Positions 1 to 64,000 of a stretch of DNA of 64,000 nt are shown here, piece after piece (position 1 is the first letter of the stretch; each line of letters starts with the position of its first letter). Below the pieces are notes generated by a model. The model worked only from the letters and a program-made list of their open reading frames with translations, was not told the origin of the DNA and did not search any database. This stretch comes from Holophagaceae bacterium (GTDB lineage: Bacteria; Acidobacteriota; Holophagae; Holophagales; Holophagaceae): contig JANYLR010000052.1 of NCBI GenBank assembly GCA_025363715.1, positions 1-64,000 on the forward strand. The letters are read 5' to 3'. The translations under genes were made by a program, and so were the position numbers.

Positions 1-52
1 CAGCGGCCTTTTAAGCCGTTGGCCGCGGGTTCAAATCCCGCAGGGCCCACCA
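1..52 (+). tRNA. tRNA-Lys(UUU), 3' part
   Basis: The 5' end lies outside the window. Visible are the anticodon stem (bases 3-7 with 15-19), a seven-base loop with anticodon TTT, a TTCAAAT T-loop and an encoded CCA ending at base 52. The anticodon assigns lysine. It sits 13 bases upstream of tRNA-Glu, so the two are probably co-transcribed. Confidence 0.85.
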
Positions 53-65
53 AGTTCCACCCCAT

Positions 66-140
66 GGGGCTATCGTCTAGGGGTCAGGACACCGCCCTTT
101 CACGGCGGTAACACGGGTTCAAATCCCGTTAGCCCTACCA
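66..140 (+). tRNA. tRNA-Glu(UUC), integration target of the island
   Basis: A complete cloverleaf is present. The acceptor stem GGGGCTA pairs with TAGCCCT, the anticodon stem is CCGCC/GGCGG, the loop CTTTCAC gives anticodon TTC, the T-arm is GTTCAAATC-like and CCA is encoded. Its last 52 bases are repeated exactly at 23843-23894, marking it as the target of the island integrase. The gene at this end stays intact because the element restores the 3' half. Confidence 0.95.
89..140. repeat. Left att site of the tRNA-Glu island (52-bp direct repeat)
   Basis: These 52 bases, running from the D-arm/anticodon-arm junction to CCA of tRNA-Glu, are identical to 23843-23894. Identity stops abruptly after CCA on both sides. 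Together with the integrase gene just inside the right copy, this defines the ends of an integrated element whose circular form would be 23,754 bp. Confidence 0.93.
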
Positions 141-145
141 GCAAA

Positions 146-179
146 AGAGCCTAGAGAAATCTAGGCTCTAGTTGTATTT
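146..179 (+). terminator. Rho-independent-like terminator just downstream of tRNA-Glu
   Basis: AGAGCCTAG (146-154) and CTAGGCTCT (161-169) form a perfect 9-bp stem with a six-base loop, followed by a T-rich stretch (TTGTATTT). It lies inside the island, six bases after CCA. It would end transcripts of the tRNA pair whose native terminator has been moved to about 23.9 kb. Confidence 0.65.
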
Positions 180-210
180 AGCCGACAAGTCAATTTGGTG
201 AATCCCGAAC

Positions 211-231
211 TTACTGCAAGATTTACTGCAA
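211..231. promoter_or_regulatory. Paired TTACTGCAA sites, left end (possible integrase arm sites)
   Basis: TTACTGCAA occurs at 211-219 and 223-231, a 12-base period. The same nonamer pair occurs at 23712-23731 with an 11-base period next to the integrase gene, and both pairs are followed by a TTCAGGAACC string. Repeated nonamers near both ends of an element are the usual form of arm-type sites bound by the N-terminal domain of tyrosine integrases. The assignment is inference. Confidence 0.55.
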
Positions 232-272
232 AGGACTTCAGGAACCTTCCTGAGCCCCAGGGGCCCTCACAG

Positions 273-2834
273 TCAGCCCACCTGCGCATCGATAGGGGTG
301 GGCGTCTCGTCCACCAGGCCGAAGGCAGAACCACCCATCCCCTCGAAACCCCTGCCAGTTCCCGATTCCCCAGCACGACGGAGAATCCAGACACAGGATC
401 CAGCGCGCTTCGTGTCCTGGAGATCCAGTCGCCACCCACCATGAACCGCGCCGATGGTGCGCAACAGGAGGCGGCCCAGGCTGCGGCTGGTGAGCCCCTT
501 GGGGTTCACATTCAGTTCCTCGATGGCCTCATTCAGCGAACGGTGGCGCGGCTCCTGGGACTGGAAGAGGTTCCATACCTGTTCCGTGGTGAAAGGTGTG
601 GTGCCGAACACATCACCCAACCCCAGCACTAAGGAACCCTGCGCCGCCCGTGTGGAATCTGCACGAACGCCCAGCGCTTCCCGCGTGTCGCAGTCCACGC
701 CCATCACCCAATACACGGCGTTTCGCACCAGATCGCTCCACTCCTCGAAGGAGCCCCAATTCTTGAGGCCGAAGGAGGGCCGCCCGGCATGGCAGTAGGC
801 CCGGAGAATCGTCAGCGCGTCCCTGACGAACTCGGAGTGATGTTTTCGAACGTGGCTTACCAGGTTGGGGATTCGGAAACCCGTCCGCTCTTCGGGCCGC
901 TCCACCTGGGGTTCCAGGCGAATGTGGAGACAGCGACGGACCCCTTCGGCAGAGAGCACCACGTTGTTGCCCGTCGTGATCCACAGGGCGTTTTGAGGCA
1001 CTTGAATCGTGGTGGACTGCCCAAGAAGCCTGCCTTCAAACATGGGAAAGGCCGTCACCAGGGCGTTCCACTGCCTGGACCCAAAAGGGGAAGGCGCCTC
1101 GTCCAGCAGCACCATCCGCACGCCGTCCCGCAGGGTAGACAACGCCATCTTCTGAAGCTCGTCCCCTTCCCTCGGGGCCACTCCCACCGGCAATGCTCGC
1201 CCCAGGTTAAGCTGTCCGGTCAACTGGGCCAGCAAGCCTTTCCCTGATCCCTGTCCATTGGCCTCAATGAAAACAAAGGGGACCGGGCCAGGAATGGCGT
1301 AGCGCGCAAAAGGGGTGAGCGCGAACGCCAGCCAGGCAGCGGCGTGGGCATCCGGACTCGGGCGCTCCGCGAAGGGGAATTCTGCCACCAGAGCCAGGAG
1401 GCGGCCAGCGGCCAGGATTGCTTCTTCGAGCCCAGGCTCTTCAGGCATGGGCGGGAACGGGTGCAGCGGCGCGTAGAAAACCCCGCTGGCCGGGTCCAGG
1501 CCAGGCTCTTCCAGGATGGTGCCGTCCGGCAGGAGCACCGGCACTTCCACGAGGGCCTGGAGTTCGGGAAGCACCTGGAGCTTGCTGCTCGAAAGCACCA
1601 TGGGCGCCAGCCATTCCGGCACAAGACAGTCACGGGTGAGCCCCTCGGCATTCTCCTTCACGAACCTCACATGGCGACTGAGTTGCTCCCGCAGCCAGTG
1701 GGGCGAAGCCTCGCGGATCAAAGGGCTTCCCTGGGGGAGCCTCAGTCCCGAGCGATCCTTTGCCCCTCGATGCTTCCACACGAAAACGAACCGCTTGCCC
1801 CGGAGGTAGTACCCACCCTTCTGCTCCAGCACTTCGACCGCCGCCCGCACCACCTCGTGTTCCGGCGGACAGACGAGGATTTCGCGCCGCCCCAGGGGAT
1901 CGGCTCCCAACTTCCGCCGGTCCCACTCCTGGAGCCCCTCTTCCACCGCCGTGAGTAGAGCGGCCCAGCGCAGTTCGGGGTCGGCTTCCCGGTAGTCCTT
2001 GGGGCCCTTGCCATCCGCGCCGTTAAGCCCCGGCAGCACCACCGCCGGGAAGACCTTCCGCAGGCGCGCCATGGCCTGCACGCCGGGACGGTCACGATCC
2101 AGCACAAGGACCACGGGGATCGAAGGATAGTAACGCTGGAGCGCCTTCCGGATGGATTCTGCGCTGGTGTTTGCCGTGATTCCGGCGAAGACAAACTCGC
2201 CGCTCTCGCGGTCGAAGGCATCCCAGCGCCCCGCGACAGCATCCCACACACCCTCGAAGACCACGATGGCCCTTGGACTGGCGAAGGGATCCGTGAGATA
2301 TAGTCCGCGAGCCCCCATGGTCCGGAGCATCCGCCCCGGCCCGCGAGGCGCAGATTCTCCGGGGCGCAGGGACACAACCGGCGCGAAGTGGCGCACTTCG
2401 ACGCCCACCAGTCCAGGCTCTCCATACAGTGGCGCCATGAGGACCGGCCACCCCTCGCGCTCCGCCGCATCCAGCACAGCGGGTTTGGGCAGCAAGGGCA
2501 TCAGGTCCGGATCGGCAACCAGCCGATTCACGACGCCCCGGCTGAGTCCGCGAATTCCGCAAAATTCGTCAAGGAAAGTCCCCGCGAAGCGGCGCCCTTC
2601 TTCCTGGATGTCCAGGGGCACGCCCGCGCTGTAGATCACCTCCCAGGGCCGCCGGTGCACCTGGCGCACCAGTTCCCCCGTGTCGGCGAAATAGGTCACG
2701 GGCTGCGGCCCGAGCCCCGCGCGGGCGTGGGCTTCGGCATGGGGGCACATGGCCGTGGGCCTGCCCTCCACCTGATACCGAGGATGGCCGGAATGGATGA
2801 CTTCTTCAGACTGGCAGACAGGACAGGGATGCAT
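273..2834 (-). CDS. Toprim primase-helicase-like replication protein of the island
   Basis: This 853-residue protein has the layout of phage and plasmid replication proteins. A possible zinc-binding N-terminus has C4, C7, C30 and H32. A Toprim domain follows, with a VVFEGVWDA motif near residue 189 and VLVLDRDRPG near 240. The C-terminal half is a P-loop ATPase: Walker A GQGSGKG near 525, Walker B VLLDEAP near 575, and a sensor-like ITTGNN. It probably primes and unwinds DNA for replication of the excised or transferred element. A GGGAGAG ribosome site precedes the ATG. The HTH gene upstream ends two bases before it, so the two form an operon reading toward the left att site. No polymerase or clear AEP-primase domain is visible. 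Confidence 0.78.
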   Translation of the reverse strand: MHPCPVCQSEEVIHSGHPRYQVEGRPTAMCPHAEAHARAGLGPQPVTYFADTGELVRQVHRRPWEVIYSAGVPLDIQEEGRRFAGTFLDEFCGIRGLSRGVVNRLVADPDLMPLLPKPAVLDAAEREGWPVLMAPLYGEPGLVGVEVRHFAPVVSLRPGESAPRGPGRMLRTMGARGLYLTDPFASPRAIVVFEGVWDAVAGRWDAFDRESGEFVFAGITANTSAESIRKALQRYYPSIPVVLVLDRDRPGVQAMARLRKVFPAVVLPGLNGADGKGPKDYREADPELRWAALLTAVEEGLQEWDRRKLGADPLGRREILVCPPEHEVVRAAVEVLEQKGGYYLRGKRFVFVWKHRGAKDRSGLRLPQGSPLIREASPHWLREQLSRHVRFVKENAEGLTRDCLVPEWLAPMVLSSSKLQVLPELQALVEVPVLLPDGTILEEPGLDPASGVFYAPLHPFPPMPEEPGLEEAILAAGRLLALVAEFPFAERPSPDAHAAAWLAFALTPFARYAIPGPVPFVFIEANGQGSGKGLLAQLTGQLNLGRALPVGVAPREGDELQKMALSTLRDGVRMVLLDEAPSPFGSRQWNALVTAFPMFEGRLLGQSTTIQVPQNALWITTGNNVVLSAEGVRRCLHIRLEPQVERPEERTGFRIPNLVSHVRKHHSEFVRDALTILRAYCHAGRPSFGLKNWGSFEEWSDLVRNAVYWVMGVDCDTREALGVRADSTRAAQGSLVLGLGDVFGTTPFTTEQVWNLFQSQEPRHRSLNEAIEELNVNPKGLTSRSLGRLLLRTIGAVHGGWRLDLQDTKRAGSCVWILRRAGESGTGRGFEGMGGSAFGLVDETPTPIDAQVG

Positions 2835-2836
2835 GA

Positions 2837-3205
2837 CTACTCTCCCTGAGCCCAGTCCGCGCTATCGGCGAGGTCATCTCGCGTAAGCTGCGAACCCACT
2901 GACGGGAGGCTGGCCAGGTAGGCCATGGCAGCCTCATGGGAGATCACGGTCCGCCGCCCTCGTTTCTGGGCCTTCAGCCGCTTGTCCTTGATTTCCCGCT
3001 TGATGGTGCTCACGCTGACGTCGGAAATGGCGGCAAGGGCCTTGATGGAGTAGTACTGCCGCTGGGTCTCATAGGTCTCCGGCAGCACCTCGGCCAGGGG
3101 AATAGCCTGGACGCCGAAGGCTGTGGCCCGCAAAGGCAGGGGCTTACCCAACGTGATGGCCCCATGGACGGCCACAAGGAACATGCGGGGTGCAGTGTGC
3201 TTCAT
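2837..3205 (-). CDS. Small HTH DNA-binding protein of the island
   Basis: The 122-residue protein carries a central helix-turn-helix (IKALAAISDVSVSTIKREI, then KRGRRTVISHEAAMAYL) of the AlpA/excisionase-like MerR type. The N-terminal 50 residues are not recognised. It starts at an ATG with GAGGTGATTC upstream and ends two bases before the replication gene, so it may control that gene or serve as a replication or excision accessory. A 7-bp hairpin lies just upstream and could be its binding site. It is one of two small HTH proteins on the island; the second (19661-19969) is nearer the integrase. Confidence 0.65.
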   Translation of the reverse strand: MKHTAPRMFLVAVHGAITLGKPLPLRATAFGVQAIPLAEVLPETYETQRQYYSIKALAAISDVSVSTIKREIKDKRLKAQKRGRRTVISHEAAMAYLASLPSVGSQLTRDDLADSADWAQGE

Positions 3206-3534
3206 GAATCACCTCGAACACTGGCCCAAAGGGCCAGGAAGGTGGAGCTTGCCCAGGCCTCCGGCGAGGCCGAGAATGGCTAGGCCTTGGGCCTTATAAG
3301 CTCCGGGTGGTGCCTGTGGGCTGCTCGCCTCGAATCGAACCAGCCCACGGGCGCGGTTGGTGCAGTTGATAGATCGGCTTGGGTCAGGTTTCAGGCATGG
3401 CTACATCTCAGGCATAGGCGTTCCTCCTTCCAGCGGGAAGCACACGACCCCGGGGAATCGGGGGTTTGTGCGTCTGGAAGGAATCTGAATCCAGGGGCTT
3501 GCCTGCGGTAGGGCATTCCTCAGTTGGACACTTT
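3206..3534. other. Intergenic region with a short hairpin
   Basis: No convincing gene is visible in these 329 bases. CTGGCCC (3221-3227) and GGGCCAG (3231-3237) form a perfect 7-bp hairpin with a three-base loop, 16 bases upstream of the HTH gene start on the minus strand. It could be an operator or an attenuating structure. No clear -35/-10 pair was found. Confidence 0.4.
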
Positions 3535-4596
3535 TTATGGGGTTTTCGGAGCGAACGCCTTCCCCTTCCCACGGAGTTTGACGCGGAGACTTCGCCCCTG
3601 ATAGGGCAATCGCGCAAGGCGCCACCAGGCAGCCAGCATGAATCGAATGGGGCCGATCCCGATGCGCTGAAGATCTTCCAAATTCAAATCTCGAAGCAGC
3701 ACCTTGATGTGGAGACTCGGCGTCGGGGCTTCCAACTCATCAATTGCTGCCCGAATCATTGCGTTGAAGTCCTTCAGACCTCCCTGGTCGCCGCCGATGT
3801 ATGAATTAGGTCCAGCAGGGCGAACACAAAGCAGGCCACCATTTGGATTGATTCCTCGCTGAAGCTCCCTGGTATAAACCGTATAAGGATCTACTGCAAT
3901 GTCGCCGTTTGTTCGCCAAAGCATGTATCCCCACATCAATCCCTTTTCACCGTCAAATAAATGTTTTTGAAGCCACCACTCTCCCATATCAACTGAGAAT
4001 TTTAGCCCTTTTTCATATACGCCATTCGGATCTGGAAGAGGAGGGAAGTCAGGATCCGATTTTCTGGCAGTCCTTCTTTGCTCGATCTTGTATTTAATTG
4101 AATCCACCCAACATGTGTATAACCATGCTATAAATTCTATTTTTCCAGGTATTTCTGCTTGAATCCATTGTTGATAATCCAACATTTCATCTGGCCTTAG
4201 CCCTTCTTCTCCTTTTTTCGCCATACCCCATGTATAATCACTTTCACTTTCTTTTAACCTTTTATTCCTTGCTGATCGCTTGTGCGTGAACCCCAAATAA
4301 ATACCAATGGCAGCATCACATTGACCTTTAAATAATTCTGAAAATAATCTCTGTAAAGCAATGCCCATCCATCTTGCCTCTTCGTGGACGGCCAGGGCGA
4401 TGGGGCCTCTCTCTCCGTAGGAGAGGCCGTCATGCAATCGCGCCAAATCCTCTACCGTGCTGGGTCCATTCTTGAGAAAGGACCATACCAAGGCGGCCTG
4501 GAGGACCGCAGGCAATCGGCCCCAGGCCCCCGCCGGATCCTCCTTGGGGCGTCCAAACCAATCCTGTTGATTCCAACCTCCAAGCTTCCTGTTCAT
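3535..4596 (-). CDS. Hypothetical protein of the island, unknown family
   Basis: A 353-residue protein with no motif I recognise. It is rich in Trp and charged residues, has no signal peptide or membrane segment, and ends in a basic tail (LRGKGKAF). I chose the ATG at 4596 because GGAG lies ten bases upstream; a GTG 33 bases earlier lacks such a site. The middle (about 3900-4380) is distinctly AT-rich compared with neighbouring genes, which suggests separate recent acquisition. It is divergent from the type I restriction operon, separated from hsdR by about 280 bases. A role in defence is possible from position only. Confidence 0.6.
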   Translation of the reverse strand: MNRKLGGWNQQDWFGRPKEDPAGAWGRLPAVLQAALVWSFLKNGPSTVEDLARLHDGLSYGERGPIALAVHEEARWMGIALQRLFSELFKGQCDAAIGIYLGFTHKRSARNKRLKESESDYTWGMAKKGEEGLRPDEMLDYQQWIQAEIPGKIEFIAWLYTCWVDSIKYKIEQRRTARKSDPDFPPLPDPNGVYEKGLKFSVDMGEWWLQKHLFDGEKGLMWGYMLWRTNGDIAVDPYTVYTRELQRGINPNGGLLCVRPAGPNSYIGGDQGGLKDFNAMIRAAIDELEAPTPSLHIKVLLRDLNLEDLQRIGIGPIRFMLAAWWRLARLPYQGRSLRVKLRGKGKAFAPKTP

Positions 4597-4878
4597 GGAC
4601 TCTCTCCGTCTTACAAGGTTTCCGCACACAAGTCTTCATCCACAGTAGATTGTGCCATCCTGTTTGCGATCCCTTGCTCTCATTGGAGTTGCCATGGCTT
4701 CGGACTCTCAGGATCCAGCCGTCATCCCATCCTGGCCCAGCGCCATGGAGACCTTCCCGTTTCAGGAGGAGGGCAGATGGGCGGGCCCTCGCGGCAGCAT
4801 GATCACCCGTACGGGGCTTTTAAGGACCGACTGTGGAAATCCAGCCTACCCCCCCCTGCTCCCTACGGGAGGCCAACC

Positions 4879-7428
4879 GTGAAGGAAGCCGCCGCCCGCA
4901 TCAAAATCAACAAGCTCCTCGAAGCCGCTGGCTGGCGGTTCTTCCCGACAGCCCAAGGCCCCGCCAACATCCAACTTGAGGCGAATGCCAAGATCACGAT
5001 CCAGGCCCTTGATGACCTCGGAGAGAACTTCGAGAAGATCAAGACTGGCTTCATCGACTTCCTGCTGCTGAACGAGAAAGGCTTCCCATTCATCGTTTTG
5101 GAAGCCAAGGCGGAGGACAAAAGCCCTCTCGTAGGCAAAGAACAGGCCCGGAAGTACGCCAAGTCCCAGAACTGCCGCTTCGTCATCCTCTCCAACGGGA
5201 ACCTGCACTATTTCTGGGATCTGGAGCGGGGTAACCCATACCTCATCACGACTTTCCCAACTCCCACCTCTGTCAGCGGCTATCAGAAATCGGTCCCGAA
5301 TCCACAGCGCCTCATCGATGAGAAGGTGAACGACGATTACATCGTCCTGACCCAGCGCCCAACCTATGCCGCCGAGGCCGCATGGAAGAACGAAGCAGAG
5401 CGCCCTGGATTCATTGATTCCAACAGCCTCAGATTCCTCCGGCCCTACCAAAAGAAGGCGATCTACGCCCTCCAGGCAGCCGTGAAGGATGGGCGTGATC
5501 GTTTCCTTTTCGAGATGGCCACCGGGACAGGAAAGACCCTCACTGCCGCTGCCATCATCAAGCTCTTCCTCCGGACGGGCAACGCCCAGCGCGTGCTCTT
5601 CTTGGTGGACCGCCTCGAATTGGAGGACCAGGCTAAGAAGGCCTTTGCCAAGGTCCTTGCCAACGACTACTCAACGGTGATCTACAAAGAGAATCGAGAC
5701 GATTGGAAACGGGCCGAGATCGTTGTAACCACGGTCCAGTCCCTGCTCTTCAACAACAAGTACCAGATGCTCTTCTCGCCTACAGACTTCGACCTGGTTA
5801 TCTCGGATGAAGCCCACCGCTCCATTGGCGGGAACGCCCGTGCCGTCTTTGACCACTTCATCGGCTACAAACTCGGCCTCACTGCCACGCCCAAGGATTA
5901 CCTCAAGAAATTCGACAAGGCCGCTCCCACCACGAAGGATCCACGGGAATTCGAACGCCGCGTCCTGCTGGACACCTACAGAACCTTTGGTTGCGAGGAC
6001 GGCCAGCCCACCTATCGCTATTCCCTTCTGGATGGCGTCAAAGATGGTTTCCTCATCAACCCCACGGTCGTGGATGCGCGTACGGAAATCACCACACAGC
6101 TTCTTTCCGACAAGGGCTTCACGCCCGATTTCAGTAAGGAGAACAGAGAGGGGGAAGGCAACGGTGAGGAGCAGCAGGAGAGTTACAAAAAGCGGGACTT
6201 TGAGAAGAAGTTCTTCTCCGACGCCACCAACCAACTCTTCTGCAAGACCTTCCTTGAGAATGCCTTCCGGGATCCCGTTAGCCAGGAAATTGGCAAATCC
6301 ATCATTTTCGGGGTCAGCCAGAACCATGCCTCCAAGCTGGTCCAGATCCTGAACCAGATGGCCGATCGCATGTTCCCTGGGAAGTATCAATCGGATTTCG
6401 CAGTTCAGGTCACGTCCCAGATCACGGATGCCCAGCAATTCACAATCAACTTCACCAACAACAACCTACTGGGTTCCGGGAACTTCATCCCCACCTACAA
6501 AACCAGCAAGGCCCGCGTGTGCGTAACCGTGGGCATGATGACCACGGGCTACGACTGCCCGGACATCCTCAATCTCGGCTTCTTCCGCCCGGTGTTCTCT
6601 CCCACGGACTTCATCCAGATCAAAGGCAGGGGCACCCGGAAACACAACTTCCTGGAGCAGCTTTTCGACGAGAATCTGAAGGCTGCGGTTCAGGAACCAC
6701 GGAAGGCCGCCTTCAAGCTCTTCGATTTCTTCGCCAACTGCGAATACTTCGAGGAAGAATTCGACTACGACCAGGTGATCAAGCTCCCCAAACCGAAGAC
6801 TGGAGAGGCCTGTGAAGGAGGAGGCGGTGGCGGCGAGGTCGCCGGAGTGTACGAGCACCTCGGCGACGACCTCATTGCCTCTGTCAAGGAAGAAGTCATC
6901 GGCTACCAAGGCATGAAGATCGATCGCATGTTCTTCGAGCGGTTCGAGGACCAAGTGCGGGATAACGCCTTTGTAGCAGCCAGCGTGGAAGCGGGCCAAT
7001 GGGACAGGGTGATCGAGTACATCAACCACGAGGTTTTCGACAAGCCAGATGAATACTACAGCCTGGATAAACTACGCCGCGCCGCCGCCGTGGATCGCCG
7101 CCTGACACTACGGGAAATCCTCGAAAAGGTGTTCGGCCTCATCCCCAGCTTCAAATCCAAGGACGAATTGCTGGAGGAAGAATTCGCCAAGTTTGTTGCC
7201 GATCACACGCCAGAGGAAGTCGAAGCCATCCCCGCCATCAAGACCTTCTTCAAAGCCTATGCAACCAACGACCAAATTCGGCACATCATCGAATCCAGGA
7301 GCTTCACGGACTTGGCCACCAATCCGGTCTTCTCCACCCGTGACTTTAAGGCCGTTCCATCGAAGTTCCGAACCCTTGTCCCCAGTTACATCAAGGACTA
7401 CGTCCCCTTGAATCAGTTCATCGCCTAG
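4879..7428 (+). CDS. hsdR: Type I restriction enzyme, R (translocase/nuclease) subunit
   Basis: An 849-residue HsdR of the EcoEI-like type. The N-terminus has a PD-(D/E)xK nuclease region (IDFLLLNEKGFPFIVLEAKA, residues about 58-77). It is followed by a superfamily 2 helicase: Walker A ATGTGKT near 212, a DEAH box (SDEAHRS) near 310, GLTATP near 335 and an RGRGTR-like motif VI (IKGRGTR) near 590. The C-terminal part resembles the EcoEI R C-terminal domain. It translocates DNA and cuts away from the recognition site. I start at GTG 4879, preceded by GGGAGG; the open frame further upstream overlaps the opposite-strand gene and its promoter and has no homology. The modification gene follows after ten bases. 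Confidence 0.92.
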   Translation: MKEAAARIKINKLLEAAGWRFFPTAQGPANIQLEANAKITIQALDDLGENFEKIKTGFIDFLLLNEKGFPFIVLEAKAEDKSPLVGKEQARKYAKSQNCRFVILSNGNLHYFWDLERGNPYLITTFPTPTSVSGYQKSVPNPQRLIDEKVNDDYIVLTQRPTYAAEAAWKNEAERPGFIDSNSLRFLRPYQKKAIYALQAAVKDGRDRFLFEMATGTGKTLTAAAIIKLFLRTGNAQRVLFLVDRLELEDQAKKAFAKVLANDYSTVIYKENRDDWKRAEIVVTTVQSLLFNNKYQMLFSPTDFDLVISDEAHRSIGGNARAVFDHFIGYKLGLTATPKDYLKKFDKAAPTTKDPREFERRVLLDTYRTFGCEDGQPTYRYSLLDGVKDGFLINPTVVDARTEITTQLLSDKGFTPDFSKENREGEGNGEEQQESYKKRDFEKKFFSDATNQLFCKTFLENAFRDPVSQEIGKSIIFGVSQNHASKLVQILNQMADRMFPGKYQSDFAVQVTSQITDAQQFTINFTNNNLLGSGNFIPTYKTSKARVCVTVGMMTTGYDCPDILNLGFFRPVFSPTDFIQIKGRGTRKHNFLEQLFDENLKAAVQEPRKAAFKLFDFFANCEYFEEEFDYDQVIKLPKPKTGEACEGGGGGGEVAGVYEHLGDDLIASVKEEVIGYQGMKIDRMFFERFEDQVRDNAFVAASVEAGQWDRVIEYINHEVFDKPDEYYSLDKLRRAAAVDRRLTLREILEKVFGLIPSFKSKDELLEEEFAKFVADHTPEEVEAIPAIKTFFKAYATNDQIRHIIESRSFTDLATNPVFSTRDFKAVPSKFRTLVPSYIKDYVPLNQFIA

Positions 7429-7437
7429 AAAGAGAAC

Positions 7438-9897
7438 ATGCTCGATACCGATACTAAACGTCGCATTGACACTGCACGCGACATCCTCGTGGGTAAGGTT
7501 CCAGACCCAAAATCCCAAGTGGAGCAGATCACCATCGCCCTGATCTACAAGTTCATGGATGATATGGACGCCGAAGCAGAAGAACTGGGTGGCCACAGGA
7601 AGTTCTTCGCAAACGAGTTCGCCCGTTACGGCTGGGCAAAGCTGATGCACTCAGGACTTGGCGGACACGAGACCCTGAACTTGTACGCCGAAGGCATCAC
7701 GAAAATGCCCGAGAACCCAGGTATCCCACATCTCTTTCGGGATATTTTCAAGAACGCTTACCTCCCCTATCGTGATCCTGAGACACTCCGATCCTTCCTC
7801 AAAGTCATCGACGAATTCACCTATGACCACAGCGAACGCCTAGGCGATGCTTTCGAGTATCTACTCTCGGTACTCGGCTCACAGGGCGATGCCGGACAGT
7901 TCCGAACCCCACGCCACATCATCGATTTCATCGTCTCCATAATCGATCCCAAGAAACACGAAACAGTGCTTGACCCAGCGTGTGGCACCGCTGGATTTCT
8001 CATCTCCGCCTACAAACACATTCTCCGCGCCCACAATCCTTCAGACCTAGGCAAAACCCCCCTCACGCCAGATGAGCGCGGACGGCTGGCCTCCAACTTC
8101 AAGGGCTATGACATCTCGCCCGACATGGTGCGGCTGTCCCTGGTGAACCTATACCTTCACGGGTTCACGGACCCGCACATCTTTGAGTACGACACCCTAA
8201 CCCAGCAGGACAGATGGGCGGATTACGCCGACGTAATCCTGGCCAATCCCCCATTCATGTCCCCAAAGGGTGGTATCAAGCCCCACAAACGGTTCTCAGT
8301 TCCGAGCAATCGCAGCGAGGTCCTCTTCGTTGATTACATGCTTGAGCATCTAACCTCCCATGGTCGTGCAGGCATCATCGTCCCTGAGGGAATTATTTTC
8401 CAAAACGGCACTGCCTACAGGCGGCTTCGCGAAGTGCTTCTGAAGGAGGCACTTATTGGTGTCATCTCGCTACCATCTGGAGTCTTTCAGCCTTACTCTG
8501 GCGTGAAAACATCGATCCTAATCCTGGACAAACGGTTAGCCAAGAACAGATCGAGCATTATTTTTTCTGATATTCAGGCTATCGGCGTGAGCCTCGGAAT
8601 CAAGCGCACCATTACCGAACGGAACGACCTGCCATTCGTGCTGAAGGACTACGCCGCATATTATGATGACAAGCCATTATCACGGCATTCTTTCCTTGTT
8701 GATCGGAACGAAATTGCAATCAATGATTACAATTTAAGTTCGGAAAAATATCGAGCAGTAGAGGTTCGCACCGGTACCCGTATAGTAAGGCTAAAAGAGG
8801 TGTGTTCGCTAACGAAGGGCACTTATTCTAGTACCAAAACGGAACCAGGGTCTTACCAACTTATTGTTACTGCCAAAGAACCGCTAACGTCTTCCGATTA
8901 TCAATTCGAAGGTGAGGCCGTTTGCGTTCCCCTTATCTCCTCCACTGGACACGGTCGAGCGTCCCTGAGTCGAGTTCACTTCGCTTCTGGGAAGTTTGCC
9001 GTGGCGAACCTTCTGGCAGTGCTTCAACCGAAGGATGAAGACGTATTGAGAACACGCTTTCTCTATCTTGTTCTCGACCTCCAAAAAGACAAGATTGCGG
9101 GACTCATGAAGGGCGCGGCAAACGTAAGCATGAAAGTCGAGGACTTGGCTGAGTTCCAAATCCCATTACCGGACCTGGAATTACAGAAGGAAATCGTCGC
9201 GGAGATCGAGGGATACCGGAAGGTCATCGACGGCGCACGCACCGTTCTCGAAAACTATCAGCCGCACATTCCAACACACCCTGATTGGCCCATCATCAAA
9301 CTTGATGAGATCTGCTCCTTCAAGAATGGTTTGAACTTCAACAAAACCTCCTCGGGGCATTCCGTGAAGATAATCGGAGTAGGTGATTTTCAGAATAATC
9401 TCCATTCACCAGTGACTGACCTAAATGAGGTTCATCTGGACGCACCGATCGGCGAGGATTATTTGGTGAAGGCAGGGGACATTCTCTTCGTCAGATCCAA
9501 CGGAAATCCAGACCTGGTTGGCCGTTCTATGATTATCCCATCACCACCTGAACCGACTACATTTTCAGGTTTTACCATTCGAGGCAGGATTGAAGATGAC
9601 CGAGCATTGCCACTTTTCTATGCTCACTACTTTAAATCACGTGACTTCGCCGAAATGATCAAGACGGTCGGCCAGGGTGCAAACATTCGAAATTTGTCCC
9701 AGGGAATCCTGAACGAACTCAAGGTTCCCCTACCACCCCTCACTACCCAGAAAGCTATCGTGGCCGACATAGAAGCCGAACAAGCACTGGTCAATGCCAA
9801 CCGAGAACTGATCGCTCGCTTCGAGAATAAGATTCAAGCCACACTCGCCCGCGTTTGGGGCGAGGAGGAGCCAGAAACCGGAGAGGCTGAAGGATGA
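7438..9897 (+). CDS. hsdM: Type I modification-specificity fusion (HsdM-HsdS in one chain)
   Basis: The 819-residue chain joins two functions normally on separate genes. Residues 1 to about 440 are an N6-adenine methyltransferase with SAM motif DPACGTAGFL near 179 and catalytic NPPF near 270. The rest is HsdS-like, with two target-recognition segments (about 450-580 and 610-770). Each ends in a conserved linker helix: FQIPLPDLELQKEIVAEIEG, and VPLPPLTTQKAIVADIEAEQ. The chain therefore carries methylation and DNA recognition, and HsdR joins it for cleavage. Base composition becomes more AT-rich in the recognition part, as expected for exchangeable recognition domains. The stop overlaps the start of the PHP-ATPase gene (ATGA). 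Confidence 0.9.
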   Translation: MLDTDTKRRIDTARDILVGKVPDPKSQVEQITIALIYKFMDDMDAEAEELGGHRKFFANEFARYGWAKLMHSGLGGHETLNLYAEGITKMPENPGIPHLFRDIFKNAYLPYRDPETLRSFLKVIDEFTYDHSERLGDAFEYLLSVLGSQGDAGQFRTPRHIIDFIVSIIDPKKHETVLDPACGTAGFLISAYKHILRAHNPSDLGKTPLTPDERGRLASNFKGYDISPDMVRLSLVNLYLHGFTDPHIFEYDTLTQQDRWADYADVILANPPFMSPKGGIKPHKRFSVPSNRSEVLFVDYMLEHLTSHGRAGIIVPEGIIFQNGTAYRRLREVLLKEALIGVISLPSGVFQPYSGVKTSILILDKRLAKNRSSIIFSDIQAIGVSLGIKRTITERNDLPFVLKDYAAYYDDKPLSRHSFLVDRNEIAINDYNLSSEKYRAVEVRTGTRIVRLKEVCSLTKGTYSSTKTEPGSYQLIVTAKEPLTSSDYQFEGEAVCVPLISSTGHGRASLSRVHFASGKFAVANLLAVLQPKDEDVLRTRFLYLVLDLQKDKIAGLMKGAANVSMKVEDLAEFQIPLPDLELQKEIVAEIEGYRKVIDGARTVLENYQPHIPTHPDWPIIKLDEICSFKNGLNFNKTSSGHSVKIIGVGDFQNNLHSPVTDLNEVHLDAPIGEDYLVKAGDILFVRSNGNPDLVGRSMIIPSPPEPTTFSGFTIRGRIEDDRALPLFYAHYFKSRDFAEMIKTVGQGANIRNLSQGILNELKVPLPPLTTQKAIVADIEAEQALVNANRELIARFENKIQATLARVWGEEEPETGEAEG

Positions 9898-12524
9898 TAC
9901 AGGTCAAATCCATTAGTCCTGAGTCGAATTTCGCCCATGGTGCAGATTGGGTGCGGGCGGACTTCCACCTGCATACAAAAGCCGATCAGGAATTCAGTTA
10001 TGCAGGTGATACTAATTTCTACAATAGTAATTACATTGATGCACTTGAGAATGGCGGAATTCGTCTTGGCGTCATTACCAATCACAACAAATTTGATTAC
10101 AACGAGTTCAAGGCACTCCGTTCAACGGCCAGAAAACGGGGAATCGGCCTACTGCCAGGTGTGGAATTGTCAGTTAACGATGGTTCCAATGGTATCCACA
10201 CCCTCATTGTGTTTTCCGATCAATGGCTTGCCGACGGCAAAGACCACATCAACCCATTTCTGACCGTGGCTTTTGAAGGGAAAGTGGCTACGCAGTACGA
10301 AAATGAAAATGGGCGCTCTTCGCATTCGCTGATCGAAACGATTCGCAAGCTAGAGGGATACCACAAGGATTTCTTTTTGATTTTTGCCCATGTCGAACAA
10401 AAGAGCGGACTATGGATGGAGCTTGACGGCGGTCGACTAGAGGAACTCGGTCAAAATGAATTTTTCTCGCGCCGAACGATGGGTTTCCAAAAGGTCCGTA
10501 CCCACGATAGATCAGGGAAAGACCGGCCATGTCGCACAAAAGTGCAGGCCTGGCTCAAGGATGCATATCCTGCTGAAGTCGAAGGCAGTGATCCAAAGTC
10601 AATAAACGAGATTGGCCAAGGCAACTCGACCTATCTGAAGCTCGGGGAACTATCGTTCGAGGCAGTGAAGTTTGCATTATTCGATCATGCCCATCGCGTT
10701 CGTTTGTCTCCCCTGGAGCCGAGACCGTCGGCGGTCATCCACCAGGTCCGCTTCGACGGTGGGATGTTAGATGGTAGTGTCATCCCTTTTTCGCCTTCTC
10801 TGAACTGCCTCATCGGCCCGCGCGGCAACGGAAAATCCGCAGTGATTGAATGTCTACGCCACGCACTGGGTTTTCAGGAAGTGTCAGACGAGAAATACAA
10901 GTCCAGCCTGGTGGATCGCATGCTTACTCCAGCAGGCAAGGTGATTTTCGAGGCCGTGGATGAGTTCGGCAGGGCGGTTCGTGTCGAGCGAGAGCGGTCC
11001 GGCCAGCCCTCCGTTTTTCTCGACGACGCCTACCGGGAAATTTCACCCGCCTCAGTCCTAAAGGACATTCTCTATTTCGGCCAAAAGGACCTGTCCACCC
11101 GATCCGAGTCGTTCGATGAGAGCTTTCTCGACAGGCTTCTTGCCGACAGGCTCGATGCCAAACCCCAGGAGGAAGAAAGTCTAAAGGAAGGGATCCGGCA
11201 AGCAGCCCATCAGCTCAAAGAAACAATCGATGCTTCCGAGAAAATTGCAGCCATTCAGAAAGAGAAGAATGAGCTAGAAGTGCAATTGCAGATTTACACC
11301 GAGAAAGGGGTAGACAAGAAGCTTGAAGAAATGACGCTGTTCGACGCTGATCGCCAAGCGATCCTCGGCTGGCAGGAAGAACTAAAAGAATTGGGTGCTG
11401 GCATCAAGAAAGTTGCGAACTGGGACGAAGCCGACAATGCATTCCCAGTGTTACGTTCCAAGCGCACCGAGATTATCCGTGAGGACCTCGCCAAAGCCAG
11501 AGTGAAATCGGACGAAGCCAAACAATCTGCTAATGCCTCCTTAGCCTGCCTTCGAGATGCCTTCGGGTTCGTAACGGAAGCGACGAAAAAGCTCACGCCG
11601 ATTCAGGCTGAAATGAAAACCGAAGTTGCGACTCTACAGAAATCACTGAACGAACCGCAGCTCGACCTGGAAGTATTCCGAAAAAAGAAGGCGCGTCTTG
11701 AGCAACTGAAAAAAATGCTCGATGCCGGTGCTCAACGGGCGAAAACCGAACAATCGGCTCGCGACCTGCTAGGAGCCGCAGTAACCAACCTCCACGATTT
11801 TTGGCGGGAGCACTTCCAGGAGCGCGAAACTGAGGTCCGCAAACTAGAGCAGGAACTCCCTGGGGAAATTCGCATACGGACCGCCTTCAAAGGAAAGCGG
11901 AAGGCATTTGAAGAATTCCTACGGGCGGCCATGAAAGGTAGCGGATTGCAGGGTTCATCCTACGATTCGATTCTAGGTGCCTTCATCGACGGGCGCGAGC
12001 TTTACCAAGGTCGTGCGGGGCTGGAAAAGCTGCTCACGGAAGCAGCCGCAACCAAGGTCAAGGCCGCATTACTCGATCATTTGGGCGAATTCCTGACATT
12101 CCGCACACCGGATTCGACGGAAATCCTTTACCAAGACAAACCGCTTGGTGATTACTCCCTTGGGCAGCGGGCCACCGTGATCCTTCACATCCTCATGCAC
12201 CTCAGCCGTCACCCCGTGATTCTCATCGATCAACCAGAGGACGATCTCGATAACGAGACCCTCTATAGCCACTTCATCCGCCAGCTCCTGGATCGCAAGG
12301 AGACTACGCAGTTCATCTTCGCCACGCACAACCCTAATATTCCGGTTCTCGGCGATGCCGAGCAAGCTATCGTTTGTCGCAAAGAAGGCGACAAGTTCTC
12401 ATTCGAACATGGCAGCATCGACGCCAAGAGTATCCAGCATCGGATTGTTACTGTTATGGAAGGTGGCGAAGATGCCTTCCGTCGTAGAAAGGAAATTTAT
12501 CAACTATGGAAGAGTTCGAACTAG
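9894..12524 (+). CDS. PHP-domain SMC-like ATPase (TrlF-like) linked to the type I locus
   Basis: This 876-residue protein starts with a PHP phosphoesterase domain: metal motifs FHLHTK (H25, H27), TNHN (H64), GVEL and FAHVE. An SMC/RecF-type ATPase follows, with Walker A IGPRGNGKS near 307, a central coiled coil (about 420-620), signature-like YSLGQR and Walker B VILIDQPEDDLDNET, then a FATHNPN switch. Proteins of this layout are annotated as the TrlF family and often accompany type I restriction genes. A nucleic-acid phosphoesterase used in defence is plausible but unproved. It is translationally coupled to hsdM-S by a 4-base overlap. Its stop codon was rebuilt by the insertion of a MITE-like element: TAA became TAG with no change in length. 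Confidence 0.82.
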   Translation: MIQVKSISPESNFAHGADWVRADFHLHTKADQEFSYAGDTNFYNSNYIDALENGGIRLGVITNHNKFDYNEFKALRSTARKRGIGLLPGVELSVNDGSNGIHTLIVFSDQWLADGKDHINPFLTVAFEGKVATQYENENGRSSHSLIETIRKLEGYHKDFFLIFAHVEQKSGLWMELDGGRLEELGQNEFFSRRTMGFQKVRTHDRSGKDRPCRTKVQAWLKDAYPAEVEGSDPKSINEIGQGNSTYLKLGELSFEAVKFALFDHAHRVRLSPLEPRPSAVIHQVRFDGGMLDGSVIPFSPSLNCLIGPRGNGKSAVIECLRHALGFQEVSDEKYKSSLVDRMLTPAGKVIFEAVDEFGRAVRVERERSGQPSVFLDDAYREISPASVLKDILYFGQKDLSTRSESFDESFLDRLLADRLDAKPQEEESLKEGIRQAAHQLKETIDASEKIAAIQKEKNELEVQLQIYTEKGVDKKLEEMTLFDADRQAILGWQEELKELGAGIKKVANWDEADNAFPVLRSKRTEIIREDLAKARVKSDEAKQSANASLACLRDAFGFVTEATKKLTPIQAEMKTEVATLQKSLNEPQLDLEVFRKKKARLEQLKKMLDAGAQRAKTEQSARDLLGAAVTNLHDFWREHFQERETEVRKLEQELPGEIRIRTAFKGKRKAFEEFLRAAMKGSGLQGSSYDSILGAFIDGRELYQGRAGLEKLLTEAAATKVKAALLDHLGEFLTFRTPDSTEILYQDKPLGDYSLGQRATVILHILMHLSRHPVILIDQPEDDLDNETLYSHFIRQLLDRKETTQFIFATHNPNIPVLGDAEQAIVCRKEGDKFSFEHGSIDAKSIQHRIVTVMEGGEDAFRRRKEIYQLWKSSN

Positions 12525-12792
12525 GGTCTGTTTTCAAAGTGGGGTGGTGCCGCGACGGGTCCAGCCGCGTGATCCAGGAAGGCGGTGGCCGCAGGGCGAT
12601 GCGGGACATCGTTCAAGGCCACCAACGCACCTGGGCGCGCGGCTGGCCCCGTCCCGGAGGGCGAGGGGCGGCGCCCGGCGCGATACTGCGTCAAGCTCCT
12701 CATCAATAGTCCCGCTATTGCCATCGTCGCTTTCCTTGTCTCGCTTGGGCGGCACCCCTCGCGCGGCTCCATCCCACTTTGAAAACAGACCC
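12524..12792. mobile_element. MITE-like element, 269 bp, 20-bp perfect inverted ends
   Basis: The ends are GGGTCTGTTTTCAAAGTGGG at 12524-12543 and its exact reverse complement at 12773-12792. Both are flanked by TA, consistent with a 2-bp TA target duplication. The interior has no credible transposase, so it needs one in trans; the ends resemble those of IS5-type elements, though I cannot name the parent. Open frames crossing it are not real genes. Confidence 0.8.
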
Positions 12793-12924
12793 TAAGAGAT
12801 TTAATCCAATCTGGATCGGATTCGCATCCTGGGGGAACTCATCCATCAGCGGAGCCCCAAGTATGCGGTTTGAGTCGCATATAGATTTTTGCAGCGCGAA
12901 CTAATTGGCGAGATTGGATCCTAA

Positions 12925-13656
12925 GTGATTGAAGACGCTGCTGAACTGAGCAACTACCTGCCCCTCTCCTTTAAGAGCCCGAAGGAGCAGGAGTACATTG
13001 CATTTCTCTGGGATGCCTTCGAGACCAACTACACCCACGGCAAGTACCAGTTCGCATTCCTCGCCTACCACATGCTCACCATGAGCTTCGTCTACTTCAA
13101 CATCTGGCAGATCAAGCAGACGGAACCTGCGAACTTCGCGATGGGGCTGATCGGCTTTGGCAAGGAGGTGGAAAAGAACTTACTTGAGGCCACTTCTCCA
13201 TTTGTCTTCAGCACCGTTAACGAACGCACCATCCTGCGCCTCCTGAAGCTCATTGCCTGCGATAACGCCAAGATCGGAACCTACGCCAAGCTTGTGGACG
13301 ACCGGAACGAAACGGCTCATCCGAACGGCAACATCTTCTTCAGCACCCAGGCAGCGCTCGACACCAAAATCACCGAGATCCTGCGCATCGTGCAGGAGAT
13401 CCAATCCCATTCCAGGCCGGTAATCGAGCACTGCTACCGGGAGTTCCTGGTGTCCAGCCACGACGCCGATGAGCGTGAATACCCAGATTCAGAGAATCAG
13501 ATTCGAGAAGTGCTGATCCACGGAAACTACCTTTCACAGCGCGACCTGGACATCTGCCGTGGATTTGCGCTCTCAGGCCTGGTGGCAGAACCAGGGTTCT
13601 CGGAGATTCAGGACCTTCACCAGGCACTTCAGGCGGCCTACCCCACAGCGGAATGA
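12925..13656 (+). CDS. Putative HEPN-type protein of the defence locus
   Basis: A 243-residue, mostly helical protein without signal or membrane segments. Residues 127-132 are RNETAH, matching the R-N-x3-H motif of HEPN ribonucleases, in a helix context (AKLVDDRNETAHPNG). HEPN proteins cut RNA in many abortive-infection and toxin systems. If the motif is genuine, this may be a suicide arm of the adjacent restriction operon. The start is GTG at 12925 with only a weak GGAT site. It lies 132 bases after the MITE-like element, in the same direction as hsdR-hsdMS-PHP ATPase. The family assignment rests on one motif and position, so it is tentative. Confidence 0.55.
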   Translation: MIEDAAELSNYLPLSFKSPKEQEYIAFLWDAFETNYTHGKYQFAFLAYHMLTMSFVYFNIWQIKQTEPANFAMGLIGFGKEVEKNLLEATSPFVFSTVNERTILRLLKLIACDNAKIGTYAKLVDDRNETAHPNGNIFFSTQAALDTKITEILRIVQEIQSHSRPVIEHCYREFLVSSHDADEREYPDSENQIREVLIHGNYLSQRDLDICRGFALSGLVAEPGFSEIQDLHQALQAAYPTAE

Positions 13657-13680
13657 GGAGGGCCACGACGATCAGAGGAT

Positions 13681-13700
13681 GGGACCGGATCACCGGTCCC
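13681..13700. terminator. Hairpin between convergent genes
   Basis: GGGACCGG (13681-13688) and CCGGTCCC (13693-13700) form a perfect 8-bp stem with loop ATCA. It spans the 3' end of the RadC-like gene and lies 25 bases after the putative HEPN gene, where the two converge. There is no T-run, so it may act as a pausing or mRNA-stabilising structure rather than a strong intrinsic terminator. Confidence 0.45.
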
Positions 13701-14388
13701 ACCCCTCCGCTGCCCGGAAGCTGTGCCAGCGGTCGCCGCCCAGTACCATGTGGTCTGCCAGCGGCACCCCCAGGCTCTCACCGGCAGAGCGTAGGCGGGT
13801 CGTGAGGGCCATATCCTCGCGGGAGGGTGTGGGGTCGCCCGAAGGGTGGTTGTGCCAAGCCAAGGCCGTGGTGGCGCCGAAACGAAGCGCTTCTCGGAAG
13901 AATTCGCGTGGGCTGATGAGGCAGGCGGTGGCGGTGCCATGGGCCAGCACGCGGTCCGCGAGGAGGTCCCCTTTGGCATTGAGTGCCAACATCCCGAAGC
14001 GCTCTTCAGTCCAGCCTTGGACCTTAGGCAGTAAGTAGGTCCCAGCGCTGCGCGGAGAACTGATCCGTGGACGATCCAACCCGCCACGGGTACTGCGGCG
14101 ATGAACCTCCTGAAGGATGGCAAAGCGAGCCATCTCGGCCTTGGTGAGTCCCAGGGCCTTAAGCTCGGCGGGTCCCATGGCCACCAGGCGACCGAGGCTT
14201 TCGGCTTGGTGGAGGATTTCTTCGGCCCGTCCGGGGCGGACGCGGTTCAGCATGGCCTCGATGATCTGGGCATCCGAGAGGGATTCAGGGCCGTAGAGGG
14301 CGACCGTCTCGGCCACGGGGAAGCTCTTGGACTGGTTGGTGGTGGATGTGATCGGCTGATCGAAGAGAGGAAGGCTGGTAGGGGTCAT
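13690..14388 (-). CDS. radC: RadC-family JAMM-domain protein
   Basis: At 232 residues it has the usual RadC length. The C-terminal JAMM motif is intact: HNHPSGDPTPSREDM, where two His, a Ser and an Asp would bind zinc, then LADHMVLG. The N-terminal half contains the helix-hairpin-helix-like segment with LKALGLTKAEMARF. Despite the name, RadC proteins are not proven repair factors and are frequent on mobile islands. The ATG at 14388 has GGAG upstream; the longer frame reading upstream is low-complexity and not credible. It converges with the putative HEPN gene and lies between the defence and mobilization modules. Confidence 0.88.
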   Translation of the reverse strand: MTPTSLPLFDQPITSTTNQSKSFPVAETVALYGPESLSDAQIIEAMLNRVRPGRAEEILHQAESLGRLVAMGPAELKALGLTKAEMARFAILQEVHRRSTRGGLDRPRISSPRSAGTYLLPKVQGWTEERFGMLALNAKGDLLADRVLAHGTATACLISPREFFREALRFGATTALAWHNHPSGDPTPSREDMALTTRLRSAGESLGVPLADHMVLGGDRWHSFRAAEGWDR

Positions 14389-14629
14389 GGCGTTTCTCCG
14401 TGCCCACCGGGTCGGGGCACGAACACGCCGGGGTCCCCCGCTCCCCAGGGCTGGACCGGGAACGAACCGGGAACCGGGTAGAGAGCGGGTAGGCCCGCCG
14501 TGGCGCGGGATTAGGACAACCGGCAGTGCCTGACACGGGAAAGGGCACGGAAAGCCTTGGCCTCCCATGCCCCCGAACTGACCAACCACCGCTCTCAGTC
14601 CTTATTCCATTCGATGTGACACCAGCCGC

Positions 14630-14965
14630 CTAAGAACCGCTGGGTTTATCCATGCTTGCAGGCCCAGAACTCCGAAGAATCCTCAAGGATTCAGCCATCT
14701 CAAAGGGAAGATCCAGGTTGAGATCCACAAGGAAATTGTTCATCGCGGCGGCGCCCCCAATCCTTAGGGATGCGGCCATGGTGGCGAATCCAAGCTGTTG
14801 GCAGAATTCATACTCCCCCAAGATGGTGGAGTCAGTTTTGGCCTCAGCCCGTAGGGCCTCGACATGTGCCCAGGCCTCCAAAGCTCCCGCATGGGTGTGC
14901 GCGAGAAGGCAAGCCACCGCCCAGTACAGAATCTCGGACCCCTTGGGGGAAAGTTCGATCTTCAT
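14630..14965 (-). CDS. Hypothetical protein in the mobilization operon
   Basis: A 111-residue soluble, mostly helical protein with no recognised motif. Its ATG overlaps the stop of the 177-residue gene (ATGA), placing it last in the operon MobC - relaxase - coupling protein - two unknowns. A role in transfer or in regulating it is possible from position only. Confidence 0.6.
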   Translation of the reverse strand: MKIELSPKGSEILYWAVACLLAHTHAGALEAWAHVEALRAEAKTDSTILGEYEFCQQLGFATMAASLRIGGAAAMNNFLVDLNLDLPFEMAESLRILRSSGPASMDKPSGS

Positions 14966-15495
14966 GATTGATCCTCCTCAGGCGTCAAAGGCCTGTTTGT
15001 GAAATCCGTTCCCAACCTCTGAGCGGCCAGCTCTCGAAGAGCCCCGTCCAAATCCAACGCAGCCAATGCCTCTTCTTCGCTCGTGAAGTAGAACCCGAGC
15101 ACACCGCGCACTTCGTCGTAGTCTGCATCCTCTGGCCCATCCAGGAGGGCTACTTGTACCACCGGCCAGTGCTCCTCCCCCTCGGTGGATGGCAGAACCG
15201 CCCGCAGCATGTCCGCAGGCGACAATCCCACTGCCATGAGCGCCCGCCCAACATCAGCCCAAGAGGCTCGAAGGGTGGTGAGGTGGAAGATGATTTCGTC
15301 ATAGGGGAAACCAGCAACTTTCATCTCTCGGGCTTCCGCCGTCCAGACTTCCCGCTGGCGGAACAGGGTGGCCACCTCAGCATCATTGAGGCCTTCCACC
15401 ACCAGGTCCTGCACGATGTCGGACCAGCCGTCATCGCAGAACAAGCCCTCCTCGATGATCCCCTCGCCCAAATTCACGAAGCTCTGCCGGATCAC
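14962..15495 (-). CDS. Hypothetical acidic protein in the mobilization operon
   Basis: A 177-residue acidic protein (C-terminus LTPEEDQS) of unknown family. It starts at GTG 15495, overlapping the stop of the coupling-protein gene (GTGA), with a strong GAGGAGG site inside that gene. Tight coupling on both sides indicates co-translation with the coupling protein. No signal peptide or membrane segment is visible. Small acidic partners of coupling proteins exist in other systems, but I see no sequence evidence for that here. Confidence 0.62.
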   Translation of the reverse strand: MIRQSFVNLGEGIIEEGLFCDDGWSDIVQDLVVEGLNDAEVATLFRQREVWTAEAREMKVAGFPYDEIIFHLTTLRASWADVGRALMAVGLSPADMLRAVLPSTEGEEHWPVVQVALLDGPEDADYDEVRGVLGFYFTSEEEALAALDLDGALRELAAQRLGTDFTNRPLTPEEDQS

Positions 15496-17363
15496 AGCCA
15501 GTCCTCCTCAGAAAGGGTGCTCCCGGAATTCGCTTCGGACTCCGGATCCGCAGACTCGCTTGGCGGCCTCATTGGCACCTGAAGACACCACTCCGGCAGT
15601 TCGACGGCCTTCAGCGCATCTTGGGCAGCGGCCTTGGCCTCCGCCTCGGAATCGGCCCAGGGATCGCCGCCGGGAAGCACCTCGCCCAGGGGCGTGCGCG
15701 GGATCTCGATGGGCACGGGGAACCAGTAGGTGAACCCATGCAGACGCCCCAGGGCCACGCGCAGCTCGGACCAGCGGCCCCAGGCGTCCAGGGGCATGAG
15801 ATCCGCTTCCTTTTCCGTCTCCTTGGCATTCTTGTTCGCAGGAGGAATGCGGCGAGTGAACTTGCCCAGAGCCTTGGAGATCCGCTCGCGCAGCTCATCT
15901 TCCAGGTTCCTCGCCAGCCAGATGCGCGTGCCGAAGCCCTCCATAACGGCCTTCCAGTCCTGGGGATACACGTCCTGGAGCAGGCCCAGGTTTTGAATCC
16001 CCGCCACGATGGAGACGCCTTTGGAGCGCAGCAGTACCAGGGCGCGCTGGATGTTGTTGATCCTTCCGCAGTCCCCGAATTCATCCAGCAGGAGCAGGAT
16101 CTTCGAGGCACCCTCAGGCCTGTTCCTCAACCTGCCGAGGAGCATGGCCCAGAAGACGTGCACGGGAGCCTTCAGGGCGTCGCTGTCCTCGCAGTTCATG
16201 ACGTATCCGCCCCTGGCGATGAAGTCGTCCAGGGTGACGGTGCTCTTCCCTTCGGTGATGGTGCGCACCCGCACGGTTTCCCAGCGGCTCAGGGTTACGA
16301 CGAGATCCTGGAGCACGGGCACCTGGCTCTTGGGTTCCTTCATGGTGTCCAGGAAGATGGGATCCAGCATCGCCAGAAAGGGCTCCAGGCGTGTCTCCCG
16401 GAGGGTCCGGGCGATCTGCTGGATGCTCTCCCAGCGCTTCGAGCGCAGCACCGCCCCGAAGATCACGCGGGCCATGTCGCGCACCCAGCCGTTCGGGTCC
16501 TTTGGGTTCTTGGGGAAGATGTAGTCGACCAGGATGTCAAAGTCCTCGGTGCTGCGAATCTCCTCCAAGGGATTCCAGATGCCGCTGCGCGTGATGTGAC
16601 CGCGCACATCCAGGCCGAATAGGGGACGATCCTGGAATTCGTCTCGGAAGGGCAGCTCGGCCTTGCTGTCCTGATAGATCCAAGGAACCAGCGAGCTATG
16701 CATGATGGGTGCATAGAAGCTCGCGGTCTTCCCCGACTGCTGGAGCCCCAGGATGAAAATGTGCCGCGCCAGGATGTCCCAACGAAGGGAAAGCAAGGTG
16801 AGATGGCAGCCCTGGTAATGGTCACCCGCCACGATTCGGCACGCGAGCTTGGAGGGATTGCGGTACACCAGCAGCTCGGCGATGGGGCGCTTGTCGGTGT
16901 GGGTCGTGCCACCCTCGACCACTCGCACGCTCCACTCTTCGGATACATCGCGGAACCGTGCATCGGCCCGGCCCTCGCCCGCCTTCACGTATTTCGGCTC
17001 ACGATTCCAAGTGGCCCAGAGCACCAGCGCCAGGATCACAAGCACCGCATGGACTCCCAGGAAGAGCGGGCCGTTCTGGAACGCCCCCCGCACGAAGGCC
17101 TCCTGGCCCACAGCCCAGGTCATGCCTAGGCCCAAGGCGAGCAGCACCACACTAAGCGGGAGGGTCTTCGGGGAGCGGCGGTGCAGCAGCAGCCAGCGGG
17201 TGAACCACTGGAAACGATCCCGTAGCAGGATCAGGGGATGCTCGCGTTCCACCCAGGTCCAGCGCAGGCCGCACCAGAGCAGACCCAGGAAGCCAAGGAG
17301 TGTGCAGGCTATGGAGCCGAACGCCTCCCAGGCACGAAGCAGGTTGAGGAATAGGTTGTTCAT
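15492..17363 (-). CDS. Type IV coupling protein (TraD/TraG/VirD4-like)
   Basis: A 623-residue inner-membrane ATPase that hands relaxase-bound DNA to a secretion channel. The N-terminus has about three hydrophobic segments (residues 8-35, 65-90, 98-125). The motor domain has Walker A GLQQSGKT near 206 and Walker B LLLLDEFGDC near 423, with the typical FWAMLLGRL and IVAGIQNLG segments. I chose ATG 17363 because it overlaps the relaxase stop (ATGA); an in-frame ATG 24 bases earlier is less likely. No mating-pair formation genes occur anywhere in the island, so the element must use the channel of another conjugative element. The C-terminal 100 residues are unlike standard members. Confidence 0.87.
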   Translation of the reverse strand: MNNLFLNLLRAWEAFGSIACTLLGFLGLLWCGLRWTWVEREHPLILLRDRFQWFTRWLLLHRRSPKTLPLSVVLLALGLGMTWAVGQEAFVRGAFQNGPLFLGVHAVLVILALVLWATWNREPKYVKAGEGRADARFRDVSEEWSVRVVEGGTTHTDKRPIAELLVYRNPSKLACRIVAGDHYQGCHLTLLSLRWDILARHIFILGLQQSGKTASFYAPIMHSSLVPWIYQDSKAELPFRDEFQDRPLFGLDVRGHITRSGIWNPLEEIRSTEDFDILVDYIFPKNPKDPNGWVRDMARVIFGAVLRSKRWESIQQIARTLRETRLEPFLAMLDPIFLDTMKEPKSQVPVLQDLVVTLSRWETVRVRTITEGKSTVTLDDFIARGGYVMNCEDSDALKAPVHVFWAMLLGRLRNRPEGASKILLLLDEFGDCGRINNIQRALVLLRSKGVSIVAGIQNLGLLQDVYPQDWKAVMEGFGTRIWLARNLEDELRERISKALGKFTRRIPPANKNAKETEKEADLMPLDAWGRWSELRVALGRLHGFTYWFPVPIEIPRTPLGEVLPGGDPWADSEAEAKAAAQDALKAVELPEWCLQVPMRPPSESADPESEANSGSTLSEEDWL

Positions 17364-18913
17364 CGGTCTACCTCCAGGCCACGGCATGTGGCGTTGTGAA
17401 TGGCTTGAGCGGTTTCAGCGGTGACTTGGGCGGCCTTGGCGGCAATGCCCACCACGGGCACCCAGCCCGCCACCTGGAAGGCCCGCCGAAGGGGCTCGGG
17501 CAGGCTGGCGTTCGCTCCAGCGGCGCGGGCGGCGGTCTTGCCGAGGTCCAGGGCGCCCCCGGCAATGGTCTGGCCCAGGGACAGGGGCGAGAGGGTGAGC
17601 ACATCCTTGGCGGCTCCGGCAGTGGTGCGGGCCGTCGCGCTGGCCGCCCGCCCTGCGAGGCCAAGCCCACTGGGAATCAACTCCTGGCCGGTGGCCAAGG
17701 CTGCCCGTGCGGCTCCCTGCCCAACGGCAGCGCCGGTTCGGATGGCCCCCTGGCCAAGTTCCTTCCCGGCCTGGGCCAGATCCTGGGCCGCCTCCTTCCC
17801 GGCGACCTTCAGGCTGGCGCCCGCCGTGGGAAGGGCCGTCACCAGGCCCACGCCCAGCTTCAGTGAAGCCTGGGCCACATGCACGCTGCTGCGGGCAGCG
17901 GCCTTCGCGGCCTCCTGGGCCGCCCCAAGCGCCGTCTGCGTCGCCTCCTGGGCCAGCACCAGGGTTGCACCCGTGAGCTTCCGGACAGGCCTGGGCACGC
18001 CCAGGCTCTTCAATCCCATGTCCACAGCCTGTCGGGCCAGTCGCCCGCCACTGCGCGTGCCCCTCTGGATTGCCCGTCCACCGGTATCCACGGCCCGCCC
18101 GAGTCTGGCCTTGGCAATGCCGACCTCGCGGGCGGTTTCCCGACGTTCCAGCCGCCGCAACGCCCCGGTGCGGCGATGCTCCACCTGTTCCAGCTCGGCC
18201 AGGTGCCTAGGGCTCCCAAGGGCTCCCCGTGCCTCATAGCGTGCCTGGACGGCCCGCATCTCCACCTGGTAGCGATCCTCCACAAGTCCGCGAGCCCGCC
18301 GCTCGAAGGGCCGAGCAGCCTCGGTCTTCCGTTCCGGCGCGGCCCGTTTCACGGCCTCTCGGCGCTCCTGCTCGTTCTCCTTCTGGGCCCGGATCACCTC
18401 CTGGAGGCGGGCCCGCTCCTGCTGGAATCGTCGATGTGCGGCCCAGTCCTGGATCCGTGGCTCATCTCCCCCGAATTCCCGGTCCCAGGTCTTCTGCACC
18501 TGGCCGTAACGCCCCAGGGCCCGCTCGGGCATGGGGCCCGCCACCGCCAAGTGGTAATGGAAGCGCCCATCCTGCTCATGGATGGCGAGCACATACGGGC
18601 GTCCTTTGGCGTAGACCTTTGCCAGGCGATCTCCAGCCTCACGAACTGCGCGATCTGGATCCTCCGGACAACGGGCTCGGATCGCCTCACACTCCGAGTG
18701 GCTCGGGGCCACGATGATCTCGTGGTAGGCCGCTTGGGGTCCTCCCAGCACCTCGGCGGCCTGGTTCGGGGTCAGCTCCTGCCCCTCGGCCCCCAGAAGG
18801 CGCACCGAATCCCGGTCATGTTCGCTGGCCAGGTAGTGCATCCGCCGGTTGCAGGCGGGCGCCTGGGTGCGTCCTCGGAAGCCAGGGCTGAACCCGGCCT
18901 TGATGATGGGCAT
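17360..18913 (-). CDS. Mobilization relaxase (nickase)
   Basis: A 517-residue relaxase. The metal-binding triad is visible as IHEQDGRFHYHLAV, with H112, H119 and H121 in the H-x6-H-x-H pattern. Candidate nucleophile tyrosines lie upstream (Y27, Y63). It nicks the element's oriT and pilots the strand into a recipient. The middle (about 160-290) is a charged Arg/Glu coiled coil. The last 230 residues are strikingly Ala/Gly-rich with amphipathic repeats, resembling membrane-interacting tails. The start at ATG 18913 overlaps the MobC-like gene's stop (TGATG). A longer frame upstream only shadows the MobC-like gene. Confidence 0.82.
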   Translation of the reverse strand: MPIIKAGFSPGFRGRTQAPACNRRMHYLASEHDRDSVRLLGAEGQELTPNQAAEVLGGPQAAYHEIIVAPSHSECEAIRARCPEDPDRAVREAGDRLAKVYAKGRPYVLAIHEQDGRFHYHLAVAGPMPERALGRYGQVQKTWDREFGGDEPRIQDWAAHRRFQQERARLQEVIRAQKENEQERREAVKRAAPERKTEAARPFERRARGLVEDRYQVEMRAVQARYEARGALGSPRHLAELEQVEHRRTGALRRLERRETAREVGIAKARLGRAVDTGGRAIQRGTRSGGRLARQAVDMGLKSLGVPRPVRKLTGATLVLAQEATQTALGAAQEAAKAAARSSVHVAQASLKLGVGLVTALPTAGASLKVAGKEAAQDLAQAGKELGQGAIRTGAAVGQGAARAALATGQELIPSGLGLAGRAASATARTTAGAAKDVLTLSPLSLGQTIAGGALDLGKTAARAAGANASLPEPLRRAFQVAGWVPVVGIAAKAAQVTAETAQAIHNATCRGLEVDR

Positions 18914-19377
18914 CAGCCCTCCCCACGCAGGGCGCGCATCTTGGCCTGGGCCGAGGTTGTGATCTCCGCAGCTCGGGGACTGGACTCCACTACGCCGAGG
19001 AGGTGGGCGTAGCTCAATTGGCAGAGCCCCACCACACCGGATAGGGTCTGGAGGATCTGCGCCTCGCGCTCCGCCTGGCCCTCTTCGACCTTCCTTAAAA
19101 TCGCCACCAAGGCCTCGATGCGGGTGGCATGTCGCGCCTGCTGTTCCACCACTCCCAGGAGGGTGCGTGCCAGGGATTCGAGCCGAGGGCCGAAGGCCTC
19201 TTCGGCCATGCGCTCCCGCGCCTCCTCCAAAAGGTCTCGCAGAGCCTGGGTCTGGCTCACACCCTTCCGCGTGGCCAGCTCCACCAGCACCTTCCAGCAT
19301 TCGGCCCCTACGCGGGCATGCACCACGGTTTGGGCATGTCGCGAGGCCCTGAGGGATGGGGGTTTCTGCTCGTTCAT
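18913..19377 (-). CDS. MobC-like relaxosome accessory protein
   Basis: A 154-residue protein placed directly before the relaxase, where MobC-type accessory proteins sit. The N-terminal part (HAQTVVHARVGAECWKVL) looks like a ribbon-helix-helix segment for DNA binding. The rest is a long helical region with leucine heptads (about 60-130) suited to dimerisation. It would bind near oriT and help the relaxase melt the nick region. The ATG at 19377 has an AGGAG site eight bases upstream. One-base overlap with the relaxase gene indicates translational coupling. Confidence 0.65.
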   Translation of the reverse strand: MNEQKPPSLRASRHAQTVVHARVGAECWKVLVELATRKGVSQTQALRDLLEEARERMAEEAFGPRLESLARTLLGVVEQQARHATRIEALVAILRKVEEGQAEREAQILQTLSGVVGLCQLSYAHLLGVVESSPRAAEITTSAQAKMRALRGEG

Positions 19378-19660
19378 GGTGCATCTCCTGTTGCGTCCCG
19401 AGCCGAGCGCCACGCAAATGCACCATCTCCATCCCTGTCGAAAGACAGGGCTTGGCCTGGAGAGGCCACAGTCACGCGCCACGCCGAACTTGCCACCCGA
19501 AGGGTTCGATCTGCGATCGCCCTGCATCACCCTTCGTGCAACCTCAGCGTAGTGGTTCGTCACGCCTCATCAAGTGGCCAAAAGCAATTGAGCCATCCAG
19601 ATACAACAAGAACTCTCACGACCTTCCAGGGAAATGCCTGGCAGAGACCCAGGTCACCTA
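19378..19660. other. Intergenic region upstream of the mobilization operon (possible oriT)
   Basis: These 283 bases lie between the MobC-like gene and the excisionase-like gene, a common oriT location. They contain a perfect hairpin CCCTGTC-GAAA-GACAGGG (19433-19450) with a stable tetraloop, then TGGCC/GGCCA arms (19453-19468), and GCGATCGC near 19516. No nick consensus is recognisable, so the oriT label is positional. A second candidate lies at 20158-20240. Confidence 0.35.
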
Positions 19661-19969
19661 CTACCCGCGATTCTTCTCGACAAAGGCTCGCAGCTCACTC
19701 TCAGTGAAGAGAAGGCGCCGTCCAATGCGGACAGGGGTGAGCAAACCTGATTTCAGAAGGACATAGACGGAGGACCGTGAAATCCCCAGAATCCTTCCGG
19801 CATCCCTCACTCCATAGACCATGGGCTGAATACCGTCCAAGAGCTTCGTTCCAGTGGGTTCTGGTTTTGGCTTCTCTACAGGTTTTTCGACGGGCTTCTC
19901 GACAGCCCTCGCAGTCCGACTTCCCTGAACTTCTTCGATATCAATTGTCATCGTCACCAGGTAACGCAT
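19661..19969 (-). CDS. Excisionase-like HTH protein
   Basis: A 102-residue protein. The C-terminal half is a MerR-like winged helix typical of excisionases (VYGVRDAGRILGISRSSVYVLLKSG followed by RIGRRLLFTESELRAFVEKN). The N-terminal 45 residues include a Lys-Pro-Glu repeat (EKPVEKPVEKPKPEP) that may be a flexible arm. Excisionases bend att-site DNA and bias the integrase toward excision. The start at ATG 19969 has a strong GGAGGAAG site. The open frame continues upstream through a 12-base poly-G run, but that extension is not needed. It stands alone, 2.4 kb from the integrase. Confidence 0.72.
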   Translation of the reverse strand: MRYLVTMTIDIEEVQGSRTARAVEKPVEKPVEKPKPEPTGTKLLDGIQPMVYGVRDAGRILGISRSSVYVLLKSGLLTPVRIGRRLLFTESELRAFVEKNRG

Positions 19970-20093
19970 GGGTCTTCCTCCTTGCTCCCCAGGAGTCCCA
20001 GTGTGGTGTTCCTGGTGGCGAGTCAAAGTAGACCAAACCGGTTGGGTTTCAGGGGAATTGGGGGAATCTCGGCCTTCCTCTCTTCCAAATTCT

Positions 20094-20105
20094 CCCCCCC
20101 CCCCC
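20094..20105. repeat. Poly-C tract, 12 bases
   Basis: An uninterrupted run of 12 C (12 G on the minus strand) lies about 125 bases upstream of the excisionase-like gene and inside an open-frame extension of it. Such tracts are prone to slippage. An effect on expression is speculative. Confidence 0.8.
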
Positions 20106-20157
20106 TTCAGTCCTCCTCTCATTTCCGTCATGGCAGAGCAAGAGCGGCGCAGGGGAT

Positions 20158-20240
20158 GGCGCGCAAAGCGAAGCGGCCTTCAAGGCGGAGGGCTCCCTCT
20201 GGGAGACCGCCTTGAAGGCTTGCGCGCCAGGCCCGGAGAC
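20158..20240. repeat. Large imperfect palindrome followed by CATCCTG (alternative oriT candidate)
   Basis: GCCTTCAAGGCGG (20176-20188) pairs perfectly with CCGCCTTGAAGGC (20207-20219). An outer pair GGCGCGCAA (20158-20166) and TTGCGCGCC (20220-20228) extends the structure, with a smaller inner stem GGCTCCC/GGGAG. About 16 bases after the palindrome is CATCCTG, like the TATCCTG core nicked by IncP-type relaxases, which also follows an inverted repeat. The palindrome is seen directly; the oriT role is inferred. Confidence 0.45.
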
Positions 20241-20381
20241 GCAGCATCCTGGTCCGACGGAATGGGGGCAAACGCCCTTGCCGTTGGGACTGTGGACCAC
20301 AGGGGTTTCCTGGCTATCGGGGGTTAAGGCAGTTCCATGGGGGCTCGAAGGTCCCCCTTTCCGTGTTCAAGCAGGGGCTAC

Positions 20382-20470
20382 GTTCACAATCCGTGAACAC
20401 GAATTTAAATTGAACAAACCCTTGACTCAGCCTCCTAAATGGACGATGTTCACTAATTGAATGCGTTCAC
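20382..20470. promoter_or_regulatory. GTTCAC repeats and promoter region of the AbiE-type operon
   Basis: GTTCAC-AATCC-GTGAAC forms a 6-bp inverted repeat at 20382-20398, and further GTTCAC copies occur at 20448 and 20465. A TTGACT (-35-like, 20422-20427) lies between them, so binding could block transcription. AbiEi-type antitoxins repress their own operon through inverted repeats, which makes these likely operators. The -10 element is not convincing. Confidence 0.55.
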
Positions 20471-20492
20471 GGAACACGTACACAATTCGAGA

Positions 20493-21509
20493 ATGAACAT
20501 GAAACCTCTCCTAGAAACCGAAATGATCGACGCGGCCCTGGCACGTTTCGCGGCTCAAACAGGGCTCCGGGCTGTCCGGGAGCCTCTGGAGGGCCGACAT
20601 GGCCCAGACGCGCGGGTCCAGATTATGGATGGCCCTCGCCAATGGACCTTCGACGTGGAGTGCAAAAATCGGGTGGACCGACTCAGCATCCTCCAGGGGG
20701 CCCAGGCCCAAATGGGGAGATTCGAGAAAAAAGGCCTGCTCATCGTTCCCTACTTGGCCCACGGACTGGCCCGGCATTGCCCGGACATGGACATCCCCTT
20801 CCTCGATACCGCCGGAAATGCCTTCCTGAAGGCGGAGGGGTTGTACGTGCTGGTGGCAGGGCAGAAGCCGGACAAGACCTATCTAAGAACCGAAAAGCCC
20901 ATGCGTGCCTTCGACCGGACAGGCCTCCGGGTGGTGTTCACGTTGCTGGCTGCCCCTGACCTGATGCAGGCCACCTACCGCGACCTGGCCAAGGCGGCGG
21001 GAGTGGCGCTTGGAACGGTGGGCTGGATCCTCACCGATCTCCGGGAACATGGATTCCTGGCTGAAATCGAGGGCCACCGCCGCTGGATTGACCTTCATAG
21101 AGCAGTGCAGGCCTGGACAACGAACTACCCCCTTCGCCTGCGCGAACGCCTGCGCGTTCGCCGCTTTGCAGCCAAGGATGACACCTGGTGGGAGAACGCG
21201 AACCCGGGGGCCTTCGACGGCTTCTGGGGAGGGGAGGTGGCTGCGGCCAAGCTACACGGCGATCTGATCCCCAAGACCGTCACGATCTACCTTCCCGAGG
21301 ACCGGAAGGATTTCCTAGCGAAACATCGGCTCCGAGCGGATCCCCAGGGTCCCATCGAAGTGCTGGATGTCTTCTGGGACTTCCCCCCTGCACCGGAAAT
21401 CCCCGAAGGCATCGCGCCCCCGCTGTTGGTCTATACGGACCTCTTGACCATCGGAGATCCTCGTACTCTCGAAGAAGCCCGGAGAATCCATGAGCACTAC
21501 CTGGCTTGA
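20493..21509 (+). CDS. AbiEi-family antitoxin/regulator of a type IV toxin-antitoxin pair
   Basis: A 338-residue protein. The C-terminal two thirds fit the AbiEi family: an HTH segment (TYRDLAKAAGVALGTVGWIL) followed by the RRFAAKDDTWWE...FWGGEVAA region. The N-terminal 130 residues instead look like a restriction-nuclease-type fold with a DVECK segment (D54, E56, K58), whose activity is unknown. AbiEi antitoxins repress the operon and neutralise the AbiEii nucleotidyltransferase. ATG 20493 or 20499 is the likely start; a TTG at 20457 is also in frame but lies within the GTTCAC operator repeats. The toxin gene begins 20 bases before this gene's stop. Confidence 0.77.
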   Translation: MNMKPLLETEMIDAALARFAAQTGLRAVREPLEGRHGPDARVQIMDGPRQWTFDVECKNRVDRLSILQGAQAQMGRFEKKGLLIVPYLAHGLARHCPDMDIPFLDTAGNAFLKAEGLYVLVAGQKPDKTYLRTEKPMRAFDRTGLRVVFTLLAAPDLMQATYRDLAKAAGVALGTVGWILTDLREHGFLAEIEGHRRWIDLHRAVQAWTTNYPLRLRERLRVRRFAAKDDTWWENANPGAFDGFWGGEVAAAKLHGDLIPKTVTIYLPEDRKDFLAKHRLRADPQGPIEVLDVFWDFPPAPEIPEGIAPPLLVYTDLLTIGDPRTLEEARRIHEHYLA

Positions 21510-22356
21510 CCTCAAGCGCCCATTGGATCCGCGCCTGGACCGCCTGCTGCGGGACCTGGACGACCTCTTCCGCAGCCAAGGGATCGCCTACCTGCTCACA
21601 GGCGGAATGGCCCGCGAGATCCTGCTGCACTACGGCCACGGCTGCGCGACAGGGCGCGCCACGAAAGACGTGGACTTCGGCGTCACCCTGTCCTCTTGGG
21701 AAGACTACGAGGCCTTGCGCTCAGCCCTGGTGGGCACAGGAACCTTCCGGCCCGACCCCAAGGAAACTCAGCGAATGATCCATCGGGATCCCGGCACTGG
21801 ACTCGAAACCAAAGTGGATCTCGTGCCCTTCGGCGCTATCGCCGGACCCGATGGAGCCCTGGCTTGGCCTCCTGATGGCAGCCATTTGATGCGCGTCCTG
21901 GGCTACCCCCAGGCACTCGCATCCGCCATTCATCTTCGTCTGGACGAAACGAAATGGGTGCCCCTGGCCTCGGCTCCAGGGTTGGCGTGCATGAAACTGG
22001 TCGCCTGGAGGGACCGGGGCGACGCCAGACTTGGCCGCGATGCCGTGGACTTCATGGAACTCCTCCACCAGTATTCCCATGTGCTCACCGACCAGGAACT
22101 TTACGACGATCATCCGGAAGCCATGGAACGCTACGGATTCAGAGCAGAGCCCGCCGCCGCATTCATCCTGGGCAAGCAGGTGGCACTCCTCGCGGATGAT
22201 CTTCTGCGAGAGGTGATCGACAACGCTCTGAACGATGCATCCAAGCGGAAAATGCTGGACTACTTCCTGCGAGAGCGCAGCTTTCAGGATTCAGACGCCC
22301 GCCTGGAGGAGGCTTCGCACCTGCTGGAGGCCTTCGAGACAGGCTGGCGCGGCTGA
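21490..22356 (+). CDS. AbiEii-like nucleotidyltransferase toxin
   Basis: A 288-residue protein of the DNA-polymerase-beta-like nucleotidyltransferase fold. The signature is visible: LTGGMAREIL (G38, G39), then TKDVDFGV with metal-binding D60 and D62, and a later Asp in KVDLVPFGA. AbiEii enzymes block growth by modifying tRNA or another target, giving abortive infection against phages. It overlaps the antitoxin gene by 20 bases and is followed within seven bases by the convergent integrase gene. The RDRGDARLGRDAVDFMELL segment is typical of the family's helical domain. Confidence 0.78.
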   Translation: MSTTWLDLKRPLDPRLDRLLRDLDDLFRSQGIAYLLTGGMAREILLHYGHGCATGRATKDVDFGVTLSSWEDYEALRSALVGTGTFRPDPKETQRMIHRDPGTGLETKVDLVPFGAIAGPDGALAWPPDGSHLMRVLGYPQALASAIHLRLDETKWVPLASAPGLACMKLVAWRDRGDARLGRDAVDFMELLHQYSHVLTDQELYDDHPEAMERYGFRAEPAAAFILGKQVALLADDLLREVIDNALNDASKRKMLDYFLRERSFQDSDARLEEASHLLEAFETGWRG

Positions 22357-22363
22357 TTACCCC

Positions 22364-23677
22364 TCAAGGGTGACCGGGTCCCTCACTGGAATCGCTACCT
22401 GCTGTTAGATTCAGCCTCGGCGAAAGCTGGCGGATCGTGTCCGTCACATACTTCTTCGCCAGATGACCGTAGTGCTTGTCCACCATGCGCGTGCCCTTGT
22501 GGCCAAGCTGCTCAGCCACCACGGCCAACGGCACGCCAGCCATGATCAGCGTCGAAGCATAGGTATGCCTCAGTTCGTGGAAGGAGAGTCCGTCTTCGAT
22601 CTCAGCGTCCTTCACCGCCTGGTTCATCGGTCGGACCTGATGGCCGCGCTTCCATTCCATGCACTTCTCCGTCAGGAACATGCGCTCTGACTTCTTCCGG
22701 CCTTCCACGATGTCCTTGAAAAAGGCAATGCCCTCATCGCTGAGCGCAATGTAGCGGCTCTCTTCTGACTTGGTTTCGGAGGTCACGAAAACCTGTCCGG
22801 TGCGCTCATGGAAGTCTCGAACATGCATGAGTCGGGACAACTCGCCGTATCGTGCCCCTGTGAACAGCGCCGCCTGAACAAGTTTTCTGAAATAAGGCGG
22901 GCAGGCGTCCACCAGCGTCTTCTGGTCATCGACCGACAGGAACCGAAGCCGGGCGCTATCGGCCTTCCTGAACGGTTTGACCATCCGCCAAGCCGTATTC
23001 GGACAACTCACTCTCTCCATTTCCAAGGCCTTGTTCAGGGCCGCTTTCAACACGGTCAGGATTCGGTTAGCGGTACTTCTCCGGCGGCGCTTAGCCTCAA
23101 AATCGTCAGGCAATTCCCGGAACCGCTGCTCTGCACTTTTGGCGGTGCGCAGTCTCGCGGGCGAATCTGCGAGATCCTCGAACCACTCCTGGATTTGTGA
23201 TCTCGTGAGCTTCTCGACCAAGTGGTCGCCGAAAGCGGGAAGGATGTGGGCATTGACCACGCGGAGCGTGTCCTTGCTGGCACGACCACCAGCCTTCTCG
23301 TAGCTGCTCATGTAGTCCGCCATGCATTTGCGCACGGAGTACGGCTCTTTCGGAGTCTCTGAGGCTGGAGCAGCGAGTGCCTCTGCCTCGGCCTTGCGCC
23401 AGGCCAAAGCACCTTCCTTCGCCTCGGCGTAGGTCAAGGTCTTGATATGCGCCGGAGTCCCGCTGTCATCGGCAAAGCCGATGTCCTTCTGCTTCCGCGG
23501 TGGCTTGGCCTCGGGGAGGTAGTACTTGGCGTACCAAACCCCACCGCGCTTTCCGCGGCGATACCCAAGGGCGCATCCTTCCTCGATCACCTCCCAGTAG
23601 GGCTCGTGGCGCGGCTTGCAGTTCTTTGCCCGAGCCGTGGGGGTGTCCATCTTGGGGGTGGCTTGCCTCTTGGCCAT
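22364..23677 (-). CDS. int: Tyrosine integrase of the tRNA-Glu island
   Basis: A 437-residue tyrosine recombinase that would integrate and excise the island at tRNA-Glu. Catalytic residues are visible: Arg in GARYGELSRL near 275, HELRH near 366-370, LGHK near 390 and the nucleophile Tyr in VDKHYGHLA near 401. The N-terminal arm-binding region contains RRGKRGGVWYAKYYLPE. A SAM-like core-binding domain follows (about 120-230). The start is ATG 23677 with AGGA upstream; seven extra codons are possible. The gene begins 165 bases from the right att copy, and its promoter region holds the paired TTACTGCAA sites, so the integrase may repress itself. Confidence 0.93.
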   Translation of the reverse strand: MAKRQATPKMDTPTARAKNCKPRHEPYWEVIEEGCALGYRRGKRGGVWYAKYYLPEAKPPRKQKDIGFADDSGTPAHIKTLTYAEAKEGALAWRKAEAEALAAPASETPKEPYSVRKCMADYMSSYEKAGGRASKDTLRVVNAHILPAFGDHLVEKLTRSQIQEWFEDLADSPARLRTAKSAEQRFRELPDDFEAKRRRRSTANRILTVLKAALNKALEMERVSCPNTAWRMVKPFRKADSARLRFLSVDDQKTLVDACPPYFRKLVQAALFTGARYGELSRLMHVRDFHERTGQVFVTSETKSEESRYIALSDEGIAFFKDIVEGRKKSERMFLTEKCMEWKRGHQVRPMNQAVKDAEIEDGLSFHELRHTYASTLIMAGVPLAVVAEQLGHKGTRMVDKHYGHLAKKYVTDTIRQLSPRLNLTAGSDSSEGPGHP

Positions 23678-23711
23678 GGTTGTCCTTTGGGAGACCATCC
23701 TGCCAGAGAAT

Positions 23712-23731
23712 TTACTGCAAACTTACTGCAA
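23712..23731. promoter_or_regulatory. Paired TTACTGCAA sites, right end
   Basis: TTACTGCAA at 23712-23720 and 23723-23731 lies 35 to 54 bases upstream of the integrase start. The same pair occurs near the left att copy (211-231). It is probably an arm-type integrase site overlapping the integrase promoter. Confidence 0.55.
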
Positions 23732-23842
23732 ACCGATATTGAACCTTCAGGAACCGATCAGAACCCTCATGATCATTTGTTTCTTGTTTTTCATGCACTT
23801 ACGAAATTGCCTACAAATCCAGAATGGCTCATAAAGGGTCAT

Positions 23843-23894
23843 ACACCGCCCTTTCACGGCGGTAACACGGGTTCAAATCCCGTTAGCCCTACCA
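23843..23894. repeat. Right att site of the island (52-bp direct repeat)
   Basis: Exact copy of tRNA-Glu bases 89-140. Only the 3' part is present: upstream bases diverge in the D-arm, so this copy is not a functional tRNA. It is the junction between the island and the original sequence downstream of tRNA-Glu. Confidence 0.93.
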
Positions 23895-23945
23895 ATTTGG
23901 CCGCCGCAAGGCGGCCAAATCTTTATAGGGCTAACGGGATTTGAA
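23895..23945 (+). terminator. Displaced tRNA-Glu terminator and inverted tRNA tail
   Basis: ATTTGGCCGCC (23895-23905) and GGCGGCCAAAT (23910-23920) form an 11-bp stem with loop GCAA, followed by CTTTA. It begins directly after the CCA of the att copy, so before integration it would have terminated the tRNA operon. Bases 23926-23945 are the exact reverse complement of the tRNA tail at 23872-23891, giving an outer 20-bp stem around the hairpin. Confidence 0.65.
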
Positions 23946-24016
23946 GTCGCTGAAATGCTGGCAGGTAGGCGCCCGCTCCGGCAGTCCGGTGGACTGCCGG
24001 AGCGGATCAGCGCCGT

Positions 24017-24189
24017 GCCAGCCCTGACTCGGGCTCACGCCCTCGCCCCTTCGGGGCCGCCATCGCCTTCGGCGATGCGGTCCTATCCTCCCTTCGCTCC
24101 GCTTCGGTCGGATGGTCGCGCGGCCGGAGCGTTACCCCGCAGCCGCAGGCGGAGGGGTAACGCGGAGGAAATCCCGCGATGGGTGGTGA
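24017..24189. repeat. Palindrome-rich intergenic repeat, copy 1
   Basis: This segment is closely similar to 25169-25397 in the same orientation. Shared parts include CTCGCCCCTTCGGGGC, the CATCGCCTT-GGCGATG hairpin, CCTTCGCTCCGCTTCGGTC, GGTCGCGCGGCCGGA, and a closing CCCGCGATGGGTGGTGA. It is dense in short palindromes and has no credible reading frame. It behaves like a dispersed extragenic repeat. Another hairpin, GCTCCGGCAGTCC with GGACTGCCGGAGC, lies just upstream (about 23974-24004). Confidence 0.8.
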
Positions 24190-24257
24190 GCGGGTGAAAT
24201 ACAGAGAACGCTGATGGGATTTGAAGTCGCGAAGCTGGGGCGGGTGGTGCCAACTTC

Positions 24258-24300
24258 CTACTAATGTGCTACTAGTACATGCCAATTTTAGTAGTTAGTA
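24258..24300. other. TACTA/TAGTA-rich inverted repeat in the gap before the HTH gene
   Basis: CCTACTAA (near 24258) faces TTAGTAG (near 24294), with further TACTAG and TAGTAG units between them, including the palindrome GTACTAGTAC-like core. The function is unknown. The rest of the stretch 24190-24427 shows no gene. Confidence 0.4.
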
Positions 24301-24427
24301 GACGATAAATATCTATTTCTAATCCACTTGATGAACTGGCCTAAGCACCCATTCCAGGATGACAAGCTCCGCTCCTCTAGTGCAGACCTTCTCGGTCTGG
24401 CCCACTCCACTCCATTTTTTTATTTCG

Positions 24428-24462
24428 CGAATCACGAATTTCGCTATTCTCGAATCACGAAT
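24428..24462. promoter_or_regulatory. Direct repeats CGAATCACGAAT upstream of an HTH gene
   Basis: CGAATCACGAAT occurs at 24428-24439 and 24451-24462, a 23-base period (about two helical turns), ending 18 bases before the start of the HTH gene. The spacing suits cooperative binding by a dimeric repressor, most simply that gene's own product. Confidence 0.5.
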
Positions 24463-24480
24463 CAGGTCTAACCTTTTCCC

Positions 24481-24993
24481 ATGGTGCTGAAGCCGCAAGA
24501 TCTCCTCGTCGTCTTGAAGCTCTGGGTCTCCAAGGGCCAGGGATGGACCTACCCCGCCCTGGCGAAGGCCCTCAAGATGAGCACCTCCGAGGTCCACGGG
24601 GCCGTCAAGCGCGCCCACGCGGCGGGCCTGCTCATCGAACCGAAGGCCGAAGCCCGGCCCAACCCCAAGGCCCTGCTGGAATTCCTCCTCCACGGCGTGA
24701 GGTACGCCTTCGCGCCTGATCGCGGGGAACGGACGCGGGGCATCCCCACCGCCCACGCGGCGCCTCCCCTGGTGGAAGCCTTCCAGGCCTCAGACGAGCC
24801 GGTTCCGGTATGGCCCTATCCCCAGGGCAAGGTCAGGGGCGAGTCCTTCAGCCCCCTGTACCGCTCGGCACCGGAGGCGGCGCTGGAAGATCCGGCCCTG
24901 TACGAGCTGCTGGCCCTGGTGGACGCCATGCGCGGCGGCCAGGCCCGGGATCGCAGTCTGGCCAAGCAGGCCCTGATGGAGCGCATCCAGTGA
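24481..24993 (+). CDS. HTH regulator, first gene of a broken two-gene unit
   Basis: A 170-residue protein. The N-terminal 60 residues form a winged-helix-like HTH (DLLVVLKLWVSKGQGWTYPALAKALKMSTSEVHGAVKRAHAAGLL). The remainder is Pro-rich with a helical C-terminus ending in RSLAKQALMERIQ. No strong ribosome site precedes ATG 24481. Its stop overlaps the GTG of the following remnant gene (GTGA), so it once had a translationally coupled partner. HTH plus coupled partner is the form of many toxin-antitoxin pairs; that reading is inference. Paired direct repeats upstream suggest autoregulation. Confidence 0.68.
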   Translation: MVLKPQDLLVVLKLWVSKGQGWTYPALAKALKMSTSEVHGAVKRAHAAGLLIEPKAEARPNPKALLEFLLHGVRYAFAPDRGERTRGIPTAHAAPPLVEAFQASDEPVPVWPYPQGKVRGESFSPLYRSAPEAALEDPALYELLALVDAMRGGQARDRSLAKQALMERIQ

Positions 24994-25179
24994 AAACGGG
25001 GGGCCCGAACGCCGTCATGGTGGAGAAGGTGGCCGTCCACCTCGGCAATCCTCGGCCGATTTCTTCGGAATGACAGTTTCATCGGCTCGATCCAGGGCAA
25101 CCTGCCTCCAGACCGGGCCAGCCAGGCGAGATTCCCGGCCTTGATGGAGCGGATCCAAGTGTTGAGCCGCCAGCCCTGA
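24990..25179 (+). pseudogene. Remnant of the partner gene of the HTH regulator
   Basis: From GTG 24990 the frame reads MKTGGPNAVMVEKVAVHLG and stops at 25071-25073. In the next frame reading resumes as DSFIGSIQGNLPPDRASQ and continues to ALMERIQVLSR, stopping at 25177-25179. Both parts look coding, so this appears to be a frameshifted and truncated gene. The palindrome-rich repeat copy 2 begins at 25169 and replaces the rest. The original function is not recognisable. Confidence 0.5.
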
Positions 25180-25397
25180 TTCGGGCTTACGACCCTCGCC
25201 CCTTCGGGGCCGACATCGCCTTTGGCGATGGGGTCCTATCCTCCGGGGGTCGCGCGCGCTGCGCGCTTCCGCTCGCAGGCTCGCGGACCCGGAGCCTCCC
25301 TTCGCTCCGCTTCGGTCGGATGGTCGCGCGGCCGGAATGTCACCCCGGAGCCGCAGGCGAAGGGGTGACGCGGAGGGAATCCCGCGATGGGTGGTGA
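25169..25397. repeat. Palindrome-rich intergenic repeat, copy 2
   Basis: Second copy of the repeat at 24017-24189. It differs by scattered substitutions and by an extra segment of about 50 bases (near 25245-25295) that is itself palindromic (GGTCGCGCGCGCTGCGCGC). It overlaps the end of the remnant gene. The following 25398-25585 is AT-rich and holds no gene; it probably carries the Fic promoter. Confidence 0.8.
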
Positions 25398-25585
25398 CAA
25401 AACCACTGTCAGATGCCATTTGGCGGGATCCGAAGTCGTTGAATCCCTGGAAGCTAGCTTCTGGGATGTGGTTTGTCGGACATGGGTTTGCATTTTTCGA
25501 TTTTAATAATCAGTAAATTATGCTGTTTTTCATTTTGAAATTCAGCGATGATCCCCGACTATGATTGAATTTGAGGAGGACACGA

Positions 25586-26761
25586 ATGGGGACCTCTAGA
25601 AGGAAGTATGAAGAGACGCATCGATGGATGACTTTCCAGGTAGACCTCCAGAGGGCCAATCCAGCTTTGTGGGTGCTGCTCGGGGAATCGGCCTCCAAGA
25701 TCGAGCACATTGCCGGAGTCCCCCTCAAGCCATCCGTCGCGAAGGAACTTCATCAGGTCTATCTGGCCAAAGGCGTGATGGCCACGACTGCGATCGAGGG
25801 CAACACCCTCACCGAGGAGCAGGTTCGAAAGGCAGTGGATGGCGAGTTGGTCCTACCGAAATCACAGGCCTACCTCAAGCAGGAGGTGGACAACATCATC
25901 CAGGAATGCGAATCAATCTGGGGCCGGTCTCAAAGAAACGAGCTCCAGGCGCTGACGCCGATGCGGGTAAGTGAGCTGAACAAAGCGGTCCTTCGAGGCC
26001 TGGAACTAGAGCCAGAAGTCGTTCCTGGCGAGATCCGAGGTCATCGGGTGACCGTCGGGCGCTACCTGGGCGCCCCCCGTGAAGATTGCGACTACCTGTT
26101 AGAAAAGCTCTGCGCATGGCTCCCCCAGCTCGCCGCGACGGATCTGCCGGAACTCCGAATGCCGTTTGCAATCATCCAGGCGACGATCGCACACCTTTAC
26201 ATGGCGTGGATCCACCCCTTCGGTGACGGGAACGGGCGAACAGCCCGCTTGATTGAATATCAACTCATGATCTTGGCTGGCCTGCCAAGCCCGGTAGCTC
26301 ACTTACTCAGCAACCACTACAACCTGACGCGAGCCGACTACTATCGACAGCTCGACAATGCCAGCAAGTCCGGCGGTGATATTGTCCCCTTCTTGATCTA
26401 CGCGGCCCAGGGCCTTGTGGATGGATTGAGGGAGCAGATCGGGACCATCCGTGACCAGCAGCTTGATCTTGCCTGGAGAGACTACTCTCGAGAGATTCTT
26501 GCCGCGAATCCGAGCTCGGTAAACGGCCGACGAGAAGCCGTCCTTAGGGCCCTCACGGAAGCCAGAGATTGGGTAGACATTCAACGAGTGCCAGAGTTGT
26601 CGCCTGCGCTTGCAAAGGCGTTTGCGGGCATGACGACCAAGGCGATTTCAAGAGACTTGAATGCGCTAGTGGAAATGGGATTGACGGAGAAGCAGTCTTC
26701 AAAAATCAGGGCGAAGGTCGAAATCATTTCCGCCTTTTTGCCACCGCGCAGCATGACTTGA
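25586..26761 (+). CDS. Fic-domain protein (probable AMP-transferase)
   Basis: A 391-residue cytoplasmic protein. The Fic motif HPFGDGNGRTAR (about residues 209-220) is complete, so transfer of AMP or a similar group to a target hydroxyl is expected. An inhibitory helix TTAIEGN near residues 66-73 marks it as the class with the autoinhibitory glutamate in the N-terminus. A Fic_N-like region precedes it, and a C-terminal winged-helix segment (about 310-385) resembles those that bind DNA. ATG 25586 has GGAGG upstream; a TTG seven codons earlier is unlikely. It lies between a broken gene pair and a type IIG restriction enzyme, in what looks like a defence-rich segment. Confidence 0.88.
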   Translation: MGTSRRKYEETHRWMTFQVDLQRANPALWVLLGESASKIEHIAGVPLKPSVAKELHQVYLAKGVMATTAIEGNTLTEEQVRKAVDGELVLPKSQAYLKQEVDNIIQECESIWGRSQRNELQALTPMRVSELNKAVLRGLELEPEVVPGEIRGHRVTVGRYLGAPREDCDYLLEKLCAWLPQLAATDLPELRMPFAIIQATIAHLYMAWIHPFGDGNGRTARLIEYQLMILAGLPSPVAHLLSNHYNLTRADYYRQLDNASKSGGDIVPFLIYAAQGLVDGLREQIGTIRDQQLDLAWRDYSREILAANPSSVNGRREAVLRALTEARDWVDIQRVPELSPALAKAFAGMTTKAISRDLNALVEMGLTEKQSSKIRAKVEIISAFLPPRSMT

Positions 26762-26891
26762 AGGAAACCCGAGTCAGCATCTTGAACGACAGCAAGGATG
26801 TCTACCGCGAAGAGGATCTGGCGCGGCGGCGCGACTTCTCGGACCTGCTGCCCCTTTCCGACCGGAGGGGTACCCGGGATCTTCTGACGGC
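26762..26891. other. Coding-like remnant between the Fic gene and the type IIG gene
   Basis: On the plus strand a frame reads LKETRVSILNDSKDVYREED and continues to [13 protein letters not shown], ending at 26895. It has no start of its own and overlaps the 3' end of the convergent restriction gene by four bases. It looks like the C-terminus of a lost gene, but no family is recognisable. Confidence 0.3.
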
Positions 26892-29800
26892 TTAACCAGC
26901 GACCACGGCATCCAGCGCCCCCGCACGGTAGGCGCGGACATAGCCCTTCACCAGATTGGCGTAAGCCGGATCCTGTTCGTTGAGGATGGGGAAGGTGCCG
27001 AGGATGTGGGCGATGGAATCCTCGTCCCCCGGCGTGTCGAAGCCGTAGGCCAGGAAGAAGAGGGCGTCGAGCTGGGCGCGGAGGGTGCGCCGCCGGGCGG
27101 GGTCCCAGACATAGGGGTCGCCCTCGAAGCCGCAGGCCCGGGCCATGGGCTCCAGGGCCGTGCACGTGTAACTCAGCTCCAATGCGCGGGGAGCGACGAG
27201 GGATTCCCAGGAGCAGCCGTGGAAGGATTCCCCATAGAAGGTAGGGGGCAACACTGGGAGCTGCTCGACTATAAAAAGGCTGAGATTCTGCCCTCCGATC
27301 TTCTGCCGAGTGATGTAATCCAAAATCAGGGTATTCAAGTTCGCCAGCATGCATGTTGTTAATTGAGACGACTGCCTGGTAAGCAGTAAGGAAATACTGT
27401 GGCCTGCGCCAACAATGGGGACTGGCGAAACAATGAAGGTTCGAAAATTTGTGGGTGAGGTCACACTCTTGAACGCAATAGCCCAGGCCGGAGGACCGCC
27501 GGCAAACCGTTCCTGGACCGCGGATTCCGGCACCCAGTATTGAGGCGTGGGGAAGAAGGCTGGATCGACCAACTGGGCGTCGGTGCTGGGTGCGGGTTGG
27601 GCAGGACGCCGGGCATTGGCCAGATTTACCGTGACACCGGCAGCTCGGGGATCGAAGGCTTGCAGCATCTTTCCTTCCAGCAAGGGCAGGTAGCGGCCGT
27701 TCGCGCTTCCCCAGGTGGGCAAGGCCCCCGCCTCCTGCCAGGCCCCCAGGGAATTGAGCTGGATCTGGGTTCTGAACAACCCGCTGTCGTTAGCCATATC
27801 GAACAAACGCTTATAGGTGATCCCCCAGGGGTCATGAGCCGGTGCATGGCGCTTCAGCACGGGCACGCGCTCGTAGATGCGGTGGGTCAGGGCGTGGTCC
27901 TCGGGGCTCCGGAACACGGGGCAGGTGCGGGTGTTGGGGTTCATGCGCCCGAAGTCGTCGGGCTCCAGGTGGATCATGCGCTCGGGAAGCTGGTCGGCTT
28001 GGTGGAGGAAGAAGGCCGCTGGGATGCGCGTGGCACCCCCGCCCGCCCCGGTGAAGCCCACGAGGCTGAACTTGAAACTCCGGTGGACACTGGGGAAGAG
28101 GCCCTGGCGGTTCTCGAAGTCATAGATGAAGGCCACGCGACGCTGGTCCACCATCTGGCCGAAGAAGCGGGCGTTGCCATAGTCAGTGCAGAGACCTGAG
28201 GGCACCACGAACCCGGCCCGGCCAGCCGGTTTCAGCAGACCCAGGGCCCGCTCGGTCATGAGGGCGTACAGGTTCGTATCGCCTCCGCCGAGCAGGGGAT
28301 AGGGGCCATCCGGCGCGTGGCAGTAGGACAGGAGTTCTTCCCGGACGCGTCGGGCGCTCTGAAATGCTTCCCATAACTGTGGTTCGTTCTGTTCGAGGTC
28401 CGCGATGGCGCGACGGCGCTGGGCGGTGGTTTGAAGCCGAGCGATGGCGGGGCGATGCTGGCTGAAGAACTCATTACCATCCAGAGTGATGCGCTCCCAT
28501 GGCGGATTGGTGAGCACCGCATCAAAGCCGTGCTCCCCCTCGGAGAGCAGCACCTCTGGGAAGGCCAGTTCCCAGTGAAAGAAGGTATGGCGCTGGCGGT
28601 CCTCCAGCACATTGAGGGCGCAGAGGCGCAGGTGGTCGGGGAGTTTCCCCACGGTCTCCCGGCCTTCCTGGATCAGCCGACCCAATACCCCAAGGGCGCC
28701 GTCATCCGCCAACAGGGTTGCGGCGTCGTCCACGATGACTGCACTTCGGCCCCGCCCTTCCCGGCGAGTTGGGTTGGAGAAGGCGCGGCTGGCCGTGACG
28801 TCGAGCATCACGCGCATGGCGAAGAGGCCACGTTCGGCCTTCTGATAGAGCACCTGGGATTGCTTCACCTGATCGCGGGTGGCGTCGGACAGGGCCACGA
28901 GCTGGTGGAGTTCATCCAGTACCGTTTCCACGTCGAAGCTTTGGCCCGTGGCGAAAAGGCCCGCGCCCACGGTGGCACCCTGGGCATCCTGGCGAAGGGC
29001 GCGGTAGCCCTCCAGGGTGGCGCCCACGAGGCTATTGCCGCTCTTCAGGTGGTGGTCTAGGAAACTGAGGGGTGCGCCCAGGGTGAAGCTGTCGAGCCAG
29101 AGGCTGAGCTTGGCCAATTCGACGGCCATGGGGTTGAGGTCCACCCCGAAGAGACATCGCTTCATCACGAGGCGCTTAAGCAGGCGGAGGTCGTCCAGGT
29201 GGGGCAGGATGGCCCGCCGGGCCTCCTCGGAAAGCCTCTGGGCCTGGAGGGAATCCAGCAGGGCGTGGCGCTGGGTTTCCAGGCTCTGGAGGATGGGATG
29301 CTCGGCCAGCCGGGGCTGAAGGCGGGGATCTTCCTGGTGCTCGGCGAGCAGGCTCATCAGGCCATCGGTCAGAAAATCCAGGCTGGCCACCAGGAAGTGG
29401 CCGGAGCCCATGGCTGGATCAAGCACTCGGAGATCAAGCAGGGTTTCTTCCACCTGCGCTGCGAGCTGCTTGGTTTCCTGTTCACGGCTCCGCCGGGCCA
29501 CGAGGTCCGTCTCGGCTTCACGGGCCTCGACGCAGGCCAGCCACGCCTCCAGGAGGGGGGTGGCTTTCTGGCGGCGCTCGTCGAGCACCGGCCCGAGCGT
29601 GTCCTGCACCAGCCGGGCCACGAGGCTTTCGTGGGTGTAGTAGGAGGCGGTGGTCCGGCGGACCAGGCTGTCCTGGGAGATCGTGAGGGCTCCGGGCTCC
29701 TGGTGGAGCCGGTATTCCAACAGGCCCTCGTACAGGCTTCCGAGCTGCCGGACGCCCAGGTCGCGGAAGTCCACGCGCACCCGAGCGCCGCCCACGATCA

Positions 29801-31049
29801 CACGGCTGAGGGCGTCCAGGGCGGGGATTAGCTCGGCATCGGGCACCTTCAGGGTGCGGAGCAGCGGGTGGCGCTCGGGGTCGAAGAGGCCGCCGTTGTA
29901 GTAGGGCAGGTCCAGGGCGGGGTCGCCACGATGTACGAGGTCGAAGAGGGATTCCAGGTGGCCCCAGGCCAACGCCCGGCGCCCGGCGGGGATCTGGCCA
30001 TGGTCTACAGCTGCGGCGGCCTGATCCCGGAGCGTTCGCAAACTCACGGCCAGATAGCCTGGCTGGCGCACGGGCAAAAGCTCGCGGTCTTCGGCGTAGA
30101 GGAGGAAGAGCAGCCGATAGAGCAGCACCAGGGTCGCGGCCTCCAGGGCACGCAAGTCTCCCAGGGGGCTTTTCTCCAGGCTGACGGCGCCATCCTGGGT
30201 GGCATCCCGCCACAGGCCCTTGGCCAGGGTGAGGAAGGCGCCGCCTTCTCCGTAAATGGCCTCCTCCAGCGAGGCGCCGACTTCCTGAGCGTATCGTTCC
30301 GCAGCTTCGCGGAGGCGGTCCAGGCTACAGAGTCCGGCGGCATCCCGAAGAAAGGCATTTTGAGCGAAGAACACCGGGAAGTATCGGAACCGCGCCCAGT
30401 CGCCCTCCTGCTCATGAGGCCGCTCGATCAAATCGGGCAGGTCCACCTCGAAGAAGGTCAGCGCACGGCTGGCGGCGCCTCGCCAATACAGACGCCAGTG
30501 CCGTCCATTGCTGAGGATGGCCCAAGTGATCCGGTTGCCAGAATGGATGTGGGCATCGTCCAGGTAACGGTTGATCTGGAGGACAGGATTTTCGCGATCC
30601 GAGCCGGTGCCTGCCCCTTGCAAGGGCCGCTCCCAATACTTTGCTTCCAGGAGCGTCAGGGCGTGGGGGTAGTAGGCTTCAGCCTGCCTCGACTGGAGCG
30701 CCTGGGCGGCACGGCCTTTCGCAGCATCGTCCTCAAATAGGGTATAGTCCGGTTTCCCGGAACGGAGGGCGGTCTCGCGGTGGTAGCTGAAGCCAAGGGC
30801 CTTTAGTACCGGGTCCAGCCACTGGTTGCGGGTGTCCTCCTCGTTGTGGGGCTGGCGGGTCTGAGCGTAGCTCTCCAGGAGGGCCTTCAGTTTCCCGTGC
30901 AGGGCCGCGCACCGCTCGGGCGTCCATGCCTGCCATTCGGGAAACTCGGCGATGCGCGCCTGGAGGAGGTGATCCGAGAAGAGCCCTTGATTCAGGAATG
31001 AATCGAACAGGCCGAGGTTGGACTGATGAGGATCAGGGATCTGGGCCAT
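26892..31049 (-). CDS. Type IIG (Eco57I-like) restriction-modification enzyme
   Basis: A 1385-residue single chain. The N-terminus contains a PD-(D/E)xK-type nuclease region (SGKPDYTLF followed by LTLLEAKYW, residues about 95-145). A large helical linker follows. The methyltransferase domain has SAM motif [10 protein letters not shown] near 545, [18 protein letters not shown], and catalytic NPPW near 845. The C-terminal 500 residues would recognise DNA. Such enzymes cut and methylate without separate subunits. The ATG at 31049 has only a weak GAG site; a start farther upstream gives an unlikely N-terminus. BREX PglX proteins look similar, but no BREX partner genes are present. Confidence 0.83.
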
Positions 31050-31268
31050 GTGGTAATTCACTCGGATGGGAATGACCCCGGATGTCGAGGTCCTCTGGTC
31101 AAGCCTTCTGGCTGTATAAGCAGATCTGCTCCTCAATCCTATCCGGCTAGCCCCAGCCACCCCACCACTTCATCTACATTGGCTAAATCGTCCTCCCAGC
31201 AGAATTCTCCGGGGCGATGGCCGAAACGAACTCAATCAGAGTTGATAATCGAACCCGGAGGAACCTCG

Positions 31269-32501
31269 ATGGCCTTGAATGCGGTGTGGCTGGGCCTGTT
31301 CTTCCTGGCGGGGATTCTGGGCACCTGGCGCTGGGCGACGGGGGCGGATCCGCAGGTGTTCGCGGCCATGGCCCAGGCGACCTTTGATTCGGCCAGGACG
31401 GGCTTCGAGATCGCCCTGGGGCTCACGGGCACGCTCACGCTCTGGCTGGGCCTCATGAAGGTGGGTGAGGCGGCCGGCGCAGTCAACCTGCTGTCCAGGG
31501 CGCTGTCGCCCCTGCTGCGGCGGGTGTTCCCCGGCCTGCCCGCCGACCATCCCGCCTCGGGCGCCATGGTGCTGAACTTCGCCGCCAACCTGCTGGGCCT
31601 GGACAACGCCGCCACTCCGGCGGGCCTCAAGGCCATGAAGGAGCTGGAGACCCTCAACCCAACCCCGGGCACCGCCACGAATCACCAGGTGATGTTCATG
31701 GTGCTGCACGCGGCGAGCCTCACGCTGTTTCCGGTGAGCATCATGGCCCTTCGCGCGGCCGCGGGGGCCCGGAACCCGGCGGATATCTTCCTGCCCATCC
31801 TGGTGGCCAGCGCCTGCTCGGTGGCGGGTGGTTTTCTCGCCGTGGCCCTGGTACAGCGCCTGAAGCTGTGGGATCCGGTGCTCCTCGCGTGGATCGTCGG
31901 CGTCGCGATCCTGCTGGGCGGCGGAGTCGCCCTGATTGCCAGCCTGCCCCACGGCCGGCTCGAGGCGGCGTCCACCACGCTGGGCACCGCCCTCATGCTG
32001 GCGGCGATCCTCTGGTTCCTGGCCCTGGCCTCCTTCAGGAAAGTGAACGCCTGGGAGGTCTTCATCGAGGGCGCCAAGGAGGGTTTCCAGACCGCCCTTT
32101 CCATCATCCCGTTCCTGGTCGGCATTCTGGTGGCTGTGGGCGTCTTCCGCGCCTCGGGCGGCATGGACCTGGTCGTGAAGGGGCTCTGGGCCTGCGTGGC
32201 GTGGACCGGCCTGCCGGCGGCCTCGGTGGGCGCCTTCCCCACCATGCTCATGAAGCCGCTGTCGGGCTCCGCCGCGCGGGGCCTCACCGTCGACGCCATG
32301 CGGTCCTTCGGCGTGGATTCGTTCACGGGCCGGCTGTCCTGCCTGCTCCAGGGCAGCACGGATACCACCCTCTACGTCATCGCCCTCTACTCCGGCGCCA
32401 TCGGGCTCAAGAAGACGCGCTCTGTGCTGCCCTGCGCCCTGTTCGCCGACCTGTGCGGCTTCCTGGGCGCCTTCGCCATGGCCATGCTCTTCTTCCGCTG
32501 A
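31269..32501 (+). CDS. Fused SpmA-SpmB-like nucleoside-recognition membrane protein
   Basis: A 410-residue integral membrane protein with roughly nine hydrophobic segments. The first half has the SpmA signature (NFAANLLGLDNAATPAGLKA). The second half has that of SpmB (FPTMLMKPLSGSAARGL, then a GSTDTTLYVIALYSGAIG segment). In Bacillus the two are separate spore-maturation proteins; in non-sporulating Gram-negative bacteria the fusion is a putative transporter of unknown substrate with nucleoside-recognition (Gate) domains. GGAGGA precedes the ATG. It is monocistronic: the type IIG gene is divergent, and an inverted repeat element follows it. Confidence 0.85.
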   Translation: MALNAVWLGLFFLAGILGTWRWATGADPQVFAAMAQATFDSARTGFEIALGLTGTLTLWLGLMKVGEAAGAVNLLSRALSPLLRRVFPGLPADHPASGAMVLNFAANLLGLDNAATPAGLKAMKELETLNPTPGTATNHQVMFMVLHAASLTLFPVSIMALRAAAGARNPADIFLPILVASACSVAGGFLAVALVQRLKLWDPVLLAWIVGVAILLGGGVALIASLPHGRLEAASTTLGTALMLAAILWFLALASFRKVNAWEVFIEGAKEGFQTALSIIPFLVGILVAVGVFRASGGMDLVVKGLWACVAWTGLPAASVGAFPTMLMKPLSGSAARGLTVDAMRSFGVDSFTGRLSCLLQGSTDTTLYVIALYSGAIGLKKTRSVLPCALFADLCGFLGAFAMAMLFFR

Positions 32502-32513
32502 GGGTCGGCCCGG

Positions 32514-32690
32514 CTCAGCCTGATGGTTTCAAGAACAATACCTGGAACCGCGAATGGCGCGAATGGCCGCGAATGCGGCTGGGGCAGGTCGCCTGGACCC
32601 CGTGAGCAGAGGCGGAAGCATGTCTGCCCACCATTCGCGCGCCCGCAGGGCGATTCGCGTCATTCGCGGTTGAAAGAGATTCAGGCTGAG
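32514..32690. repeat. Inverted-repeat intergenic element with GCGAATG units
   Basis: CTCAGCCTGA (32514-32523) is matched by TCAGGCTGAG (32681-32690). Inside, AACCGCGAATGGCGCGAATG (near 32542-32561) faces CATTCGCGGTT (near 32661-32671). The element fills the gap between convergent genes. Similar (G/A)CGAAT-rich intergenic repeats are scattered in many bacterial genomes. No gene is visible in it. Confidence 0.65.
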
Positions 32691-32712
32691 TGTGGCTGAT
32701 AGGCATGGCCCG

Positions 32713-35418
32713 TCATTGCCGCAGCTTTGTCAGCGGTGAGGTGGCGCTGCCGCCGAAGCTGGAGGTGACGGTCACGGTGGTAGGTTGGGGAACACCGTTC
32801 AGGGTCAGGGTGTAGATGCCGCCGCCGGTGGTGGTCAGCTGGGCCCCGGCGTTGTTCGGGCCGTAGCCCAGGAGCGTGAGGACCGGCGTACCGTCGAGGA
32901 TGCTCGAGGTGGCGGTGACGATCAGCCGCTGCTGACCGGTGCGGTACTCCGCGCCGGTGATGGTCACCACGTCGGCCTGATCGGCGACGGTCACCGTGAC
33001 CAGGGCGGCGGTGGAACTGAGCAGCCCGTTGCTGACGGTGAGAGTGAAGCCGAGTACCCCGGGGGTGGCGGGGGCCGTGAAGCTGGGGGCCACTGTATTG
33101 GCGCCGGTCAGGATCACTGCGGGGCCGGACACCTGGAGCCAGGCGTAGGTGAGGGGCAGCCCGTTGGGATCGGTGCTCAGGCTGCCGTCCAGGTGCACGA
33201 GGTCCCGGATCTTGACCCGCTGGTTCAAGCCGGCCTTGGCCAACGGCGGGAGGGCGGGACTGACGGTGATGGTCACCGAGGCGGTGGCCGAGAGCTGGGC
33301 GTTGTTGGTGACGGCGAGCTGGAAGGTGAGCGCCACGGGGTCGCCGGGCGCCACCACGGGCGCGCGGAAGGTGGGCGTGGTGGCCGTGGCATCGGACAGG
33401 GTGACCGGAGCCAGTCCGCCCATTCCGGTCTGGACCCAGCTGAGGGCGAGGGGGCTGGGCGGGAAGTTTCGATCCGCACTGGCGGTGGCATTGAGCTGGA
33501 CCACCGCGCCGGAGGCCACGGTCTGGTCGGCACCGGCATTGGCGATGGGCGGCACCGGGGGCGGCGGGACGTTCACGCCGACATTGACGCCGGCCGCCGC
33601 CGAGGCGATGCCCGCAGTGTTGGTGACCACCAGCTGGAAGGACAGCACCGCGTTGAGGGTGCCCAGTGGCAGGGGGGGCGCGGTGAAGGTGGGGTTGGCC
33701 ACGGTGGCGCTGTTGAGCACCACGGCGGGACCGGCGGTCTGGGTCCAGGCGAAGGCGAGGGCGAGGCCCGCTGCATCCGAGCTGCCGGTGCCGTTCAAGG
33801 TGACGGGCACGCCGCTGAAGGTGACCTGGTTCAGACCGGCGTTGGCGGTGGGCGGCAGCGGCGCGGGCGGAGGCGGCGGCTGGGGTGAGCCGCACTGGGG
33901 TACCACCTGCACGGCTCCAGGCCAGGGGGTCAGCTGGCCGACTCTGAGGCCGCCGAAGTCGCCGGTGCCGTTGACCAGGAAGGGGAAATCCACCAGGTTG
34001 AGCGGCACGGGCGGGCCGCCGACTCCCAGGTTTTCCGGGAACAGGAAGTCGAAGATCGGGGCGTGGTACTGGCCAGTGATCAGGCCGTTGCCGGAGATGA
34101 CCGGGGCCGTCAGGGTGTAGGCGCCGCGCAGGACCGCGCGCAGCTCCCGGGTGGCGGGCAGGAAGACGCCAGCCGCGGGCATGGCCACCACCTTGCTGGG
34201 TGGCCGGAAGCGCCACCGTCCCAGGACTGCGCCGCCGGCGAGGGGGCCCTGATCGACGTCGATGGTGCCCCAGGGGCGATCCGAGGTGATGGAGCTGCAG
34301 GCATCCACGTCGATGCCGTAGAAGTCCACCACTCGGCTGGGATCTGTGCAGAAGCCCTCGAACCGGGTCCGGGTGGTGGCTTCCTGGGCGATGCCGGAAA
34401 TGGGCGCGCCACCTACGCCCAGCAGCATGACGTCCACGGCCACGTAGGCCGGGTTGCTGCCGGGGAAGGTGTAGATGCCCACGTTGGCGATGAGAGTGTG
34501 GGCCGCCACGTAGGTGGCCCCGCTGCCCTCGGCGGGCATGGGGCCGGCGCTGGGCTGGAGGCCGTCCTTCATCAGGCAGCCGGAGTAGGTGACGTAGTCG
34601 CCCACTTCGAAGGGGGCGGCCAGGAAGGCGTTGGGGGTGATGCCGGGGCCGGGCCTGGGCATGGTGAACACGGTCTGGAAGAAGCCGGTGGCCAAGTTCT
34701 TGGGCCGGTTCGTCTGCGGGAGCAGCGGGTCATCCTGCACGGCCGGGTCCGAGTGGGGAAGCCCCATGGGATAGCCGGTCTCGCTGCGGATGGTGGGATT
34801 GTCGGTATCGATGGTGAAGCGGGGATCCAGGGTGTAGGCGGGGGCGAAGCGGCCGGAGGGATCGTTGATCCTGAGCCGGGTGCCGGTGGTGGGGTCGCCG
34901 ATGACCCCGCCCACCCGCAGCTCGCCGTTGGCGTAGTCCAGATAGTTGATGAACCCCTGCCCGCTATTGAGAGATTGCTGGGACAGGAACACCAGGCCGG
35001 CGATGTAGCGGTCGCCGATGCGATTGCCCTGCACGTGGACTTCATAGGTGGTCAGGGGGGCGGGGCTGTCGTTCATGGCCAGGCCGGTCTGCAGAGGCCC
35101 GTAGGGGGCCGGGGCCAGGGCGAAGACCTGCTGCCAGGTCAGGGCCAGGGCCGGCATCTGCAGGATGGTGTTGCGGGGAATGATGATGGTGGTGCCATTG
35201 ACCGACAGGGTGCCACCGGCCAGGGCATCGCCCGGGGCATCCAGAGTCGCGCTTTCGATGAAGCCGATCATGTCGAAGGGCGAGCCCACGGCTTGAAGCG
35301 GCAGCTGCGCCTGGAGGCAGCATCCCCCCACCGCGGCCAGGAGGGTGAGCACGAGCCTGAAGGCCTTCCGCAGTGCGACTGGGCCAGCCGCTTGGACGAA
35401 TGGGACCAGGTGCGTCAT
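32713..35418 (-). CDS. Secreted PKD-repeat protein, paralogue A (divergent from the oxidase operon)
   Basis: A 901-residue exported protein. The hydrophobic signal is FRLVLTLLAAVGGCCLQAQ, near residues 20-38. The N-terminal 450 residues form a conserved unnamed module starting QLPLQAVGSPFD. After a Pro-rich linker there are three PKD/K319L-like beta-sandwich repeats, each with TANAG-start and FAW-QTAGP-type cores, then a C-terminal beta domain. It is highly similar over its whole length to the protein at 37327-39987. PKD repeats usually mediate adhesion or complex assembly outside the cell. AAAGGAGG precedes the ATG. It diverges from the oxidase operon across a 425-base AT-rich region, so shared regulation is likely. 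Confidence 0.75.
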   Translation of the reverse strand: MTHLVPFVQAAGPVALRKAFRLVLTLLAAVGGCCLQAQLPLQAVGSPFDMIGFIESATLDAPGDALAGGTLSVNGTTIIIPRNTILQMPALALTWQQVFALAPAPYGPLQTGLAMNDSPAPLTTYEVHVQGNRIGDRYIAGLVFLSQQSLNSGQGFINYLDYANGELRVGGVIGDPTTGTRLRINDPSGRFAPAYTLDPRFTIDTDNPTIRSETGYPMGLPHSDPAVQDDPLLPQTNRPKNLATGFFQTVFTMPRPGPGITPNAFLAAPFEVGDYVTYSGCLMKDGLQPSAGPMPAEGSGATYVAAHTLIANVGIYTFPGSNPAYVAVDVMLLGVGGAPISGIAQEATTRTRFEGFCTDPSRVVDFYGIDVDACSSITSDRPWGTIDVDQGPLAGGAVLGRWRFRPPSKVVAMPAAGVFLPATRELRAVLRGAYTLTAPVISGNGLITGQYHAPIFDFLFPENLGVGGPPVPLNLVDFPFLVNGTGDFGGLRVGQLTPWPGAVQVVPQCGSPQPPPPPAPLPPTANAGLNQVTFSGVPVTLNGTGSSDAAGLALAFAWTQTAGPAVVLNSATVANPTFTAPPLPLGTLNAVLSFQLVVTNTAGIASAAAGVNVGVNVPPPPVPPIANAGADQTVASGAVVQLNATASADRNFPPSPLALSWVQTGMGGLAPVTLSDATATTPTFRAPVVAPGDPVALTFQLAVTNNAQLSATASVTITVSPALPPLAKAGLNQRVKIRDLVHLDGSLSTDPNGLPLTYAWLQVSGPAVILTGANTVAPSFTAPATPGVLGFTLTVSNGLLSSTAALVTVTVADQADVVTITGAEYRTGQQRLIVTATSSILDGTPVLTLLGYGPNNAGAQLTTTGGGIYTLTLNGVPQPTTVTVTSSFGGSATSPLTKLRQ

Positions 35419-35843
35419 GACCCCCCTCCTTTCCGAAATCGAGCATGAGTTAGTGTCTCGTTTTTGAAAAACACTACAAGATTGAATTTGAATTGTAAAT
35501 TACTAATGAGTTCTTTGTTTTTCACGCTTTCAATGGCTATAGCTACATAGAAACCCCCATAAAAATCGATGGAGAAGAGGACTTGACACAGAGAATGAGA
35601 CCAATAAACTATAAATTAATCGCTCGAAAGACATCAATGAACAAATGTTAATTTTGTTAACAATATTAACTTCGCTTAATAAATGACTTGGAGAAAGTTG
35701 TAGGTTCAATAGCCCTATTTCAATTGATGAATACAACAATGATATTGACCACCAACTTGTATTGATAAAACAACACTTAACGATCATTGGGCAATCAAGC
35801 GGTTTTACCCCAAGTTGGGCCTTCAAATGCGAGGAATTTCATC
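35419..35843. promoter_or_regulatory. AT-rich divergent promoter region
   Basis: These 425 bases separate paralogue A from the oxidase operon and are strikingly AT-rich in a GC-rich neighbourhood. TTGACA at 35583-35588 with TATAAA at 35610-35615 is a possible promoter with long spacing. TGTTAATTTTGTTAAC and CAATATTAAC near 35646-35670 form GTTAA repeats that could be regulator sites. No coding frame is credible. Confidence 0.5.
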
Positions 35844-37286
35844 ATGAATGCCATCGCCTCCAACTTCCCAAGATCAGCAGCCCTCCTGGTTGTCCTTCTG
35901 GCGTTGACCGCCTGTGGCGGCGGTGGCGGCACCGCCACCCCAGCCCCCACTCCCGTCCCCACCCCAGCGCCCGCCCCCGGGCCCACGACGAGTCGCGGCA
36001 TGATCACCGCCCCGGGCAGCGTGCTCGTCAACGGGGTCGAATACACCACCGCGGGCACCACCACCATCCTGGTGGATGGCAACCCGGGCACCCTGGCCGA
36101 CCTGACCGCAGGCCGGGTGGTCAAGGTCAGGGGCACCAGCGATGACCTGACCAAGAAGGGCAGCGCATCCCAGATCGAGATCCGGGATGCGCTGCAGGGG
36201 CCCATCGACAGCGTCGACAGCCTCAACAAGACCCTGACCGTGCTGGGGCAGGTCGTCCACCTCGAGGACAACGTGACCCACCTGAACGACGATACGGCCA
36301 AGGTCTTTGACGATGCGGGCTACCTCCCCGGGGATCTGGTCGAGGTGCACGGCTTCGCTGATAGCGCCACGGGCCTGCGCGCCACCCGGGTGGACCGGAT
36401 CGCCTCCGGCCCGCTGGAACTGAAGGGCTTCATCTCCAGCCTTAGCGGCACCTCGTTCAGCCTCAGCCTCACCAAGGGCGGCGCCGAAGTACTCGTCGTG
36501 AACTTCCTGGCCGGCACGCTGCCGGCCGGGGTGGTCAACGGAGCCCGGGTTCAGGTCCAGGCCTTGGCCCCGCCGGTGGCCGGTGTCATCACCGCCACGG
36601 CCGTGAAGCTGGAGGACCCCCTCGGCGCCCTCGGCGAGAAGGTCGCGGTGGAAGGCTATGTGGCCAACGGGGTCCTGGCCGATTTCGTGCTCGACGGGCA
36701 GGAGGTGACCACCAATGCGGCGACCCTGTTCGAAGGCGGCGTGGACTCGGATTTCGACGTGGGGGTGCGCCTGGAGGCGGAAGGCTCGGTGGACGCCGGC
36801 GGCGCCATCGTCGCCACCCGGATCCGGTTCGTGAGCGACATCAGGCTCGAGGGGGATGTCACGGGCTTCATCGGTGGTCTGGATGTGCTGGGCCTGACGG
36901 TGGGACTGGATGCCTTCACCCGCATCGACACGCCCATCGACTTGACGCTCAACAAGCATGTCCTGGTCAGCGCCGTACTGGATCGCAACGGAGCCCTGAA
37001 GGCCACCCGGGTCGCGGTGCTGCCCTTGTCCAGCAAGGCCTCCTTCCAGGGCCCGGTGAGCACGGCCGATGCCACCGCCGGCAGCTTGACCATCCTGGGC
37101 CAGACCTTCTCATCCAATAGCGTCACCCAATGGCGGGCCAGTTCCACGGCCAGTGAGGTGGCGACCACCAAGGCCGCCTTCTTTGCCCAGGTGATCCCCA
37201 AGGCCACCGTGGTGAAGATCCGCTGGAATCATTTCGGGCTGCTGACCGACCCGGCGACGGAAGCCGAAATCGAGCTGGGCCATTGA
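35844..37286 (+). CDS. DUF5666-like repeat lipoprotein, first gene of the oxidase operon
   Basis: A 480-residue lipoprotein. Signal peptide and lipobox LTAC (C24) are followed by a Gly-run and a Thr/Pro-rich linker. The mature part is a series of about five small beta-barrel repeats of the DUF5666 type (for example VSTADATAGSLTILGQTF and IDSVDSLNKTLTVLGQVV), ending in NHFGLLTDP. The family's role is unknown; a ligand-binding or scaffolding part at the outer membrane is likely. GAGGAA lies upstream of ATG 35844. The next gene starts 40 bases after its stop, and the six following genes run the same way with minimal gaps. Confidence 0.78.
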   Translation: MNAIASNFPRSAALLVVLLALTACGGGGGTATPAPTPVPTPAPAPGPTTSRGMITAPGSVLVNGVEYTTAGTTTILVDGNPGTLADLTAGRVVKVRGTSDDLTKKGSASQIEIRDALQGPIDSVDSLNKTLTVLGQVVHLEDNVTHLNDDTAKVFDDAGYLPGDLVEVHGFADSATGLRATRVDRIASGPLELKGFISSLSGTSFSLSLTKGGAEVLVVNFLAGTLPAGVVNGARVQVQALAPPVAGVITATAVKLEDPLGALGEKVAVEGYVANGVLADFVLDGQEVTTNAATLFEGGVDSDFDVGVRLEAEGSVDAGGAIVATRIRFVSDIRLEGDVTGFIGGLDVLGLTVGLDAFTRIDTPIDLTLNKHVLVSAVLDRNGALKATRVAVLPLSSKASFQGPVSTADATAGSLTILGQTFSSNSVTQWRASSTASEVATTKAAFFAQVIPKATVVKIRWNHFGLLTDPATEAEIELGH

Positions 37287-37326
37287 ACCCTTTCCTCCCT
37301 GAACCCGTACTCGAAGGAGTGCCCCC

Positions 37327-39987
37327 ATGACGATGCTGGTCCCGCGCAGGATGGTCAAGATCGCGCTCGCCCTCCTCGCCCTCGTTGGGGGAGGCCCGGC
37401 CTGGGCCCAGCTGCCGCTCCAGCCGGCGGGCTCACCCTTCGACATGACCGGTTTCCTGGAAAGCGCCACCCTGGATGCGCCCGGCGACCTCCTGGCCGGT
37501 GGCACCCTGAAAGTCAACGGCACCTCCATCATCGTCCCCCGCAACACCATCCTGCAGATGCCGGCCCTGGCCCTGACCTGGCAGCAGGTCTTCGCCCTGG
37601 CCCCGGCCCCCTACGGGCCCCTGCAGACCGGCCTGGCCAAGCACGACAGCCCGGCCCCCTTGAGCACCTATGAAGTCCATGTGCAGGGCAACCGCATCGG
37701 CAATCGCCACATCGCCGGCCTGGTATTCCTGTCGCAGCTGGGCCTCAACAGCGGCCAGGGCTTCATCAATTTCATGGACTACGCCAACGGCGAGCTGCGG
37801 GTGGGCGGGGTCATCGGCGACCCCACCACCGGCACCCGGCTCAGGATTAACGATCCCTCCGGCCGCTTCGCCCCCGCCTACACCCTGGATCCCCGCTTCA
37901 CCATCGATACCGACAATCCCACCATCCGCAGCGCCACCGGCTACCCCATGGGGTTTCCCCACTTTGATCCGGCCGTGCAGGATGACCCGCTGATCCCGCA
38001 GGGGAACCGGCCCAAGGATGCGCTGACCGGGCTCTACCTGACCAGCTTCACCATGCCCAAACCCGGCTCGGGGATCACCCCCAACGCCTTCCTGGCCGCC
38101 CCGTTCCAGGTGGGCGACCTGATCACTTATTCCGGCTGCCTGATGAAGGATGGCCCCCAGCCCAGCGCCGGGCCCCTTCCCGCCGCAGGCCGGGCGGCCA
38201 CCTACGTGGCGGCCCACACCCTCATCGCCAATGTGGGCATCTACACCTTCCCCGGCAGCAACCCGGCCTACGTGGCCGTGGACGTCATGCTGCTGGGCGT
38301 GGGCGGCATTCCCATCAACGGCATCCCCCAGGAAGCCACTACCCGGACCCGGTTCGAAGGCTTCTGCACGGACCCCAGCCGGGTGGTGGATCTCTTCGGC
38401 ATCGACGTGGACGCCTGCAGCAGCAACACTGGCGACCGTTCCTGGGGCACCAGCGACGTGGATCAAGGCCCTGCCGCCGGCGGCGCCGTCCTGGGCCGGT
38501 GGCGCTTCCGGCCGCCCAGCAAGGTGGCAGCCATGCCTGCGACTGGCGTCTTCCTGCCTGCTACGCGTGAGATGCGCGCGGTCCTGCGCGGCGCCTACAC
38601 CGCGGCGGCCCCGGTCATCTCCGGCAACGGCCTGATCACCGGCCAGTACCACGCCCCGATCTTCGAGTTCCTGTTCCCCGAGAACCTGGGCGTAGGCAAT
38701 CCCCCGGTACCGCTCAATTTCAACGAATTCCCCTTCCTGGCCAATGGCACCGGCGGCTTCAACGGCGTCAACGTGGGCCAGCTCAATCCGTTCCCGGCGG
38801 CAGTGGTGCCCATCCCCACCTGCAACCCGGTGGTGACGCCCGGTCCCCCCACCGCCAATGCCGGCGCGGCCCAGACGGTGGCCGGGGGCGCCCCGGTCAC
38901 CCTGAATGGCTCGGCCAGCACCGATCCCAGTGCCCTGGCCCTGGCCTTCGCCTGGACCCAGACCGCGGGCCCAGCGGTGGCCCTCAACAGCGCCACCGTC
39001 GCCAACCCCACCTTTACCGCTCCCGTCGTGGCGGCCGGCGCCCCCAGCACCCTGCTGTCCTTCCAGCTGGTGGTCACCAACACCGCGGGCCTGGCTTCGA
39101 CCGCCGCCTTCGCCCAGGTCACGGTCACCCCCCCGGCGCCACCAGCGCCGCCCATCGCCAATGCCGGCACCGCCCAGTCGGTGGCCTCCGGCGCCATCGT
39201 CCAGCTCAACGGCACCGCCACCTCGGACCCCAACATCCCGGCCAGGCCCCTCACCTTCGCCTGGGTGCAGACCGCCTTCGCCGGGCTGCCGCCGGTGACC
39301 CTGTCCGGCACCACCACGGCCACCCCCACCTTCCGCGCCCCCGTCGTTCCGGGCCAGGCGCCCGCGGTGCTCACCTTCCGGCTCACCGCCAGCAATAACC
39401 TGCCCCTGTCCGCCTCGGCCACGGTGACCATCACGGTCAAGCCCGCAACCGCCCCCGTGGCCAACGCCGGCCCCAACCAGGGGGTCCAGCTCCCGGCGCT
39501 GGTGCACCTGGACGGCAGCCTCAGCTCCGATCCCAGCGGGCTGCCCCTCACCTATGCCTGGACCCAGGTTTCCGGTCCCGCCGTGGCGCTCACCGGCCCC
39601 ACCACCGTGAGTCCCACCTTCACCACGCCCCCGAAACCGGGGCTGCTGGGCTTCACCCTCACCGTGAACAACGGCCTGCTCTCGTCCACGCCCAGCCTGG
39701 TCACCGTCACGGTGAACGCCGGTGTCAACGATGCCGTGATCATCACCCTCGCCGAGTACCGGCTCGCCCAGCAGCGCCTCACCATCAACGCCACCTCGAA
39801 CATCGCTGATGGCTCGCCAGTCCTCACGCTGCAGGGGTATGGCCCCAACAAGGCCGGCGTGCCGATGACCTACACCGGCGGTGGCATCTATACCGTGATC
39901 CTCACCGGCGTGGCGCAACCCGACTCGGTAATCGTGACCTCCAGCTTCGGGGGCACCGCGACCTCCGGCCTCACCCGACTCCGCTAA
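37327..39987 (+). CDS. Secreted PKD-repeat protein, paralogue B
   Basis: An 886-residue protein with signal peptide (VKIALALLALVGGGPAWA, cleavage near 27) and the same layout as paralogue A: an unnamed 450-residue N-terminal module, three PKD/K319L-like repeats, and a C-terminal beta domain. Blocks such as GIYTFPGSNPAYVAVDVMLL are identical in both. AAGGAG lies nine bases upstream of ATG 37327. It is second in the operon, 28 bases before the multicopper oxidase gene, so it is probably a structural partner of the oxidase. An open frame of 900 codons on the opposite strand is a composition artefact. Confidence 0.77.
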   Translation: MTMLVPRRMVKIALALLALVGGGPAWAQLPLQPAGSPFDMTGFLESATLDAPGDLLAGGTLKVNGTSIIVPRNTILQMPALALTWQQVFALAPAPYGPLQTGLAKHDSPAPLSTYEVHVQGNRIGNRHIAGLVFLSQLGLNSGQGFINFMDYANGELRVGGVIGDPTTGTRLRINDPSGRFAPAYTLDPRFTIDTDNPTIRSATGYPMGFPHFDPAVQDDPLIPQGNRPKDALTGLYLTSFTMPKPGSGITPNAFLAAPFQVGDLITYSGCLMKDGPQPSAGPLPAAGRAATYVAAHTLIANVGIYTFPGSNPAYVAVDVMLLGVGGIPINGIPQEATTRTRFEGFCTDPSRVVDLFGIDVDACSSNTGDRSWGTSDVDQGPAAGGAVLGRWRFRPPSKVAAMPATGVFLPATREMRAVLRGAYTAAAPVISGNGLITGQYHAPIFEFLFPENLGVGNPPVPLNFNEFPFLANGTGGFNGVNVGQLNPFPAAVVPIPTCNPVVTPGPPTANAGAAQTVAGGAPVTLNGSASTDPSALALAFAWTQTAGPAVALNSATVANPTFTAPVVAAGAPSTLLSFQLVVTNTAGLASTAAFAQVTVTPPAPPAPPIANAGTAQSVASGAIVQLNGTATSDPNIPARPLTFAWVQTAFAGLPPVTLSGTTTATPTFRAPVVPGQAPAVLTFRLTASNNLPLSASATVTITVKPATAPVANAGPNQGVQLPALVHLDGSLSSDPSGLPLTYAWTQVSGPAVALTGPTTVSPTFTTPPKPGLLGFTLTVNNGLLSSTPSLVTVTVNAGVNDAVIITLAEYRLAQQRLTINATSNIADGSPVLTLQGYGPNKAGVPMTYTGGGIYTVILTGVAQPDSVIVTSSFGGTATSGLTRLR

Positions 39988-40015
39988 ATGGCCCGACCCC
40001 CGAGAAGGTAACGCT

Positions 40016-43428
<3,413 letters not shown>

Positions 43429-43432
<4 letters not shown>

Positions 43433-44112
43433 TCAAACCAGGTCTTGCCCTCGTCGTCCCGTGCCTCACCGCCCTGGCCTGCGCACCGGTCTGGGCCTCG
43501 GTGGGCTGCGACCTCAACAATCCCGACCGGGACGTGGCGCGGCTCTTCCCGGGCTCCACGGGGTTCAAGACCGTCGAAGTGGACATCCAGAAGCTGGGCG
43601 GCGATCCGCTGCTGGCCAGGGTCGAATCCCGGATGCGGGACAAGCTGCACGGCCTCTACGAATCCATCGACGTGCCCTACACCATCTATGTCATCTACCG
43701 GAACAAGGACATCATCGGCTACATCCACGGCGTCAACCAGAAGGGGCGCTTCGGCGGGATCCAGATCTTCCTGGTCCTCAGCCTCGAGCTTCGGATCAAG
43801 ACCTTGTACATCCAGAAAATGTCCGGCACCTATGCCGGGAGCTTCCGCCAGGCGGAGTTCGAAGGGCAGTTCACCGGGCTGACCCTGGGGGATTTCGACC
43901 GATTCGATGTGGCCACCGGACAGGTCACCGGAAAACTGGCCGGGATCAAGACTCCCGAGCCCGGGGCAGAGTTCGATTTCAGCCGCACCCTGCGCGGCAT
44001 CAAGAAGAACCTAATCCTGGTGACCGAGTTTTTCACCATCTCGCCGGATCTGGCTACCAGGTTGTTGACCTCCCCGATCAAGAAACCTTCCCTGCCTGGA
44101 GGTGGGCAATGA
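43429..44112 (+). CDS. Small exported protein of the oxidase operon, unknown function
   Basis: A 227-residue protein with a signal peptide (LALVVPCLTALACAPVWAS). The mature part shows GYIHGVNQKGRFGGIQIFL and a following IKTLYIQKMSGTYAGSFR segment, reminiscent of FMN-binding (RnfG/NosR-like) beta-folds, but the flavin-attachment Thr motif is not clear. Its ATG overlaps the oxidase stop (ATGA), and its stop overlaps the next start (ATGA), so it is made together with both. Position between two redox proteins suggests a cofactor-handling or electron-transfer accessory; this is inference. I have no confident family name. Confidence 0.7.
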
Positions 44113-46730
44113 CGAACCCCTTACGTTCGTGGCAGCGCTACGCACTTGGTCTGTTGGCCATCGCCCTGGTGGGCTATGGCCCGCCAGGTCCCGCACAAGG
44201 GGTGCCGACACCGCCGCCAGGCCTGTTCCAGATGCCCCTCAGCCAAATCCCCGTGCCCGAGCCGCCCAACCTGTACCAGTTCGTCAAGGACAAGGCGGCC
44301 GCCATCCGGCTGGGCAAGGCTTTGTTCTGGGACGTGCAGGCCGGCAGCGACGGCCAGGTGGCCTGCGCCACCTGTCATTTCGACGCGGGCGTGGACAAGC
44401 GGCGCAAGAACACCCTCAACCCGGGCACCCGGAGCAACGACCAGAGCTTTCAGGTGCGCGGGCCCAACCAGACCCTGCTGGATTCCGATTTCCCGTTCCA
44501 TGTGCGGCAGAACCCTGATCTCCAGCGTTCGGCCGTGCTCCGGGACAGCAACGACGTGGTGGGCTCCCAGGGGGTCCGGAAGGCCACCTTCCTGGCCACC
44601 GTCAGCGGCTCGGCCCTGGACGCCACCCGCTCCGTCGCCGATCCGGTCTTCCAGGACGCCGGGGTGAATGTTCGCCAGGTCACGGCCCGCAACGCCCCCA
44701 GCGTGATCAACGCGATCTTCAACTTCGAGAATTTCTGGGATGGCCGCGCCCACAACATTTTTAACGGCAACAACCCCTTCGGCCCCTTGGACACCAGCGC
44801 CGGCGTCTGGTTCCAGAGCGGCACCCCAGGGAGCCCGGTGCTGGTGAAGGCACCGGTCATCATCGAGGCCGCCAGCCTGGCCTCCCAGGCGGTGGGCCCT
44901 GTTCTGGACAGCGTTGAGATGTCGGCCGCGGGCCGGACCTTCCCGGATCTTGCGCGGAAGCTGCTGTCCCTCACCCCCCTGGGCAAACAGGCCGTCCACC
45001 CCGGCGACAGTGTGCTGGGCCCCCTATCCCGGGCCGTGCTGCTGCCGGGCGGCCAGCTCACCGGGGCCAATGGCCTCAACCGTTCGTACGGCACCATGAT
45101 CAAGGCCGCCTTCCTGGACTCCCTGACCTCCACCAGCCTGACGGCTCCGGACGGCTCCACGCAGCTGGAGGCCAACTTCTCCCTGTTCTGGGGCCTGGCC
45201 ATCCAGTTGTACGAGGCCACCCTGGTGTCCGACCAGACGCCCTTCGACCGCTTCCTGGGGGGAGATTCCACCGCCATCACTCAGCTGCAGGGGGATGGCA
45301 TGAACCTCTTTTTCGGCGGCACCGGCAAATGCAACACCTGCCATGCCGGCACCGAGCTCACCGCCGCCTCGGCCACCGCCAACGCCTTCCTCACCAACCT
45401 CAGCAACCGGGTGCTGGACCAGATGGTGGCCGGCGGGCGGGACACCATCTACGACAACGGCTTCAACAGCACCGGCCTGCGCCCCACGACGGAGGACTCC
45501 GGCCGGGGTGGAAACTCCCCCTTCACCAATCCGGCCACCGGCCAGTTCCTCCCCCTGGATTACGCCTCCCTGGCCGAGATCCAGGCCCTGGGCCAGTTGC
45601 CCTTCCCCTCCGTGGTGCTGCCGCCACAACTGCCGGCCACCTTCCCCGTGGCCAACCGCGGGGCCTTCAAGGTGCCGGGGCTCCGCAACGTGGAGCTCAC
45701 GGCCCCCTATTTCCATGACGGCAGCGTGCTGACCCTGGAAGATGTGGTGCACTTCTATGTCCGCGGGGGCAACTTCCCGACCGTGGCCCAGAGCCCGAGC
45801 CTGGATTCGGCCATCTCCGAGATCGGCGGCATGCAGAACGCCCCCGACAAGGTGGCGGCCATGGTGGCCTTCCTGCGCTCCCTCACCGACGAGCGGGTGC
45901 GGAACCATTCCGCGCCCTTCGACCATCCGGAAATTCTCATCCCCGAGGGCGAGCCGGAGGTCCTGACCCTGATCCCGGCCCGGGACGCCACCGGCACGCC
46001 GGCCTCGTCCATCGCCCTCACCCTGGACACGCTTCCCGCCATCACCAACAGGCCCAGCCTCCAGCTCAGCGGCACCCGGCAGACCGGGGCAGTGATCCAG
46101 ATCCAGGTCAACGGCGGAGCCACCATCCAGGCTGCCACGCCCACTGCGGCCTCCTGGAACGCCACCGTCTCCGGACTGGTGGAAGGCGTCAACAGCCTCA
46201 CCGCCACGGCCACCCTCCCCAACAGCGTTCCGGTGACCCTGAACGCCACCATCACGCTGGATTCCACTGCCCCCACCCTGAACCTGGATCCCGTGCCCAC
46301 CCCCATCCAGGGCTCCACCCTGACCCTGTCCGGCACCGTGGAAGGCGGACTGACTCCCTTGGTCACCGTCAGCACCTCGGCTGTGCCCGCCACCACCACC
46401 GTGAACGGCATCCTTTGGAGCGCCCAACTCACCGGGCTGGTGCCCGGGATCAACAATGTCACCGTGCTCGCCATCGATCCAGCCGGCAACGTGGCCAGCA
46501 GGACCGCCGCCATCACCGTCGTGGTGGCCGACGGAATCCTGAGCGGAGGTCCCACCATCGCCACCGCCGATGCGCTCAAGGCCCTGCGGCTGTCCCTGGG
46601 TGTGCTGCCCCCCACCCTGAACGACCTGGTGCACGGGGATGTGATGCCTGCGGGCGCGCCCGACGGCATCATCGACGTGGCCGACGCTCTGCGGATTCTG
46701 CGCAAGGCGGCCGGACTCGTCACCTTCTGA
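44109..46730 (+). CDS. Di-heme MauG/cytochrome c peroxidase-like protein with Ig-like and dockerin-like C-terminus
   Basis: An 873-residue exported protein. Two c-heme sites, CATCH (near residue 87) and CNTCH (near 407), lie in a MauG/bacterial cytochrome c peroxidase fold; the family's LRNVELTAPYFHDGS segment is near 525. Two Ig-like beta domains follow (about 620-790). The end is a dockerin-like pair, ADALKALRLSLGV and GDVMPAGAPDGIIDVADALR. Peroxidases of this type use two hemes to reduce peroxide or oxidise a protein substrate. ATG 44109 overlaps the previous stop and has GGAGG upstream; the longer frame before it is a shadow. The dockerin probably docks on the cohesin-like lipoprotein encoded next. 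Confidence 0.88.
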   Translation: MTNPLRSWQRYALGLLAIALVGYGPPGPAQGVPTPPPGLFQMPLSQIPVPEPPNLYQFVKDKAAAIRLGKALFWDVQAGSDGQVACATCHFDAGVDKRRKNTLNPGTRSNDQSFQVRGPNQTLLDSDFPFHVRQNPDLQRSAVLRDSNDVVGSQGVRKATFLATVSGSALDATRSVADPVFQDAGVNVRQVTARNAPSVINAIFNFENFWDGRAHNIFNGNNPFGPLDTSAGVWFQSGTPGSPVLVKAPVIIEAASLASQAVGPVLDSVEMSAAGRTFPDLARKLLSLTPLGKQAVHPGDSVLGPLSRAVLLPGGQLTGANGLNRSYGTMIKAAFLDSLTSTSLTAPDGSTQLEANFSLFWGLAIQLYEATLVSDQTPFDRFLGGDSTAITQLQGDGMNLFFGGTGKCNTCHAGTELTAASATANAFLTNLSNRVLDQMVAGGRDTIYDNGFNSTGLRPTTEDSGRGGNSPFTNPATGQFLPLDYASLAEIQALGQLPFPSVVLPPQLPATFPVANRGAFKVPGLRNVELTAPYFHDGSVLTLEDVVHFYVRGGNFPTVAQSPSLDSAISEIGGMQNAPDKVAAMVAFLRSLTDERVRNHSAPFDHPEILIPEGEPEVLTLIPARDATGTPASSIALTLDTLPAITNRPSLQLSGTRQTGAVIQIQVNGGATIQAATPTAASWNATVSGLVEGVNSLTATATLPNSVPVTLNATITLDSTAPTLNLDPVPTPIQGSTLTLSGTVEGGLTPLVTVSTSAVPATTTVNGILWSAQLTGLVPGINNVTVLAIDPAGNVASRTAAITVVVADGILSGGPTIATADALKALRLSLGVLPPTLNDLVHGDVMPAGAPDGIIDVADALRILRKAAGLVTF

Positions 46731-46766
46731 GCCAATCCAACCACTGCCCACAGCTTAGGTGCGCCC

Positions 46767-47270
46767 ATGAAAATGATGAATGTGATGAGCCTGGTTCTGG
46801 CCGCCGCAGTGGCCCTGGTCATGGGTTGCGGCGGGGGTTCCAGTGGCAGTCCGGCTCCGGCGGGACCCGCGCCCGCGTCCACCTTCACCCTCCGGCCGAG
46901 CCTCCAGGGGCCCCTGGCCTCCGGCGCCAGCATCGGCAGCATCGACCTGACGCTCAGCCTTCCGGCCGGGACGACTGTGCGGGCCGATGGCAACGGCCAG
47001 GCCCTGGACGGGGTGGTTACCGCGTCCGGCGGCGGCGCCGGTTCCCTGGTGGCGGCCCGGTACACCCCGGCCGATTCGAGCCAGCGGGCCAAGCTCCGCA
47101 TCGTGCTGATCAACGCCAGGGGATTCACCACAGGCGAGTTCGCGACCGTGCAATGCGACCTGACCCCCGGCAGCGCCCCGGCCATCGGCGACTTCACCTG
47201 GGCCGCGCTGGCGGTCACCGACGTGGACAGCAAGGCCATCCGGGGGCTTGCTGCGGTTCTGAGCCAGTAG
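46767..47270 (+). CDS. Cohesin-like lipoprotein
   Basis: A 167-residue lipoprotein (lipobox VMGC, C21) with a short Gly/Ser/Pro linker and one beta-sandwich domain. The segment INARGFTTGEFATVQCDL, and the overall length, match cohesin-like domains found on small lipoproteins of Geobacter-type bacteria. It begins 36 bases after the dockerin-bearing cytochrome gene and is last in the operon. It would anchor the cytochrome at the outer membrane surface. The cohesin call rests on pattern similarity, not an alignment. Confidence 0.68.
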   Translation: MKMMNVMSLVLAAAVALVMGCGGGSSGSPAPAGPAPASTFTLRPSLQGPLASGASIGSIDLTLSLPAGTTVRADGNGQALDGVVTASGGGAGSLVAARYTPADSSQRAKLRIVLINARGFTTGEFATVQCDLTPGSAPAIGDFTWAALAVTDVDSKAIRGLAAVLSQ

Positions 47271-47587
47271 CCACCAGATCCTTGCACCGACCTCTCCTGG
47301 GCGCCGTGCAATCCTGTGGCGAGCAAGAAGAAGGGTTGGCAGTTACTTGTTGAATTCGAGAACCTGGAGGTGAGAACGGCGGTAATGGTCCCCTGACTGA
47401 GTCGGCGTCAGGTGTGCCGGTCAGGTAATCCTTGATCCGTTCCTTCTCAACCTCCTGGGGAATGCCTATCGGAGCCCCTTCTTGAGCGCCAGGGCCACCA
47501 TGCGTCCGAACATGGGACAGGTCAACTCCGAATAAGGTGTGGGGCTTCTCAGGCGAGCAGGCGCTCAATAGTCCTGGGAGCACAGAG
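47271..47587. other. Gap after the oxidase operon, with a possible DUF4157-like fragment
   Basis: No full gene is visible in these 317 bases. On the minus strand, about 47541-47455 reads HTLFGVDLSHVRTHGGPGAQ, resembling the start of a DUF4157 (eCIS core) domain, but the HEXXH-type core is absent. It may be a decayed fragment; the match is short and could be chance. No clear terminator follows the operon. Confidence 0.3.
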
Positions 47588-47704
47588 CTATTTGACCCCG
47601 TCCATCCACATGATCACCTTCAGCAGAAGGTAGGAAACAATGATGACCGCACCAAGATAGGCCCAGATTAGGTACCTGGTCGGATGGGATTCTTGCGTGG
47701 CCAT
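47588..47704 (-). CDS. Small single-pass membrane protein, 38 residues
   Basis: The frame reads MATQESHPTRYLIWAYLGAV and continues through a hydrophobic helix to IMWMDGVK. One transmembrane segment (about residues 11-32) is followed by a short charged tail. AAGGGGGGA lies just upstream of the ATG, supporting translation. Function unknown. It reads in the same direction as the following PadR/permease pair but is downstream and separate from it. Confidence 0.6.
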   Translation of the reverse strand: MATQESHPTRYLIWAYLGAVIIVSYLLLKVIMWMDGVK

Positions 47705-47923
47705 GTGATCCCCCCTTGATATGGAATATTGTGATTTACAATTCTTGTCACCACATTACTCCACCCCAAGCCCCAAAACCGTACCGAATTTTAATCGGCC
47801 TAGAAATAATGGCTTCCCGCTCGACCATCAGGACGGCGGCATCGATGGTCTCGATGAGTTCGTGTCTACCGGAGCCCCTCACCTGAGAGGCCACCATGGA
47901 CCCACGCCAGGCTCGGCCGGGGA

Positions 47924-48283
47924 TCAGTTCCTGGCCCTTTTCTTCTTGGCTTTCGATCGTTTGAAATGGTCCAGAAAGGTCTGGAGGACGGCGAGCCTGC
48001 TTTCAATATCCGACCGCCAGAACTCGAGGCGCTCCCAGCCGAAGGGGGTGAGCGTATAGACCTTCCGGGCCGGCCCCCGGGAATCGGTATCCCAGTGGAA
48101 GGCGACTTCGCCGGCCTCCTCGAGGGCCTGCAAGGTCCGATAGGTGGCGCCGGGGTCGGCCTTGTAGCCGGGGAAGCGCTCGACCAGGGCCGCACGAATC
48201 GCGTGGCCGTGCAGCGGGCCGTCCATCAGTGCGAGGAGGAGGAAGGCGGGAAGATGGCGGGACTGGCGGTTCGCGGCTGCCAT
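47924..48283 (-). CDS. PadR-family transcriptional regulator
   Basis: A 119-residue winged-helix repressor: LPAFLLLALMDGPLHGHAIR, YRTLQALEEAGEV and ARKVYTLTPFGWERL are standard PadR segments, with a basic tail KRSKAKKKRARN. I chose ATG 48283, four bases after the permease stop; a TTG 18 bases earlier would overlap the permease. It is second in the permease-padR operon and probably represses it through the palindromes upstream of the permease. Confidence 0.88.
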   Translation of the reverse strand: MAAANRQSRHLPAFLLLALMDGPLHGHAIRAALVERFPGYKADPGATYRTLQALEEAGEVAFHWDTDSRGPARKVYTLTPFGWERLEFWRSDIESRLAVLQTFLDHFKRSKAKKKRARN

Positions 48284-48287
48284 GGCG

Positions 48288-49193
48288 CTAGGTGCTGGCA
48301 AGAGGAGAAGATTCGGTTATAGGTTTCGGCTCCAGGAACTCCATCAGGAACCCACAGGCGATGATGCCTGGGAGCGTGATGGCCAGGCGAAGCATCGCGA
48401 ATCGGGTTCCGAGGAAGGCGCTTTCCATCATCAGCATGGGAATTTTGATGGTAGCCCACGCACCGAGGAAGATGACGAGGTTTGCCATGCGCGCCCCCTT
48501 TTCCCGCAGGGAGATGCCGATCGGGAAGGCGGCATACAGCGGCCCAGCCGCTCCCGTTCCCAGCAGCAGCGCCAACAGGACTCCTCGAAGGCCGGACCTC
48601 GGCCCGAGGCCGCGCTCCACCACTTCTTTCGGCACCCAGGCATCGAAGAGACCGATCAGGATCAGGACCGAGGGAACGATGGCCAGCACCTCCCCGATCC
48701 CAACGAACCATTGCTTGCCGGATCGCACCGCCAGGGCCGGGAAAGGAATCCAGAGCGCCAGGAGGAGGCTCAAGGCTTGCCGGATGAGGGTGAACCGGCG
48801 CCCGAAGGCCTTGATCTCCAGGGGAGCGGTGAGGATGCCGACCATCGTCAAGGTCGTGATGAAGCTCGCCAGAGCCGGGAGGCTCGCGCCCATGCGATAC
48901 AGCGAACCCGCCAGCGGGTAGGCCATCGGCGCGGGAATAGTCAGCAGGGCCCCGAGACCGGCCAGCAGAAAGAAGCCAGCTGCGCCATGGGCCTGAAAGA
49001 GCCGGGCGATGACGGGGGCCGGAACCACGGACATGGTCAGACCCACCCCCGCCGTCAAGGCAAGGAGGGGAGGGACCAGGCTCAGACCTGATCTTGCCGC
49101 GGATAACAAGGCGGCCCGGGTGCGAGCCCGGTCCTTGAATCCAGAGATGGCCACCCCTCCAAGGGCTACGGCCAGCAGAACGATGGGAAACAT
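48288..49193 (-). CDS. Permease with about eight membrane segments (ArsP-like)
   Basis: A 301-residue inner-membrane protein. The C-terminal half has the conserved GPLYAAFPIGISLREKGA and NLVIFLGAWATIKIPMLMME segments of the ArsP/YraQ permease family, whose members export organoarsenicals or unknown solutes. Metal-binding cysteines known from organoarsenical ArsP are not obvious, so the substrate is open. AGGAG precedes ATG 49193. It is co-transcribed with the PadR regulator, which suggests substrate-inducible export. Confidence 0.75.
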   Translation of the reverse strand: MFPIVLLAVALGGVAISGFKDRARTRAALLSAARSGLSLVPPLLALTAGVGLTMSVVPAPVIARLFQAHGAAGFFLLAGLGALLTIPAPMAYPLAGSLYRMGASLPALASFITTLTMVGILTAPLEIKAFGRRFTLIRQALSLLLALWIPFPALAVRSGKQWFVGIGEVLAIVPSVLILIGLFDAWVPKEVVERGLGPRSGLRGVLLALLLGTGAAGPLYAAFPIGISLREKGARMANLVIFLGAWATIKIPMLMMESAFLGTRFAMLRLAITLPGIIACGFLMEFLEPKPITESSPLAST

Positions 49194-49213
49194 GAAGGAG
49201 CTCCTGGTTGCAT

Positions 49214-49240
49214 CATCTAGATGCTTTAATCATCTAGATG
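49214..49240. promoter_or_regulatory. Twin palindromes CATCTAGATG, likely PadR operators
   Basis: CATCTAGATG occurs at 49214-49223 and 49231-49240, a 17-base period, 21 bases upstream of the permease start. Two perfect 10-bp palindromes directly before a permease-padR operon are strong candidates for dimer binding sites. Confidence 0.65.
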
Positions 49241-49280
49241 ACCAAGACTAAGCCCCTCCTTCTCCCCCGTCAACCCCTAA

Positions 49281-50348
<1,068 letters not shown>

Positions 50349-50435
50349 TCGTCCCCTAGGTAGTCCCTAAACCTGTGCGAAGAGGAGCCATCCGGCCGGG
50401 GGTGTACTTCTGCTAACTGCATGATCTATTTTCGC

Positions 50436-50441
50436 TATAAT
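50436..50441 (+). promoter_or_regulatory. Probable -10 element (TATAAT) of the polymerase IV gene
   Basis: A perfect TATAAT lies in an AT-rich island about 125 bases upstream of the chosen start. No good -35 was found. Its position argues against translation starting at an ATG near 50421. Confidence 0.45.
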
Positions 50442-50564
50442 TTCGCCATCACTTCTAGGGGGAAGCAACGTGGCCCCACATCCAGTAACCCGTATTCCAG
50501 GCGAACCGACGCTGGTTCGCGGATGAGCTGCTACGAGATGCCGAGCGGGGAGCCCTTGCTTGCC

Positions 50565-51725
50565 ATGTCACGGCCCCGCCGAATCGCTCACCTGGACATG
50601 GACGCCTACTTCGCATCGGTGGAACTGCTGCGCTACCCGGAGCTGAAGGGTCAGCCTGTGGTCATTGGAGGCCGTCGTCGGACGACAGCGACGGATACCC
50701 AGGGATTCCAGCGGCTGCGCAGTTATGCGGGCCGGGGGGTCGTGACCACGGCCACCTATGAAGCCCGGGCGTTCGGCGTGCGGTCAGGCATGGGATTGAT
50801 GAAGGCTGCGGCGCTAGCTCCGGACGCAATCCTCCTGCCCGGCGACTACGAGACCTACAGCCGGGTCTCGCGCACGTTCAAGTCTGCGGTCGCCGAGCTC
50901 GCGCCTTGCATCGAGGACCGCGGCATCGATGAGATCTTCGTTGACCTGACCGAAGTGCCTGGCGAGACGCGAGACCTGGCCCAGCGCCTCAAGGAGGCGG
51001 TGCGACAGTCCACGGGCCTTTCCTGTTCCATCGGCGTCACGCCCAATAAGCTGCTCTCCAAACTTGCCTCCGAACTCCAGAAGCCCGATGGCCTGACGAT
51101 CCTCGGCTTGGAGGACATTCCAACGCGGATCTGGCCCCTGCCCTGCGCCGCGATCAATGGCATCGGGCCCAAGGCCACCGCCAGGCTGGCGGGCTTCCAG
51201 ATTCACACCATCGGTGAGCTGGCCAAGGCTGACCCGGATTTCCTCATCGAAACATTTGGCCAGAACTATGGCGCGTGGCTTCATGAGGCTGCCCACGGTC
51301 GGGACGCCCGACCCCTAGCGGTTTCGCGGGAACCCAAATCCATCAGCCGGGAAACCACCTTCGAGCGCGATCTGCACCCCCGGCAAGACCGTGAGGAACT
51401 CACGCGCATCCTCCTCGACCTCTGCGAGCGTCTGGCGCAGGACCTGACCCGCAAGGGGTACCTGGCCCGAAGTGTGGGTATCAAGCTGCGCTTCGACAAC
51501 TTCTCCACGATCACCCGGGATCACGCGTTGCAGGTGCCGGTCGCCGATCCTGCGTCCCTCCGAGATGCAGCACGGGACAGCCTGAAGCGTGTGCCTTTGG
51601 ACCGGAAGCTGCGCCTTCTTGGCATCCGGGCGGGGTCACTGGTGAAAGAGGTTGATTACCGCTTGCTTCATGCAGTACCAGGCCGACTGGCGGAGCCAAG
51701 CCTGTTCCCGGCGCTAGAGCCCTGA
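50565..51725 (+). CDS. dinB: DNA polymerase IV (Y-family)
   Basis: A 386-residue translesion polymerase. Motifs: HLDMDAYFASVE (first metal Asp), TATYEARAFGVRSGM, DRGIDEIFVDL (catalytic Asp-Glu, with Gly instead of the usual Ser), and SIGVTPNKLLSKLAS. A helix-hairpin-helix (INGIGPKATARLAG) and little-finger domain follow. The C-terminus SLFPALEP resembles a beta-clamp-binding tail. I chose ATG 50565 because homologous polymerases begin just before HLDMDAYF; ATGs at 50523 and 50538 are alternatives. An insertion RTTATDTQGFQRLRSYAG around residues 30-47 is longer than in E. coli DinB. It converges with the DEAD-box gene, overlapping by 12 bases. Confidence 0.92.
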   Translation: MSRPRRIAHLDMDAYFASVELLRYPELKGQPVVIGGRRRTTATDTQGFQRLRSYAGRGVVTTATYEARAFGVRSGMGLMKAAALAPDAILLPGDYETYSRVSRTFKSAVAELAPCIEDRGIDEIFVDLTEVPGETRDLAQRLKEAVRQSTGLSCSIGVTPNKLLSKLASELQKPDGLTILGLEDIPTRIWPLPCAAINGIGPKATARLAGFQIHTIGELAKADPDFLIETFGQNYGAWLHEAAHGRDARPLAVSREPKSISRETTFERDLHPRQDREELTRILLDLCERLAQDLTRKGYLARSVGIKLRFDNFSTITRDHALQVPVADPASLRDAARDSLKRVPLDRKLRLLGIRAGSLVKEVDYRLLHAVPGRLAEPSLFPALEP

Positions 51726-52913
51726 TGGATCGGGGCATCCGCTCCGTTTCGGGGAAGACTGACTTTGGGCATCGCCCGGAGGGTGGACGCATTCCTTATC
51801 GAAGGTCCGGCCGACCTTCTTTTCGATGAGGCCAAGGTGGGGTTCCTCCTCCGGGCCAACGAGGCTGATGGCAATGCCACTCATGCCGGCCCGTCCCGTG
51901 CGGCCGATCCGGTGGACGTAATCCCGAGGCGACCTCGGCAGATCGTAGTTGATGACACAGGCGAGGCCACGTACATCGATACCCCGGGAAATGAGATCAG
52001 TGGCCACGAGCACGCGGAGGCGGCCGCTTCGGAATTGCTCCAGGGCATCCGTGCGGGCGCTCATGCTCTTATCGCCGTGCAGCGAAAGTGCCCGGATGCC
52101 GCTGTTTCCCAGTTTGCGGACCACGTTATCGGCCCGTCTTCCTGAAGCCACGAACACGAGTACCTGGGGCCAGACCTCCCGGGCCAGGAGTTCGCGCAGG
52201 AAGGGGCCCTTGCGCTCCTGGGGGAGGAGATAGGCTCTTTCTTCGATGGCAACGACCAGGCCCGGCCCGGCTTCCACATGGATGGTCTGCGGCGTTTTCA
52301 GGAAGAGATGGATGACTTCCTGGACATTCGTGTTCATGGTTGCGGAGAATACGAGCGTCTGTCGCTGGGCCGGCAGCAGCCGCAGGATTTCACTCATTTC
52401 GTCTATGAAACCCAGTTCCAGCATCTTGTCGGCTTCGTCGATCACCAGGTGTTTCAGCCCGGCAAGGCTCAGGGCCTTTTTCCGCACAAGGTCCAACAAC
52501 CGTCCGGGGGTGGCAATGACCAAATCGGCGCCTCCCCGGAGGGCCAGCATCTGGAGATTCACTGAAACGCCTCCAAAGGCCATGTGGATTTTCAGGGTGA
52601 TGGGCAGGTGCTTCGCCAGTTCGGTGGCCCGGTCTCGCACCTGCGCCGCCAGCTCGCGGGTCGGCACCAGCACGAGGACCCGCGGCGGGCCCCCCCCTGG
52701 GGTTCGTCCAGACTCGCCCTTCGCCAGCAGGTGCAGAAGGGGTGCCAGGAAAGCGATCGTTTTCCCAGATCCGGTCTGCGCCTGCACCACCAGATCCTGG
52801 CCAGCGATTGTGGGCGGAATAGCCTGTTCCTGCACTGGGAAGGGGTGGGTATAGCCCATCGCCTTGAAGGCGAGCCCAAGCTCGCGACAAAGAAATAGGT
52901 GGGAGAAGGGCAT
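51714..52913 (-). CDS. DEAD-box RNA helicase
   Basis: A 399-residue ATP-dependent RNA helicase of the RhlE/CsdA type. Visible motifs are the Q motif (GYTHPFPVQEQAIP), AQTGSGKT, PTRELA, DEAD (VIDEADKM), SAT, and motif VI HRIGRTGRAG. It would remodel structured RNA in ribosome assembly or decay. The start ATG 52913 has AGGAG 11 bases upstream; a longer frame is unlikely. The C-terminal tail is short and not basic, unlike cold-shock members. Its 3' end overlaps that of the polymerase IV gene. Confidence 0.92.
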   Translation of the reverse strand: MPFSHLFLCRELGLAFKAMGYTHPFPVQEQAIPPTIAGQDLVVQAQTGSGKTIAFLAPLLHLLAKGESGRTPGGGPPRVLVLVPTRELAAQVRDRATELAKHLPITLKIHMAFGGVSVNLQMLALRGGADLVIATPGRLLDLVRKKALSLAGLKHLVIDEADKMLELGFIDEMSEILRLLPAQRQTLVFSATMNTNVQEVIHLFLKTPQTIHVEAGPGLVVAIEERAYLLPQERKGPFLRELLAREVWPQVLVFVASGRRADNVVRKLGNSGIRALSLHGDKSMSARTDALEQFRSGRLRVLVATDLISRGIDVRGLACVINYDLPRSPRDYVHRIGRTGRAGMSGIAISLVGPEEEPHLGLIEKKVGRTFDKECVHPPGDAQSQSSPKRSGCPDPSGL

Positions 52914-53052
52914 CGTCAAAGCTCCTGCCGGGAAAATGGGTGAATTGGTTTTTCGCGTAAGGAAGCAGATAATTGGTGACAAGTAGAATCCCCCACCTGC
53001 CTTTGCCTTCTTTCCCGAAGAGCTTCTCTCAACTTACCGGAGTATGGCTGCG

Positions 53053-53595
53053 ATGAAGGTGCGAGAAGCGAAACTGGAGGATGTGGCTGCGGTCATGGGC
53101 CTCGTCCACAGGGTCGTTCCGCAGATGAGGGCGAGCGGCAACTTCCAGTGGGATGACCACTACCCGAACGTTTCAGTCTTTGCACGCGATGTGGCCATGG
53201 CGACACTGTGGGTAGCTGAGGTGGACGGGCAAATCGCCGGAGTGGCCGCCATCACCACGGACCAGGAGCCCGAGTATGCCAATGTGGGGTGGGACCTATC
53301 CGAATTGGCCATCGTGGTGCATCGCCTGGCCGTGGATCCTGCCTTCCAGGGCAAAGGGGTGGCGATGGCCCTGATGCTTCAGGCTGAGGTCATATGTCGG
53401 ACAAGGGAGATCGCCGTGTTGCGGGTGGATACGAACACCCAGAACGAAGCAACTCAGAGGCTCTTCCCGAAGCTTGGGTATTCGCTGGCAGGTGAAATCG
53501 GACTCAGCTTCCGACCTGGACTACGATTCCAGTGTTACGAAAAGAGATTGCTCACCAAGGAAGAAGGGGCCAAAAGGGCCCCTTCTTCTCGGTGA
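53053..53595 (+). CDS. GNAT-family N-acetyltransferase
   Basis: A 180-residue acetyltransferase. The acetyl-CoA site VDPAFQGKGVAMALM (Q/R-x-x-G-x-G/A form) and the C-terminal LFPKLGYSLAGEI segment are typical. The target is unknown. GGAG is ten bases before ATG 53053 but only one base before the ATG at 53044, which favours the second. A bidirectional terminator overlaps its 3' end. Confidence 0.85.
   Translation: MKVREAKLEDVAAVMGLVHRVVPQMRASGNFQWDDHYPNVSVFARDVAMATLWVAEVDGQIAGVAAITTDQEPEYANVGWDLSELAIVVHRLAVDPAFQGKGVAMALMLQAEVICRTREIAVLRVDTNTQNEATQRLFPKLGYSLAGEIGLSFRPGLRFQCYEKRLLTKEEGAKRAPSSR
53560..53588. terminator. Bidirectional terminator between GNAT and HU genes
   Basis: GAAGAAGGGGCC (53560-53571) pairs with GGCCCCTTCTTC (53577-53588) across a short A-rich loop. 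It lies between the convergent acetyltransferase and HU genes and can form on either transcript. There is a weak A-rich/T-rich context and no long T-run. Confidence 0.6.
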
Positions 53596-53605
53596 ATCGA
53601 GGCTG

Positions 53606-53920
53606 CTACTTCTTCTTCGCGACCTTCTTCGGGGCGGCCTTCTTCGCCGCCTTGGTGGCCTTCGAGGCCTTGAAGCTCATGGACTTCGAGGCGGCAATCT
53701 TGATCGCAGCACCGGTCTGCGGATTGCGGCCCGTGCGAGCCTTGCGGGACTTCTGGCTGAAGGTGCCGAAACCAACCAGTGTCACCTTGCCACCTTTGCC
53801 GACATGGCCGGCGATGGAATCGAGGAAACAACCGATGGCAGCCGCGGCGGCGACCTTGGTGATGTCGGCAGTCTTGGCGACGGCTTCGACGAGTTCAGCC
53901 TTGGTAAGATTTTCGGCCAT
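53606..53920 (-). CDS. HU-family nucleoid protein with Lys/Ala-rich tail
   Basis: A 104-residue histone-like DNA-bending protein. The body matches HU: MAENLTKAELVEAVAKTAD, VTLVGFGTFSQKSRKAR and GRNPQTG. An extra tail of about 20 residues is rich in Lys, Ala and Pro (ATKAAKKAAPKKVAKKK), similar to eukaryotic H1-like tails found on some bacterial HU proteins. GGGAGG precedes the ATG. It is monocistronic. The AT-rich leader (53921-54034) should hold its promoter. Confidence 0.92.
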   Translation of the reverse strand: MAENLTKAELVEAVAKTADITKVAAAAAIGCFLDSIAGHVGKGGKVTLVGFGTFSQKSRKARTGRNPQTGAAIKIAASKSMSFKASKATKAAKKAAPKKVAKKK

Positions 53921-54034
53921 GTTGCTGGCCTCCCATATGAAAGCGCCAACGGGCGCTGAGTGATGTACCGCTTGGATCTTGCCTTAAATTTGAATTCCTT
54001 CAAGCAGAGATTTTTTTGATTTTTCAGATCAGGC

Positions 54035-54505
54035 CTACCTCTCCTCCAGAATCTGTGAAGCCTGCGCTGCTTTGACCCCAAGAATCAAGGCTGCCTCGGC
54101 CACGGACCAACCTGATTCGACGGCCCGGGAAAGGAAATGCCACCGGGAGGCCTCCAAATCAGCTTGCGTATGGCCGTCCCCCTGCCCGTCCTCGGCAAGT
54201 AGAGCCTTGAACAGAAGTCTCTCGAGCAGTGCGTCCAACTCTGGCGTAACCTTTCCTTTAGCTTTCGTGGTGAACACCAGCCCCCGCACGATGCCCTCTT
54301 CCTGGGTGATCAGACCCCGGCGTTGGAGCTTCAGCAACCTCCCGTAGAGCCGCCTGGCCAAACGGCCCTTGGCTCCCTTGGAGGATTTTTGGGTAACCAG
54401 GATCAAAGCAAAATGATCGAGAAGGGCACGACGGAGCACCCCGGCCGGGTAGACGTCCCTCAGAACCTGACTGATCCAGACCCCGCTGAGTCTCCCCACG
54501 GCCAT
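54035..54505 (-). CDS. Hypothetical protein, possible DNA-binding
   Basis: A 156-residue, basic, largely helical protein. The segment RLYGRLLKLQRRGLITQEEGIVRGLVFTT looks like a winged helix, and the end (VAEAALILGVKAAQASQILEE) like a second HTH, so a regulatory role is possible. No family is recognised. The start ATG 54505 has AGAGG upstream. It lies 79 bases after the AddA-like gene in the same direction and may be co-transcribed with it. Confidence 0.6.
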   Translation of the reverse strand: MAVGRLSGVWISQVLRDVYPAGVLRRALLDHFALILVTQKSSKGAKGRLARRLYGRLLKLQRRGLITQEEGIVRGLVFTTKAKGKVTPELDALLERLLFKALLAEDGQGDGHTQADLEASRWHFLSRAVESGWSVAEAALILGVKAAQASQILEER

Positions 54506-54584
54506 GACCACCTCTTCCCCTGATTGTCCGCCAAGAACTGGCAGCGAGGCTCTGTCGTCGGTTGCTGAGCCAGGGTCCGTCCCA

Positions 54585-57500
54585 TCAATCCTCTGAGACC
54601 GGCACTCCCACCCACTCCCCGCTCCTCAGCGCCACCAGCCAGGCCTCGACCGGCTTCCCGTCCCTGGCCTTCAGGGCCTCGGCATACCGGGCCAACTGCT
54701 CCCGATAGACGGCCAGTTCCTCTTCCCCGAAGCCCTTGGAATGTTTGAAGTCCAGGAGATGGATGCGGTCCTGGTCCCAGACCACCAGATCGGCTCGGCC
54801 CAGCGCGCCACTGGCGGCGGCACCCTCCAGAGGCAACTCGGTGCGCCGTCGGAGGCGGCGCCAACCCCGAGCTTCGAATTGCTGCAGGAACCGGAGCGCG
54901 TTCTCTCGCACGTGCGCGACTTCCGGCGCCGCAGCCAGGCAGGCCGCGAAGGCCTGGTTGTCCTCCCAGCGGACCAGCAGATCCCGCAGGAAAGCGTGAA
55001 CGGCCTCCCCTTCCTGGCGGGCCTTGGTACTCGTATCCGCAGGCCCCCCCTCATGAGCGTCCGAGCTGTTCCTGCCCTCGGAGAGCGCCACCCGCCACCG
55101 GGGTGGCTCCGATGAAACGCCGCTCGCCTTCTGGATGGGGGCCATCGGAGGGGCTTCCGCAAGTTCCTTCAGTTCCGGATGGGCGCCTGCGAGGTGCTGG
55201 CCGAACTGGGCCCAGGTCCTGGCGGCAGCGGGAGATTCCTGTTTTTTGGGTTCCTGGAGCAGCAGGCACAGGCGCTCCCGGGACCGGGTCAGGGCCACGT
55301 AGAGGAGGTTTAGATCATCCCGCCGCTGGCGCGCCTCCACGATCGGCTTGAGCTCCCGATAGGCGCGGCCGGGATGGTTGCCCAGCTTCCAGGCGAGCAG
55401 GAGTTCCCCCGTTCGCGTCCGCGTCCGCACGTCGCCCCGCTGGAAGGACCTGGGACGGGCGTGCAGCAGGGGCAGGATGACGTCCTCGTACTCGAGGCCC
55501 TTGCTGCCATGGGCGGTCTGGATGATGAGGTCCGCCGCCTCGGCCAGGGCCGGCAGATCACCCCGCTCCGCCCCGGTCCGCTCGTCGGCCAGCAGGGCGT
55601 AGGCGACCGCTGGGCTGGCCGGCAGGTCCATGAGCATCGTCAGGAAGGTCGCCAGGTTCCGCCTGGCCCGCAGGGGTTCCATGGCTCCATGGACGGCCAG
55701 GGCGCTGATGGCGCGCAGCACCGCGCCCTGTCGCAGCAGCCGTCCTGCGATCTCCTGGGTGGAGGCCTGGCGCAGGTCCAGCAGCCCATTCGCGGCCTCC
55801 TGATGCTCCAGGGGGAGATCCTCTGGATCCAACGAGCCCAGGCCGGGGAGACCCGCTCGCCCCTCCTTGGAAAAGGTCAATCGAGTGATCTCAGCCTCGC
55901 TGAGCCCCACCACCAGACGCAGCAGGGCCGTGCATGGGAGCGGGCGCTCGGGATGCGCCACCGCCTCCAGGGCCGCCATGACGAGTCGGATACCTGGGCT
56001 ATCCCAAAACCCCGATTTCGCGACCACGTACGGCTGGATGCCTTTGGCTTTCAATCGCTGAAGCAGGGCCGGCAGCTTGGTACGCTGCTTGAGCAGCAGG
56101 ACTCTGCGGCGCGGGCCGGGCTTCGGGGTGCCACCCAGGCACTGCACCCACCCCGTTTCCCTGGAGAGTCCGGCGATCCAGTCCGACAGGGTCGTGAGGT
56201 CCGCCCAGGAGGTGGGCATGGCGGTTCGGACCAGACCCACTGGCAGCGCATCAGGGAGGACCGACTCCTGCCGTCCATCCAGGTCCCCGGCATCCGGATC
56301 GAGCTGCGGCCAGACTTCATCCACGAACCGATTGGCCAGGGCCACCACCTGAGGCGTGGAGCGGAAGTTGGAAGGCAACCGGAAGGCGTGGTCTCCCGCA
56401 GCCACCAGGTGCTGGCGCAACAGGTCGGGATCCCCACCCCGGAACCCGTAGATGGCTTGTTTGATGTCACCCACGCGGACGACCCGCTCCGCGCCCAGCT
56501 CAGCCAGGAAAGCATCCTGCGAACGCGAGGTGTCCTGGTACTCATCCACCAGCAGCAGCTTCGGGGGCTGGCCATCCCATCCGCCTGCCCGCAGGCTCTT
56601 GAGGGCCTTTCGAACCAGATCCCCGAAGGTGGCCATGGCCAAGTCCTGCTTCCGGACTTCGAACCGCCCCAGGGCTTCCACCAGGAGGCACCGCAGCCAG
56701 GCCTCCAGGGCATCGACCACGGGTTCGAAGGTGGCCATAGCCGCCCGGAGGGCTTCGGAGTAGTACCCCTTCTCGGCCTCCACCCGCCCACTCTGGCCAC
56801 TGGCCCAGCGAAGGCGGGTGGCCAGATCCGAACCTGGAGACGGCACCTGGAGAATGCAGGATGGCTTGAAGAACCGTCTCGAAGAACTGGCCGGATCGAG
56901 TCCCGACATCGGATTCGCGGCGAAAGGAAGCAGGGCCTGCTCCGCGCGATCCAGGGCGACGACCAGCCGGGTGCGGCAGGGGGCGGCATCCTCAGGCTCC
57001 AGGTGCCCCATGGCGTCCTGGTGATTGTCGTGGGCCCTCGATAGGCTCTCCCAGTTCCGCTCCGCCCAGACCAGCAGGAGCCGGGCGGCCACCTGGTCCG
57101 GATCCCCGTCGGGCCGCGTCAGGGACTCCCGCACGGTCTGGCGGAGCAACCGGAGCAGGCCCGGATGCTCCACATCCAGGATGGTGAGGGTCGCGCCCTC
57201 TCCTCGGCTCATGACCCGCATGGCCAGGCTGTGGATGGTGGAGACCTGGAGCAATTCCGCCTCCCGGCGGGTTCGCCGCCAGAAAGCCTGGGCTTTCGCG
57301 GCTGAATCCTGCCAGGGCGCGCCGCGCCAGTGGGCGGCCGCCTGCGCCACTTCCCCGGCGGATTTCTTCAGCCGATCGGGGAGGGCCAGGGCCTTCAAGT
57401 ACGGCTCGATCGCCCCCACCTCCGGATCGACGAGCAAGGGCAACAACTCCTTCCACGCGGAGGTACCCAAGGCTGTCAGCAGGTCCAGGGGGCGCAGCAG

Positions 57501-57692
57501 GCGCTCCCGGAGATCCGCCGCGGAGGCTTCGCTGAAGGTGGTGGCCAGGATCTCGTAGGAGCGGAGCTCACCGCGCCCCAGGTTGGCCGTGACCAGCACA
57601 CAGAGCGTGAACGTCTTCCCGGATCCAGCACTGGCGCTGACGACCATGGAATGATCAAGGAGGCGGGGATCGCTCAGATCAAGGTCGCGCAT
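54585..57692 (-). CDS. addA: AddA/RecB-like helicase-nuclease
   Basis: A 1035-residue UvrD-type helicase with a C-terminal nuclease. Motifs: ASAGSGKT (K26), VDEYQDTSRSQ, GDIKQAIYGFRGGDP, LPSNFRST, TAHGSKGLEYEDVILPL, and VALTRSRERL. The nuclease core is GRADLVVWDQDRIHLLDFKHSKG, followed by YREQLARYAEAL. With the partner encoded just upstream it would resect double-strand breaks for RecA loading and degrade foreign linear DNA. It starts one base after the AddB-like gene ends. It is shorter than Bacillus AddA but complete. Confidence 0.88.
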   Translation of the reverse strand: MRDLDLSDPRLLDHSMVVSASAGSGKTFTLCVLVTANLGRGELRSYEILATTFSEASAADLRERLLRPLDLLTALGTSAWKELLPLLVDPEVGAIEPYLKALALPDRLKKSAGEVAQAAAHWRGAPWQDSAAKAQAFWRRTRREAELLQVSTIHSLAMRVMSRGEGATLTILDVEHPGLLRLLRQTVRESLTRPDGDPDQVAARLLLVWAERNWESLSRAHDNHQDAMGHLEPEDAAPCRTRLVVALDRAEQALLPFAANPMSGLDPASSSRRFFKPSCILQVPSPGSDLATRLRWASGQSGRVEAEKGYYSEALRAAMATFEPVVDALEAWLRCLLVEALGRFEVRKQDLAMATFGDLVRKALKSLRAGGWDGQPPKLLLVDEYQDTSRSQDAFLAELGAERVVRVGDIKQAIYGFRGGDPDLLRQHLVAAGDHAFRLPSNFRSTPQVVALANRFVDEVWPQLDPDAGDLDGRQESVLPDALPVGLVRTAMPTSWADLTTLSDWIAGLSRETGWVQCLGGTPKPGPRRRVLLLKQRTKLPALLQRLKAKGIQPYVVAKSGFWDSPGIRLVMAALEAVAHPERPLPCTALLRLVVGLSEAEITRLTFSKEGRAGLPGLGSLDPEDLPLEHQEAANGLLDLRQASTQEIAGRLLRQGAVLRAISALAVHGAMEPLRARRNLATFLTMLMDLPASPAVAYALLADERTGAERGDLPALAEAADLIIQTAHGSKGLEYEDVILPLLHARPRSFQRGDVRTRTRTGELLLAWKLGNHPGRAYRELKPIVEARQRRDDLNLLYVALTRSRERLCLLLQEPKKQESPAAARTWAQFGQHLAGAHPELKELAEAPPMAPIQKASGVSSEPPRWRVALSEGRNSSDAHEGGPADTSTKARQEGEAVHAFLRDLLVRWEDNQAFAACLAAAPEVAHVRENALRFLQQFEARGWRRLRRRTELPLEGAAASGALGRADLVVWDQDRIHLLDFKHSKGFGEEELAVYREQLARYAEALKARDGKPVEAWLVALRSGEWVGVPVSED

Positions 57693-57693
57693 C

Positions 57694-60654
57694 TCAGTCC
57701 TCCTCCCCTTCCGCCTCAGCCGTCACATCCACGGGACGGCCACAGAGCGCGCTCAATTCACAGCGGTGGCAGTGGTCTCCAGGAGTGGGTGGGAAGTCGC
57801 CGGCTTCCAACCGGTCCTCGAAGTTGGCGAGGTTTTGAAGCAGCACCTTTCGCCAGGCACCTTCCTCGCCAGCAGCGGTGAGTCGCTTCAGATGGTCCGT
57901 GAAGGGCACAGGATCTTCCTCGCGCAGGGGAATCAGGGCTGCCGTGGCCACAGAGCCTGGCAGCGCGGCCTCCGCGATCAGCATGTAGAGCGGCGTCTGC
58001 AAGTGGGAGGCGAAGGGCGCGCCCTCCTCGGCGTAGTGGTCCAGGGTCGACTTCTTGGAGGTCTTGTAGTCCGTCACTCGAAGGAAGGACAGTCCTTCCA
58101 CATGGTCCCAACGCTCGATGCGATCCACCTTCCCGTCCACGGTCAGGGTCCGCTGGTGGCCGAGATCCAGCGCCACGGGCCCCAGGTCCTGTTCCAGCGC
58201 CAGCAGGGTCCGCGTCCACCCATCCTGAAGGGACTGGACCTTGGGCCCCTTGCCCTTTTCCGATTCTACGATCCGATCCGGATAGAGGAAGGCGAGCTCG
58301 TGGCGGGTGGGCTGTTCGGCCCGTGCGTCGATCAGCAGGGCCGAAGCGAGGTTGGGCAGGAGGGCTTCCAGGTCCAGCACGGCCTGGGGCCACTGTTCCC
58401 GGGGAATGGCATCGCCCAGGCCCGCCAACCAGTCAGCTTGATGGCTCGCCCACGCGGCCTGGAGGAAAGGAAGGATCGCTTCCGCGCCGGACAGCGGGGT
58501 GACGCCCATGGATTCCAGGAAGGCCACAGGCCAATCCTTCTTACCCACCAGAGGCAGCAGGGCCGCTTCCAGGACGTGATGCGCCAAGGTGCCCACCGCC
58601 ATGGCAAGGCGGCTGGAGGCGTCGAAGCCGCGCAACCTCCAGACCCGTTCCGCCAGGGAGCGGAACGGGCACCGCGCCAGGCCTTCGAGAGCCGTGGGGC
58701 TGGCGCTCGGGCGGCCCTTGAGCCAGGCGGCCCGGACCCCGTCCACCCGATCAAACCCGGGAGCGGCCGTGGTCAGGGCCTCCTGCTCGGATCGCGCCAT
58801 GGCCGCTGTGGCCCGCTGCTCGGCCCTGGCATCGCGTTCGTGTCCTTCCCACAGCCAACGGAGCCGACTGCGGACCGCGGTGGCGTGGGGCACCCAGGAT
58901 CCCGCTCCTTCCAGCGCATGCCAGAAAGGCCCCTGGGCCTTCATCCGACCCGATGCATCCTGGGAAGGGCTCAGCACCACCAGGCGTTCCCGGGTCATCG
59001 CCAAGACCTTGTTGAAGGCGTACGCTTCGCGTTGGAACGTGCGGGGTATCTGCTCCGCGTGCTCACTTCGTGGCAGCCAGAACCGCTGGAGGGCCGCTGG
59101 GAAGGCCGACGCGGTGTCGGCGGCCGTCTTCTCCAGCAGGGCGCGGTTGAGGGCGGCCTTGCGGTTCCAGTCCAGATCAGGATTCTCGACTGGACGCCTG
59201 GGCCAGGCGCCTTCGGAGAGGTCGAGGATGAGGGTGGCCTGGGAGCCGGACCAATCCTGCATCACCGCGTCTGGCGAGATGAGACGCAGACCAGCGGCGG
59301 ACCGGGGCACCCGGTTGCTGCGGGCCGTTCCAAGGAAGGCCTCCAGGGCGACCAGCATGTCGGGGAAACGCCACACCTCGTTGCCCCAGGTTTCCTTGAT
59401 CAAGCCGAGGGGGGAGAAGAAGTCATCCGGATCCACCGGGAGGCGCAAGGAACCCACCAGGGCTTCCAACCGCTCCGCCCAGAAGCGGGCCGTGAGCGCG
59501 GTGTTCGACAGCGTGGTCAGCTCCTCGAAGACATGCTGGGCACCGGCCCTGGCCCAGTCCTCCAGGAGCATGAAGCTGCCCTGGAAGGCCAGCGGCCCAT
59601 TCTGGTCCGCCTGGGACAACTGGTCTGCCCAGCGTCGCAAGTCCTCCCGACGGGAGGCGCGCAGGCCTGCGGAGACAGCGCAGGGGTCCGAGCGCAGAAC
59701 CCCCGTCAAAAGCGTGACGAGAGGGCTCCAGGCTTCGCTGGCCCGAAGGGAAAGCAACCCGCCCCGAACATGCAGGGCCACGCCCTCGGCGGCGAGGATG
59801 GGGGCCAGGAAGGCCCCAGCTGCATAGGGTTCAGGGTGGACGAGGGTGATGTGCTGCGGCTGGATGCCTTCGTCCAGCCAGGCACAGACCTGCTCCACCG
59901 CGTGACGGAGCAGATCGACGGGACTTTCGACCAGCCCACGCTGGAACTGGTCGGCCAAGGGTTCGAGCTCCAGCGGGCCTTCGAAGAGACGCTCCAGGGC
60001 CGCCGTCCAGGGGGCCGCTCCCCAGCCTTCGGGCTCGATCAGATCCAGTTCGTTGGGAAGGCTGTCTCCATGCTGCTCCAGGCCCTCCAGAAACCATTCG
60101 ACCAGGGGCTGGGGGCTGCCGAAAAGCCCCGAGCTTCCATCGCCCTTGCGAGTGGCCAGGGCGAAGGTGGCTCCTCCCAGGCCTGGCACACAGGCCAGGG
60201 TTCGAAGCCGGGCGGGCACCAGATCGTGAAGTCCTGCCTTGATCGGACCATCCAGTTCCGTGCGCTCGATCCACAGTCCCCGCTCACCCCTCAACTCCAG
60301 GTCCACGGCCCGCCACAGGGCCTCATCGGGTTCCAGGTAGCCGGCGCGATCGACCTCCTGGAGGTAGGCCTCCAGATGGGACACGAGGCTCGCCAGGCTG
60401 TGGGGCGACTTTGGGCTCCCTTGTGGCATCCCATGGCCCTGAAGCTCGCGGATCACAGAGGGGCCCAATCCCTGCGCCAGGAGTTCCTGGCAGGCCTGGG
60501 CCCTTGCCTGCAACCCATCCAGGCTTGGACTCATCCAGCCATTGGCCTTGGCCTGCCGGCGGGCGACCCGGAGGTGCAGCATCATGCCCACCGAGCCGGG
60601 CACTGGCGGCCTTGCATCGTTCAATAGGACGCCGTCAAAGGGGGCGTAACTCAT
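57694..60654 (-). CDS. addB: AddB-like nuclease subunit with iron-sulfur cysteines
   Basis: A 986-residue partner of the AddA-like protein. The C-terminal PD-(D/E)xK nuclease is visible as RVTDYKTSKKS and QTPLYMLIAEAAL, flanked by cysteines in ARCPFRSLAERV and CHRCELSALC, the four-Cys 4Fe-4S arrangement of AddB and Cas4-like nucleases. The N-terminal 500 residues form a degenerate helicase without a Walker A motif. The start ATG 60654 has GAGG upstream; the frame before it is unsupported. It is tightly linked to the addA gene. Confidence 0.83.
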   Translation of the reverse strand: MSYAPFDGVLLNDARPPVPGSVGMMLHLRVARRQAKANGWMSPSLDGLQARAQACQELLAQGLGPSVIRELQGHGMPQGSPKSPHSLASLVSHLEAYLQEVDRAGYLEPDEALWRAVDLELRGERGLWIERTELDGPIKAGLHDLVPARLRTLACVPGLGGATFALATRKGDGSSGLFGSPQPLVEWFLEGLEQHGDSLPNELDLIEPEGWGAAPWTAALERLFEGPLELEPLADQFQRGLVESPVDLLRHAVEQVCAWLDEGIQPQHITLVHPEPYAAGAFLAPILAAEGVALHVRGGLLSLRASEAWSPLVTLLTGVLRSDPCAVSAGLRASRREDLRRWADQLSQADQNGPLAFQGSFMLLEDWARAGAQHVFEELTTLSNTALTARFWAERLEALVGSLRLPVDPDDFFSPLGLIKETWGNEVWRFPDMLVALEAFLGTARSNRVPRSAAGLRLISPDAVMQDWSGSQATLILDLSEGAWPRRPVENPDLDWNRKAALNRALLEKTAADTASAFPAALQRFWLPRSEHAEQIPRTFQREAYAFNKVLAMTRERLVVLSPSQDASGRMKAQGPFWHALEGAGSWVPHATAVRSRLRWLWEGHERDARAEQRATAAMARSEQEALTTAAPGFDRVDGVRAAWLKGRPSASPTALEGLARCPFRSLAERVWRLRGFDASSRLAMAVGTLAHHVLEAALLPLVGKKDWPVAFLESMGVTPLSGAEAILPFLQAAWASHQADWLAGLGDAIPREQWPQAVLDLEALLPNLASALLIDARAEQPTRHELAFLYPDRIVESEKGKGPKVQSLQDGWTRTLLALEQDLGPVALDLGHQRTLTVDGKVDRIERWDHVEGLSFLRVTDYKTSKKSTLDHYAEEGAPFASHLQTPLYMLIAEAALPGSVATAALIPLREEDPVPFTDHLKRLTAAGEEGAWRKVLLQNLANFEDRLEAGDFPPTPGDHCHRCELSALCGRPVDVTAEAEGEED

Positions 60655-61020
60655 TCCTGGCCTCAGTGGGTTCAGTGCACTTGAGTATCCTGGCAGACCG
60701 AGTGCGACACCGGCTGTCCACCCACCCGGCCGTGGATCTGCTGGCACGGGGTTGGCGCCCGGTCGCCAGAGGCCAGACCTCATCCTTCAATCGCCGACCC
60801 TCTTCCCATCGCCTTGGGGGGAGGCCTCTCCCGAATCAAAGCGTCGTCGAGACCTTCCATCGGACCTCGCTGGTTGGATGGTGCGGATATCCATTGATTG
60901 ATCTGGTTCTAGATCAAAGTATCTATGTTTAGATTTGATTCATGTTGTTGATTATTTTTTTGTTGCAACATGGACTTTGAAACCTATGCTTGCTCATCTG
61001 AAACCCCACAGGAGATCGCC
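60655..61020. promoter_or_regulatory. Promoter gap with a TTGATC/GATCAA inverted repeat
   Basis: No gene is seen in this 366-base gap between divergent genes. TTGATC (60898-60903) and GATCAA (60912-60917) form an inverted repeat with an 8-base spacer, in an AT-rich stretch running to about 60965. It is a possible operator for the small membrane-protein gene. Confidence 0.35.
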
Positions 61021-61194
61021 ATGAACTGGTTCCCCGTCCTCTCGGCCCTTGCCATCGTGGTCCTGGCCTTCCTGGGTGTCGACAACCCTGGTCGCGCCAT
61101 CACTGCCCAGGTCTGCATTGCCTTCCTCACCATCGTTGGGATGGGCCTCAGCTGGTGGAAGGAATCCAGGTACGGCGTGCAGGCTCTGCGCTGA
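61021..61194 (+). CDS. Small membrane protein, 57 residues
   Basis: Two hydrophobic helices (about residues 4-20 and 25-43) are separated by DNPGRAI and followed by a short basic tail ending WWKESRYGVQALR. The ATG at 61021 has AGGAG seven bases upstream; an ATG 51 bases earlier lacks one. Function unknown. It is not a lanthipeptide precursor: there is no Ser/Thr/Cys-rich core. Confidence 0.65.
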   Translation: MNWFPVLSALAIVVLAFLGVDNPGRAITAQVCIAFLTIVGMGLSWWKESRYGVQALR

Positions 61195-61221
61195 CACCCT
61201 CTGGTCCGGCTCGATCCGGAA

Positions 61222-62004
61222 TCAGGACCTTCGTTTCGATTCCGGGATGGGCCGGTTCTTCCAGGTCTGATAGGCGGCCTGGAACCGGGCAGGCTCGGGG
61301 TTCAGGTCCCCCGTTGCCCACTCATGGATGGAGGTGGCGATATCCACGGCGTGCAACACCGGTCGGGCCTTCTTCTTGATCAGCTCGGCCAGGCTGAACA
61401 CCAGGGCATCCTTCTCGTCGAAGAGGGGCCTTCCATTTTCGTCCGCAGTCGCCTGCGGATCCTGCAGTCCTTGGTAGATGCCTGATAGTCGGCGCATCAG
61501 GTGGGCCAGGTGGTTCAGCTCTTCCAGGCGATTTCCGGGCAGGGGCACGGCACCCGGATCTGGTGCCTCTGCGGCCGGGGCGACCGGAGACTCTGGCAGA
61601 AACCATTGGGCCGCCTGGCCGTCATGCCAGAGCTGCATGATGACGTTGTTGGCATCCGCCGAACGCTTGCAGCCGTCCAGGGACCAGGCCGCATGGCCAT
61701 GCTCGTAGGTATCGTAGATGAGGTGCATGCCCGTGGGCTGAGCCTGGATGCAGGCGTGCAGATGCTCCATGGCGTCGGCGATGCTGCTGAAATGATCCTC
61801 GATTTCCTTGCAGGTCCTGCTCTCGATGCCAACTCGCCGTGAACCCACGTATTTCTTGTAGTGCAGCGCCAGGGCATCCAGTTCGACGCCGCAGGCCTGC
61901 ACGGTCTTGGTCGCGCCCTGCCCCAGGCGGACGAAATGGTTCCTCTCCAGGCGTTTGATCTCATTCAGGTTGTGGACCAGCCTGCGTGATGTGATTGCAA
62001 CCAT
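61222..62004 (-). CDS. Hypothetical helical protein
   Basis: A 260-residue soluble, mostly helical protein with no recognised motif. Cysteines occur in VQACGVELD, SRTCKEIE and DGCKRSAD. The C-terminal 120 residues are Pro/Ala-rich then helical. The ATG at 62004 has AGGAAGG at good spacing; ATGs ten and six codons earlier are weaker. The gene ends 27 bases before the end of the opposite-strand small membrane gene and lies 79 bases downstream of the dehydratase, so co-transcription with the RiPP cluster is possible. Confidence 0.6.
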   Translation of the reverse strand: MVAITSRRLVHNLNEIKRLERNHFVRLGQGATKTVQACGVELDALALHYKKYVGSRRVGIESRTCKEIEDHFSSIADAMEHLHACIQAQPTGMHLIYDTYEHGHAAWSLDGCKRSADANNVIMQLWHDGQAAQWFLPESPVAPAAEAPDPGAVPLPGNRLEELNHLAHLMRRLSGIYQGLQDPQATADENGRPLFDEKDALVFSLAELIKKKARPVLHAVDIATSIHEWATGDLNPEPARFQAAYQTWKNRPIPESKRRS

Positions 62005-62083
62005 ACCGGCCTTCCTCACCATGACAAGACGCATCGAGCCTGATCGAGGCTCTCATTCTACGCAGTTCCTGGGCCAGCCGGGC

Positions 62084-64000
62084 CTACGTGGCCTTCCCCT
62101 GGGGAGGGCGCTTGAGACAGGAGTCGTAGAGGCGCACCAGGAATTCCATGAGGACCCATTCGTGCTCCCGGTGGTTGGTGCGAAGCAGGCGGTTGAGGTG
62201 CATGTGGGATAGGCTCCCGGCGAGGCCCGGCAGGTCCCCCTGGAGCAGGCCCTGGTCGAAGGCCGCCCGGATCCGGGGCAAGCCGCGGCAGCCTGGGACA
62301 GGGAGCGAACCCAGGTCCTGGGGGAACCCTGGTTCCAGCTCCTTGCGGAATTCCCTGAACTTCGCCCCCATCTGCACGGCCCCTTCTCCCGTGTCGGCGA
62401 ACTCCTTCCGGAAACCTTCCCGGACGGCCTGGGCCAGGTCCATCCGGTCAGGGAGACCCAGGCCCAGAGCCGACCAGATCGCATCGGTCTGCCTGAGGCC
62501 CGCCCGCCAGCGCTGTTCCAGGGTCAGGCCCTCCACCAGGCGCGCCAGGAGGTGCTGGCTGTCCTCGCAGAACCACTCCTCCGCGAGCTTGAACCCGAGC
62601 GGGCCCCCATAGCGCTCCCATTCCGGCTCGAAGGTATCCACCTGCCATTTCCACAGCAGCCCCTGGGCGAGGGGATCCCCCAGGTGCCCGTGGATCCGGG
62701 GAAGGAAGTCGGAAAGCAGGCGCTGGGGCAGGCCATGGAAGCGCAGGCGCAGGTGGTGGTCCGGATCCCGGTACCGGATGAAGTGCCAGCGGTCCCACAG
62801 CCCTTCTGCCTGGGTCTGCCGAAGAAGGGGCTCCAGTTCCACCAGGAGACGATCCACGCTGGCCGGTCCGCAGTAGAGCTTGAGGTAGAGCCATTCCGAA
62901 CCCGGCGGGAAGGTGCGGATGTTGGTCTCATCGGACCTGATCTCAAGCGGAATCGCCTTCGGCGGCGGCGGGGCCGCCTCGAAGGGAATGACCAGCTCGT
63001 GGGCGAACCGTCCCTCCGGCGCGTTGACCAGGGCCAGGCCGGGATCCGGAAAGCACTCGGTGAGGGTGAAGACCAGGCGGTTCGAGACGAGGTGATGCAG
63101 GGTCTCCACCCAGAGCACCTGATCCAGATCCACCAGCAGGCCATTATCCGCATCGGTGAGCAGGACGCACCTGGGCAACCCCAGGCTTTTTCGCAGTCTC
63201 TGAAAGGCACCCCAGGCCCCCCCAGAGGAAGCCTGCAAGGCGGTTTTCAATTCGCTGGCTTCGATCCGCCAGCGCGCCTTGCAGAGGACGTGCCGACCCC
63301 GACTGACCCGGGGCAGGAAAGGTTGTTCCGCCAGGGCTCCCCAGGACCATCCACCCGGGCGCCCATCCTGGTCCTGCAGGTGGGCCAGGAACCGGTAGAC
63401 CACGGGCCCGCGCGCGAAGTTGTGGGCTGACGACAGGCGGGGCACCACCTCCCGGCCCAGCCGGAGGGAGGCGAGTACCACGCGGTTTCCCCGGACGGTC
63501 AGCACCAGATCAGCAGGGGCGATCGTATGCTCCGTCGGAACACCGGATGTGGCCAGGAAGGGGATCTCGAAGTCCCGCAGGGAGGGCCGGGCCAGCACAT
63601 TGCCCATGCGGCCTTCGGGCACATGGACCACCTCGGCGAACACCGCCTGCGGACGCGAAGTCTCCTCCTTCCCAAGGTGGCTGCGGAGGGCATCCTTCAA
63701 TTCGGGATCACCGGAAGCGAACCGGCCGAGCCAGCGGGCGGCGGTGGGGCCCGAATGCTGCTGCATCCAGAACCGGAAGTCGCCCCGGTCCAGGGCGGCG
63801 GGATCGGAGGCCTCAAGGCTGGTGAGGGCCGCGAAGGACTGGGGGAAGGACTGGGGCTCCGGCTGGGCGAGGGCCTCCAGATCCGCCTCCTCCAGTTCCC
63901 AGGTACCGGATCCCTGCCACCGGGGAATCTGCTTCAGGAGAAACAGGTCCCGCTGGGACAGGGGGCGGGGCGGCGGCGAGCTTCGGAAGGGCAAGCCCTC
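62084..64000 (-). CDS. LanB-type lanthipeptide dehydratase, C-terminal part (runs off the right edge)
   Basis: About 638 residues are visible; the frame is open to the window edge, so the N-terminus lies beyond. The visible part matches the C-terminal half of class I lanthipeptide dehydratases: FAEVVHVPEGRMGNVLARP, then PRLSSAHNF, then a SpaB_C/thiopeptide-type elimination domain with WHFIRYRDPDHHLRLRF. LanB enzymes use glutamyl-tRNA(Glu) to activate Ser/Thr in a precursor peptide and then eliminate glutamate. A TTG at 63994 could start a stand-alone protein, but the homology suggests a longer gene. No precursor, LanC cyclase or transporter is inside the window. Confidence 0.82.
   Translation of the reverse strand, partial: EGLPFRSSPPPRPLSQRDLFLLKQIPRWQGSGTWELEEADLEALAQPEPQSFPQSFAALTSLEASDPAALDRGDFRFWMQQHSGPTAARWLGRFASGDPELKDALRSHLGKEETSRPQAVFAEVVHVPEGRMGNVLARPSLRDFEIPFLATSGVPTEHTIAPADLVLTVRGNRVVLASLRLGREVVPRLSSAHNFARGPVVYRFLAHLQDQDGRPGGWSWGALAEQPFLPRVSRGRHVLCKARWRIEASELKTALQASSGGAWGAFQRLRKSLGLPRCVLLTDADNGLLVDLDQVLWVETLHHLVSNRLVFTLTECFPDPGLALVNAPEGRFAHELVIPFEAAPPPPKAIPLEIRSDETNIRTFPPGSEWLYLKLYCGPASVDRLLVELEPLLRQTQAEGLWDRWHFIRYRDPDHHLRLRFHGLPQRLLSDFLPRIHGHLGDPLAQGLLWKWQVDTFEPEWERYGGPLGFKLAEEWFCEDSQHLLARLVEGLTLEQRWRAGLRQTDAIWSALGLGLPDRMDLAQAVREGFRKEFADTGEGAVQMGAKFREFRKELEPGFPQDLGSLPVPGCRGLPRIRAAFDQGLLQGDLPGLAGSLSHMHLNRLLRTNHREHEWVLMEFLVRLYDSCLKRPPQGKAT

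Follow-up and report, generated by a model that had tools for sequence, protein, structure and literature searches.

The window (the whole 64,000-nucleotide stretch of DNA that was analyzed) encodes two large PKD-repeat proteins, referred to here as scaffold paralogues A and B, that are arranged head-to-head, pointing away from each other, with an AT-rich spacer and a DUF5666-like gene between them and genes for a multicopper oxidase and a di-haem protein downstream of B. The features of this locus are as follows.

32713 to 35418, minus strand: scaffold paralogue A, an ORF of 901 aa
33910 to 35360, minus strand: inverted-repeat arm 1 (N-terminal domain of A)
35419 to 35843: AT-rich divergent intergenic region, 35% GC over 425 nt
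35844 to 37286, plus strand: DUF5666 lipoprotein-like gene (PF18914) with a lipobox-like leader
37327 to 39987, plus strand: scaffold paralogue B, an ORF of 886 aa
37355 to 38805, plus strand: inverted-repeat arm 2 (N-terminal domain of B), 86% complementary to arm 1
40016 to 43432, plus strand: multicopper oxidase with a 114-nt TSP3-like calcium-repeat array
43429 to 44112, plus strand: 227-aa secreted-looking protein without a family
44109 to 46730, plus strand: di-haem CCP/MauG-like protein with Ig-like modules, a dockerin-like tail, and two CxxCH motifs
46767 to 47270, plus strand: 167-aa lipoprotein-like gene, the last of the presumed operon

The positions and strands given for the two proteins in the earlier note correspond to genuine ORFs, and the AT-rich region and the DUF5666-like gene were correctly placed between them. 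Protein A consists of a signal peptide-like leader, an N-terminal domain of ∼480 aa, three PKD (K319L-like) domains, and a short C-terminal domain that ends in ...GGSATSPLTKLRQ. B has the same layout with a shorter leader, and the ending GG.ATS.LT.LRQ is conserved in both. The PKD domains score above the Pfam gathering threshold (PF22352, 120.7 and 123.1 bits) in three stretches of each protein. Judged by eye, both leaders resemble signal peptides, and A and B are probably secreted. The N-terminal domain, whose sequence is highly conserved across Acidobacteriota, matched no Pfam family, and its profile gave zero matches among the PDB sequences. In an AlphaFold model based on 10 sequences, the PKD and C-terminal part (residues 504 to 886) is confident, while residues 1 to 503, comprising the N-terminal domain, have pLDDT values below 50 and are unusable. 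The term "scaffold" is a working name taken from the domain layout; because the N-terminal domain has no recognizable family and its model failed, a scaffold role is a guess.

The mechanically called ORF of the DUF5666 gene opens at position 35787; however, the ATG at 35844 yields the lipobox-like leader and is probably the actual start. Gene B begins 40 nt downstream of the DUF5666 gene and ends 28 nt upstream of the multicopper oxidase gene; such spacing suggests that the six genes from the DUF5666 gene to the 167-aa lipoprotein gene form one operon. Judging from the layout, A would be transcribed divergently from the same AT-rich spacer. The spacer carries three sigma-70-like matches (one on the plus and two on the minus strand, versus 0.7 expected in the scanned stretch) and only short, imperfect inverted repeats.

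The multicopper oxidase, like other members of the bilirubin oxidase/CotA/CueO superfamily, combines a Cu-oxidase domain (PF07731, 36.9 bits) with all four copper-ligand motifs, HEH at residue 541, HDH at 645, HPVHIH at 1004, and HCHNTMHEDHSM at 1063, so that the pattern of three HxH motifs and HCHx3Hx4M is intact. Its N terminus is encoded by six 114-nt tandem repeats (positions 40055 to 40919) with TSP3-like DGDG calcium motifs. The di-haem protein (PF03150, 83.8 bits) contains the CxxCH motifs of the cytochrome c peroxidase/MauG family, CATCH at residue 86 and CNTCH at residue 408. Unlike the known members of these families, both proteins carry additional fused repeat modules, and they fall well below the equivalog cutoffs; for the NCBIfam MbnH and MauG equivalogs, the di-haem protein scored 114.8 of the required 362.85 bits and 82.1 of 443.85 bits. 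The tail of the di-haem protein is dockerin-like (DGIIDVADALRILRKAAGL), and the lipoprotein encoded by the next gene looks cohesin-like by eye (positions 46479 to 47270). Searches of Pfam, NCBIfam, and PDB sequences gave no support for a cohesin/dockerin pairing of these two proteins, which is mentioned here as a lead.

Genes A and B form a genuine inverted repeat that consists of three consecutive ungapped arms. The repeat search found the first arm pair (33910 to 35360 and 37355 to 38805) to be 1,451 nt long with 86% identity, followed by the second (32987 to 33813 and 38887 to 39713; 827 nt, 76%) and the third (32738 to 32974 and 39729 to 39965; 237 nt, 75%). A gapped blastn alignment showed 81.1% identity over 2,660 nt (E = 0.0), far beyond chance, and the proteins are 76% identical. 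The longest exact DNA blocks are 85, 83, 73, and 68 nt, with nine blocks of at least 25 nt. The description of the two genes in the earlier note as near-duplicates with long identical blocks is thus partly justified: they are real homologues with identity that is not low throughout, but they are not near-identical, and the blocks are long only at the protein level or as DNA stretches of less than 90 nt. The homology starts at positions 35360 and 37355, inside both coding sequences, and is confined to the coding regions; the AT-rich spacer and the DUF5666 gene lie outside the repeat. Duplication of a shared promoter was also considered and was ruled out, as the homology begins within the coding regions.

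The source genome (Holophagaceae/Geothrix; 121 contigs) encodes a third scaffold copy, C, on a different contig (G000:C83), followed by a PKD lipoprotein. Six congeners, Holophagaceae/Geothrix metagenome-assembled genomes that were found by name, have a single scaffold copy, only of the C type, beside the same PKD lipoprotein. In the tree of the N-terminal domain, which included outgroups, A and B are sisters with support of 100/99; in the tree of the PKD half, they group together weakly (82/85). A and B are therefore more closely related to one another than to orthologues found elsewhere, and the inverted duplication proposed in the earlier note is upheld. The A/B locus was absent from all relatives searched, as was the di-haem (MauG) gene from the other relatives in which it was sought. 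Two genomes (G016 and G014) have matching flanking genes, in a neighborhood that is also partly rearranged, but lack the adjoining block from A to ∼49 kb, so the oxidase gene block is accessory. Of the 7 congeners with a scaffold gene or a multicopper oxidase gene, 5 have both (Fisher's test, p ∼1e-4 over 36 genomes, uncorrected for kinship).

The similarity of A and B is distributed unevenly. Among the codons whose amino acid is invariant across eight copies, A and B have identical codons at 66 of 78 positions in the codon range 90 to 270 versus 29 of 60 in the range 350 to 510 (Fisher's test, p = 7e-6, with both ranges picked after the profile had been seen), and no matching step in synonymous codon identity was found in the A-C and B-C comparisons. 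The A-B dS value rises from 0.21 in codons 90 to 270 to 0.53 in the PKD half; in the latter, A is as far from B as from a congener copy (also 0.53). Permutation tests for a conversion tract gave moderate support (p = 0.005 with windows and p = 0.058 with runs; 28 pairs examined), and the orthologue pair of C and its G036 counterpart shows a comparable mosaic, which cannot be intragenomic. Gene conversion between the heads of A and B is the simplest reading; faster drift of the PKD stalks could be behind part of the contrast between heads and stalks. In the C/G036 pair (L006, 8369 to 11110, and L021, 1808 to 4510), 26 identical synonymous-variable codons follow one another without a break in the PKD region, at alignment codons 613 to 699, hinting at recombination between species.

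On balance, the probable origin of the pair is that one secreted scaffold gene was duplicated in inverted orientation within an accessory extracellular-oxidation block that comprises the DUF5666 lipoprotein, scaffold B, the multicopper oxidase, the 227-aa protein, the di-haem peroxidase-like protein, and the lipoprotein. A would be transcribed divergently from the AT-rich spacer that it shares with this block, and the heads would have been partly homogenized by gene conversion. Both proteins would be exported and would position or display the copper and haem enzymes extracellularly; a common job would fall to the conserved N-terminal head, and the PKD stalk would set the reach or the partner. 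Occasional intrachromosomal gene conversion, arising without crossover from the pairing that could otherwise produce an inversion, would keep the heads alike. A plain old inverted duplication with no ongoing recombination would explain the similar heads solely by stronger purifying selection than that on the PKD stalks, in agreement with head dN values being below the stalk dN values in most comparisons and with the conservation of the head protein across Acidobacteriota. However, the excess identity is seen at synonymous sites and is specific for the A-B pair, so that this account appears unlikely. Horizontal acquisition of the whole cluster with both scaffolds, the duplication having occurred in another lineage, is compatible with the inverted-duplication reading of what the pair is. 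It would fit the absence of the block from the matching neighborhoods in G016 and G014, the restriction of the MauG gene to this genome among the relatives searched, the presence of a related kit on a Paraburkholderia megaplasmid (see below), and the integrase and transfer genes found ∼9 to 17 kb upstream, among the following features.

15492 to 17387: TraG/TrwB coupling protein
20457 to 21509: AbiEi antitoxin
22364 to 23698: tyrosine integrase
25565 to 26761: Fic
26892 to 31160: Eco57I/MmeI-like protein

However, loss of the block from the other genomes is equally possible, and the closest matches to A and B are the Holophagaceae copies (70 to 73% identity to those of the congeners, with 62 to 64% for B versus the Thermoanaerobaculia copies), so any donor must have been a near relative; acquisition of the ready-made pair is accordingly a possibility of some weight but a somewhat doubtful one. 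These upstream genes belong to a defense/mobile region (positions 66 to 31160) that lies beside tRNA-Glu (66 to 140) and also carries type I restriction genes (ResIII/HSDR, N6_Mtase with Methylase_S, and an AAA protein).

The earlier note also envisaged an inversion-prone locus, at which recombination could flip the intervening promoter and first gene. As an invertible switch, this would mean that homologous recombination between A and B reversibly flips the spacer and the DUF5666 gene, swaps the first halves of the scaffolds, and connects DUF5666 to the oxidase operon or disconnects it. The geometry is right for such an invertible switch: the copies are inverted, and a simulated crossover in the 85-nt exact block yields two chimeric genes, both intact and in frame, of 892 and 897 codons with the stop. 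The idea, although unsupported here, is not far-fetched, since inversion at the Ureaplasma mba/UU172 element, also formed by inverted paralogous surface-protein genes, generates chimeric paralogues (PMC3047005). However, that element has specific inverted repeats and a demonstrated inversion (PMC3047005), whereas A and B share long but diverged homology, and no second orientation was seen, the locus being absent from every other genome searched. Neither long near-identical repeats nor recombinase sites were found at the A/B locus, with 81% overall identity and 14 to 26% divergence outside exact blocks of at most 85 nt. There is no recombinase gene between or next to the copies, the nearest being the tyrosine integrase ∼9 kb away, among transfer and defense genes. 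After the simulated inversion, the spacer lies between the DUF5666 gene, now on the minus strand, and a gene combining the A head with the B stalk that leads into the multicopper oxidase gene. The oxidase would therefore stay downstream of the spacer, via the former A promoter; the inversion would swap the scaffold heads and uncouple DUF5666 but would not silence the operon. As both ORFs stay in frame and the same AT-rich region remains ahead of the oxidase genes, the flip would not be an on/off switch, and the invertible-switch reading appears highly improbable. More generally, a flip between inverted paralogues that flank a promoter would exchange protein heads and need not turn the promoter away from its operon. 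The suggestion that A and B serve as alternative scaffolds is plausible; pairs of scaffold paralogues are found repeatedly in related clusters.

As a genome rearrangement, the A/B pair is ordinary; the more interesting lead is the conserved oxidase/di-haem/scaffold kit. The scaffold family, which has no Pfam name, is found in different phyla together with a multicopper oxidase and a di-haem peroxidase-like enzyme, in several cases as two copies. The megaplasmid of Paraburkholderia largidicola (AP028202) encodes, in a row (BEI72158 to BEI72152), a scaffold, a MauG-like protein, another scaffold, a multicopper oxidase, an SCO1-cytochrome c protein, and a DUF5666 protein, all annotated as hypothetical. 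This cluster shares with the window two paralogous PKD scaffolds, a CCP_MauG protein, a multicopper oxidase, and DUF5666. However, its scaffolds, which are sisters (99/96) and ∼50% identical to B, are in tandem and transcribed in the same direction, in contrast to the head-to-head pair in the window, and its SCO1-cytochrome c gene is absent from the window cluster. In an acidobacterium (G318), two scaffold genes lie head-to-head with a MauG-like gene, and two more scaffolds are encoded elsewhere; in a member of Terriglobia (L032), multicopper oxidase, SCO1-like, and MauG genes are flanked by two scaffolds, of which one is truncated by the contig end; and members of Thermoanaerobaculia (L029 and L030) have a scaffold plus MauG. 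Because the Paraburkholderia scaffolds are sisters, as are A and B, and the divergent G318 scaffolds are not, scaffold pairs seem to have originated on more than one occasion.

These gene arrangements suggest that the scaffold, multicopper oxidase, and di-haem protein could constitute an uncharacterized extracellular redox machine, with oxidation of metals, humic substances, or polymers as candidate functions. A bolder and rather speculative proposal is that Acidobacteriota and Paraburkholderia share an undescribed extracellular oxidation system, in which the multicopper oxidase and the MauG-like di-haem protein would work on two paralogous PKD scaffolds that carry a new N-terminal domain; separate lineages would have re-created the pair by duplication because two different scaffolds would be required. 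Among the papers searched, none brought together multicopper oxidase, PKD domain, and cytochrome c peroxidase, nor any three of multicopper oxidase, MauG, PKD domain, and DUF5666. A second type of multicopper oxidase (∼55 to 61% identical), followed by an SCO1-cytochrome c-like gene, is present in the source genome and in congeners (L052, 5660 to 9400, and L053, 7388 to 12675), with DUF5666 upstream in G023.

Follow-up and report, generated by a model that had tools for sequence, protein, structure and literature searches.

The surface copper protein MopE/CorA of methanotrophs is, in the account given in PMC3912023, an exported beta-rich protein that is co-transcribed with SACCP/CorB, a dihaem protein of the BCCP/MauG family, and oxidation of a Trp of MopE/CorA to kynurenine by this dihaem partner is suggested there, not proved. 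A second system of interest is the putative mnxG operon of P. putida GB-1, which according to Table 4 of PMC11409713 comprises MnxG, a YVTN propeller, SCO1, a further SCO1, a substrate-binding/cytochrome c protein and a SurA-like protein. The iox iodide-oxidase cluster of Iodidimonas, as described in PMC9415286, contains a multicopper oxidase (MCO), SCO1 genes and proteins of unknown function, with gsp genes adjoining. The locus analysed here is like the methanotroph system in that a presumably exported, beta-rich protein is encoded with a MauG-like dihaem protein, and it and its relatives are like the iox cluster in gene content (MCO, SCO1, proteins of unknown function and secretion genes). 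It is unlike the GB-1 operon in that a smaller, bilirubin-oxidase-like MCO takes the place of MnxG. In the open-licence full-text library searched we found no paper joining a PKD domain, a multicopper oxidase and a cytochrome c peroxidase.

The locus lies in a 64,000-nucleotide stretch of DNA from a Holophagaceae bacterium (assembly GCA_025363715.1, contig JANYLR010000052.1, positions 1 to 64,000), referred to here as the window, and centres on two paralogous PKD proteins. Gene 1 (32713-35418, minus strand, 901 aa) encodes a signal peptide (by eye), a module of ~460 residues, a Pro-rich linker, three K319L-like PKD domains and a C-terminal domain; gene 2 (37327-39987, plus strand, 886 aa) has the same architecture, and the two proteins are 74% identical over the whole alignment. 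A sequence-only reading of the window had proposed that the N-terminal part is strongly conserved between these paralogues, more so than the PKD part. Both points were borne out, as the two window copies are 86% identical in the module, compared with 67% in the PKD repeats and 66% in the C-terminal domain. The interval it had given, 32713-35200, covers most of the module of gene 1 but includes the PKD part and omits the first ~73 residues; we place the module at 33892-35307 (minus strand, residues 38-509 of the 901-aa protein), and its second copy at 37408-38823 (plus strand). The dN/dS ratio between the two genes is 0.30 for the module and 0.49 for the PKD repeats (0.30 for the C-terminal domain), and the module is therefore under more constraint than the repeats. 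However, because dS differs among the parts, being lowest in the module (0.32, versus 0.50 in the PKD repeats and 0.81 in the C-terminal domain), gene conversion or a mixed history may account for part of the excess module identity. A third module copy lies outside the window in the same genome (contig C83, 76-77% identity). In the tree, the window pair is joined at 99/99 within a clade of Holophagaceae rows at 100/99. The C-terminal end of gene 1 (window 32713-32980, TSSFGGSATS..LTKLR) can be recognised by eye in many of the module proteins encoded at other loci, in spite of the differences between their PKD parts.

The same reading had recognised no family in the module, and this held in the profile searches, which gave no clear match to a characterised domain. 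Searches of both window proteins against Pfam and NCBIfam gave no match before residue 503. With 16 module members in Pfam and 36 in NCBIfam, no family was found for member 1, and the output consisted of three stray weak rows and three stray rows, respectively. A PDB sequence search with the window proteins gave no match inside the module, and one with the module profile gave a single row at E 0.39, which is chance level. PKD, REJ and M36 matches were rejected as the identity of the module, all being confined to the C-terminal part, and photosystem XI rows (3 of 36 members, best 0.0028) were read as chance. A single known family was likewise rejected as the answer, given that no library match was found. 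The module is a conserved domain new to the libraries searched.

The AlphaFold2 model of the module (mean pLDDT 83.2, pTM 0.83) predicts an OB-like barrel at the N-terminus, followed by a middle part that includes a very conserved stretch and then by a beta-sandwich. Residues 3-114 aligned to OB barrels, with RecO best (Z 6.7, 71 residues, 2.9 A) and SSB (Z 6.4), CusF (6.2) and CcmE (5.8) among the further rows. When residues 112-462 were folded alone (pLDDT 74.6), module residues 284-425 (173-314 of that model) gave the C-terminal domain of Nir2 as the best match (Z 7.9, 94 residues, 3.0 A), and the next rows (adhesin, gingipain, complement and antibody, mostly Ig-like) reached a Z of at most 6.8. 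The best Z of each part is below the tool's own level of 8, and values of this size may reflect a common arrangement and nothing more. Foldseek found no match at E <= 0.001 for either model; its arrestin, complement and antibody rows were read as common beta sandwiches and set aside. Structure prediction, which had been put forward with the profile search as a check, therefore brought no close solved match for the predicted folds. Comparison of parts of the module with each other by hhalign found no internal repeat.

Asp80, Asn148, Asp161, Asp167, Asp193, Arg201 and Asp237 are invariant in all 36 rows of the module alignment. All of these except Asp80 and Asp237 fall in the very conserved stretch at ~148-202, whose Asp, Asn and Arg residues would suit a putative Ca or Mn site. 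No His or Cys column reaches 85% conservation in this alignment, and a majority His in the motif EVHVQGN is absent from some rows. Trp58 is present in 31 of 35 modules. It is missing from L075, L076 and both alignment rows of L077, and likewise from the Roseomonas frame; in the tree these rows are divergent, and their long branches may join falsely. As a marker of linkage to the dihaem gene this residue has exceptions both ways, as it is lost in L076, where a dihaem gene is present, and kept in Holophagaceae loci that lack one; it is a candidate for the target residue of the dihaem enzyme. Two Paraburkholderia rows (L004) and one Roseomonas row (L005) are absent from the 36-member alignment (A2), from A3 and from both structure predictions. 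Compared with MopE/CorA, the module has no conserved His pair of the copper site and one Trp (Trp58), it often carries PKD repeats and has MCO and SCO1 neighbours, and it gave no match to MopE/CorA in the PDB searches. Judged by its residues, the module is not a MopE/CorA member, because the His pair of the copper site is missing.

In the window, gene 2 belongs to a head-to-tail plus-strand run with gaps of 40, 28, -4 and -4 bases. The run begins with a DUF5666 repeat protein (35844-37286; PF18914, 119 bits; lipoprotein-type signal by eye), and gene 2 is followed by the bilirubin-oxidase-like MCO (40016-43432; four His-x-His copper motifs; lipoprotein-type signal by eye), a 227-aa ORF (43429-44112; signal-like start by eye, no Pfam match) that overlaps each neighbour by 4 bases, and the MauG-like dihaem protein (44109-46730; two CxxCH motifs, a Big_13 tail below cut-off and a dockerin-like end by eye). 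Gene 1 is divergent from this run, with its start ~420 bases upstream. In the source genome (84% complete) a CCP_MauG gene was found once, namely the window dihaem gene, and Cu-oxidase_2 genes were found twice. The second copper oxidase of this genome (contig C24; L082:5660-8329) is 55% identical to the window MCO, and its 13.8-kb contig gave no module, DUF5666 or dihaem match. The N-terminus of the window MCO contains DxDGD repeats (thrombospondin-3-like by eye) in near-identical units with DAFPFDPAAS.

The DUF5666 neighbour raises the question of whether the module arose by structural elaboration within the DUF5666 repeat family and has a generic role in the envelope, the gene clustering being due to shared regulation only. 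A DUF5666 repeat profile matched the module profile in plausible register at positions 30-48, 119-135 and 242-256, with P values of 0.097, 0.0082 and 0.0056; the best P in the controls was 0.16 in 100 column-shuffled profiles and 0.032 in 54 MCO- and dihaem-family decoys, although the repeat seed had been cut by eye after the link was already suspected. The predicted OB-like barrel, the true DUF5666 protein in the window run and the kinase and regulator genes near four loci also fit such an origin. However, with an hhalign probability of only 6.6% the similarity amounts to a hint, and of the 16 members scanned none reaches the PF18914 cut-off and one matches at E 0.2. Unlike DUF5666 proteins, the module lies under any membership threshold, has a long conserved insertion and is predicted to have a sandwich as its third domain. 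We regard derivation from DUF5666 as very improbable.

The redox neighbours of the module are largely intact in their motifs. In the pooled loci, all ten MCOs contain the four His copper motifs including the HCH type 1 motif, and 17 of 18 dihaem partners, that of the window included, contain two CxxCH haem motifs. The dihaem frame at L068:6276-7706 is short, with a single CxxCH, and looks broken or frameshifted. According to PMC6405878, MauG and BthA have Tyr-His ligation where the peroxidases have Met-His. In all 17 readable dihaem rows a Tyr stands 42 residues from the start of the match to MauG 252-298, a position presumed to correspond to the axial ligand of the six-coordinate haem of MauG; this placement comes from the Paraburkholderia dihaem protein, which matches MauG 252-298 at equal length, and assumes that the match is gap-free and that the chain index corresponds to residue 294. 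Against the MbnH model (TIGR04039) the dihaem partners scored 113 and 118 bits, where the cut-off is 362.85, and the dihaem protein is far under the MauG cut-off too. Given these scores, and with ordinary dihaem peroxidases as its closest matches in the PDB, the dihaem protein may also have plain peroxidase activity.

A scan of genome contigs gave ten module loci, in Holophagaceae, Geothrix, Thermoanaerobaculia, other Acidobacteria and one betaproteobacterium. The module is rare in the phylum (3 of 396 genomes, counting the source genome) and in the class of the betaproteobacterial bin (4 of 369, counting the bin itself). It is frequent in one acidobacterial genus, where 7 of 9 genomes are positive with up to seven matched stretches in each, some of which are split matches. 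Among plasmid records, the module was found in three from Paraburkholderia (two copies in the one examined) and one from Roseomonas. The Roseomonas module (L005:9651-11191) is split over two overlapping reading frames, owing either to gene decay or to an error of sequencing.

We counted the redox genes within 10 kb of 35 module places, which comprise a first set of 27 places in 13 genomes and those of eight more module-bearing genomes, with the plasmid records in neither. A dihaem (CCP_MauG) gene lay near 20 places where 0.53 were expected, and a copper oxidase gene near 9 where 1.09 were expected; neither count was matched in any of 200,000 simulations, although this test ignores contig ends and kinship. 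The first set alone gave 19 for the dihaem gene (0.52 expected) and 8 for the copper oxidase (0.89 expected). One genus supplies 20 of the 35 places and 15 of the 20 dihaem cases, and elsewhere the dihaem gene is found at 5 of 15 places. The sequence-only reading had raised the question of whether homologues always sit beside multicopper oxidases; an MCO is present in the window, but the homologues are not always so placed. The dihaem enzyme is a commoner neighbour than the MCO, yet not a universal one. Seven module-bearing genomes (G398, G400-G403, G780 and G781; six Holophagaceae MAGs and, as G398, a bin with both module and MCO) gave no CCP_MauG match genome-wide, bearing in mind that bins may be incomplete, and the dihaem enzyme is therefore not needed in every host.

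A pool of 31 loci gave a similar picture of the neighbourhood, with the dihaem family in 18, a bilirubin-oxidase-like copper oxidase in 10, an SCO1 family in 6, a DUF5666-like gene in 4, and an exported protein that is beta-propeller-like by eye in 8. This pool omits L001-L003, L007, L008, L012 and the short L017-L059, and its L072 locus yielded no module frame. The stretches examined of L007 and L008 contain no dihaem gene, so that adding both turns 18/31 into 18/33. Two of three pooled SCO1 proteins scanned are fused to cytochrome c, two of three propeller-like proteins scanned gave no Pfam match, and further SCO1 genes, outside the pooled family, are present in L005 and L084. The dihaem-bearing loci span Acidobacteriota and betaproteobacteria.

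The loci without redox neighbours bear on a reading close to that first proposed for the window, in which the module serves a surface PKD protein in ligand binding or adhesion and is functionally unconnected with the redox genes. The PKD repeats and the predicted OB-like and sandwich folds would suit such a role. At the C83 copy and at the Holophagaceae loci L006, L007, L008, L009, L010 and L016 the module adjoins another PKD protein, with no dihaem or MCO gene beside it, and the six Holophagaceae MAGs that lack a CCP_MauG gene are of this kind. The co-localisation counts argue against it, as does the recurrence of these partner genes in both Acidobacteriota and betaproteobacteria, and we consider it unlikely. 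The neighbours of the module suggest a redox context instead.

Several other gene arrangements resemble parts of these clusters. A Comamonadaceae 360-aa protein (L087:8191-9273), encoded near MCO, SCO1 and dihaem genes, looked like a module analogue by eye, but it was rejected as a relative at E 8.4, having no detectable homology. The small genes that follow the MCO in L004, L087 and the window show no clear kinship. In L088 (Fuscovulum) and L089 (Limimaricola), related MCO and SCO1 pairs lie near very long genes annotated 'peroxidase family protein'; no module was found in either stretch, and no dihaem gene is annotated there.

In one genome (G726; L083 and L075), an MnxG-like operon ends with a module gene that lacks PKD repeats. 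At L075 the order is an MnxG-like protein (open frame of 2058 aa), a 193-aa protein, a YVTN propeller, SCO1, a cytochrome c/substrate-binding protein and the module. The MnxG-like, YVTN propeller, SCO1 and cytochrome c/substrate-binding genes thus keep the order of the GB-1 operon, whereas the module gene stands at the SurA-like position, one small gene is added and one SCO1 is missing. The Roseomonas plasmid (L005) encodes, in order, an MnxG-like oxidase, a 211-aa protein, a 616-aa protein with no family match, SCO1, cytochrome c and the module, and so shares the MnxG-like, SCO1 and cytochrome c genes with GB-1. Against the MnxG model NF041487 the L075 and L005 oxidases scored 443 and 605 bits (their frames are cut by the locus end); they are termed MnxG-like only, because the curated cut-off is 3100 bits, which none of the 369 genomes sampled exceeded. 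Kinase and regulator genes at other loci recall the MnxS/MnxR regulation of P. putida: a family of 678-687-aa proteins (PAS histidine kinases in both of two scanned) and response-regulator genes lie near the module clusters at L060, L064, L068 and L071.

These operons raise the possibility that the module serves a metal-oxidising MCO as an accessory subunit, with a role akin to that of MnxE/F or IoxC, which would bind or template Mn or Fe (oxide) through its conserved carboxylates, the dihaem protein serving only as an electron carrier. The terminal position of the module gene in the G726 and Roseomonas operons speaks for this reading, and the gene order at L075 is close to that given for GB-1 in PMC11409713; the invariant Asp residues and Asn148 could supply the ligands. 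Secretion genes adjoin the Paraburkholderia cluster (L004), one of two annotated module loci, as they do the iox clusters described in PMC9415286, and all 8 module genomes of one comparison have Cu-oxidase_2 genes, though so do 9 of 14 control genomes. However, 26 of the 35 places have no MCO of the Pfam family searched within 10 kb, a model that detects MnxG-like proteins poorly. Of the 369 genomes sampled, 6 gave an MnxG match, and the module was found in only one of these; among the best 20 of 30 plasmid records matched by the Roseomonas MnxG-like protein, that of Roseomonas is the only one of the four module-bearing records. The module is an extra part of some mnxG-like operons, far from a general one, and a subunit role of this kind seems to us a possible but doubtful explanation.

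The explanation that we tentatively prefer, while rating it at somewhat less than an even chance, is that the module forms the N-terminal part of a family of exported proteins that act as non-enzymatic partners in copper/haem oxidation, either in the envelope or outside the cell, and that it is perhaps the target of the dihaem enzyme. This is the simplest account. The conservation of the module, the fold predicted for it, its association with the redox genes and the intact haem and copper motifs are findings, whereas export and a surface location, a physical partnership, the direction of the chemistry and the substrate are inferences. It is favoured by the excess of dihaem and copper oxidase genes near the module, by the tight window run with the sole CCP_MauG gene found in the source genome, by the conserved CxxCH, Tyr and MCO motifs, and by the published MopE/CorA parallel together with the retention of Trp58 in most modules. 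Against it stand the genomes free of CCP_MauG, the concentration of dihaem cases in one genus, the loss of Trp58 in L076 and the lack of a highly conserved His or Cys column. According to this copper/haem partner model, the Sec system would export the module protein and the PKD repeats, where present, would act as a stalk holding the module off the cell. SCO1-type chaperones, where present, would supply copper to the oxidase, and the MauG-type dihaem enzyme, where present, would act either directly on the module or together with it, most probably through oxidation of aromatic side chains, as has been suggested for the action of SACCP/CorB on MopE/CorA. The matured proteins would then oxidise an outside reductant, e.g. 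Mn(II), a halide or a phenol. A more specific version, which we judge improbable, is that the dihaem enzyme builds a protein-derived redox group (an oxidised Trp or Tyr) in the module, and that the matured protein and the copper oxidase together oxidise Mn(II), halide or phenol outside the cell; if true, this would be a previously undescribed class of extracellular oxidase. To our knowledge, the targets of the MauG-like enzyme family are known in few cases. The domain described here, new to the libraries, joins the exported proteins that are encoded with such enzymes, and is also tied to some Mn-oxidase-like operons.

Elsewhere in the window, 26892-31160 encodes a protein like the Eco57I/MmeI restriction-modification methylases, and 54585-60783 encodes a UvrD-like helicase with a PD-(D/E)XK nuclease domain that adjoins a second PD-(D/E)XK nuclease protein, an arrangement resembling an AddAB-type pair.
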